Under the pieces are notes generated by a model. The model was given only the letters and a program-made list of their open reading frames with translations, was not told where the DNA came from and did no database searches. From a virus, in the IMG/VR virus record IMGVR_UViG_3300036985_002534, positions 1-32,652 of that record: 32,652 nt of DNA. One strand, 5' to 3'. Shown one piece after another: positions 1 to 32,652 of this stretch (the stretch's first letter is position 1; the number at the start of each line of letters is the position of its first letter). The position numbers were made by a program, and so were the translations under genes.

Positions 1-377
1 TGCGTTTCTTTAGTTGCAGGAGGTATTCTTACAACACCTTTTATACCATTCCCTGAAGGCGAAATAAAAAGTAAACAAAAATGTTTATTTTGTTTCAATA
101 TTTCCAAATGTTCGTTAATATGTACAATATCGGGGTATTTGTCGAAATCTACAATCATTAAGCCAGAATGCTTAACTAATCCATTTGAGTTTCGTTCTGT
201 AAATTCCCCTGCAAATAAGATGCAAGGGAGTTGTTTTTTTAAATCTTCTCCATTACGGATTCGTTCTATTAAGTCTTTTGACTTACCTAATTTTATTCTA
301 TTTACGACCTTTTCAATAGGCACAATAAATGGAACTTCTTTCGACTTCAATAAGTCTTTAAATACTGATATTTGCAT
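1..377 (-). CDS. Primase-helicase, N-terminal part (BT4734/VirE-N-like), cut by window edge
   Basis: Reading leftward from the ATG at 375-377, about 125 residues stay open to base 1. The translation contains LPCILFAGEF, KHSGLMIVDFDK and LFISPSGNGIKGVVRI, which match my memory of the BT4734-like (VirE N-terminal) domain that precedes the primase and superfamily 3 helicase parts in Bacteroidetes phage and mobile-element replication proteins. The remainder of this gene is almost certainly the open frame entering at the right edge (30840-32652): the two pieces are in compatible frame when the ends are joined. A long leader (378-551) with a palindrome separates it from the ssb terminator. Role: initiation and priming of phage DNA replication (family knowledge). 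The gene is interrupted by the contig ends, not broken. Confidence 0.8.
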   Translation of the reverse strand, partial: MQISVFKDLLKSKEVPFIVPIEKVVNRIKLGKSKDLIERIRNGEDLKKQLPCILFAGEFTERNSNGLVKHSGLMIVDFDKYPDIVHINEHLEILKQNKHFCLLFISPSGNGIKGVVRIPPATKET

Positions 378-442
378 AGTTAATTATTTAGTTTTGTAAA
401 AGTATATAGTTAGTTTTAATCTACCTAATTTTTTAACATAAT

Positions 443-462
443 TTTAAGGTTTTAACCTTAAA
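443..462. promoter_or_regulatory. Palindrome in the leader of the primase gene
   Basis: Perfect inverted repeat with 9-base arms (TTTAAGGTT and AACCTTAAA) around a 2-base centre, 66 bases upstream of the primase ATG. The rest of 378-551 is AT-rich with no ORF. A CAAAGGTA at 540-547 (TACCTTTG on the minus strand) is a possible -7 box, but I see no good -33 partner. The palindrome could be an operator; its role is unknown. Confidence 0.4.
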
Positions 463-545
463 TTAAAATTACTTTATCAGTCTATAACCTTACTTTTTGT
501 AATAACATAAACCCCATTTTTTTAGGTTTATCTAAACATCAAAGG

Positions 546-580
546 TAAAAAAAGCCATCCGTTAAGATGGCTTGTGTTTT
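546..580 (-). terminator. Rho-independent terminator after the ssb gene
   Basis: Arms 552-559 and 566-573 (AAGCCATC and GATGGCTT) around a 6-base loop, followed on the minus strand by a run of T. It lies about 40 bases past the stop of the ssb gene. A T run on the other side makes it potentially bidirectional. Confidence 0.8.
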
Positions 581-611
581 TTAGGTGTAGACTAAAAACC
601 TTGTTATTAAT

Positions 612-1280
612 TTAAAATTCTAAATCATCCTCTACTTCAACTAAAATATTAGAAGCATCTACTTCTTCAACTTTTGTTAAATAGATCTTTAAATAGGCTT
701 CTAATGTGTCAAAATTGCTATCAGCATCATTAGATTGAGGAACTGTTAATACATCTCCAATTACAAAGGATGGAGTAGTATATTTAACCGCACCCTTTTT
801 ACCTTCAATTGTTTTATCAACTACTATCCAGGATGTAGTTAAAAGTTTCTTATTAGCATTTACAAATTCTCCCCAACCTTGAACTGCACTTCCCTTTAAT
901 TGTATGTTTGCAAGTGATCCATCTTCTAACATAATGTAGATTGATTTGACATAGTGTCCACCGGCATTCTTTGCTTTGTCTTTAATCTCATTATAAAGAC
1001 CTTTTGCAATCTCGCCACCTTTAAAGGCTTTTACAGTCATCGGTTCTTTTGAAATGAATTTAACTTCATTTGCATATACTCCAGAAGATGAAGCATCATT
1101 CCAACCTTTTACAGTGTGTAGTTCATCAAGAAATACAAATTTCAAAGGTAATTTAACCTCAATCATTTTTGATTGTTCTTTGTCGTAGTAGGCAAATTGC
1201 TTATCATTTGACTTCCAATCTAAAAATTTACTCGCAGGATTTTTTGTTGTTCCTGTAAACACTTGTGTTCTATTGCTCAT
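612..1280 (-). CDS. ssb: Probable single-stranded-DNA-binding protein
   Basis: The 222-residue protein has no motif I can match with certainty, but it ends in a strongly acidic tail finishing with phenylalanine (VEVEDDLEF). That is the signature tip by which SSB proteins, including T7 gp2.5-like phage forms, contact replication partners. The body is basic and aromatic, and the gene sits beside the primase-helicase and downstream of a recombination exonuclease. Expected role: coating single-stranded DNA at the fork and in recombination. The gene has its own host-type promoter (1336-1367), a leader with a well-formed pseudoknot (1299-1330) and a terminator (546-580), so it is likely a single-gene unit with separate control. 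The OB fold is inferred, not seen. Confidence 0.65.
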   Translation of the reverse strand: MSNRTQVFTGTTKNPASKFLDWKSNDKQFAYYDKEQSKMIEVKLPLKFVFLDELHTVKGWNDASSSGVYANEVKFISKEPMTVKAFKGGEIAKGLYNEIKDKAKNAGGHYVKSIYIMLEDGSLANIQLKGSAVQGWGEFVNANKKLLTTSWIVVDKTIEGKKGAVKYTTPSFVIGDVLTVPQSNDADSNFDTLEAYLKIYLTKVEEVDASNILVEVEDDLEF

Positions 1281-1298
1281 AGCACTTAATTTATTTAT

Positions 1299-1330
1299 GG
1301 CTCGGAATTGTGATGCCCAAGCCTTGCATC
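1299..1330 (-). ncRNA. H-type pseudoknot in the ssb mRNA leader
   Basis: On the minus strand, stem 1 is GATGC (1330-1326) with GCATC (1316-1312). Stem 2 is GGCTTGG (1323-1317) with CCGAGCC (1305-1299), seven pairs including one G-U. Loop 1 is AA, no base lies between stem 2 and the 3' strand of stem 1, and loop 3 is ACAATT. This is ideal H-type geometry: a short loop across the deep groove of a 7-bp stem and 6 bases across a 5-bp stem. It sits at the predicted mRNA 5' end, followed by AT-rich unstructured leader up to the ATG at 1280. Confidence 0.65.
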
Positions 1331-1335
1331 TTTTA

Positions 1336-1367
1336 CAAATATATTATTTAATTTTCAGTTATCCAAA
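1336..1367 (-). promoter_or_regulatory. Host-type promoter for ssb
   Basis: On the minus strand, TTTG (1367-1364), 20 bases, then TATATTTG (1343-1336). This matches the Bacteroidetes housekeeping consensus TTTG / TAnnTTTG. Transcription would start near 1330, at the first base of the pseudoknot. The promoter overlaps the 3' end of the preceding small gene. Confidence 0.75.
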
Positions 1368-1590
1368 AAAAATTAAAAGAAAATATAAAAAATAATAATT
1401 GAACTGTGTGTTCAGTAATTAATTCTTCATTATCATCATTATTAAAATTACAAAAATTAGATTCATTATGATATAAAGCTCCAATCATCAATCCTTTAAT
1501 TGTTGTCATTGTAAATTCACCTTTATAATAATTCACAGTTTCTATTCCTAAAAATATCATTACTAAAATCGTTGCTGCTATTTGTATCAT
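1348..1590 (-). CDS. Small membrane protein, unknown
   Basis: The 80-residue product has an N-terminal hydrophobic stretch (about residues 2-17) and a second near the C-terminus (about 65-76, rich in Phe) flanking a polar, acidic middle. I do not recognise a family. The start overlaps the stop of the preceding gene by 4 bases (ATGA), the pattern of most genes in this block, which supports the start. The 3' end carries the ssb promoter. A host-envelope-directed role is possible but unsupported. Confidence 0.55.
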   Translation of the reverse strand: MIQIAATILVMIFLGIETVNYYKGEFTMTTIKGLMIGALYHNESNFCNFNNDDNEELITEHTVQLLFFIFSFNFFWITEN

Positions 1591-1715
1591 TTTTCTAATC
1601 GTATTAAATTAATTTTTCTATAAATTTCGTTTACTCGTTCTGAATTTAAACCTCTTTTATGATTGAAATTCATAATTCTTAATATTCTCTGCCAATTTGT
1701 AAATTTTTTTTTCAT
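1587..1715 (-). CDS. Small basic protein, unknown (42 aa)
   Basis: A 42-residue basic ORF starting MKKKFTNWQRILRIMN. Both ends use ATGA overlaps: its ATG overlaps the stop of the Cys-rich gene, and its stop overlaps the start of the membrane-protein gene. This double coupling is the main evidence that it is real. Its many Lys and Arg residues could allow nucleic acid binding, but no family is recognised. Confidence 0.55.
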   Translation of the reverse strand: MKKKFTNWQRILRIMNFNHKRGLNSERVNEIYRKINLIRLEK

Positions 1716-1933
1716 AAGTTTATTTGTATTTTTTGCGTTGGACAACTCATTTTATGGCATCCATTTTCTTGATTACATTTACTGCAATAATTCCAGTAGT
1801 GATCACATTTACCATCTCTTAATGGACATTCTGTAAACCAAGATTGTCTCCATTCTGTAACCGGTGCTAAATATCTATAGCAGCTTTCTTTTTTAGGACA
1901 ATCTGTTCCTTGACATTTTGTTATATCTGCCAT
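1712..1933 (-). CDS. Cysteine-rich putative zinc-binding protein
   Basis: 73 residues with ten cysteines and two paired histidine regions: CxxxxC at 7-12, later ECPLRDGKCDHYW, YCSKCNQENGCHKMSC. The spacing suggests one or two zinc sites. The opening (MADITKCQGTDCPKK, then CYRY) resembles a small protein I have seen repeatedly in phage genomes without assigned function. The start overlaps the upstream stop by one base (TAATG). It lies in the early accessory block beside the exonuclease. Confidence 0.7.
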   Translation of the reverse strand: MADITKCQGTDCPKKESCYRYLAPVTEWRQSWFTECPLRDGKCDHYWNYCSKCNQENGCHKMSCPTQKIQINL

Positions 1934-2214
1934 TACAATAATTTTTTAGTTGCTATTTCGTATTTTGCTGGTTGCATTGCTAATTTAAGAATTAAAAATA
2001 ATCTTTCTGCTTCATCATAATCAATACTAATTGCATTAGTTCCTAAGCTATCAAATCTAATTACTAATCCATTTCCATCATCAACAAGACAAATTGCTTC
2101 AGAGTTTAACATATTGCTATTCCAATTTTCTCCGTTATATAATAATGTGTGGCAATCATCAATTAGTTCATAATCATACTCGTGTATGTCGTCTATAAAA
2201 ATTTGCTGTTTCAT
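1933..2214 (-). CDS. Hypothetical acidic protein (93 aa)
   Basis: 93 residues, acidic, with an N-terminal patch of Asp/Tyr (IDDIHEYDYELIDD) and a more hydrophobic C-terminal helix. No motif recognised. It is separated from the upstream gene by 2 bases and overlaps the downstream start by one, so it is part of the same polycistronic unit. Confidence 0.7.
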   Translation of the reverse strand: MKQQIFIDDIHEYDYELIDDCHTLLYNGENWNSNMLNSEAICLVDDGNGLVIRFDSLGTNAISIDYDEAERLFLILKLAMQPAKYEIATKKLL

Positions 2215-2216
2215 AA

Positions 2217-2468
2217 TTACATTTCGTTATTAAATTCCCTTCTTAAAATAGTATCAATCTTATTAGTTATATCTTGAAAATATGTGCTTCTTTGAATTGG
2301 TGCAGTATCTGCTAACACATTATTTAACTCCTCACAAAATCCAATCAAATCAGATTGGTATTTTATCATCCTTTCGGTAGTAGGTTTTAACCTATCTAAA
2401 CTCTCTAACAATAAATTGCATAAGCAATATAACTTGTGCATTTCCTGGTTCTTACTTTTTGGGTTCAT
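2217..2468 (-). CDS. Hypothetical helical protein (83 aa)
   Basis: 83 residues, mostly helical by composition, with Leu-rich heptad-like spacing over residues 10-55. Its ATG overlaps the stop of the upstream gene (ATGA). No family recognised. The position next to the YqaJ exonuclease suggests, but does not show, an accessory role in recombination. Confidence 0.65.
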   Translation of the reverse strand: MNPKSKNQEMHKLYCLCNLLLESLDRLKPTTERMIKYQSDLIGFCEELNNVLADTAPIQRSTYFQDITNKIDTILRREFNNEM

Positions 2469-2707
2469 AATATATCTTCTATTATATCTTCTTTAAATGT
2501 ATACCATTCATCAATTTCACAACCATTTTCATCTGCAAAAATAATTGGCATATCGTGTAAATACCAATAATTAGCAATAACCCATAAAATTGATTTATTA
2601 AATTCATCAAATTGTTCATCATAATTAATTTCATTTTTATGATTATCAATTATAACTTCTTTAAGAAGTTTATTTGCTAATTGAATTTTATCTTTATTTG
2701 TCATCAT
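2465..2707 (-). CDS. Hypothetical acidic protein (80 aa)
   Basis: 80 residues beginning MMTNKDK, with a Trp/Tyr-rich centre (WVIANYWYLHD) and an acidic C-terminus. Two adjacent Met codons offer alternative starts; the first gives the 4-base ATGA overlap with the exonuclease stop. Unrecognised. Direct translational coupling to the exonuclease is the only functional hint. Confidence 0.65.
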   Translation of the reverse strand: MMTNKDKIQLANKLLKEVIIDNHKNEINYDEQFDEFNKSILWVIANYWYLHDMPIIFADENGCEIDEWYTFKEDIIEDIL

Positions 2708-3354
2708 CGCTGCAAGTTATTAGTTATTTTCTGAATATATGCTTCTTTAATAGAAATAGCCTGTTCCAATCGTTCTTTTATCAAATCAATCATAACTTCA
2801 TCTCTTGCTACTTCAATTGTATGATGGAACTCCTCGCCATCAATAACGCAATAGTTGAAGAAATAGGCTTTAGATGAATTGCTGCATAACATTTGGAACT
2901 GCATTTGTGCAATGTACTCCGGATCTATCTTTTCATCAGCTACAATTTTAAAAAACTTCACTGGTCTTGGACATTTAATCTCCAGGATTGCATCTTTACC
3001 CACTACACCATCCGGAGAAGCTCCTGCGTGATTTCCATAAGGAAACATAAATGCTTCAGTTGCTTCTGGATATTGCTCTTGGAATTTAGCAAATGCATAA
3101 GGTTCTAAATCTACTCCTCTTTGCATATCTGATCCTCTATATGATTCCTCTAATTGACCATATAACTGCTCTATTGCCTTTTCTATTGCATATGTTTCTC
3201 CTGTTTGACCTAATCCTCTTGCTCCTAAAAGTTTGTGAATTGTAGATGCAGTAAATTTACCGTGTCTTGCTTTGAACCATTCATCTGACCTTTGCTCGTA
3301 AGGTAAATTAGTAATGGTTTCTAATTGTTCGATTGATTGATTTCTATTGCTCAT
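2704..3354 (-). CDS. YqaJ/lambda-exonuclease-family recombination nuclease
   Basis: A 216-residue protein with the YqaJ viral recombinase plan: QRSDEWFKARHGKFTAS at 21-37, a conserved acidic position in VDLEPYAF (E84), the PD-(D/E)XK core GASPDGVV (D115) and LEIKCP (E125, K127), then YIAQMQFQM. The family is a metal-dependent 5'-3' double-strand exonuclease that generates single-stranded tails for annealing-type recombination. No RecT or Red-beta annealase is recognised nearby, but the ssb product lies downstream in the same direction. The start at 3354 lies 11 bases inside the upstream microgene. Length and motif order are normal for the family. Confidence 0.88.
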   Translation of the reverse strand: MSNRNQSIEQLETITNLPYEQRSDEWFKARHGKFTASTIHKLLGARGLGQTGETYAIEKAIEQLYGQLEESYRGSDMQRGVDLEPYAFAKFQEQYPEATEAFMFPYGNHAGASPDGVVGKDAILEIKCPRPVKFFKIVADEKIDPEYIAQMQFQMLCSNSSKAYFFNYCVIDGEEFHHTIEVARDEVMIDLIKERLEQAISIKEAYIQKITNNLQR

Positions 3355-3472
3355 TTGTTAATTTTTTTAATTGTTTTATTAAATATTTAATTTTATCTAC
3401 TTTCCCAAATAAGTTCCAGTTAGATCCAAGTTGATTTATTTCATTTTCTAATTGTTCTATAATTTCTTTCAT
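3344..3472 (-). CDS. Small protein, unknown (42 aa)
   Basis: 42 residues starting MKEIIEQLENEINQLG, then a Lys-rich helix. It reads like a short coiled coil. It overlaps the exonuclease start by 11 bases, and its own ATG overlaps the stop of the 53-residue gene (ATGA). No family recognised. Confidence 0.5.
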   Translation of the reverse strand: MKEIIEQLENEINQLGSNWNLFGKVDKIKYLIKQLKKLTNEQ

Positions 3473-3630
3473 CGGGTCATTAAATACATCATCTTAATTT
3501 CATAATCTGTAAACCCCATTCTTTTAGCATATTTTTCAGCTAATTCTTTTGATTTAAAATGTGTAGAAGTAAAATCTCTTTCATATCTACAAATAAACCA
3601 AGCTTCCGGATAATGTTTTATTTTTGCCAT
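3469..3630 (-). CDS. Small protein, unknown (53 aa)
   Basis: 53 residues starting MAKIKHYPEAWFICRYERDF. It looks like a small mixed alpha/beta domain with aromatic residues at the N-terminus and a KELAEKYAKRMG helix. The start shares one base with the upstream stop and the stop overlaps the next ATG by 4 bases. These couplings support a real gene; function unknown. Confidence 0.55.
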   Translation of the reverse strand: MAKIKHYPEAWFICRYERDFTSTHFKSKELAEKYAKRMGFTDYEIKMMYLMTR

Positions 3631-3803
3631 TAGTAGTAAAATTTATTTATTAAATAGTCTATGTTCTCTTTACAGTCATCAACGGTTGAGCAGTGTCTTA
3701 TTGGACAATCACAATCATTACCGTTGTAGTACTCGTAACTTAAATATGAATTGTTTTCGTAGTTGTATTCATTTTTTTGGATAACCCAGCCTTTATATTT
3801 CAT
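3630..3803 (-). CDS. Small Tyr/Cys-rich protein, unknown (57 aa)
   Basis: 57 residues starting MKYKGWVIQKNEYNYENN, unusually rich in Tyr and Asn, with four cysteines in the C-terminal half (NDCDCPIRHCSTVDDC) that could bind a metal. ATGA overlap at the start and a shared base at the stop. Not a family I recognise. Confidence 0.55.
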   Translation of the reverse strand: MKYKGWVIQKNEYNYENNSYLSYEYYNGNDCDCPIRHCSTVDDCKENIDYLINKFYY

Positions 3804-3907
3804 TTCTTAATTTTTTGATATGCATTACACATTTTTTCGTTGTCGTAGTAGTAAATGGATTGTACTGTTTTTCTCATCCATTTGTCAAATCGTTTTATCT
3901 CTTTCAT
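3800..3907 (-). CDS. Microprotein, unknown (35 aa)
   Basis: 35 residues, strongly basic (MKEIKRFDKWMRKTV). Start and stop both sit in ATGA overlaps with neighbours, which is the only evidence for expression. Confidence 0.45.
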   Translation of the reverse strand: MKEIKRFDKWMRKTVQSIYYYDNEKMCNAYQKIKK

Positions 3908-4095
3908 TGTAAATAGTATGCTAAAATTATTTCTTTTTCTAATTGTTCATCACTTGATATTGAACCAAAGGTAATTAAATTTGATTCAATTTTAGCTAAT
4001 TGCTTTAAGTGATTTAAAGCTATATCTAATCTTCTTTGTTGGCTATTTAATATCATCTCTAAAGATTCTATCTGTTGTAAGATTATTTCATCCAT
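3904..4095 (-). CDS. Hypothetical coiled-coil protein (63 aa)
   Basis: 63 residues, almost entirely predicted helix, with Leu/Ile heptads over residues 3-35 (ILQQIESLEMILNSQQ). It overlaps the upstream gene by 13 bases. Possibly a small dimeric partner protein; no family recognised. Confidence 0.6.
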   Translation of the reverse strand: MDEIILQQIESLEMILNSQQRRLDIALNHLKQLAKIESNLITFGSISSDEQLEKEIILAYYLQ

Positions 4096-4298
4096 ATCGA
4101 TATATTGTTAAGATTAGACATAGTTTGATCATAATTCAATACTTCTCTAATTTCTTGAGCATAGGCTTCTGATTGATTCCATTCTTCTACTAATGCTTCA
4201 GCAATATGCTCTAATTGTTTACGCACATAAAGATTGTCCGTGTTTTCTAAAATAGAAATGCAAATTTCTAATTTCGCTAAAATTTCTTGTTTGTCCAT
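4083..4298 (-). CDS. Hypothetical helical protein (71 aa)
   Basis: 71 residues, helical and acidic, first gene of the overlapping microgene chain that runs to 1348. A weak promoter-like box (TAGATTTG on the minus strand at 4328-4335) lies 30 bases upstream. No family recognised. Confidence 0.6.
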   Translation of the reverse strand: MDKQEILAKLEICISILENTDNLYVRKQLEHIAEALVEEWNQSEAYAQEIREVLNYDQTMSNLNNISIWMK

Positions 4299-4327
4299 TT
4301 TTTTAAGGTTTTAAATTATTTATAGGA

Positions 4328-4335
4328 CAAATCTA
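4328..4335 (-). promoter_or_regulatory. Possible -7 box for the microgene operon
   Basis: TAGATTTG on the minus strand fits TAnnTTTG, about 30 bases before the ATG at 4298. No clear TTG was found 18-20 bases upstream, so this is a weak call. Confidence 0.3.
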
Positions 4336-4362
4336 AAAGTAATATATGGAATAAAAAAAATA

Positions 4363-4755
4363 TTATGAAAACTTTAACATTTTAGCTTCTGCAATATCTA
4401 AATAACAAACCTCTTTTTCAACCCTATCGTAAGAACCAAAATTAGTAGTAGCAGGATTTTTTGAGTTGATTTCCCAAATAGGATTTATTTTAAGAAGATT
4501 GAATATATAAATTCCTTTTGGAGTTGAATTAATATAAAGTGGAATATCATTGTGCTTTGCAGATTCCAGGATCATTGCATCAAATTTTTTCTTTTCAAGT
4601 AATAAAGAAGGATAATGTACCTTCCGGCACTTTAATTCAATTCGGTACTTTTTAAATGGAGAATAACAATCCCATCTTGACATTTGATTTTTAGCTTTTA
4701 ATAAATCAGGGAATAGTTGATTCTTTAATATCTGAAATAATTGTTCTTCTACCAT
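4363..4755 (-). CDS. Small PD-(D/E)XK-like nuclease (candidate)
   Basis: 130 residues with a plausible restriction-fold active site: D29 in SRWDCYS, then E40 and K42 in RIELKCRKVHY. After that comes a region with FDAMI and KGIYIFNL that could supply later strands of the fold. Small nucleases of this type in phages act as Holliday-junction resolvases or debranching enzymes, but the subfamily is not clear. The gene is preceded by a strong terminator and its own host-type promoter, a control region shared with the sigma-factor gene, so it probably belongs to the early class. About 65 bases separate it from the microgene chain. Confidence 0.6.
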   Translation of the reverse strand: MVEEQLFQILKNQLFPDLLKAKNQMSRWDCYSPFKKYRIELKCRKVHYPSLLLEKKKFDAMILESAKHNDIPLYINSTPKGIYIFNLLKINPIWEINSKNPATTNFGSYDRVEKEVCYLDIAEAKMLKFS

Positions 4756-4776
4756 AAATCAAATATAGAATAAATC

Positions 4777-4806
4777 CAAATATAAAATAACATATTTATT
4801 AACAAT
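4777..4806 (-). promoter_or_regulatory. Host-type promoter upstream of the nuclease gene
   Basis: On the minus strand, TTG (4805-4803), 18 bases, TATATTTG (4784-4777); start expected near 4772, about 17 bases before the ATG. A second TATATTTG at 4767-4760 lacks a -33 partner. The segment is nearly identical to the sigma-gene promoter at 26792-26820. Confidence 0.7.
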
Positions 4807-4870
4807 AGGAAAATTCTTACTATTACTATATACTCTTTTATATATATATTTACTTTTTTTCAAAAAATTT

Positions 4871-4925
4871 AATAAAAAAGGTATACCCCCTATTTTGAAG
4901 TAGGTTTTTTAGGGGGGGGGTATAC
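4871..4925 (-). terminator. Poly-C/G stem terminator after the lysis cassette (copy 1)
   Basis: On the minus strand, GTATAC and nine C pair with five G and GTATAC around an AT-rich loop, followed by CTTTTTTATT. The arms are 4910-4925 and 4881-4892; one arm has four surplus C. It begins at the stop codon of the spanin gene. Related copies occur at 16105-16155 and 26946-26984. Confidence 0.85.
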
Positions 4926-5413
4926 TAAATTAATTTAAACTTATAAATTACATAAGCAGAAAGTGGAATTAATAACCACAATAGATTGAGCATTGGATTT
5001 GATTTTCTCTCTATTTCTTTTTTCTTTTCTATTATTGTAGATTTTACTATTTGTTCTTTATCTTCGATTTTAGCTACTTTTATATCTTGGACTTGTATAG
5101 TGTTATCTTTTGTCTTTTTGTACCTTAAAATAGCGTTTTTATATGTTATTCCATTAACCACAATATCTTTACAGGTATCAATAGGAGTTATCGTAAACTC
5201 ATCAATTACAATATCATTTTTAGTTTCTATTTTAACATCTTCTTTGGTCTCTATTTTAGTGTAAATTTGGGACAAAGAATCCTTTTTAACCTCATTTATA
5301 ATTACCTTTCTCGTGCCACAAGATGATAACATTGTAATTACAGTTGATGCTACTACAACATAAACCCAAAATAATATCCAGGCCCTATTCTGCGAAATAA
5401 TTGTCTGCTTCAT
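4925..5413 (-). CDS. Unimolecular spanin (u-spanin) candidate
   Basis: 162 residues with a lipoprotein signal at the N-terminus (hydrophobic about 12-29, lipobox LSSC, Cys32), a long charged periplasmic region with repeated K/E segments, and a C-terminal transmembrane helix (about 142-157) ending YKFKLI. An acylated outer-membrane end plus an inner-membrane end in one chain is the u-spanin plan, as in phage T1 gp11, which fuses the two membranes in the last step of lysis. It is the last gene of the lysis cassette and overlaps the lysozyme gene by 29 bases. Low sequence conservation is normal for spanins, so the call rests on topology and context. Confidence 0.75.
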   Translation of the reverse strand: MKQTIISQNRAWILFWVYVVVASTVITMLSSCGTRKVIINEVKKDSLSQIYTKIETKEDVKIETKNDIVIDEFTITPIDTCKDIVVNGITYKNAILRYKKTKDNTIQVQDIKVAKIEDKEQIVKSTIIEKKKEIERKSNPMLNLLWLLIPLSAYVIYKFKLI

Positions 5414-5834
5414 ATATTCGTCTTTTAGTTAATCCGGATAATTTTTTAGTGCCAACTTTATCCCATCTTAAGAATTGTGTTCTTATATCAAGATCGTTGT
5501 GATTTGCATTTACTCTTTTTAAAAGGGTACTATTCATAAAATTCGCTACTCCTACATTATAAGTAAATGAAACCAAGCTATTAAATTGATTTTGGTTTAT
5601 TGGAGTTTTAACACAAGCTGAAACCTTTTTAGCAAATTTATCAGCAATATCTTTAAACATATCAAATGCTTCTATTTTTGTTATTGGAGGATCTACCATA
5701 GTAACTTTTTTACCATCTCTATAAAATGTGTTACCATATCCAATAGTAGCTAATTTAGCAGGACATAAATAAGGTTTAGTACTAAATCCTTCAAATTCAC
5801 AAATCATCATATAACCCCGATTATCAAGCTTCAT
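5385..5834 (-). CDS. Endolysin, GH24 T4-type lysozyme
   Basis: 149 residues. The active-site region reads CEFEGFSTKPYLCPAKLATIGYGNT. By alignment with T4 lysozyme (E11, D20, T26) the triad is E15, C24 and T30: Glu-Cys-Thr instead of Glu-Asp-Thr, a variant known in other phage lysozymes such as P1 Lyz. Later family signatures are QNQFNSLVSFTYNVG and LTKRRIYE. It hydrolyses the MurNAc-GlcNAc bond of peptidoglycan. No signal peptide or SAR helix is visible, so release should depend on a holin; two membrane-protein genes lie immediately upstream. It overlaps the upstream gene by 4 bases. Confidence 0.93.
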   Translation of the reverse strand: MKLDNRGYMMICEFEGFSTKPYLCPAKLATIGYGNTFYRDGKKVTMVDPPITKIEAFDMFKDIADKFAKKVSACVKTPINQNQFNSLVSFTYNVGVANFMNSTLLKRVNANHNDLDIRTQFLRWDKVGTKKLSGLTKRRIYEADNYFAE

Positions 5835-6124
5835 TTGGATAAAAGTTTTATAATTGTTCCTACTAATCCAGCAGTTAGTAAACCTGCAACAAATTTCAAC
5901 TGTCCGATATAAACGGACTTTTTAGCCATATCAAGTTCAATAAATTCTAACTTTTCTTTTAGTGCTTCTATATCGTGTCTTATAGTATCTATATCAGAAA
6001 TAACACCTTTATTACCATTTACTTTAGAACCAACTAAAGCACTTGATATATGTTGTAAATCTTCTTTAATTAGCCGAAGGTGTTGCTCCATTCTATCTAA
6101 CCTTTCTTTTTCTTGAAATTCCAT
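5831..6124 (-). CDS. Coiled-coil membrane protein, holin-like or lysis accessory
   Basis: 97 residues: an N-terminal coiled coil (KERLDRMEQHLRLIKEDLQH), a second helix (IRHDIEALKEKLEFIEL), and one C-terminal transmembrane segment (about 76-94, ending KLLSK). This arrangement resembles XhlA/hemolysin-type holin accessory proteins. It sits directly between the other holin candidate and the lysozyme. Whether it is the pore former or a partner cannot be decided from sequence. Confidence 0.65.
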   Translation of the reverse strand: MEFQEKERLDRMEQHLRLIKEDLQHISSALVGSKVNGNKGVISDIDTIRHDIEALKEKLEFIELDMAKKSVYIGQLKFVAGLLTAGLVGTIIKLLSK

Positions 6125-6125
6125 T

Positions 6126-6317
6126 CTAATTCTTTAATTTTGTAACTATATCCGTAAATCCTTGTATGCTTACATAAGCAGTAGCTATTACTACCCAATC
6201 TTGAGAAGTTAAATCTCCAGCAAATAAACCACCACAAGCTATTAAAAACACCATTAATTTACGTGATATGAATTTATTTAATATTTTATCTAAATTTTCT
6301 TTACTCATATCCTGCAA
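6126..6317 (-). CDS. Holin candidate, two membrane segments
   Basis: 63 residues with two hydrophobic stretches (about 21-35 and 41-58), a short polar turn (DLTSQD) and a basic C-terminus (TKLKN). The size fits a small class II-type holin that permeabilises the inner membrane to release the lysozyme. The ATG at 6317 overlaps the upstream gene by 17 bases; an internal Met at 6308 (MSKENLDK) is an alternative start. Confidence 0.65.
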   Translation of the reverse strand: MQDMSKENLDKILNKFISRKLMVFLIACGGLFAGDLTSQDWVVIATAYVSIQGFTDIVTKLKN

Positions 6318-6540
6318 AGTTATGCTTTGGGTTATTTACTATTATTTCATTACTTCCAAAATCAATATCTTGAATTGACATTATATCATAATGATAACCC
6401 TCAACTTCTTCAATTAATCCAATTTCAACTATTGCTTGTATTCCTTCTTTATAGTTGTTTTCTGCATCAATTAAATCTTTAGCAATAAAATCAGCAATAG
6501 CAGTTTCTTTGTCGTTGTATTTTAATTTATATATGTTCAT
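6301..6540 (-). CDS. Hypothetical acidic protein of the tail/lysis junction (79 aa)
   Basis: 79 residues starting MNIYKLKYNDKETAIADFIAKD, acidic, with mixed helix and strand. Similar small acidic proteins occur between tail-fibre and lysis genes in phages of this host group, by my recollection, with no known function. One base separates it from the upstream fibre gene. Confidence 0.65.
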   Translation of the reverse strand: MNIYKLKYNDKETAIADFIAKDLIDAENNYKEGIQAIVEIGLIEEVEGYHYDIMSIQDIDFGSNEIIVNNPKHNFAGYE

Positions 6541-6541
6541 T

Positions 6542-7516
6542 TTATAGTGTTGTTAAAGAGATACATTCAGCATCTGTTAAAGGAGTTGGGAATAATATCA
6601 TTGATTTTATATATTTTGGAACTTCTTGGGCAGTTCCATTTAAAAACTCCATATTTGTAGTTGTAAAAGCAGTTGCAGAAACAACCTTAATTCCATTTAC
6701 AAAAACATCAGCAGTTGTTTCGTTCCACTTAATCGCTACTTTAATATTGTTAGTTAAAGTTGTATATAAAGCCGTATCAACTCCTAAAGTTGTTTTATTT
6801 ATTCTTAATCTTACAAGTAAATTTGTTGTGCTATGCCTAATGTTAAACCCATTCCCATTTGCTGTACTTGACGAATTTATAAATATTCCATATGAAAATC
6901 CATCTCTTACTAATAGCACGTTATTATCTAATTCAACAAACCAAGTACCACCAGCAGATGTTATAAAATTATTTGTATAAATATTATTTAATGCCATTAA
7001 ATCTGCATTCCTTGTAACTGTACTTGCTACTGTTGGAATATATGATGTAGCATAAGAACCTGTTTCAAGTTGTCCATTAGTACAAGTACCACTAACTGTT
7101 AAAACTAAATTTCCTACAGTAGGTGTAAATGTCAAACTAACTCTATTTGATATTCCTGTTCCAACTAATGAACCTGAAAAAGTACCACTTAAAGTTATAG
7201 TTCCTGTTCCATAAAATGATAAAGTATTATCTACTGCAGTTGTAGTTATTGTTTGAGTTACAACTGTCGCACTATTTAATAATCTATTTGTTCTTTGTGG
7301 CTCTAATAATATATTAGCAACTCCACCTGTATAATCTACTCTTGGAATACCTGTTGCTACATTTTCAACTAATCCACTACTATTTATTCTTGTAGCAGTT
7401 GTTGCTCTTGTAGTTGTCATATCTCCACTTCCACTTGATGGAACAACTGAATATAACTTATTAGCTTTATAAGATGTTGGTGTTAAAACTAAAGATGCTT
7501 GTGTTAATAAACTCAT
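6542..7516 (-). CDS. Tail-fibre or head-spike protein with a lectin-like fold (candidate)
   Basis: 324 residues, rich in Thr/Ser/Asn and mostly beta. The N-terminal part (FTTLSL-free; residues 8-85: LVLTPTSYKANKLYSVVPS, then TTTRATTATRINSSGLVE and LLEPQRTNRL) is a recurrent module in phage appendage proteins. The C-terminal half (RNADLMALNNI onward, with GTWFVELDN and WNETTADVFVNGIKVV) looks like a concanavalin A/laminin-G jelly roll. Expected role: host surface attachment. It follows the main fibre gene and is translationally coupled to a 55-residue gene by ATGA. Confidence 0.65.
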   Translation of the reverse strand: MSLLTQASLVLTPTSYKANKLYSVVPSSGSGDMTTTRATTATRINSSGLVENVATGIPRVDYTGGVANILLEPQRTNRLLNSATVVTQTITTTAVDNTLSFYGTGTITLSGTFSGSLVGTGISNRVSLTFTPTVGNLVLTVSGTCTNGQLETGSYATSYIPTVASTVTRNADLMALNNIYTNNFITSAGGTWFVELDNNVLLVRDGFSYGIFINSSSTANGNGFNIRHSTTNLLVRLRINKTTLGVDTALYTTLTNNIKVAIKWNETTADVFVNGIKVVSATAFTTTNMEFLNGTAQEVPKYIKSMILFPTPLTDAECISLTTL

Positions 7517-7680
7517 ATACTATAAATTAAATATTGGTGTTCTTCTGGTATCTCATCTTCTGAAATTTCAAATAAAGTTGGATTATCAACTATTGATGGA
7601 TGTTCTTCTAATGGTTCTTCAGCTATAATTATTGTATAGCTATCTGTTCCTACGGTGTTAATTTGTCTAATATGTCTCAT
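7513..7680 (-). CDS. Small acidic protein between fibre genes (55 aa)
   Basis: 55 residues, MRHIRQINTVGTDSYTIIIA followed by a Glu/Asp-rich tail. It fills the whole gap between the two fibre genes, 2 bases after the long fibre stop, and its stop overlaps the next ATG (ATGA). A small fibre-assembly role is possible; no family recognised. Confidence 0.6.
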   Translation of the reverse strand: MRHIRQINTVGTDSYTIIIAEEPLEEHPSIVDNPTLFEISEDEIPEEHQYLIYSI

Positions 7681-7682
7681 AA

Positions 7683-10232
7683 TTATGATGTAAAATAAGT
7701 TACTGTAATATATCCTACTGAATGACCTCCAGAACTTCTTTGTATATATAAATCATAGCCACCGCCTCCTAAATTCATTCTTAAACAAGCTACTACTGCA
7801 ACTGGAGTGGCTGGAACAGTAGCTAAGGTTTGTAAATTTCCCGAACCAAAATACAAAACGTGTCCAGGAGAACCTAAACCTGATGGCGATAAAGGTGTTG
7901 GACAATCAGATGGTAATGGACAAGAAGCAGCTGAAACAGTAGTACCAGCAACACCATAAACTAAATTTAATCTTACATTTACCATATTACCAATTTGCAT
8001 CCAAGAATAACTATTTGTGGCACTAATTGGTGCCGTTCCTGCAGTCCAAGTTATAGTGTTTGTATAACTTTGTTGTGCTACACTTTTAAAAACTTGTGTT
8101 GTTGGCACTGCACTTGCACTGGTATTATTTGCTAATACAGTAAAAGCAGCTTGAGATGCAGCAGAAGCAGTTATTGTTAAATCTCCACTTCCTAAAATGC
8201 TATTTCCGTTAATAGATTTAATATTTACAGTAGATTGTAAAGTATCTTGTTTTGAAGCCGCTAATCCACTATATTGAGTATTTGTAGCATTATCTCCTGT
8301 ATTTGTTCCGCTTAAATTACTCGCTCCTATCGTTCCAGTAAATGTTTTATCACCTGCAAATGTTTGACTTCCTGTTGTAACTACACCTCTTGCTGTTGCA
8401 CTTGCACTTGGTAAATTAAATGTGTGTGTACTTCCACTTGAAACAATAGCGAAGTCTGTTCCTGTTGTTCCTGTTGCAAAATTTTGAACTTGTGCTTGTA
8501 ATCCATTTAAAGCAGTTAATCCAGATGTAAAAGATGTTATTACTTGACAAAGATGTGAATCTTGAGTATGTAGTGTAATTGTTTTGCTTGAAGCGTTTAC
8601 AAAAACTCTAATCGCTAATCTATCATTAACTGTTAATATTGTTTCAGGAACTGCTAATGGTGTAAAATAAGCATCAATAGATGTGCCATTTGTTATTCCT
8701 TCAGGAGTAGCAGAACTACTTGCAATGGATGTAAATGTAGTTCCATCGTATTTATATAATTCAACATAAAATGAAGGTGAACCACCTGCAGAACTTGAAG
8801 AAAAGAAAAATTCTAAATTCCAATTTCCCGCAGGAATAAGTAATAATGATGGGTCTGCTACATCGGTTATAAATGAAGCTATTAATCCATTTGTACCTCT
8901 GCTAAAGTCTGCTCCTGTTCCTATTACTGCGGTCTTACTAAACTCATAATATCCTACGCTATTAATTACCGATTGAAACGTACCACCGTTTAGATAATAA
9001 TTAACACTTGAACCGCCTCCACCTGTACCACCAACAGAAGATATTGTACCTCCTGTAATTGTTATATTTGTTCCAGCAGTTATTACGCTACCATCTGCTG
9101 CTAATATTTGAGATGAAGTACCGCCACTTTTAACAAATGAATTTGCAGTTATTGAAGTTGTTGTACTTGCACCTAAATTAGTAACTGATTGAAGATTTTG
9201 GTCTCCTGTATTAGTTCCACTTATTGTTGGTTTATTTAATATTTGAGCATCTCCACTTGTAGCATTCCAATCTGCATTTACATTTACTTCAGCACCTGTT
9301 GCTATTCCTGCTAATTTATTCTTTTCAGCAGTTGTATAATCATTTAAAGTAGCACCTGCTAAAGTACCATTTCCTAATGGAACAGTTGCATCTGTACCTG
9401 TATTACTATTTATTGTAAAATTACTTATAGTTTGAGTAGTGGTTAAATTTGTAGCACCACCGCCACCTCCGCCACCTGTTGAAATAGAACCATCTGCCAT
9501 TAAATATTCATCAGCAGCACCACCTAATTTAACAAATTTATCAGCGTTTATTTGTTGTGTATATCCTTGATTTACATAAGATATATTTCTTAAAACTGCT
9601 AAAGAAGATAGTAATTGATTAGATGCTTCAACTGTACCACCATCAGCAATAGTTCTTAAATAAAATGCATCAAATATAGAATTATCCCTATCTAAATAAT
9701 TTAATTGTAATTGTTGTGAATTGTCTTTATTATCAACATAAGTTGTAGTAGCTAATCCTGTGGGTTTATTTAAAATTTCAGCATCTCCACTAACTGCATT
9801 CCAATCAGCATTAACATTTACTTCAGCACCTGATGCAATACCATTTAATTTAGTTTTTTCAGTTGCAGAAAATAATCCAGCATTTGTGCTATCAGCTAAT
9901 GGAATAGTAGCATCTGTACCTGTGTTGCTATTTACAACACCGTTAGATATACCAGAAGTATAAGTTAAATTAGTAGTTCCAACAATAGATGTTAGTGGAG
10001 TTGTACTTCCATTATCTAATAATACATTTGCACCTGTCCCACCACTTTTAATAAATGAATTAGCAGTTATAGAATTAGAAGTTGTAGAACCTAAATCTGT
10101 AACAGATTGCAAAGTTTGATTTAAACCTCCTGTAACTTGGTTTATATTTACAGTTGTTAAATTAGGATTTACAGTTATTGAAACACTATCTACTGTTTCA
10201 GAAACATTAATATCTATTATATCGTTTGCCAT
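7683..10232 (-). CDS. Long tail fibre / receptor-binding protein
   Basis: 849 residues, low complexity, rich in Gly/Ser/Thr/Asn. Two module types are duplicated. One is LQSVT(D/N)LG with ITANSF(I/V)KSGGT (residues 41-66 and 347-372). The other is SNTGTDAT with KL(N/A)GIA(S/T)GAEVNVNADWNA and ILNKPT (102-157 and 276-335). The GAEVNVNADWNA repeat is common in trimeric phage tail fibres. Glycine runs at 253-259 and near 397-404 act as hinges; the C-terminal third is unique and probably receptor-facing. It lies in the portal-to-lysis operon directly after a BppU-like protein. Duplicated DNA of this kind favours recombination between fibre genes. Confidence 0.85.
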   Translation of the reverse strand: MANDIIDINVSETVDSVSITVNPNLTTVNINQVTGGLNQTLQSVTDLGSTTSNSITANSFIKSGGTGANVLLDNGSTTPLTSIVGTTNLTYTSGISNGVVNSNTGTDATIPLADSTNAGLFSATEKTKLNGIASGAEVNVNADWNAVSGDAEILNKPTGLATTTYVDNKDNSQQLQLNYLDRDNSIFDAFYLRTIADGGTVEASNQLLSSLAVLRNISYVNQGYTQQINADKFVKLGGAADEYLMADGSISTGGGGGGGATNLTTTQTISNFTINSNTGTDATVPLGNGTLAGATLNDYTTAEKNKLAGIATGAEVNVNADWNATSGDAQILNKPTISGTNTGDQNLQSVTNLGASTTTSITANSFVKSGGTSSQILAADGSVITAGTNITITGGTISSVGGTGGGGSSVNYYLNGGTFQSVINSVGYYEFSKTAVIGTGADFSRGTNGLIASFITDVADPSLLLIPAGNWNLEFFFSSSSAGGSPSFYVELYKYDGTTFTSIASSSATPEGITNGTSIDAYFTPLAVPETILTVNDRLAIRVFVNASSKTITLHTQDSHLCQVITSFTSGLTALNGLQAQVQNFATGTTGTDFAIVSSGSTHTFNLPSASATARGVVTTGSQTFAGDKTFTGTIGASNLSGTNTGDNATNTQYSGLAASKQDTLQSTVNIKSINGNSILGSGDLTITASAASQAAFTVLANNTSASAVPTTQVFKSVAQQSYTNTITWTAGTAPISATNSYSWMQIGNMVNVRLNLVYGVAGTTVSAASCPLPSDCPTPLSPSGLGSPGHVLYFGSGNLQTLATVPATPVAVVACLRMNLGGGGYDLYIQRSSGGHSVGYITVTYFTS

Positions 10233-10234
10233 TA

Positions 10235-10570
10235 TTATCGTGTTACATCATTAGTTACATAAAAATTACCACTTATATAAGTCTTAATTGTTCCATCTGC
10301 TTTTATAAGTTCAATATCATAAATATAATTAGCAGCATCAATATTTATTATTTGTTTATTAATCTTAAATAAACCAGTAGCGGCAGTAGTTATAGTTATA
10401 CCTGCACTTGCAACCGATGTAAGTGATAAATAAACTATTCCTCCGTACTCTTTTCTTAACTGCATTCTTAAAGTGCATCCGGTTAAGTTTAAAGCTACCG
10501 TATTAACAAGCATTTGAAAATTTACTGCTTCAAATGAATCCCCTTTTATGTGTGTAAAATCTAAAGCCAT
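10235..10570 (-). CDS. Baseplate BppU N-terminal-like protein
   Basis: 111 residues following the plan of the BppU N-terminal domain: GDSFEAVNFQM, NLTGCTLRMQLRK, GITITTAATGLFKI, NYIYDIELI, then GTIKTYISGNFYV. In Siphoviridae this beta domain attaches receptor-binding proteins to the baseplate. Here it stands alone immediately before the long fibre gene (2 bases apart), so a fibre-to-tail adaptor role is likely. Confidence 0.7.
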   Translation of the reverse strand: MALDFTHIKGDSFEAVNFQMLVNTVALNLTGCTLRMQLRKEYGGIVYLSLTSVASAGITITTAATGLFKINKQIINIDAANYIYDIELIKADGTIKTYISGNFYVTNDVTR

Positions 10571-10573
10571 ATC

Positions 10574-11128
10574 TTAATCGTTTTTATATCTAAAATCTCC
10601 TGCAGAATTATCCGGAAAGCTTGTTGTTTGTGGCAAAAACCAACCTCCAAAGTTAGCAGACATAAATGGAATTTGATCTCCTGTTTCAGCTAAATAGTAT
10701 TCCGGAAACAAAGTGTAGTTTACAATCATATAATCAATGAATTTTTGAGTATAATTTTGTGCTATTTGTCTTTGTTTCTCTACTAAATAATCAATTTCTG
10801 ACTTTTCTACTCCTGTACTATTCTCTGAATTGTGCTTGAAGACTCCTTTATTAGCAATAGTATAAGAAATAAAGGGTAATATCTCTACCATTGACCATTG
10901 TATTGTCATCGGTTTTATATAATCATTTAATAAAGTTAAGTAATTACCAGTTAAAGAACCGGTAATAATATCATTATTAATCTTCTCGTATAATCTTGAA
11001 CCTAAATAGCTAAAAATATGCGTATCTTGTGCTATAATAACAAATTGTTTTGTTTTATCTGGATCTATATTTCCGTTTAAAACAGTCATTTGTTTTAATT
11101 CCCTATCGGTTATAAATAGTGCTTTCAT
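10574..11128 (-). CDS. Head-tail connector candidate (DUF6712-like)
   Basis: 184 residues, mainly helical, starting MKALFITDRELKQMTVLNGN with a conserved-looking QDTHIFSYLGSRLYEKI and a long C-terminal helix. From memory this matches DUF6712-type proteins that follow the portal gene in many Bacteroidetes phages and act as head-completion/adaptor proteins. It is 2 bases downstream of the portal gene, the expected place. The family name is from recollection. Confidence 0.65.
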   Translation of the reverse strand: MKALFITDRELKQMTVLNGNIDPDKTKQFVIIAQDTHIFSYLGSRLYEKINNDIITGSLTGNYLTLLNDYIKPMTIQWSMVEILPFISYTIANKGVFKHNSENSTGVEKSEIDYLVEKQRQIAQNYTQKFIDYMIVNYTLFPEYYLAETGDQIPFMSANFGGWFLPQTTSFPDNSAGDFRYKND

Positions 11129-11130
11129 AG

Positions 11131-12840
11131 TTATCTCATATCGTGAGGTGCTTTGTACACTCTCGGATCATTTGTTGGTGCTATTTCTCCATTCTTTCTA
11201 ACGTCTGAAGGAGTTGAAGGTTGTGCTGCTGTATTTTTTCCACTACCTATTTTTCTATACATTTCACGAACCCAAAAATGTTTACAAGTTCCATTTGGAA
11301 AAGTATCACTTAATAAACCTCCTCCTTTCCATAACCATATAGAATAAGTATCTGCTCCATCTAAACCAAAACCTTTGTTAACTGGAATTTCTCCCATTGC
11401 AATAATATCTTCTTTTCTATATAATTTATTAGCACTCATCATTTTCTTGCAAAATTCTCTTTCTGGTGTTGGATTACCGCCATATCTATAACGAGTAATG
11501 TATAATGGGCTATCTTGTTCCGATGGACTTTTTGTTCTTGCAGTGCCTGTACTTGCAAAATTGTATAGTTTTGATAAAATAGATTTTTTAGGATTGTTTA
11601 ATAATTCTAATTCAGAATCTAATTCAATTTCAGTATCATAATCTACTTTTCCGCTATTTATTAATTCCCATTCGTTTAAATCAATTTCTTCTCCAAATGA
11701 ATCTAAATTAATTTCGTCTAAATGTGAATTCATTTTAACCGGTGCTAAATCTTCCGGATGCATTGCATCAACTAAAGGATTTAATGGTTTAAATGTTAAA
11801 TCTAAACTAATACCATTATAAGCTAATATCTTATCTATACCGTCACAAAATTGTTCTTGGTTAGGTATTATAACATTGTTGTCAAATAATACAAATGCGG
11901 TCTTTAATTCGTCTGCATTAGAACTAAATCCACTTGCAGTGTGAATACCAAATAACAATCCAGAAGTCACTCCGTGAGATAACAATATTTTATCTCTTGC
12001 TTCATTAGATAAATACTCATATTGTCCAGCTGCATTATCTAATCCAACTGAATCAATAGTAGTTTTTTTAGTTTCATCTGAATTAAAAGAAACGATTAAT
12101 TTTTTACCACTTGCTCCTGTAGTTTGACTTATTACAGAATCGTTAATAGTTCTTTGTAGGTCCTCTGAAGGTACGCCATTATTGAAATTTAAAATTTTCA
12201 GCGGGGTAAATCCTGTTTCAACTAATGAGATTAAGTACTCAGATATATCTTCTTCTAATTTTGCATAAGAAATACCACCTAAATAACTAACACTACTAAA
12301 ATATTTTTGACCAATTGTATAATTACCAATCATTAATATTTCAAGTGTTCTATCTCCATTGCCAAATGATGGTATTAATGTAGGAGGAAAATCTCGTAAT
12401 TTATCCCAATTATCCGAGTAGTAATAATTTTCAATAATACCTTCTTTATTACATTTTTGTGGTCTTAATAAATGGACCGGCATATGCTGAACATCTACAA
12501 TAGTCTTTTTATTTTTAGAATAAATAACCTGTAATGCACATTGACCTAATAAATACATATCAGTTACTGCTCTTTTAGTAGTTTCTTTACTAAAAAGCAT
12601 TTTCATTTGTGCATATTCGTTTGGTTTTCTTCCAGCATCTCTTGCATCTAATCCCTTACCAAATATCAATTTAACGATATTATTGATAACTTGGTTATTA
12701 GTTGTAGAGTTATTGTAACGATCTATCAAAAATTGATAATAATCATTTTTATCTCCAAACTTAACCCAATCCTCTTGCCTATTTTCAACCGCTTTTGGAG
12801 GATTATAAGCCTTTAATTCTATTACGTGGTTATTACTCAT
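11131..12840 (-). CDS. Portal protein with a C-terminal extension
   Basis: 569 residues. The first 400 have portal character: DWVKFGDKNDYYQFLIDRYNNS, INNIVKLIFGKGL, LLGQCALQVIYS, SYLGGISYAKLEEDISEY, then NNGVPSEDLQRTI and an ILLSHGVTSGLLFG helix. The dodecameric portal is the channel for DNA packaging and ejection. The C-terminal part (from about 440) carries YRYGGNPTPEREFCKKMM, a Trp/Gly/His segment (IWLWKGGGLL, KHFWVREMY) resembling Mu gpF-type minor head domains, so this may be a portal/minor-head fusion. Unusually, it lies downstream of the capsid gene. It overlaps the upstream gene by 8 bases. Confidence 0.85.
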   Translation of the reverse strand: MSNNHVIELKAYNPPKAVENRQEDWVKFGDKNDYYQFLIDRYNNSTTNNQVINNIVKLIFGKGLDARDAGRKPNEYAQMKMLFSKETTKRAVTDMYLLGQCALQVIYSKNKKTIVDVQHMPVHLLRPQKCNKEGIIENYYYSDNWDKLRDFPPTLIPSFGNGDRTLEILMIGNYTIGQKYFSSVSYLGGISYAKLEEDISEYLISLVETGFTPLKILNFNNGVPSEDLQRTINDSVISQTTGASGKKLIVSFNSDETKKTTIDSVGLDNAAGQYEYLSNEARDKILLSHGVTSGLLFGIHTASGFSSNADELKTAFVLFDNNVIIPNQEQFCDGIDKILAYNGISLDLTFKPLNPLVDAMHPEDLAPVKMNSHLDEINLDSFGEEIDLNEWELINSGKVDYDTEIELDSELELLNNPKKSILSKLYNFASTGTARTKSPSEQDSPLYITRYRYGGNPTPEREFCKKMMSANKLYRKEDIIAMGEIPVNKGFGLDGADTYSIWLWKGGGLLSDTFPNGTCKHFWVREMYRKIGSGKNTAAQPSTPSDVRKNGEIAPTNDPRVYKAPHDMR

Positions 12841-13162
12841 AAAAAACTGTATCAGATGCAGCAGCGTTTACATATGCTCCATTATTAATTGAATAGTCAT
12901 CTGCAGTTTGATTTGTGCAGAAAATTTTATCTAAATATATTATATTACCGGATATATCTTTTACCGTAAAATTATAAAAATGATTTTCAACTAAAGTAAA
13001 TACAGTAGTTGCAGTTAAATAATATTCATTACTATAAAAAGATGGTGTTATTACAGTTTCTACTTGTGTACTTTCATTTCTCAATGTAATAGAATATGCT
13101 TCCATATTACGAGGAATAAAAGATACTTGTTGAGCAGATGCAGATTGTAATAGTTTAATCAT
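12833..13162 (-). CDS. Small virion-associated protein, first gene of the portal operon
   Basis: 109 residues, predicted all-beta (FIPRNMEAYSITLRN, YYLTATTVFTLVENH, IIYLDKIFCTNQ, YSINNGAYV). Similar small beta proteins near portal genes occur in Bacteroidetes phages without an assigned role (recollection). It is the first gene after the late promoter at 13169-13196, whose downstream element ends only 6 bases before this ATG, so its mRNA may be leaderless. Confidence 0.6.
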   Translation of the reverse strand: MIKLLQSASAQQVSFIPRNMEAYSITLRNESTQVETVITPSFYSNEYYLTATTVFTLVENHFYNFTVKDISGNIIYLDKIFCTNQTADDYSINNGAYVNAAASDTVFYE

Positions 13163-13168
13163 ACTATA

Positions 13169-13196
13169 ATAACAATTTTTACCCTATATTGTTTCA
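13169..13196 (-). promoter_or_regulatory. Late promoter element, copy A (portal operon)
   Basis: On the minus strand, TGAAACAA (13196-13189), 12 bases, ATTGTTAT (13176-13169), 6 bases, ATG (13162). The upstream box begins inside the T run of the preceding terminator. Same boxes and spacing as copies at 15994-16021, 23078-23105 and 26331-26358. Confidence 0.75.
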
Positions 13197-13225
13197 AAAA
13201 AAAACCCCTATAATAAAATAGGGGT
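13197..13225 (-). terminator. Terminator after the tail-tube-like gene
   Basis: ACCCCTAT and ATAGGGGT (13218-13225 and 13204-13211) around a 6-base AT loop, followed on the minus strand by nine T. It ends the capsid operon immediately before late promoter A. Confidence 0.9.
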
Positions 13226-13267
13226 AATTTAAAAAAAGACTTAAAGGCTGATCTTATGGGAAGCGTT

Positions 13268-13816
13268 TTAAGTTCCTTGTGTAATAGCTCCACCTACTAC
13301 TGTAGTAATAGCACCTGTTAAGAAATTAGCAGCGATTTTTTCCATTCCTACAAATTCGATAGTATATCCGGATAAATCTCCTAAAGCAGTTCCAGTTACA
13401 ACTGTTCCACCTGTAGCATCCATTCCTTGCTCTAAACCTGCAAAGAATAAATTACCGTTATTATCTTCAACAATCATTTGTGGTCTTGAATAAGCCAAAA
13501 GTTTAATTTGTTGATGACTTACTGCACTTAATTTTTTAAGTTGCAATGCTAATTTTTGTTCAAAAAATGTAGTTCCATTTTCACGTGAACTTGTCATAGT
13601 TTGATCAAATGAATTTGTTCCTTTTAAATCGTACTTAACTGCTGTAATTGTAGCAGCACCACTATTAGATGCAATAGCATCCGATAAAGTAGTTGTACCA
13701 TATACGAAAGTTGAAGGAGCAATATATCCACTTGAAATAATGTAAACAGATCTTAATCCACCTACGCTTGATTTAGTTGGCTCAAGTCTACCGAGTGTAA
13801 ACGCTTCTGCTGGCAT
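13268..13816 (-). CDS. Major tail tube protein candidate
   Basis: 182 residues, beta-rich: FDQTMTSSRENGTTFFEQ, then LKKLSAVSHQQIKLLAYS, RPQMIVEDNNGNLFFAG, and GTALGDLSGYTIEFVG near the C-terminus. The order (strand-rich core, ENGTT loop, VEDNNG hairpin) matches a structural protein I recall as the tail-tube subunit of Bacteroidetes siphoviruses. A stem-loop (13831-13854) just upstream may set its level relative to capsid; a strong terminator follows. Its place beside the capsid and not beside the tape measure is unusual, and a decoration protein is the alternative. Confidence 0.6.
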   Translation of the reverse strand: MPAEAFTLGRLEPTKSSVGGLRSVYIISSGYIAPSTFVYGTTTLSDAIASNSGAATITAVKYDLKGTNSFDQTMTSSRENGTTFFEQKLALQLKKLSAVSHQQIKLLAYSRPQMIVEDNNGNLFFAGLEQGMDATGGTVVTGTALGDLSGYTIEFVGMEKIAANFLTGAITTVVGGAITQGT

Positions 13817-13830
13817 AGTTTTAAAGTTTT

Positions 13831-13854
13831 AAAAAGGGGACTTTTACATCCCCT
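13831..13854 (-). terminator. Attenuator-like stem-loop between capsid and tail-tube genes
   Basis: On the minus strand, AGGGGA (13854-13849) and TCCCCT (13840-13835) around an 8-base loop, then TTTTT. No promoter is seen after it, so partial read-through into the 13268-13816 gene is likely. Confidence 0.6.
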
Positions 13855-13867
13855 AATTGATTATTGA

Positions 13868-14884
13868 TTATCCTCCGTAAAGAACTCCTTTTGTAGCTTG
13901 ACCAACATTGGCAGCTAAAGTATAGATAGCTCTAACAAATTGAGTATCTCCATCATTAACGGTTTTACCGATTTCAAAACGGTTTACGTCATCTAACAAG
14001 TCAGTATTCCAAGATACTGCTGCTGGTCTTTGAGCATAAGCCATCAAATTGTTAGGAGTTGGACAGAACAACAATTCAACACCATTGTAGAAACATTTTG
14101 CATCATTAGATGGACCATCAAATAAGAAGTTTATTTGTTGAGCAGCACCTACTGCATTATTAGCTATTCTTGCTAATTGTTTCCAAGCTCTTGGACAATA
14201 GATTTTAACCGGTGATAATGTATCAGCCAATATTTCTGCAGGAATAGCAGCGTAAATAAGTGCCATTTGAGAAGCAATATTTGCAGATGTTACAGTAGTT
14301 CCTGTTACTTTGATATAACCACCGATTGCAGCATTATCATAAAGTACTTTTGCAAATACACCATCTACTGGTCCTGCAGTTAAAGCAGCTACTGCAGTTT
14401 GAGTTGCAGTAGTCATAGATCCTTGTGCAGAACCTGGAGTTAAAGCAGCAATTGCAGTTTTTGTAGCAGAAGTAATACCACCCCAAAATTGAGATTCAGC
14501 ATCTTCTGAAACATTTGGAGCATATTGAGCCAATACAGTTGAAGCAAATTCATTACTATCAATGTTGAATGCACCTGGACTCATTGAACGACCAAAACGA
14601 CCTGCTCTCAAAGACTCTTGTAAGAATGTTTGTTTGTACTCTAATTTAGTAGGTGTGATTACTCTATCAGTAATGGTCATTGATCCACTATTAGATAATG
14701 CAGCACCTGTGTAAAGTTGTGCAGTTACTGCTACTGATGCTTCAGTAAAAATTGTACCTGCTTTGATGTCGGTATTAAATGTAACATACCCATCAGCGAT
14801 TGTTTTGTTAGCGAATAAAACTTCCTCAAGGATAGGTTCTACTGCTTTTCCTCTAATGTCTACCGAAGTATAAGAAATTGCCAT
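13868..14884 (-). CDS. Major capsid protein
   Basis: 338 residues starting MAISYTSVDIRGKAVEPILEE. Features fit an HK97-fold coat protein: an N-terminal arm, an LEYKQTFLQESLRAGRF spine-helix-like stretch, an Ala/Thr-rich middle, PVKIYCPRAWKQLARIAN, and the C-terminal FCPTPNNLMAYAQRP and DTQFVRAIYTLAA. It directly follows protease and scaffold genes, the classic order for head formation, with 7 bases after the scaffold stop. Strong repeated Ala/Gly codons suit high expression. Two near repeats of a TxTAxAALTPGxxQG-like segment lie around residues 140-175. Confidence 0.85.
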   Translation of the reverse strand: MAISYTSVDIRGKAVEPILEEVLFANKTIADGYVTFNTDIKAGTIFTEASVAVTAQLYTGAALSNSGSMTITDRVITPTKLEYKQTFLQESLRAGRFGRSMSPGAFNIDSNEFASTVLAQYAPNVSEDAESQFWGGITSATKTAIAALTPGSAQGSMTTATQTAVAALTAGPVDGVFAKVLYDNAAIGGYIKVTGTTVTSANIASQMALIYAAIPAEILADTLSPVKIYCPRAWKQLARIANNAVGAAQQINFLFDGPSNDAKCFYNGVELLFCPTPNNLMAYAQRPAAVSWNTDLLDDVNRFEIGKTVNDGDTQFVRAIYTLAANVGQATKGVLYGG

Positions 14885-14891
14885 ATTTTAA

Positions 14892-15428
14892 TTATTTTAA
14901 ATTTTGTTTAATTAATCTGAATTTTTCGAGTGCAGTCATCTCTCTATTTACTGCTGGTTCTGGATTAGTTACAATTGCTTTCGCTCCTGCTTCTTCTAAT
15001 TCCACTTTAATAGCTTCTAATTCTACTTTTAATGCTTTGTTTTCAGCTTCCAATTTTTCAACTTCTACTTTAATTTCTGCAAAAAATGTTTCTTTAGTAA
15101 TTGTATCTACAATCTTTTTAGGAGTTGATGCTTCAACAGATGCTTCAATTTCAACTTCTACTTCTTCAGTTTCAGCAGGAGCTTCAACAGGTTTTACTTC
15201 TTTAATAATTCCTTCAACTTCTACTACTACAATCATTCCATCTGTTGTTTCGTGTTCTCCAATTGGAGCAGGAACAATTCCTTCAGATGTAACTATACCA
15301 ACTGAATAACCAGGTTCAAATGATTCAGCTTCTAAAACGGTAATACCATCTACTAAAGTCATTTGTTCTAATTTTACTTCAATTGATAAAAGTGCTTTAA
15401 TTTTGTTTAATGTGTTTTTAAACTCCAT
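14892..15428 (-). CDS. Scaffold protein candidate
   Basis: 178 residues, very acidic and Glu/Val-rich, with a predicted coiled coil at about 115-155 (FFAEIKVEVEKLEAENKALK). The C-terminus is a short basic helix (TALEKFRLIKQNLK), as expected for a capsid-binding tail. Position between protease and capsid and the composition are typical of scaffolding proteins, which fill the prohead and are removed by the protease. It overlaps the protease gene by 11 bases. Confidence 0.8.
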   Translation of the reverse strand: MEFKNTLNKIKALLSIEVKLEQMTLVDGITVLEAESFEPGYSVGIVTSEGIVPAPIGEHETTDGMIVVVEVEGIIKEVKPVEAPAETEEVEVEIEASVEASTPKKIVDTITKETFFAEIKVEVEKLEAENKALKVELEAIKVELEEAGAKAIVTNPEPAVNREMTALEKFRLIKQNLK

Positions 15429-15987
15429 TGATTAAATCTTTTATTTTGTTATACATTAATTCATCTTCAGACATTTCTAATTTTTCATTAAAAAATCCTT
15501 CGATTGAAAATCCTTTGATCTCACCAGATTTAACTTTATCTTTTATATCCGGATTGTCAATTGATATAGCAACCATCCAAGTATTAATAGGATAATCAAA
15601 TCCATACATAACACTTTTATCATTTACCATATCCTCTTTTAGCCACGTTTCAACAACTGTTACGCCTTCAACTTTAGACTTGTGTTGTAAGGTCGATTCC
15701 GATTGATAACCGTTTTTCATAAATTTATGTGCAGTCTTTTGGATTGTATCACCACTAAAAAATACTTGGTATATATCTCCATCTTCTCCCATTCTGTCTA
15801 TCTTCATATCCGGAATAAGAACTGCACCTAATAATATATTCTTTTTAGATTCAATTTCTTTAAATTCAATCTTATGCTCTTTTGATAATGCGATCCAATT
15901 CTCTTGTATGGCAGGTTGGTTTACTAAACTAATTGCAAACACACCGTCTTGCTCCTCATCTAAAACCAATTCAAAAACTTTCTTCAT
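15418..15987 (-). CDS. XkdF-like prohead protease
   Basis: 189 residues matching the XkdF putative serine protease domain: ISLVNQPAIQENWIAL near the N-terminus, KNILLGAVLIPDMKIDR, a GDTIQKTAHKFMKNG helix, STLQHKSKVEGVTVVETWL, then TWMVAISIDNPDIKDKVKSG and GFSIEGFF. The family processes scaffold and capsid during head maturation; a conserved His (H105 or the nearby AHKF) and the Ser in GFSIEGF are catalytic candidates. It is the first gene of the head operon, 6 bases downstream of the late promoter boxes. Confidence 0.85.
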   Translation of the reverse strand: MKKVFELVLDEEQDGVFAISLVNQPAIQENWIALSKEHKIEFKEIESKKNILLGAVLIPDMKIDRMGEDGDIYQVFFSGDTIQKTAHKFMKNGYQSESTLQHKSKVEGVTVVETWLKEDMVNDKSVMYGFDYPINTWMVAISIDNPDIKDKVKSGEIKGFSIEGFFNEKLEMSEDELMYNKIKDLINGV

Positions 15988-15993
15988 ATTACT

Positions 15994-16021
15994 ATAACAA
16001 TAAAACCCTGTTTTTGTTTCA
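15994..16021 (-). promoter_or_regulatory. Late promoter element, copy C (head operon)
   Basis: On the minus strand, TGAAACAA (16021-16014), 12 bases, ATTGTTAT (16001-15994), 6 bases, ATG (15987). No TAnnTTTG box was found between the terminator and this ATG, which argues that this element is the promoter. Confidence 0.75.
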
Positions 16022-16029
16022 CACTATTT

Positions 16030-16052
16030 TTATTTAGACTAATTCTAAATAA
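16030..16052. promoter_or_regulatory. Palindrome next to late promoter C
   Basis: Perfect 9-base arms TTATTTAGA and TCTAAATAA around 5 bases, ending 8 bases upstream of the TGAAACAA box. A regulator site is plausible. The other late promoter copies have no such palindrome. Confidence 0.4.
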
Positions 16053-16104
16053 GCGTTTATACTCTTTATATATATATTTTATCTTTTTTTTAAAAAATTT
16101 AATA

Positions 16105-16155
16105 AAAAGGGTATACCCCCTAAAATGAAACGTCTTTTTTAGGGGGGGGGTATAG
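16105..16155 (-). terminator. Poly-C/G stem terminator after tape measure (copy 2)
   Basis: On the minus strand, TATA with nine C and TAAAA pair with TTTTA, five G and TATA, followed by CCCTTTTTATT. Arms are near 16140-16154 and 16111-16125. It starts about 13 bases past the tape-measure stop and is related to the stems at 4871-4925 and 26946-26984. Confidence 0.85.
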
Positions 16156-16167
16156 AAAACTTATATT

Positions 16168-17898
16168 TTAACCAATACTTGCACTTTGGATTATATTGCG
16201 TTCCAAGCCTTGAGCAGTGGTTACGTCATTAGATAAAACATAAGTTTTTATAGGTTGTTGTTGTTGGTTACCTATTGTTTGTGCTAATTGATTTGTTGCA
16301 CTTGCACCTACTACGTTAAATGCAGGAGCAGTAGGAGCAGAACCTCCGCCACCACCTGAACCGCCAGAACCACCACCTGCACTACCTCCAGTAATAGATT
16401 TTGCACCTGATATACCAGCAGCAACAATAGAAGCAATAGAAGTAGCTGCAGTTAATTTTGTAAGAGCAAGAGTCTTACCTAATATTGAAACATTTCCAGC
16501 AATAACAGGAATTGCACTTGCACCACTTGTTGCTATAGCTTGTGGAGTTGCTAATGCAGCACTATTTGCTAAACCAGTAGCAGCAGAAGCTCCTGCAATA
16601 GTTTTAGAAGCTCCAACTATAATATCGGCAATAGCTAATCCTTTTGTAACTGCTAAAATACCTAATGCAATTGCTTTATTTTTACCTGCAAATTGTTGTA
16701 ATATATCTAACCCTACATTTAAAGCATTTCTTTTAGCTTCTTTTATTGCTAAATCTAAAGCAATTTCTTTATCTGCTTGTTCTTTTGCGTCAGCAAGTAT
16801 TTTATCGTTTTCTGTTTTAGTTATTATTGATAAATTTCTTTTATGTTCTTTTTCTATTTCTTCAATAGACAAACCTTTTTGTAATAAACTTTGTTTTTTT
16901 AATTCAAAATCAGCATTTTCTTTTTCAACTTTTATTTGGTTTTCAGTTTTTAAAGCATCTTCATTTGCTTTTTTTGTGTCTGCAATTAATTTTTGTCCGG
17001 CTTCGTATTCATCTCTTGCTCTTTCTCCTTGACTACTTATGAATGCTTGACGTTCTTTTTCTATTTCTTCTAATCTCTTTTTTTCTTCTTCTGCTTTTCT
17101 TATTCTTTCTTGTTTAGCTTTTTCATCATTAGCTGCTTGTTTTTCTTGTGCTGCCTTTCTTGCTTCTGCTCTTTTTTCAGCTTCTTCTTTTTCAGTTTGT
17201 GTAAGTTCTTTTGAACCTGCACTAAAACGCTTCATACTTTCACCATAAGATTCTTGAGTCTTTTTAAAACTTCCTCCAATTTTATCAATACCTTCAGAAA
17301 TAGCATCAGAATCTAAAGTAAAAATACCTTTTAATATTTTCATTACCCCACCACCTGATTCTTTTATAAAAGTAAAATATGCCATCATAGAAGAATAAAC
17401 CATACCTATTCCTTTTGTAACGTATGGTAAAGCTTCAGTTGCTAAATCTACAAACGTATTAAATAAAGGTTCTACTGCACGAAATACACCTTGAAACGCT
17501 TTTTTTAATCCGTCTAACAACGGTTGGATTTTTTTCATTGCACCTTCATTTTCTGAAAATGCAGCAACTAAACCTCCAATTAAAGAAACAAATAAACCTA
17601 TTCCTGTTGCTTTTAAAGCACCACCAAAAGATTGTGTAGCTACCTTTGCTTTATTCAAAGATGCTCCAACCATACCTAATGGTCCTCCTGCTGATTCTAA
17701 ACTATCTACCCAATCAGATGAAGCGTTTTTAGAGGATTTAATTTTATCTTCTAAATCGTCTATTTGGTTATATAACTTTTTAAAATCTTCTGAACCTGCA
17801 GCAGTATCTTTTAATTGCCTTTTTAATGCTTTTAAATCAGAAATAGACTCTCCAACATTTGATTTTATTTCTAACTCTATTGTTTTCTTTTCAGCCAT
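16168..17898 (-). CDS. Tape measure protein
   Basis: 576 residues: helical N-terminus (IKSNVGESISDLKALKRQLK), hydrophobic segments at about 70-115 (FGGALKATGIGLFVSLIGGL), a long charged coiled coil at about 230-400 (EKEEAEKRAEARKAAQEKQA), a second hydrophobic Ala/Ile-rich region at about 405-495, and a Gly/Ser run near the C-terminus. This is the standard tape-measure plan; by the usual 0.15 nm per residue the tail would be roughly 85 nm (rule-of-thumb inference). It is the last gene of the tail operon and its start overlaps a 52-residue gene by 22 bases. Confidence 0.9.
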   Translation of the reverse strand: MAEKKTIELEIKSNVGESISDLKALKRQLKDTAAGSEDFKKLYNQIDDLEDKIKSSKNASSDWVDSLESAGGPLGMVGASLNKAKVATQSFGGALKATGIGLFVSLIGGLVAAFSENEGAMKKIQPLLDGLKKAFQGVFRAVEPLFNTFVDLATEALPYVTKGIGMVYSSMMAYFTFIKESGGGVMKILKGIFTLDSDAISEGIDKIGGSFKKTQESYGESMKRFSAGSKELTQTEKEEAEKRAEARKAAQEKQAANDEKAKQERIRKAEEEKKRLEEIEKERQAFISSQGERARDEYEAGQKLIADTKKANEDALKTENQIKVEKENADFELKKQSLLQKGLSIEEIEKEHKRNLSIITKTENDKILADAKEQADKEIALDLAIKEAKRNALNVGLDILQQFAGKNKAIALGILAVTKGLAIADIIVGASKTIAGASAATGLANSAALATPQAIATSGASAIPVIAGNVSILGKTLALTKLTAATSIASIVAAGISGAKSITGGSAGGGSGGSGGGGGSAPTAPAFNVVGASATNQLAQTIGNQQQQPIKTYVLSNDVTTAQGLERNIIQSASIG

Positions 17899-18035
17899 TT
17901 TATTTCTCTTTTGATTTGGTTAAATCCTTGTTTTAATGTTGTTGGTCTTTGATATTTTCCTTTAGCTATTTCAATGAGTTCACTTTGTCCGTAAAATTCA
18001 TCTAATGCTAATAAATCTAAAATGTGCTTTATCAT
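17877..18035 (-). CDS. Small protein upstream of tape measure (52 aa)
   Basis: 52 residues starting MIKHILDLLALDEFYGQSEL, ending in a basic helix (REIKWLKRKQ). It fits exactly between the 691-residue tail gene (2 bases away) and the tape-measure start, overlapping the latter by 22 bases. A small factor coupled to tape-measure translation or tail assembly is possible; family not recognised. Confidence 0.55.
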   Translation of the reverse strand: MIKHILDLLALDEFYGQSELIEIAKGKYQRPTTLKQGFNQIKREIKWLKRKQ

Positions 18036-18037
18036 AA

Positions 18038-20113
18038 TTATCTAAAATCTGTTAATAATTCAAATTGAACTTCCCCTGTTGTTAAATCTGTTGTAAATGT
18101 ATTAATCAAATATCTCTTATCTCTTATAACAAGCCTATCGTTTAATTTAAGCGTAGTTAATAATGATGTTGGTAATATTCCACTAACTTTAATTAATCTT
18201 GCTTTAGAATCAAATATATTAGCTAAATAATTATCATAATATTGGTCATATAATCCTTTATCAATTAATTCATTTGTTAATGTGGATTGTTGTTGATTAA
18301 AGTTTAATCCATAAGTATTTGTACCATTAAAATATTCTTGTCCAAATGCTTTGTATGTAGTGTGCAATGTTGATGTTCCTCCCGTTACATTTATATTAAA
18401 CCAAAAATCTGCTCCTGTTAAATCAGTTGTATCAGTTGGATTATAATCATATAATATTACAGGTTTAGGAATATACTTTTGTAAATCAGTTTTTAAAGCA
18501 TAACCTACTTGTAATTTGTCTTTTAAATTACTAAAGTTTAAATCTTCAAAAGGTAGTTTAATATTGTATTCATCTCCATCATTATTTGTATTATAAAACA
18601 AAGAACCATACTCAATACCATTAGCAGAATTAAATCCTACATTAACTAAAGACTCGCTTTTTTCATATTCAAAATTTATTTTCTTATATGTTTTTACTCT
18701 ATTTAAAGTTGTGTTATCTGATTTTATATATTTTGTAATATCTCTTGTAGTTCCTGATATATAATAATCTTCTAATTGTTGAACTGTATAATTTATTCCA
18801 TCAGTTGAATAACAAGTCAAATTAAACATTTTTAATAATCCACTAAAGAAATCTTCTATTTTAATTTCTGGAAAATATTGATTGATTTGTAATGTATATG
18901 ATGGTGTTGTTTGAGATGCTGATAAAAAATTTCTTGTTTTAGTTTGTGATACAGGAGGAAATGCTGAAAAATCAATATATGTACTTACTGCTGATGTATT
19001 AGTTGTAAATGTAAATATTCCAGATGTTCCTATAAAAATTTCAAAATAATCATTTGTCGCATTTCTATTACCAGTTGATTCAATTTGTTTAGTAAATGCA
19101 ACTCCAGAAGTTGAATTTAATAATCCACTATCATAATATAATATTCCATTTTTATTTATTTTAATTGAATAAGTCACCCCTGTTACTGATGGTGTTACAG
19201 AAAAAGTAATTTGTTTTGCTACAAAAAGATAGGTGTCTCCACTTACAGTATAACCACTTGATGCAGTTGTATTTGTTATTTTATCATTAATTAAATCAAC
19301 AGTATATCCAGTTAATGCTGAACTATCGCCACTTTGTGAAGTAAAATTAACTTTTGTTAATGTTTGTTTTGCTTCAAATGTTTCTGCATTTTTTAAATAT
19401 AAATAAGCATTTGTAAACCTTGCATCATTTAAAAATGTGCTTGGTTCTGCAACTGTACCATCAAAGTTAATTCCAAATTGATTTTCAATCATATTTAAAA
19501 CAGGCTTTAATCTTATAGCAGGAAATAACTCATTATATCTAATTGGATATGTTGTATTACTTATGTTATTTGTAGGGTCAGTTGCACTATCGTAATTCCA
19601 ATATCTATTAGAACTAATTAAAGGAAACATTACATCAGAACTTGTAGTAGTTGTTACTACTTTATCTTTAACAACTGCAGCACTATAAGCAAAATCATAA
19701 GTAGTATCTGTTAAATCTTTTAAATATAAACCGTTAAATTTATCTTTTAAACTACCTAATGCACCTATAAATGTGATTGAATAATCTTGTGGTTGCCCAT
19801 CTTTTACATTTGCACTTTCAAGTTGTATCTTACCACTTCTAAATGGAATGGTATCTATTTCAATATATGCATCAGCTTTAACTAATGTACTAAATCCATT
19901 GTCATTACTATTTTCGTACCAATGTCTAAATATTTTATTATTTTGTTTTGATGCCGGTACAGTAAATGTTTGACTAAAATCAGTATAGGTTTTGCTTATA
20001 TCATTCACATTTTGAATAGAACTATTAACAGATATTTTTTCATCGTTAAATAATTCTACTCTATTGTATTCTAATGTAACTGAATCTTTAATATATATTC
20101 CTACTACTATCAT
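18038..20113 (-). CDS. Large tail/baseplate protein
   Basis: 691 residues, mostly beta with many Thr/Asn/Tyr. The N-terminal segment (YNRVELFNDEKISVNSSIQN, then DISKTYTDFSQTFTVP and NNKIFRHWYEN) is, from memory, strongly conserved in siphovirus tail-tip proteins of Bacteroidetes phages. The C-terminus contains LKLNDRLVIRDKRYLINTF. Likely a tail-tip or hub component reading between tail tube and fibres. It overlaps the upstream gene by 4 bases. Exact role (distal tail or hub) not determined. Confidence 0.7.
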   Translation of the reverse strand: MIVVGIYIKDSVTLEYNRVELFNDEKISVNSSIQNVNDISKTYTDFSQTFTVPASKQNNKIFRHWYENSNDNGFSTLVKADAYIEIDTIPFRSGKIQLESANVKDGQPQDYSITFIGALGSLKDKFNGLYLKDLTDTTYDFAYSAAVVKDKVVTTTTSSDVMFPLISSNRYWNYDSATDPTNNISNTTYPIRYNELFPAIRLKPVLNMIENQFGINFDGTVAEPSTFLNDARFTNAYLYLKNAETFEAKQTLTKVNFTSQSGDSSALTGYTVDLINDKITNTTASSGYTVSGDTYLFVAKQITFSVTPSVTGVTYSIKINKNGILYYDSGLLNSTSGVAFTKQIESTGNRNATNDYFEIFIGTSGIFTFTTNTSAVSTYIDFSAFPPVSQTKTRNFLSASQTTPSYTLQINQYFPEIKIEDFFSGLLKMFNLTCYSTDGINYTVQQLEDYYISGTTRDITKYIKSDNTTLNRVKTYKKINFEYEKSESLVNVGFNSANGIEYGSLFYNTNNDGDEYNIKLPFEDLNFSNLKDKLQVGYALKTDLQKYIPKPVILYDYNPTDTTDLTGADFWFNINVTGGTSTLHTTYKAFGQEYFNGTNTYGLNFNQQQSTLTNELIDKGLYDQYYDNYLANIFDSKARLIKVSGILPTSLLTTLKLNDRLVIRDKRYLINTFTTDLTTGEVQFELLTDFR

Positions 20114-21213
20114 ACAACATCATTTATAAGGTTATAAGCGTATTCAAAATCTATTTCATAGTTTATCAATCTATCTTTTAAACTTGTCTTTAAATCGCTT
20201 CCTTGTGTTTTAACGGTTACAGGTTTACTATCTAATAAAACTGTTTCTGATAATAGCAAATCAGTTATTAATTCTGAATAGTTTTGATCTACAAATCCGG
20301 TATTTAGTTTTATAGTTTGTGTTCCATTTATATTAAATGATTTAACTTGCCCTTTAGATGTGTTATAACTAATTGATGAAGGCATTAATTTATAATCTGT
20401 TCCTTTTACTGCAATAGTATTAGTTTGTTGTTTAAAGAACATTATATCTTGCCATCCACCATAACGATTTACAAAAGAACATCTAACCGGATTATATTTA
20501 TATTCAGCTATTGGATATGCAAAATTTATAAATGATACTACTGGAGTTCCTCCAGAGGGAGTTAAAGAAACTGTAACTTTACATCCTGTTGCATAATTAG
20601 CACCCAAATTAATTACAATTGAAATAGGAATAGAATAACTGAAAATACCAGCAACTCCAATTTGCAAATTATAAGCTACAGAATTAGTATTAGTTAAATT
20701 CTCAAATCCAACTGATAAAGTGCTTGTGCTTAATTTATCAACTATAAAATTAAAATTTTGAATATCATTATCAGTACTCCAATAATAATTTTTAATTGAA
20801 TTATTTAATAATGGTGTTAATAATGAATTTGATACTGTTTGCCTTCCATTTGAATAATTTGTAAATCCATTTACTCCTACATAATCAGTAGTATCTAAAG
20901 AAGTATAAGTTGTTCCTACTAATTTATATCTTGTAACTCTAAAATTTACCCATTCATTATTATCAAATTCTTCTGGCTCTTCTGATGTATATGGTCTTAT
21001 ATTATCTATAAACTCTTTAACATAATTTGATATGTTGTATGATGTGCTTATTTGTGTAGCACTTGGAATTGATTTAGATAAGGTATAAAATCCAGTGCCA
21101 CTTGTTGGAACTGCATTACCTTTTTGCCAAATTGCTAAATCTATTTTGCTTCCTATTTGTCCAGTTTCTGCTACTTCAATTATAAATGGACTTCTAACTT
21201 TAACTACTTTCAT
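20110..21213 (-). CDS. Tail/baseplate protein
   Basis: 367 residues, beta-rich, starting MKVVKVRSPFIIEVAETGQI, with several aromatic-rich strands (NRYGGWQDIMFFKQQ). It is coupled by ATGA to the preceding 54-residue gene and to the 691-residue gene, consistent with one tail-tip module. No specific family recognised; a distal-tail-type role is inferred from position upstream of the hub candidate. Confidence 0.65.
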   Translation of the reverse strand: MKVVKVRSPFIIEVAETGQIGSKIDLAIWQKGNAVPTSGTGFYTLSKSIPSATQISTSYNISNYVKEFIDNIRPYTSEEPEEFDNNEWVNFRVTRYKLVGTTYTSLDTTDYVGVNGFTNYSNGRQTVSNSLLTPLLNNSIKNYYWSTDNDIQNFNFIVDKLSTSTLSVGFENLTNTNSVAYNLQIGVAGIFSYSIPISIVINLGANYATGCKVTVSLTPSGGTPVVSFINFAYPIAEYKYNPVRCSFVNRYGGWQDIMFFKQQTNTIAVKGTDYKLMPSSISYNTSKGQVKSFNINGTQTIKLNTGFVDQNYSELITDLLLSETVLLDSKPVTVKTQGSDLKTSLKDRLINYEIDFEYAYNLINDVV

Positions 21214-21374
21214 ATTGTATGGTATATTGTATCAATCAATTCTTCATCTAAATATATTTCTTCTTTACATTCCCCCAGCCAATTTACGTACTTATTTGAA
21301 TCAATTACTTCTGTACTTTTAATTATAAATGTAGGAATATCTTCTTCTCCTTTATAAATTTTTACTATGTTCAT
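21210..21374 (-). CDS. Small acidic protein in tail operon (54 aa)
   Basis: 54 residues starting MNIVKIYKGEEDIPTFIIK, acidic. Both its start and stop lie in ATGA overlaps with adjacent tail genes, strong positional evidence for a real gene. Function unknown. Confidence 0.6.
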   Translation of the reverse strand: MNIVKIYKGEEDIPTFIIKSTEVIDSNKYVNWLGECKEEIYLDEELIDTIYHTI

Positions 21375-21910
21375 TTTATATCTTTTAAATTATAATCTAC
21401 CATCGTTTCAACATCTTGACCAAATGCTTTTATTAAATCTACATCTATATACTTTTTATATCCTGCTTCAAAAGGCTTTGTAAAAAATAAAGAAGGTTTA
21501 ATTCCTTTGTGAAAAATACTTCGTGTAATTAAGAAAGCTGTTGCCTCGTAAGATAAAAATCTCCCCTTCGATCCTTCCGATTTGCTCCGAAATTGAAAGC
21601 CTCTCTGTCGTACCCATTTCTCTATTCCTTTAGTTAATCCTCCTTTGGGTCCTGTACCTGATCCAAATTTAAATGGACTGTTAGGTGCTTTTGCTGAACT
21701 TGATTTTCCTTTTACTCCCTTATCTTGAAATGCCCCATAGTCATCCATTGAAAAGCCAACAATACTAAATCCATTCTCTGTAACTATTTCTCCTTTTAAA
21801 CTATCGTATAATTTTTTAGTTACATTCTTACCACCTTTAGTTAAATTACTCCTGGCTTGTTGGATCACATAATCCCTAAACTTTTTTATGACATTATCAA
21901 CTTCAGTCAT
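21371..21910 (-). CDS. Tail completion protein, HK97 gp10-like
   Basis: 179 residues, basic. The motif SMDDYGAFQDKGVKG (about 55-69) matches the YGxFxExGT-type signature of HK97 gp10/minor tail completion proteins, with the usual helical N-terminus (VIKKFRDYVIQQARSNL). These proteins cap or stabilise the head-proximal tail end. It shares one base with the upstream gene. The loop after the motif is longer than in typical members. Confidence 0.65.
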   Translation of the reverse strand: MTEVDNVIKKFRDYVIQQARSNLTKGGKNVTKKLYDSLKGEIVTENGFSIVGFSMDDYGAFQDKGVKGKSSSAKAPNSPFKFGSGTGPKGGLTKGIEKWVRQRGFQFRSKSEGSKGRFLSYEATAFLITRSIFHKGIKPSLFFTKPFEAGYKKYIDVDLIKAFGQDVETMVDYNLKDIK

Positions 21911-22335
21911 TATCTTATAGGCATATCATTAGGCACTAATATCTCAAATGTAACTGTGCATCCTGCAACCTTATCCTCAAACCTATCTCTAAAAAATTCG
22001 TAGTTTACACCACCGGTTAATTGATACAAATCCGTAAATAAGTCGCCCCTTCTTAACATTTCAGCTAACTTAATACCTACCATTGATTGAGTATGCATCA
22101 CATCCTGCTCATTTGTATCGTCATCATTCACTAAATCCATAGAAATAACAGAGATATTATAGGCAAATGCCTCTCCTTCTTCCCTAAATGAGTTCACAAC
22201 TATGTGAGATATTGGATAAATATCTTGTTTATTTAGTGCAATATTAAAAATAGAGCCACTTGTAACTGTCTTACAAAACGGATCTAACTTTAATTGGTCC
22301 TCTATTGTGCTTAAAACTTGGTAATATCCTATCAT
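21910..22335 (-). CDS. Tail terminator-like protein
   Basis: 141 residues with the mixed alpha/beta order of tail terminators: an N-terminal helix (YYQVLSTIEDQLKLDP), strand (IYPISHIVVNSF), central strand (AYNISVISMDLVND), then a helix and a C-terminal VTFEILVPN strand. Located between chaperone and completion genes, so a role in stopping tail-tube growth and joining head to tail fits. No catalytic motif. Confidence 0.6.
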   Translation of the reverse strand: MIGYYQVLSTIEDQLKLDPFCKTVTSGSIFNIALNKQDIYPISHIVVNSFREEGEAFAYNISVISMDLVNDDDTNEQDVMHTQSMVGIKLAEMLRRGDLFTDLYQLTGGVNYEFFRDRFEDKVAGCTVTFEILVPNDMPIR

Positions 22336-22587
22336 TTCTTTATCATTTTAGCTTCTATTTCGTTCTTTTGCTTCTCAAAACTTAACCAGGTTAAGCATTC
22401 GTGTATATTTATCCTTGTAATTTTGTCAAATCTTGTAAGGTCTCCTTGAGCAATAGCATAGATTGAACTATACCATCCCCATCTTTGCCCGAATTGCCCT
22501 GCAGCAGAATATTCTGTACCTCCGGATCCTTCTCCAAATAAACAATCGTAGCGTTCAGTAATGCGTTCCCTAAACGATAAAAAAAAA
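22332..22587 (-). CDS. Frameshift extension of the tail assembly chaperone (GT-like)
   Basis: An open frame, -1 relative to the 22409-23071 gene and overlapping its last third. It has no ATG or GTG that could start the conserved part; the only upstream start is a TTG at 22604. It encodes SFRERITERYDC, then FGQRWGWYSSIYAIAQGDL and HECLTWLSFEKQKNE, a Trp-rich helical domain like the T part of phage G/GT chaperones. A nine-T run (minus strand, 22587-22579) in phase G-GTT-TTT-TTT-TAT contains a classical T-TTT-TTT slippery site joining the two. Its stop overlaps the terminator-like gene's ATG by 4 bases. Confidence 0.65.
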
Positions 22588-23071
22588 CCGTAGCACCTAA
22601 ACAAACATCTAATGGGGCATACTTCATAACTTCTCCATAAGTTATCGTTCCATTGTAATCTTCAATCTCATATGTGCCATTTAAGCCATTCTTTTTAATC
22701 GGTCTATACAATACTGCTATTGCCCGGTGCATCATATCCCAATCAGTTATATAAGTATCTAAATCGGTATATTCTCCAAATGTCATATCCTCAAGATTAG
22801 GAATGAAACCAAATTCAGTGCCACCTAATTTAAATCTTTGGATCAACTTATGCTCCTGACTAAACATCGCACCAAGTGAAGCAGTTATATCATTTACATC
22901 TTTATATTTAATATTGGCAATATCTTTTAAATCAATACCACAAAATATCTGGACCATCTTCTGGTGAAGGAACTCGGAATCTTCATTGTCTTTAGCAATC
23001 TTTAAAAATGCCTGGTATTGAGATAATTTAATCTCATTTAATTTAGTCGGGATTGTGATTTCTAACTTCAT
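22409..23071 (-). CDS. Tail assembly chaperone (G-like)
   Basis: 220 residues starting MKLEITIPTKLNEIKLSQYQ, mainly helical, with YQAFLKIAKDNEDSEFL, QIFCGIDLKDI and a conserved-looking LLLKETLQDLTKL end. Position (first gene of the tail operon), and an overlapping -1 frame with chaperone-like sequence, make this the G part of a G/GT pair that holds the tape measure during tail assembly. The late promoter boxes end 6 bases before its ATG. By this reading two products are made: 220 residues, and a -1 fusion of about 255. Confidence 0.7.
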   Translation of the reverse strand: MKLEITIPTKLNEIKLSQYQAFLKIAKDNEDSEFLHQKMVQIFCGIDLKDIANIKYKDVNDITASLGAMFSQEHKLIQRFKLGGTEFGFIPNLEDMTFGEYTDLDTYITDWDMMHRAIAVLYRPIKKNGLNGTYEIEDYNGTITYGEVMKYAPLDVCLGATVFFYRLGNALLNATIVYLEKDPEVQNILLQGNSGKDGDGIVQSMLLLKETLQDLTKLQG

Positions 23072-23077
23072 AATATA

Positions 23078-23105
23078 ATAACAATTTTAATAAAAATTTG
23101 TTTCA
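23078..23105 (-). promoter_or_regulatory. Late promoter element, copy B (tail operon)
   Basis: On the minus strand, TGAAACAA (23105-23098), 12 bases, ATTGTTAT (23085-23078), 6 bases, ATG (23071). Directly downstream of a terminator. Confidence 0.75.
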
Positions 23106-23108
23106 CAC

Positions 23109-23140
23109 AAAAAAGGATAACCATTTACGATTACCCTTTT
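23109..23140 (-). terminator. Terminator ending the packaging operon
   Basis: On the minus strand, AAAAGGGTAA (23140-23131) pairs with TTATCCTTTT (23120-23111), ten pairs with one G-U, 10-base loop, followed by more T. It separates the small-gene tail of the packaging operon from late promoter B. Confidence 0.8.
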
Positions 23141-23162
23141 AAGTCTAACAAAAACCAAATTA

Positions 23163-23324
23163 CTAATTAACTAACTTTATATCTATTGCGAAAAAATTTT
23201 CGCTAAACATCTCTTTAAAAATGGTTATTACCATTTGCTCATTCTCTGCAGTTATATCTGCATATTGATAATCCTTCTCATTATCGCCATATCTAAACCA
23301 TCCTTTTACTTCGTATCGTTTCAT
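23163..23324 (-). CDS. Small protein, unknown (53 aa)
   Basis: 53 residues starting MKRYEVKGWFRYGDNEKDYQ. It looks like a small alpha/beta domain (KGWFRYGD strand, then an ITAENEQMVITIFKEMF helix). It is the last gene before the terminator at 23109-23140, which supports its reality. Function unknown. Confidence 0.6.
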   Translation of the reverse strand: MKRYEVKGWFRYGDNEKDYQYADITAENEQMVITIFKEMFSENFFAIDIKLVN

Positions 23325-23325
23325 A

Positions 23326-23406
23326 TTATCTAACTATTAAACTGATTACAAAATAAGCTGCCACTACTCCGATAAAATAAATTTGATATTTTTGTTTTGA
23401 TAACAT
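23326..23406 (-). CDS. Single-span membrane microprotein (26 aa)
   Basis: 26 residues: MLSKQKYQIY followed by a hydrophobic helix (FIGVVAAYFVISLIV) and Arg. It ends one base before the next gene's ATG. Very short, so the call rests on composition and tight spacing. Confidence 0.4.
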   Translation of the reverse strand: MLSKQKYQIYFIGVVAAYFVISLIVR

Positions 23407-23417
23407 AATGTTTGTTT

Positions 23418-23612
23418 TTAAAATTTTTCTATTTCTTGTCTTACTTTAATATAATATTCAATTTTTTCTTTGTGTAAAGTAAATGGTTTTACATTACATA
23501 TATATAATATTTCATAAACTATTTTATTTGCAAATAATTTAGCAACTTCTTTAGAAGCTCCATTAGTAATCGCCCAATCAATTAAATCTTTTGCTTTTTC
23601 TTTTGGTGTCAT
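23418..23612 (-). CDS. Small helical protein, MTPKEKA type (64 aa)
   Basis: 64 residues starting MTPKEKAKDLIDWAITNG, helical. Its upstream neighbour also starts MTPKEKA, so the two are probably distant paralogues from a tandem duplication. Their genes overlap by ATGA. Similar short proteins opening TPKEKA are common in phages of this group (recollection), function unknown. Confidence 0.6.
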   Translation of the reverse strand: MTPKEKAKDLIDWAITNGASKEVAKLFANKIVYEILYICNVKPFTLHKEKIEYYIKVRQEIEKF

Positions 23613-23788
23613 AATTTATTTATTTCAAATTTAACTTCTTGCCAATATCCTACATCTGAATGATTCACTTGTTTTATTAATTCGTCAATTGCTACTTTTG
23701 CACAATCCCTAACATCTAAAGGTAATAATTCATCTACTGAATTACACATCTTATTAAATATTTCAAACGCTTTTTCTTTTGGTGTCAT
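23609..23788 (-). CDS. Small helical protein, MTPKEKA type (59 aa)
   Basis: 59 residues starting MTPKEKAFEIFNKMCNSVDE, paralogue candidate of the 64-residue neighbour. Stop overlaps the next start (ATGA); the start follows an AT-rich AATTATG context common to many genes here. Function unknown. Confidence 0.6.
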   Translation of the reverse strand: MTPKEKAFEIFNKMCNSVDELLPLDVRDCAKVAIDELIKQVNHSDVGYWQEVKFEINKL

Positions 23789-23801
23789 AATTATTAAATT
23801 G

Positions 23802-24008
23802 TTATTTGTTATTATTATTTAACCAATACTTTCCTGATTTTACTGTTCTATATCTACTAACTACAAAAGAATCTTGTGTACTTTCTATATCAGTATCTTT
23901 TATTAATATTCCAAAATCTTGAGTTTCAAAATATTTCATATCATATTTACCTTGAAATACTAAATTTCCTGACACTGACCTTGCAAATTTATAAAAATGT
24001 GTTCCCAT
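23802..24008 (-). CDS. Hypothetical protein (68 aa)
   Basis: 68 residues from MGTHFYKFARSVSGNLVFQG. A longer frame runs back to 24041, but the Met at 24008 avoids a 29-base overlap and has the AAAATTATG context used by neighbours, so I prefer it. Mostly beta with a basic patch; family not recognised. Confidence 0.55.
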   Translation of the reverse strand: MGTHFYKFARSVSGNLVFQGKYDMKYFETQDFGILIKDTDIESTQDSFVVSRYRTVKSGKYWLNNNNK

Positions 24009-24012
24009 AATT

Positions 24013-24219
24013 TTAATTATTAAATTCTTCATATCTTTCACTAAGTGGGTTATTATATCTTTCTGCTATAACAGTCCATAAAGCTAATTCTTTACTATCT
24101 CCTAATTGTATTAATATATTCAAAGATTTTTCTTCTTTAATAGAAAATAAATTAACTAAATTGTTATATTGATTTTCTTTAGTTTCATTTGCTAATGTGT
24201 AAATTTCTGGAGTTGTCAT
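24013..24219 (-). CDS. Hypothetical protein (68 aa)
   Basis: 68 residues starting MTTPEIYTLANETKENQYNN, helical, acidic, ending YEEFNN. It follows the terminase region after a 70-base AT-rich gap without a clear promoter. No family recognised. Confidence 0.55.
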   Translation of the reverse strand: MTTPEIYTLANETKENQYNNLVNLFSIKEEKSLNILIQLGDSKELALWTVIAERYNNPLSERYEEFNN

Positions 24220-24289
24220 TGTGTTTATTTTTTTAGTTGTTAATACTTCTGCAAATATTATAATTATATTTTAAACTACCAAATTTTTT

Positions 24290-24442
24290 TCAAAATATTT
24301 TTATCCTTGCATTTGCCACATCAAACATTTGCCTCAATTTTTGCACCTGATTAAATGATCTTGGTAGTGCAATCTGTACTTCTGTACCTGTCATCAAATG
24401 TATGTAACATTGAACAAAAGCAATCATATAAGAATAGTTCAT
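24290..24442 (-). CDS. Small protein coupled to terminase (50 aa)
   Basis: 50 residues starting MNYSYMIAFVQCYIHLMTGT, with an amphipathic basic second half (RSFNQVQKLRQMFDVANARI). Its ATG shares one base with the terminase stop (TAATG), so reinitiation after the terminase is likely. No family recognised. Confidence 0.5.
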   Translation of the reverse strand: MNYSYMIAFVQCYIHLMTGTEVQIALPRSFNQVQKLRQMFDVANARIKIF

Positions 24443-25653
24443 TAGTAGATGTGGTATTTGCCCCTTTCGGGATTTGATAGATTAAAAAATACATTGTACC
24501 GGATTGCATCTATAGAGTGATTCCAATTATCAATAACTAATCCGGATTTCTTATCCGAGTAAACATAATTGTTTAGTTCCTTCGCTATATTACTACTCGC
24601 CTCCTCAACTATAATTGTATAGTCTTGCATCAATGCTAATCCTGCAGTTATGCTTCCAGGTCCTTTTGCAGTTGGTATTATATTACATCCATTTGCAGCC
24701 ATCTCTGCAATCAGTCTTGGCTCTGCACTATCAGCTATTATAAGGCGTTCTCTTGCAATGTTTTTATTATAGAATACTATTTCACTTGTGGTTAGTTTTG
24801 GCTTGTATAAATGCTCCTTTACATAGATTATCTTTTTAGTCTTATCAATTGCCACCTCAACTAATGTAGTTGGATCAATACTAAATCCATAATCTTGCCC
24901 GAATGATGTCTGTAAGTTATCCGGATTAAACTCTCCAAATCTCCAATTAGTAAATACTACTCCTTCTGCTTTATCTAACCATCCACCTAAAATAACGTGC
25001 TTATACTTTTTAGGATTTAATTCTCTTATCTTCTCAATCTCATTTATGAATGATTGGTCCAGGTTCTCAATATTATCCTGATAGGTTGTATGAATGTAGG
25101 TAACATTTCCTTTTGTACCATTAAAGCCTTCTGTAATTCCTTCGCTTTCAAAAAACCTTTTATAAATCCAATGCTCTTTAGTTGCAGGATTAAGTATAAG
25201 TACTATTCTATTTTGAACTCCCTTCTGCCTGATTGATAAATTAATCTTATCAAATATATCCTCATCAACTAACTCCTCTGCTTCATCTAATATCCAGGTT
25301 GTAACCCCTTGCAATGATTTAAGGTTTGCAGTTTGATCACCGGAGCTTGTTTTGATTCCTTTGAAGATTATATCCGTTCCTGATTTCTTATTCCTTATTT
25401 CGCCTTTATTAACTTCGAATAAATCTCCAGCTAACATTAAATCAATCTTCTCTTGGAACTCTGGAATGATTGATAGGTGTGCAGATGTCATTGTCTGCCT
25501 TGTAAATAATATCTTATGCCCTGATTGAAATGACAAAGTCGATGCCATAGCACCGACCTCAAAAGATTTACCACTACCCCTACCTCCGGTTACAATAAAA
25601 TATCTTGTTTCATTTTCATAAAGGGGTAAATATTTTGAATTAAGATTTAGCAT
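24442..25653 (-). CDS. terL: Terminase large subunit
   Basis: 403 residues. ATPase: Walker A GGRGSGKS (23-30), Walker B TWILDEAEE (119-127), coupling motif LNPATKEHW (154-162). Nuclease (RNase H fold): D254 in FGQDYGFS, D308 in IADSAEP, D382 in HSIDAIRY. It cuts concatemers and pumps DNA through the portal. The chain is close to the PBSX/Terminase_3 type in length. Downstream of the small-subunit candidate, with a 59-residue gene between them that overlaps the start by 14 bases. The portal gene is more than 11 kb away, which is unusual. Confidence 0.95.
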   Translation of the reverse strand: MLNLNSKYLPLYENETRYFIVTGGRGSGKSFEVGAMASTLSFQSGHKILFTRQTMTSAHLSIIPEFQEKIDLMLAGDLFEVNKGEIRNKKSGTDIIFKGIKTSSGDQTANLKSLQGVTTWILDEAEELVDEDIFDKINLSIRQKGVQNRIVLILNPATKEHWIYKRFFESEGITEGFNGTKGNVTYIHTTYQDNIENLDQSFINEIEKIRELNPKKYKHVILGGWLDKAEGVVFTNWRFGEFNPDNLQTSFGQDYGFSIDPTTLVEVAIDKTKKIIYVKEHLYKPKLTTSEIVFYNKNIARERLIIADSAEPRLIAEMAANGCNIIPTAKGPGSITAGLALMQDYTIIVEEASSNIAKELNNYVYSDKKSGLVIDNWNHSIDAIRYNVFFNLSNPERGKYHIY

Positions 25654-25819
25654 AAAAATTAGTCAATGTCATTCCGTAAACTATTCGTACTTTATGTTTG
25701 AGTTCTTTACAAAGTCTTTTATATATTCTCGGATGCACCGTAATTACATTTGGCTTACAATCTAATCCTTTTGCATCTGAAACTATTCTGTCGTAAACTG
25801 GTCTTGAAATTTGTTTCAT
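25640..25819 (-). CDS. Small basic protein between terminase genes (59 aa)
   Basis: 59 residues starting MKQISRPVYDRIVSDAKGLD, basic, with a VHPRIYKRLCKELKHKVRI stretch. ATGA overlap with the small terminase stop and a 14-base overlap with the large terminase start. Could be a terminase accessory or DNA-binding factor; no family recognised. Confidence 0.6.
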   Translation of the reverse strand: MKQISRPVYDRIVSDAKGLDCKPNVITVHPRIYKRLCKELKHKVRIVYGMTLTNFYAKS

Positions 25820-26085
25820 TTGAATTTTATTACATCTTTTAAATCAAAATCGTTTACATTAAGATTTGTATTTTGATCGATAACTTGTTTAGGCATTCCA
25901 TATCTATATTGTAACCAAGTCTTAATAGCATTTGTATCTCCTTTACTAACCTTTTCTGCTAAAGCTGCCCATACTTCTTCTGGTACTGCAATAGCATCCA
26001 TAGACTCAATAAGTGTTATCTCATCTATCTTTGGTTTTCTTCCAGCTCCTGGTCTTGCACCACCATTTTTTTTAACTACTTCCAT
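25816..26085 (-). CDS. terS: Small terminase subunit candidate
   Basis: 89 residues: the N-terminal GGARPGAGRKPK is a common opening of small terminase-like phage DNA-binding proteins, followed by helical segments and GDTNAIKTWLQYRYGMPKQ, which fits the oligomerisation part of such proteins. Located two genes upstream of the large subunit. Shorter than classical small terminases (usually 140 or more), so it may be a minimal form. Confidence 0.7.
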   Translation of the reverse strand: MEVVKKNGGARPGAGRKPKIDEITLIESMDAIAVPEEVWAALAEKVSKGDTNAIKTWLQYRYGMPKQVIDQNTNLNVNDFDLKDVIKFK

Positions 26086-26100
26086 TTTGAAAAAAGTTGA

Positions 26101-26310
26101 TTATTCAGTTTTCGCCTTTGCTTTTGGTGCTTCTGCAAATTTAGATAATACATCTGTATAACTTCTCCATTGTGAGTCGTTATCATTTGCATCTACTAAA
26201 CCACCGACTTCTTCTTTATAGACTTCAGCTAATATAATTTTTTGCCCTAATGTCAATTCTTTTTTATTATTGAAATAATCATTGATTATTTCTTGATTTT
26301 CTTTTTTCAT
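26101..26310 (-). CDS. Hypothetical protein, first gene of packaging operon (69 aa)
   Basis: 69 residues starting MKKENQEIINDYFNNKKELT, helical, with a charged Ala/Lys C-terminus (EAPKAKAKTE). First gene after late promoter D, with a 20-base leader and AAAATTATG start context. No family recognised; a packaging accessory is possible from position. Confidence 0.6.
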   Translation of the reverse strand: MKKENQEIINDYFNNKKELTLGQKIILAEVYKEEVGGLVDANDNDSQWRSYTDVLSKFAEAPKAKAKTE

Positions 26311-26330
26311 AATTTTATATTGTTTTATTT

Positions 26331-26358
26331 ATAACAAATTAATCCTTAATTTGTTTCA
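26331..26358 (-). promoter_or_regulatory. Late promoter element, copy D (packaging operon)
   Basis: On the minus strand, TGAAACAA (26358-26351), 12 bases, TTTGTTAT (26338-26331), then 20 bases to the ATG at 26310. It differs from the other copies by one base in the second box. The first box lies inside the last codons of the sigma-like gene. Confidence 0.7.
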
Positions 26359-26770
26359 ATCGTTCTTTGAGTTCTTTTAGTGTTCTATAAACCCAATTGT
26401 AATCGTAATGGTATTTTAAAGCAAATTTCCGAAGGGATAATTCTTCTTCAATATATTTTAGATAGAATAGCTTTTCATCCCAAGACCAATTATCCAAAGT
26501 AAATAATACATCTGTTATATCTGTTGGAGATGAAGGTATAATATCTTCTGCATCCAAGTTATCATAAAACGGAATGGTATCTAATTTCCTTTTGTTATGC
26601 ATATTCATACAAATAGAATGCAAGGTAAAATAGAAATACGATTCGTTTATATTTTCTTTACCATATATTTTTATATAAGCATCCTGGACTGCATCCTCTG
26701 GAAAATCTGTAATTCCAAATGAATAGGCTAATCCAATCCAGTACTTATGTTTTTTATATATCTCATCCAT
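26339..26770 (-). CDS. Sigma-70-family (ECF-like) RNA polymerase sigma factor
   Basis: 143 residues from MDEIYKKHKYW. Region 2: FPEDAVQDAYIKIYG (23-37) resembles the DAEDxxQExFxK core-binding helix; region 2.4-like helix SYFYFTLHSICMNMHNKRK (44-62). Region 4: LSLRKFALKYHYDYNWVYRTLKELKERL (split helix-turn-helix, about 111-138). A TTG at 26794 gives a longer frame but lies inside the promoter, so the ATG at 26770 is preferred. It would redirect host RNA polymerase; its stop lies within late promoter D, followed by packaging genes. Small size and no region 3 fit an ECF-like factor. Confidence 0.8.
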   Translation of the reverse strand: MDEIYKKHKYWIGLAYSFGITDFPEDAVQDAYIKIYGKENINESYFYFTLHSICMNMHNKRKLDTIPFYDNLDAEDIIPSSPTDITDVLFTLDNWSWDEKLFYLKYIEEELSLRKFALKYHYDYNWVYRTLKELKERLKQIKD

Positions 26771-26791
26771 AATGTAAATATAGTATAAATC

Positions 26792-26820
26792 CAAAAATAA
26801 AATAACATATTTATTAACAA
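26792..26820 (-). promoter_or_regulatory. Host-type promoter of the sigma-factor gene
   Basis: On the minus strand, TTG (26820-26818), 18 bases, TATTTTTG (26799-26792); start expected near 26787, 17 bases before the ATG at 26770. Nearly identical over about 30 bases to the promoter at 4777-4806. Confidence 0.7.
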
Positions 26821-26908
26821 TAGGATTTTTCTTACTATTCCTTTATACTACTTTTATATATATATATCTTTTTTTTTTTAAAATTTAAAATATATATAAA
26901 AAACACTA

Positions 26909-26931
26909 TTTACAGATTTATAATCTGTAAA
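26909..26931 (-). terminator. Second stem-loop of tandem terminator (copy 3)
   Basis: Perfect 10-base arms TTTACAGATT and AATCTGTAAA around 3 bases; the minus strand continues TAGTGTTTTTT. Downstream of the poly-C/G stem. Confidence 0.75.
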
Positions 26932-26945
26932 AACTGATTTTTTGA

Positions 26946-26984
26946 CCCCCCCCCCTATTTTCAAATCACTTTTTTAGGGGGGGG
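26946..26984 (-). terminator. Poly-C/G stem-loop after early operon (copy 3)
   Basis: On the minus strand, CCCCCCCCTA (26984-26975) pairs with TAGGGGGGGG (26957-26948), with two further G. Loop about 17 bases. It begins about 10 bases past the stop of the 69-residue gene. No T run follows directly; the next stem supplies it. Confidence 0.75.
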
Positions 26985-26994
26985 TATAGGAAAA

Positions 26995-27204
26995 CTATAA
27001 ATTCTTTAAAATTTCATAATCTCTAAATGTAAATTTAGGCATTGGTTTATCCCAAAGTTTATTCCTATTATCTTTTTTAAGTGCTTCTATAATATCTGTA
27101 TAGTGCCATCTTTGTCTCGGATGTGGTATTGTATCCATATGTTGTTTATCTACTGAAATTTCAAATAATCTATAATTTTCATAATCCCATTTTTTTCCAG
27201 CCAT
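26995..27204 (-). CDS. Hypothetical basic protein (69 aa)
   Basis: 69 residues starting MAGKKWDYENYRLFEISVDK, basic and aromatic (PHPRQRWHYTDIIEALKKDN). Last gene of the early operon before the tandem terminator; shares one base with the HTH gene. No family recognised. Confidence 0.6.
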   Translation of the reverse strand: MAGKKWDYENYRLFEISVDKQHMDTIPHPRQRWHYTDIIEALKKDNRNKLWDKPMPKFTFRDYEILKNL

Positions 27205-27536
27205 TACAATCTACTTTTAATGGTTATACAATTATCATTTGCTTTCCATTCATTTAATATATTTAATAAACTATTACAAGTAATTCCTAATTCATCAGCA
27301 GTAGATTTTTTTGGTTGTCTTTCAAACATTAAGTAATATTCTATTATTTTTATTTTCTTTAATTGAGTAGGAAAAAACTTTGATTGCTTTTGTGCTATTA
27401 ATACTTCAACATTATTATTATAATAATTAGTATTTATTTTTTTTATCCTTGGCTCTATATTAAATCTTTTTAATCTACGATATAAAGTTTCAACAGGAAT
27501 ATTTCTTTTTTGACTAATTTCTTTTATAGTTATCAT
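27204..27536 (-). CDS. Helix-turn-helix DNA-binding protein
   Basis: 110 residues, very basic. N-terminal helix-turn-helix: TIKEISQKRNIPVETLYRRLKRF (3-25) with the typical turn and second helix. A second candidate lies near 78-95 (STADELGITCNSLLNILNEW). Two HTH-like units in a small basic protein fit a phage transcription regulator. It lies in the early operon upstream of the sigma gene. One-base overlaps on both sides. Confidence 0.7.
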   Translation of the reverse strand: MITIKEISQKRNIPVETLYRRLKRFNIEPRIKKINTNYYNNNVEVLIAQKQSKFFPTQLKKIKIIEYYLMFERQPKKSTADELGITCNSLLNILNEWKANDNCITIKSRL

Positions 27537-27730
27537 TACAAGTATTTTTCTATTTTATTAAATTCAATCTCTATAAATTCTTTGGTATCATAAACGTAAA
27601 TATATGCGTACCATATATTACCTTTTAATGATGATCCAGCTAACCGGCAATCGTGTCCTAATTTATTTTTAAACATCTTCGAACCTATTGGAGTTTCTTC
27701 TCCTCTAAACATATAATTACCGCATCTCAT
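27536..27730 (-). CDS. Hypothetical protein next to HNH gene (64 aa)
   Basis: 64 residues starting MRCGNYMFRGEETPIGSKMF, with aromatic beta strands (GNIWYAYIYVYDTKEFIEIEF). Overlaps the HNH gene's stop by 4 bases. No family recognised. Confidence 0.6.
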   Translation of the reverse strand: MRCGNYMFRGEETPIGSKMFKNKLGHDCRLAGSSLKGNIWYAYIYVYDTKEFIEIEFNKIEKYL

Positions 27731-28356
27731 AATTCCTTTGCTCCTTTACTTAAGTTATCAGCTGCCCATAGTGGTTGAAGATTTGTATAGTGGCATAACT
27801 TATATAACTCCTCTTGTGTTGTTGCTTTTGCTAATGGTGTAATATGGTCAATATGCCATCTTCCGTGATTATCCCAAGACATATTATCTATAAATTGATT
27901 TTCTAAATGTTTCTTTACAGTTTCATAATCACATCCTAATATATCAGCAGTTTTATTTTGTTTAGTCCATCCTTTTGATTTAATTGAATCTCTTATCCTA
28001 ACTCTTAAATTACAACTTAATTTAAATAATGAATCTTCTTGTCTTCTTTTTTTTATATATTTATTAGTTTTTTCTTTATTATTAATCCTATATTGTTTTT
28101 TTTGTTCTAAAATTTTTTCTTTATTATCTAAATAATATTGTTTAATTTTTTCTTTATTATTTAAATTATATTGTTTAAATTTTTCTTTATTATTTAAATT
28201 ATATTGTTTTCTTTTTTCTTTATTATCTAATAAATATTTTTTTTGTTTTTCTAATAAAAATTCTTTATTTTCTAAATAATATTGTTTATGATATTCTTTA
28301 TTTTCTAATCGCCATTGTTTTCTATATTCTTTTTGATATTCTTTTCTATCCCTCAT
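27727..28356 (-). CDS. HNH endonuclease with Lys/Asn repeats
   Basis: 209 residues from MRDRKEYQKEYRKQW; a longer frame starts at 28398 but overlaps the upstream gene by 53 bases. Residues 39-82 are four 11-residue units (consensus KQYnLdNKEKi); related motifs flank them. The C-terminus has an HNH core: GRWHIDHITPL (H168, D170, H171) and NLQPLWAADNLSKGAK (N192, N201, K204). Similar Lys-rich-repeat HNH proteins occur in phages and mobile elements, some as homing endonucleases. It may cut DNA at specific sites or act in replication; it interrupts an early operon of small genes. Confidence 0.85.
   Translation of the reverse strand: MRDRKEYQKEYRKQWRLENKEYHKQYYLENKEFLLEKQKKYLLDNKEKRKQYNLNNKEKFKQYNLNNKEKIKQYYLDNKEKILEQKKQYRINNKEKTNKYIKKRRQEDSLFKLSCNLRVRIRDSIKSKGWTKQNKTADILGCDYETVKKHLENQFIDNMSWDNHGRWHIDHITPLAKATTQEELYKLCHYTNLQPLWAADNLSKGAKEL
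28111..28242 (-). repeat. Four tandem 33-bp repeats in the HNH gene
   Basis: DNA encoding four 11-residue units, KKYLLDNKEKR, KQYNLNNKEKF, KQYNLNNKEKI and KQYYLDNKEKI, repeated every 33 bases and very AT-rich. Copy number could change by slippage without breaking the frame. Confidence 0.85.
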
Positions 28357-28600
28357 AATCCAATTTTGATTTAAGTTTTTCAATATATAAAGTAGCATCC
28401 ATTAACTCTTGTTGTAGATGAATAAGCCATTCTAACATAGTCAAATCATCTCTATCAAGTGTAACACCATATTTTTTTATTCCTACATTAGACCTATCTT
28501 TAAATTGGTTTATTACTGATTCGACAATAAAGTCTTTAACCGGTCTTGGTTCAGTGCTATTAGTTGTCCATTCCATAGCTTCATAAATTTTATCCTTCAT
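28346..28600 (-). CDS. MazG-like nucleotide-hydrolase-like protein
   Basis: 84 residues with GIKKYGVTLDRDDLTMLEWL and HLQQELMDATLYIEKL, a pattern I associate with small phage MazG-like or dATP/dGTP pyrophosphatase-like proteins (an acidic helix pair). It would affect nucleotide pools if real. Very short for a full enzyme, so catalysis is uncertain. Confidence 0.55.
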   Translation of the reverse strand: MKDKIYEAMEWTTNSTEPRPVKDFIVESVINQFKDRSNVGIKKYGVTLDRDDLTMLEWLIHLQQELMDATLYIEKLKSKLDYEG

Positions 28601-28613
28601 AATTTTAGGTTTC

Positions 28614-28632
28614 TGCGGTGATTATCACCGCA
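28614..28632. promoter_or_regulatory. GC-rich palindrome between two early genes
   Basis: Perfect 8-base arms TGCGGTGA and TCACCGCA around TTA, in the 33-base gap between the VRR-NUC stop and the next ATG. No T run follows on either strand, so an operator or mRNA-processing hairpin is more likely than a terminator. Confidence 0.5.
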
Positions 28633-28633
28633 A

Positions 28634-28885
28634 TTAATACTGTTCATTAAACTTGGTCCATATTTCAACATCAAATCCATTTGTTCGTAGTGTATCTATA
28701 ACATATTGCTGCACCGGAGATATTATTCCTTTAGGTTGTTTTACTTCTATAAATTTAACTTCTCCCTCTTTTAGGCACATTAAATCAGGTATTCCATTCA
28801 TAGAAGTCTTTATTAGTTTTATAACTATCCATCCATCTGCCTGGAGCTTCTTTTTAATTTGTGTTTGTATTGCTGATTCTAACAT
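28634..28885 (-). CDS. VRR-NUC domain nuclease
   Basis: 83 residues comprising only the VRR-NUC domain: ESAIQTQIKKKLQADGW, NGIPDLMCL (D34), FIEVKQPKG (E47, K49) and SPVQQYVIDTLRTNG. The family includes phage single-domain nucleases and the catalytic domain of FAN1. Likely role: processing replication or recombination intermediates. A host-type promoter in the end of the helicase gene may drive it, with a predicted start close to its ATG. Confidence 0.9.
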   Translation of the reverse strand: MLESAIQTQIKKKLQADGWIVIKLIKTSMNGIPDLMCLKEGEVKFIEVKQPKGIISPVQQYVIDTLRTNGFDVEIWTKFNEQY

Positions 28886-28889
28886 AATT

Positions 28890-28921
28890 CAAATTTATAT
28901 TATAATAACTTCTTAAACAAA
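28890..28921 (-). promoter_or_regulatory. Host-type promoter before the VRR-NUC gene
   Basis: On the minus strand, TTTG (28921-28918), 20 bases, TAAATTTG (28897-28890), 4 bases, ATG (28885). The boxes lie in the last codons of the helicase gene. In an AT-rich genome chance cannot be excluded. Confidence 0.5.
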
Positions 28922-30117
28922 TTTAATGTGAAGTTTTTTTTATTTAATACTGATTTATAAATAGCGTTTTCAATTCCACCTTTTGCAAATACCCAATATA
29001 CATCATTTGAGGATCGTTCCATTGTTGTAAGTCTATCTCTACTTTGCCAATAGGATGTAGCACTAAAATCAATATTGTAATAGACAAGGTACTTTGCATT
29101 TTTTAAACTTATACCTTCACGACCTGATACAATTTGTAAAGCTATAACTTTATTTGTTGTATTAAATTCATCCAAATCTTCTGTTAAATTACTTCCATAA
29201 ATGCTTTTTAAAGCATTTAGTTCTTCTTTAAACTTATAGAATATAGCTATCTTTTCGTTTTCAAACTTCCATTTAATAAACTTTGCTTTACTATAATCGA
29301 TAACCATCGATGTTCCATCCTCAAACTTGCAAGTGCCACTTGATAATTGATGTACTTTCTGCATCAATTTAACACCAGTATCTCCTAATATCAATCCGCT
29401 TTTACCTTGCACTATCTTATCACGTTTCAATCGCTTAATAATTTCATAAGTAATATCCTCCATTGGACATTCTAATATATGTTCGTTTACTTCTGAAGTA
29501 AAACCAGCTTCTGCTTGGGTAAAAGTTATAATATACGGTTGTATTTGCGGTAAAATTTTACTTTCAATGCCATCTTTATATACCTTTACTCTTGCATAAC
29601 CTAAATTTTGCTCGGTAACATTTACATAGTCATTCGCCCATTTGTAGAAGTTAGTATATTGTTTAAATGGTGACTTGTCAGTTACCTGCAATTGATGATA
29701 CCATTGTGAGAATGATTCGGGAGTTGGAGTTCCTGATAAAAATATAATTGGTTTTTTATTAAACCTTTTACGGATGTCCTTTTGATATTTACTTGCTTTT
29801 GGAAATGCAGCCAATCCGTGAGCTTCGTCAATAATAACCACATCAAAATCATTCTCCTCAATTGTATGTAATGATTCCTTGTTAATGATAGTTAGATTGT
29901 ATAGATACCCAATGTTATCGTAATCACTTTTGATTGATGAAAATGCCTTGATTTTAGTTATGAATAGCACACGTTCAGCACCAAAGTTATAAGCAGTTTC
30001 TAAAGCGGTAATTGTTTTGCCAGTTCTCACTTCCATCGATAGGTAAACAAATCCACATTCTTTTAGGATTTTAGTAGCTTTATTAGCTATTTCGTATTGA
30101 TAAGGTCTTAATTCCAT
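28900..30117 (-). CDS. DEAH-box superfamily 2 helicase
   Basis: 405 residues from MELRPYQYEIANKA (a Q-like opening). Walker A MEVRTGKT (28-35), motif II VVIIDEAH (94-100+), motif III SGTPTP (near 128-133), and C-terminal SGREGISLKNAK and YWQSRDRLT (motifs V and VI). This is SNF2-like architecture in a compact phage helicase. A TTG-initiated extension to 30153 exists, but the ATG at 30117 gives the usual opening. Role: DNA remodelling or replication/recombination. The upstream structured RNA (30143-30199) may control it. Confidence 0.9.
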   Translation of the reverse strand: MELRPYQYEIANKATKILKECGFVYLSMEVRTGKTITALETAYNFGAERVLFITKIKAFSSIKSDYDNIGYLYNLTIINKESLHTIEENDFDVVIIDEAHGLAAFPKASKYQKDIRKRFNKKPIIFLSGTPTPESFSQWYHQLQVTDKSPFKQYTNFYKWANDYVNVTEQNLGYARVKVYKDGIESKILPQIQPYIITFTQAEAGFTSEVNEHILECPMEDITYEIIKRLKRDKIVQGKSGLILGDTGVKLMQKVHQLSSGTCKFEDGTSMVIDYSKAKFIKWKFENEKIAIFYKFKEELNALKSIYGSNLTEDLDEFNTTNKVIALQIVSGREGISLKNAKYLVYYNIDFSATSYWQSRDRLTTMERSSNDVYWVFAKGGIENAIYKSVLNKKNFTLNLFKKLL

Positions 30118-30130
30118 ATTATAGTGTGTT

Positions 30131-30199
30131 TTATATAAATAAATGTGGCTCAAAAGATATTTCTATCTCTACCGAGTGACACCCCGATACTCGCCACAT
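30131..30199 (-). CDS. Candidate 22-residue leader peptide
   Basis: An ATG at 30197-30199, one base from the upstream stop, opens a 22-codon frame (MWRVSGCHSVEIEI, then SFEPHLFI) ending 13 bases before the helicase ATG. Its first codons form one strand of the outer stem of the three-way RNA structure. The composition reads more like protein than random AT-rich DNA, but it may instead be a by-product of the RNA. Confidence 0.35.
   Translation of the reverse strand: MWRVSGCHSVEIEISFEPHLFI
30143..30199 (-). ncRNA. Compact three-way-junction RNA element before the helicase gene
   Basis: On the minus strand: outer stem ATGTGGC (30199-30193) with GCCACAT (30149-30143); second stem GAGT (30192-30189) with ACTC (30077+100, that is 30177-30174) and an 11-base loop rich in G; third stem AGAGATA (30170-30164) with TATCTTT (30159-30153) closed by a GAAA tetraloop. 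Junctions are 0, 3 and 3 bases. It is GC-rich compared with its surroundings and fills almost the whole gap between two genes. I do not recognise it as a known riboswitch or ribozyme. Confidence 0.6.
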
Positions 30200-30442
30200 C
30201 TACTCTATTAATTTATCAATGTTGATATTGTGTTCCTCAAGTATATCCGATATTCCTTTTGCCATTGCGTCTATTCCATCGAATACATCGTTATTATTAT
30301 TATTTATGTTTTCAAATCTTCTCTCCATAGCCTTACGCAATTGCAGTATATCAAATAAAGCACAAGCCATATCTAAAGACTGATTTGCTCTATTAAACTC
30401 CATTTGTTCTTCGGGTAAAATAAATGTTAATCTTGCTCTCAT
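30200..30442 (-). CDS. Hypothetical phage protein (80 aa)
   Basis: 80 residues starting MRARLTFILPEEQMEFNRAN. The opening T(L)xFxLPEEQxEF is common in small phage proteins of early operons (recollection), always without assigned role. An LFDILQLRKAMERRFE helix follows. ATGA overlap with the upstream gene. Confidence 0.7.
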   Translation of the reverse strand: MRARLTFILPEEQMEFNRANQSLDMACALFDILQLRKAMERRFENINNNNNDVFDGIDAMAKGISDILEEHNINIDKLIE

Positions 30443-30747
30443 ATCTTTTTAAATGTTTCAAATATTAATCTTCTTGCTTCTGCATCAGATAATGTTCCTC
30501 TTAATCTTTGTAGAAATTCTGACTTGCCTATTTGTTCTTGTTGCCATTTAGCACCATATATAAAACCTCTTTTATCTGCATCTGCTAAATCTTCATCTTC
30601 TGATATATTAGCAGCACAATAGTTTACATAATTATTAGTAGCTTCTTCAAGTGTTTCTGTTTTCATAACTAATTTATTAGCAGTATCTCTAACTCTTTGT
30701 TTTACTTCTTCTGATGTTTCAGATAAAATTTTGTCTTTAATTTTCAT
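30439..30747 (-). CDS. Hypothetical protein (102 aa)
   Basis: 102 residues from MKIKDKILSETSEEVKQRVR. A longer frame needs a TTG start at 30783; the ATG at 30747 has an AAAGGAA-type sequence just upstream and an ATGA overlap with the 30-residue frame. Helical with an acidic middle (ISEDEDLADADK) and GFIYGAKWQQEQI, which reminds me of small phage proteins of unknown role. Confidence 0.6.
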   Translation of the reverse strand: MKIKDKILSETSEEVKQRVRDTANKLVMKTETLEEATNNYVNYCAANISEDEDLADADKRGFIYGAKWQQEQIGKSEFLQRLRGTLSDAEARRLIFETFKKI

Positions 30748-30836
30748 TCCGTTCCTTTTTTTATTAAATAATACCATAGCCAAATCATTTTTGACCTTAT
30801 AAACTCGTATGCCATTAAAACTAATATATACTTCAT
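30744..30836 (-). CDS. Possible microprotein (30 aa)
   Basis: MKYILVLMAYEFIRSKMIWL and ten more residues; starts 3 bases after the primase stop and its stop overlaps the next ATG. The competing frame also reads like protein (YEVYISFNGIRVYK) but has no ATG until the 30747 gene. Weak call. Confidence 0.3.
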   Translation of the reverse strand: MKYILVLMAYEFIRSKMIWLWYYLIKKGTE

Positions 30837-30839
30837 ATC

Positions 30840-32652
30840 TTAAAATGCTAAATCATTACTATCTTCTTCTACTTCTCCTATTGTAAACCATTTCATTCCA
30901 TTACTATTCCCATCATCATATTTAAAATCTTTATAAGAACAGTATTTTTGTATCCATATTTGGAATCTTTTATGTGTTAATTTAAATTGAGCAAAATCCG
31001 GATAATCTCTTTTGAAGTTATCTAAATAAATTTGCTTATCTAATCTAATTCCACTTGGTAAATTTTCACTATCATTTGTCCATTCATCAAACTCTGGAGA
31101 TGTTGCTGATATAAATTTACGTTTCTTACTATTCTTACTATTTTGAGCAATCAATCCAAGTGCAAAATAAGTCTGTAAACATTCCACCATATAATTGTCA
31201 AATTTATTAAAATCATCAAAGGACCAATCATCAAATAATTGCCTTCCGAAATCTTGTTCAGGAGTTAAGTTTTTACCATAAAATTGAGCTATCTCTAATT
31301 CGTGTCTCCTTCTATCTTGTGAATGTCCATCTCCTTTAATTGCATAGTTAGTAGATATAATTACCTTTGGACTTTCGTGAACATTTAATTTAATAGCATC
31401 CTTATTTTTACGTTCTAATGTAATTCCTTCAGTAATTAAACTAAAATTATTTTCAAAATCAAATCCCTTCTTAACATCATCAAACACCAGTACTCTTGTT
31501 TCTAAAGATATGGTTTGATATGCAAATGATTTTTTACTATCAAATTGTTTACCATCTATAATATCGCATCTTCTTATCTGTCCTATACCCTGCACAAATA
31601 AACCCTTTCCGGTGCCTCCTTCTGGAGATTCAGATATTAACTCATCATTTAATATTATCGCCTTATTTTGGCTTCTATTCTTATAGTTGAGTAATAGGTA
31701 ACCTATTGCAGCTTCAATAGCAGTTGGATCATTATGTGATATATTATTTATAAATTTCTTATAGTCATTATCGTTATTTTTAGATGGTATCCAATCTCTA
31801 TCTAATATCTGACTATCCCATATATAACCATCCATTTCAAAATATTCCTTCAAAACTGCATCTGTTTTGGTAACTTCTAATATACCATTTTTAAAGGGGA
31901 TAAATGATTTGTATGCGTAATCCTGCATCATTAACAAATCAATCGTTTCTAACATTATCAAATATTGCTCTGTAAACAAATTGTGATAAGTTGAGCAGTA
32001 ATTAAAAACATCAATTTTACCATTTTCAAGAAGATAATTAAGAACAAAATCTTTTATCCTGGAGATTGATGACTCTTTTACTTTATTTTCCTTTACATAA
32101 ACAAACATCGGTTTATCACTTCCATTTGGATAGTGCTTTGCAAATCCTTTATTTTCTAAAAATAATTTGTATTTATGTGAGTCAATTTTTATATTATCCT
32201 TTTTATCCAAGAACCAAAAATCCTCGTGATCGTGTACTTCCTTTAATTCATTATAAACATCCTCTTTAATATTGTGCAACCGTATAACCTCATCTTTGCC
32301 TTTTGACAAATCAACTTTTATCTTATCAATTTTATTATAATCTTCAAAAAATTTACTATCAAATTGCCTTTTACGATATGCAGATTTAATAGTGTTCTTT
32401 ACTTCCTGCTCTGAAAAATCACCAATCACTACATTATTAAAAATATATCCTTGAGCATTATATTCCTGAATTCCATATTCACAAAATGCACCGGCTAAAT
32501 CAAATATATAAGCATTGCGTTCTCCTTCATTAAATCCCTTTTGCCAGTTGAATTTCATTATTTTATCAATAATCTTATCTTCATCGGTTATTGGTATTAA
32601 TGGAACTTTTTCTGCAATCTTAAATCCTTCATCAACTATGATAGTATCGAAA
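30840..32652 (-). CDS. Primase-helicase, C-terminal part (D5/superfamily 3), cut by window edge
   Basis: The frame is open to the right edge, about 31 codons beyond the first internal Met at 32558, so this is a 5'-truncated gene. The entry region (DKIIDKIMKFNWQKGFNEGE, RNAYIFDLAGAF, then EQEVKNTIKSAYRKRQ) is primase C-terminal-like. The helicase follows: Walker A EGGTGKGLF, Walker B RVLVFDDVKKG, an arginine-rich VIISTNYAIKGDGHSQDRRRH segment in two parts, and a winged-helix end. Family: D5/DUF5906 SF3 replicative helicases. With the left-end N-terminus it forms a BT4734-type primase-helicase. The remaining gap is probably some 150-200 bases or none; see finding. Confidence 0.88.
   Translation of the reverse strand, partial: FDTIIVDEGFKIAEKVPLIPITDEDKIIDKIMKFNWQKGFNEGERNAYIFDLAGAFCEYGIQEYNAQGYIFNNVVIGDFSEQEVKNTIKSAYRKRQFDSKFFEDYNKIDKIKVDLSKGKDEVIRLHNIKEDVYNELKEVHDHEDFWFLDKKDNIKIDSHKYKLFLENKGFAKHYPNGSDKPMFVYVKENKVKESSISRIKDFVLNYLLENGKIDVFNYCSTYHNLFTEQYLIMLETIDLLMMQDYAYKSFIPFKNGILEVTKTDAVLKEYFEMDGYIWDSQILDRDWIPSKNNDNDYKKFINNISHNDPTAIEAAIGYLLLNYKNRSQNKAIILNDELISESPEGGTGKGLFVQGIGQIRRCDIIDGKQFDSKKSFAYQTISLETRVLVFDDVKKGFDFENNFSLITEGITLERKNKDAIKLNVHESPKVIISTNYAIKGDGHSQDRRRHELEIAQFYGKNLTPEQDFGRQLFDDWSFDDFNKFDNYMVECLQTYFALGLIAQNSKNSKKRKFISATSPEFDEWTNDSENLPSGIRLDKQIYLDNFKRDYPDFAQFKLTHKRFQIWIQKYCSYKDFKYDDGNSNGMKWFTIGEVEEDSNDLAF

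Follow-up and report, generated by a model that had tools for sequence, protein, structure and literature searches.

A putative phage-encoded ECF-like late sigma factor and its candidate promoters in a family of presumably Bacteroidota-type phages

Four late operons of a virus genome each follow a copy of the same two-box element, which raises the question of what reads these elements. The window, that is, the whole stretch of DNA analyzed here, comprises the 32,652 bases of a virus record from IMG/VR. A scan of the whole window for TGAAACAA-N12-WTTGTTAT yields four exact matches (0 mismatches), all on the minus strand, at 26331-26358, 23078-23105, 15994-16021 and 13169-13196, precisely the copies listed in the initial annotation, and no further sites at up to 2 mismatches. 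At the same tolerance, dinucleotide shuffles contain 0.34 sites on average and never reach 4, and exact copies are absent from 400 first-order random sequences. The invariant 12-base spacing reported in that annotation holds in 4 of 4 sites, and the single-base difference between boxes is confined to the W position (A or T, with T at 26331). The two boxes and the fixed spacing accordingly stand as described; their partition into 8-mers with a 12-bp spacer does not, the functional split being that of the ECF register, TGAAAC-N16-TGTT.

The genes downstream, all on the minus strand, agree with the proposed assignment of the copies to packaging, tail, head and portal-to-lysis operons. Candidate late promoter 1 (26331-26358) precedes a gene for a 69-aa protein that is conserved in relatives (26101-26310), followed by TerS and the terminase large subunit, TerL (24442-25653). 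Promoter 2 (23078-23105) precedes the tail genes, the first of which (22409-23071) belongs to phrog_32199, of unknown function, with a weak match to a tail protein family. Promoter 3 (15994-16021) stands before the prohead protease (Peptidase_S78_2, 15418-15987) and the capsid gene, and promoter 4 (13169-13196) before an operon that extends from portal to phage lysozyme and opens with a gene for a 109-aa protein (12833-13162), next to which comes the portal gene (11131-12840). Three of the four sites had been placed behind terminators, and this is borne out for two of them: an intrinsic terminator with a T-tract (13204-13225, -12.1 kcal/mol) adjoins promoter 4 on its upstream side, and a terminator-like hairpin (23109-23140, -11.8 kcal/mol, z -7) adjoins promoter 2, the third hairpin, upstream of promoter 3 (16107-16121), being weak (-6.1, z -0.4). 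The host-type box TAnnTTTG, reported as missing from the four intervals, is indeed found in none of them. A scan of the window with the host sigma-70 consensus returned 92 matches, the level seen in shuffled sequences, and is uninformative.

A candidate reader is encoded in the window itself. The gene at 26339-26770 (minus strand) encodes a putative small ECF-like sigma factor of 143 aa, and its stop codon lies inside promoter 1, the -35 box of which falls within the final codons of that gene. The protein consists of region 2 (residues 1-64), a linker (~65-85) and region 4 (86-142); the residues that might read the -10 element are N56 and N59, and N125 occupies the helix that would read the -35 box. 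Searched alone against Pfam, this protein (P0001) has no match, including to ArpU/RinA-type regulator profiles, and among PHROGs it matches only phrog_36, a transcriptional regulator, through its HTH part (E 0.011); it is placed in the sigma family because its relatives match. The family, gathered by terminase-guided searches and then an iterated profile, comprises 134 loci with 101 distinct sequences of the small region 2 plus region 4 type, located syntenically 0.5-5 kb upstream of TerL. Among 56 representatives, 30 match Pfam Sigma70_r2, 32 match PHROG 31712 (best E 3.5e-100) and 25 match PHROG 1740, RNA polymerase sigma factor (best 1.2e-8), the window protein itself matching neither PHROG at E 0.001. 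The best PDB match of the family profile is the ECF factor SigW (E 8.6e-7), with an alignment that covers both regions. An AF2 model (pLDDT 82.7, pTM 0.42) shows two helical domains joined by a flexible linker, and its top Foldseek ranks are sigma-H, sigma-E and other ECF sigmas. The E-values are weak (best 1.7e-3), as it is uncertain how the two domains are placed relative to each other. In line with ECF (group 4) factors, regions 2 and 4 are present and regions 1.1 and 3 absent, and the promoters comprise two boxes, an AAC-type -35 and a CGT/GTT-type -10, ~16-17 nt apart.

Searches for isolated relatives had mixed outcomes. Megablast of the whole window against phages gave nothing useful, and tblastn of the B-type sigma variant against isolate phages gave no match. 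The TerL search led to Nonlabens phage P12024S; TerL is also held in common with Riemerella phage RAP44, in the annotation of which no sigma is evident. Two divergent sigma-like groups (LQFWYYCVAKNIISRNGK and GGLRFYIVRIMLTQWRSN) also occur upstream of TerL (members L302, L303, L306, L309, L339, L342, L344, L347, L349 and L350).

Across the family, the site accompanies the protein. Among the 125 sigma-bearing loci with an ortholog of the tail gene, 107 carry the site at the tail-gene ATG, compared with 20 among the 917 remaining gene starts of those loci, and the recurrence of the motif before late operons of related phages, suggested as a check in the initial annotation, is thereby observed. 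The fit fails in the other 18 loci, in part where gene order or gene start differs. The family architecture at this ATG consists of ~wAACAA, a C-to-tetramer distance of 17, a tetramer of the form [C/A/T][G/A]TT, 8 nt, and ATG.

The variation of the tetramer is informative as to which protein reads it. An unbiased scan for covariation between every sigma column and every promoter position, run on sigmas clustered at 90% identity, has three of its top four couplings (z 9.5-9.9) at the expected places: -10 base 1 varies with residue 59, -10 base 2 with residue 56, and the third -35 base with residue 125, the recognition-helix position of region 4.2. The strongest z belongs to residue 31 and a downstream base, a pairing with no clear meaning or structural reason, and further, weaker couplings also come without a structural reason. 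At residue 59, in counts of 90% clusters, arginine goes with C (17), serine with C (2) and asparagine with T (5); lysine is degenerate, with A in 12 clusters and C in 6; and R-T, R-A and K-T are single exceptions. L334 and L335 combine arginine with A, and L233 has mixed sites. At residue 56, D or N goes with G as base 2 in 40 of 40 clusters, and A, Q or Y with non-G in 5 of 5. The combination of NxxN with TGTT is found in two separate clades, that of the window and L285-L314. On the TerL tree, independent pairs favor the coupling 5:0 for residue 56, 4.8:0 for R/S at 59 with C, 3.6:0 for N at 59 with T, and 3.4:0 for residue 125, all in one direction with essentially none opposed, the pairs being too few for p<0.05 in each test (medians 0.0625-0.5). 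The alignment with sigmas of solved structure is in keeping with these couplings: residue 56 corresponds to N92 of Mycobacterium tuberculosis sigma-H, which hydrogen-bonds the C opposite the G of the -10 element (PMC6411747), and residues 56 and 59 correspond to D79 and R82 of sigma-L, in a helix (78-82) proposed to read C-G before the -10 (PMC6372665); our sigma-L numbering reproduces His54 and Asp60 of that paper. The region 2.4 and 4.2 residues that would set specificity in an ECF factor are pinpointed here by covariation, a statistical rather than biochemical criterion. In L313, L314 and L289, which have NxxN sigmas, the protease promoter reads GGTT and the tail promoter TGTT; NxxN sigmas may tolerate different bases at position 1 of the -10.

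The covariation bears directly on the possibility that a host ECF sigma reads the sites and the phage protein has another role. Flavobacteria possess several ECF sigmas, and one ECF-type motif described in Flavobacterium psychrophilum has CGT as its -10 box (PMC9723704). However, the -10 letters track the residues of the phage's own protein, phage by phage, even among phages with >97% identical terminase, and protein and motif co-occur in 107 loci. The covariation of residues and bases therefore argues strongly against a host factor as the reader, and we consider such a factor quite improbable.

Among close relatives (sigma 84-97% identical), the sites of a genome switch in concert. Every readable site is either WTTGTTAT or TACGTTTA, that is, TGTT or CGTT, with the -35 kept and the spacer almost unchanged, and none of the close-relative contigs examined mixes the two. 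The more distant L203 (sigma 75%) has TTCGTTTT at both its sites. These concerted changes, together with the coupling of region 2.4 to the -10 and of region 4.2 to the -35, support the initial proposal of a phage-encoded late sigma as the reader. A 4.8-kb metagenome contig, L012 (3300020042_005634; sigma at 89-517, sites at 501 and 2942), carries C-type boxes at both sites together with the T-type residues N56/N59, against the residue code; we suspect a chimeric contig or a recent recombinant, patchwise identities fitting equally with and without such an origin, and alternatively its sigma may be relaxed. A swap of region 2.4 as the sole cause of the box switch is contradicted by this contig and was rejected.

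Box variation among relatives is also pertinent to a further alternative, namely, that the boxes form an operator bound by a dimeric transcription factor, which might cooperate with a host sigma. The window boxes do hold a partial inverted repeat (AACAAW/WTTGTT, of the form AACAA...TTGTT), but relatives with CGTT, AGTT or CATT lack it and nonetheless keep position and spacing, and on this ground the inverted-repeat operator was rejected. The absence of the host -7 box from the sites and the location of the coupled residues where ECF sigmas contact DNA likewise speak against an operator, which appears still less probable than a host reader.

The sites are also tied to start codons at a fixed distance, a feature that is new here and that the initial annotation had missed. 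In three of the four window sites, TTGTTAT is followed by exactly 6 nt, equivalent to 8 nt after TGTT, and ATG; at promoter 1 the gap is 20 nt. Family-wide, GTT, 8 nt and ATG follow one another at 99 of 107 tail sites and 34 of 42 protease sites, and a genome-wide scan that demands exact 8-nt spacing adds few sites, the clear ones bearing the genome's own tetramer. In the sigma-H open complex, GTT spans positions -11 to -9, at a distance of 8 nt from +1 (PMC6411747). The GTT-ATG gap equals this distance, and therefore +1 at promoters 2, 3 and 4 should be the A of the ATG at 23071, 15987 and 13162, respectively; at promoter 1, the predicted +1 is ~26324, with a leader of ~14 nt upstream of the gene that starts at 26310. 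Judging by the spacing, most late mRNAs, among them those from three of the four window promoters, should be leaderless. Such mRNAs are uncommon in flavobacteria: they account for 5.5% of the mRNAs of F. psychrophilum (PMC9723704), and 87% of the predicted transcripts of F. johnsoniae have leaders over 10 nt (PMC6847099).

A constant distance to the start codon would also be expected of an element that works at the RNA level and signals translation initiation or anti-termination ahead of the late operons. Terminator-like hairpins lie directly upstream of two of the sites, however, and therefore RNA that spans the upstream box would be scarce; furthermore, the spacers are unrelated, and copy 1 has another distance to ATG with the same box spacing. 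An RNA element seems the least probable of the three alternatives.

The sigma gene had been described as lying behind a host-type promoter and ending in the first motif copy, and both parts hold. Upstream of it is the -7 box TATTTTTG (26792-26799, minus strand), which fits the host consensus TAnnTTTG (PMC9723704), and through this box the gene is probably expressed early or in the middle of infection by host sigma-A. A second such box, TATATTTG (4777-4784, minus strand), lies upstream of ORF 4363-4755 in a 49-nt block, CCTATTGTTAATAAATATGTTATTTTATnTTTGGATTTATnCTATATTT, common with the sigma promoter; apart from two variable positions, the two copies show 0 mismatches. On the minus strand, the region that carries the sigma promoter thus occurs twice, at 4753-4945 and 26768-26960, and both copies of CCTATTGTTAATAAATATGTTATTTTATnTTTGGATTTATnCTATATTT stand behind a G-run/C-run hairpin.

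Put together, these relationships suggest a scenario in which TAnnTTTG promoters would let host sigma-A transcribe the early operon as well as the sigma gene, and the phage sigma would bind the host core RNA polymerase and send it to the four late promoters, TGAAAC-N16-TGTT here and ~wAAC-N16-[C/A/T]GTT family-wide. Region 4.2 would read the -35 and helix 2.4, through residues 56 and 59, bases 1 and 2 of the -10 tetramer, the covariation being observed and the binding presumed; three of the four promoters would be fused to the start codon, with +1 at the A of ATG. That the phage supplies a minimal ECF-like late sigma factor of its own, which reads the four late promoters via host polymerase, is very probable on the strength of these sequence comparisons. 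With moderate confidence, we extend this to a large Bacteroidota-type phage family in which the -10 code would have been rewired several times, the late promoters of a genome switching together while locked to start codons, with a mostly leaderless late program in hosts where few mRNAs lack leaders. The rewirings in this joint reading, somewhat likely in the same measure, are DxxR to C, NxxN to T, DxxK mostly to A, and loss of D/N to loss of G. Bacteroidota-type hosts are suggested by the Nonlabens relative and by relatives borne on MAGs.

Phage-encoded late sigmas are already known from phiEco32 and 7-11, with a different promoter. These late sigmas are ECF-like. Both phages are enterobacterial podophages, for which an anti-sigma gene is reported; a cognate anti-sigma or a fused regulatory domain is common, though not universal, with ECF factors, and no candidate for one was noticed here. 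They employ the phage-encoded sigma for middle and late promoters and host sigma-70 for early genes, and their promoters consist of one uninterrupted motif (tAATGTAtA; TGATGT core) (PMC4331800), in contrast to the window phage, where two boxes stand at a fixed distance and are fused to the start codon. The phiEco32-type single motif TAATGTATA (from PMC4331800), devoid of a separate -35, was not encountered, two boxes being present throughout. The consensus of Bacillus subtilis SigW, TGAAAC-N16,17-CGTA (PMC2375139), matches TGAAAC-N16-CGTT/TGTT, and SigW is the best sequence match among solved structures, but it is a cellular stress sigma of 187 aa with an anti-sigma, RsiW, compared with 143 aa in the phage. 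M. tuberculosis sigma-H and sigma-L resemble the phage protein in having only regions 2 and 4, and sigma-H in its GTT -10, but are cellular, and the accessible parts of their reports describe no link between promoter and start codon.

An isolated counterpart is gp33 of P12024S (and P12024L), a syntenic family member with ~21% identity; the comparison of the family profile with gp33 is not independent because the underlying alignment includes the near-identical L279. Reading of gene starts and an unguided search for repeats revealed seven AAACA-N-CGTTA elements directly upstream of P12024S genes, with a spacing of 18 where measured, as opposed to 17. The protein is annotated only as hypothetical with Sigma-70 region 2, and the accessible literature yielded no report of promoter function for these elements. 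T4 gp55 and the ArpU/RinA-type late regulators are small phage late transcription proteins as well; they have no family match to the window sigma and differ in promoter architecture. No prior report of this sigma family was found in the literature accessible to us, outside which most subscription papers lie.

The system described here is a candidate late-gene switch for widespread aquatic Bacteroidota-type phages, the transcription of which is almost unstudied, and it suggests what many proteins of the unnamed PHROG family 31712 may do. It also amounts to a natural experiment on ECF promoter recognition: the covariation of residues 56 and 59 with the two bases before TT supports the idea that this helix reads CG, which is raised but not shown for sigma-L (PMC6372665). 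If the leaderless prediction is true, many late proteins would be translated from mRNAs whose first codon is the AUG itself, and this in the phylum of F. psychrophilum, with its small leaderless fraction.

The segment between sigma and TerL holds additional genes in some relatives. In L269, a tRNA-Leu (gag) gene (9782-9870) lies there, and other relatives have tRNA-like 3' ends that are not called by ARAGORN. In L203, a gene that by eye resembles ParB and DNA methyltransferases (1818-3023) separates the first packaging gene from TerS, and this cargo slot, directly behind the late promoter, varies among relatives.
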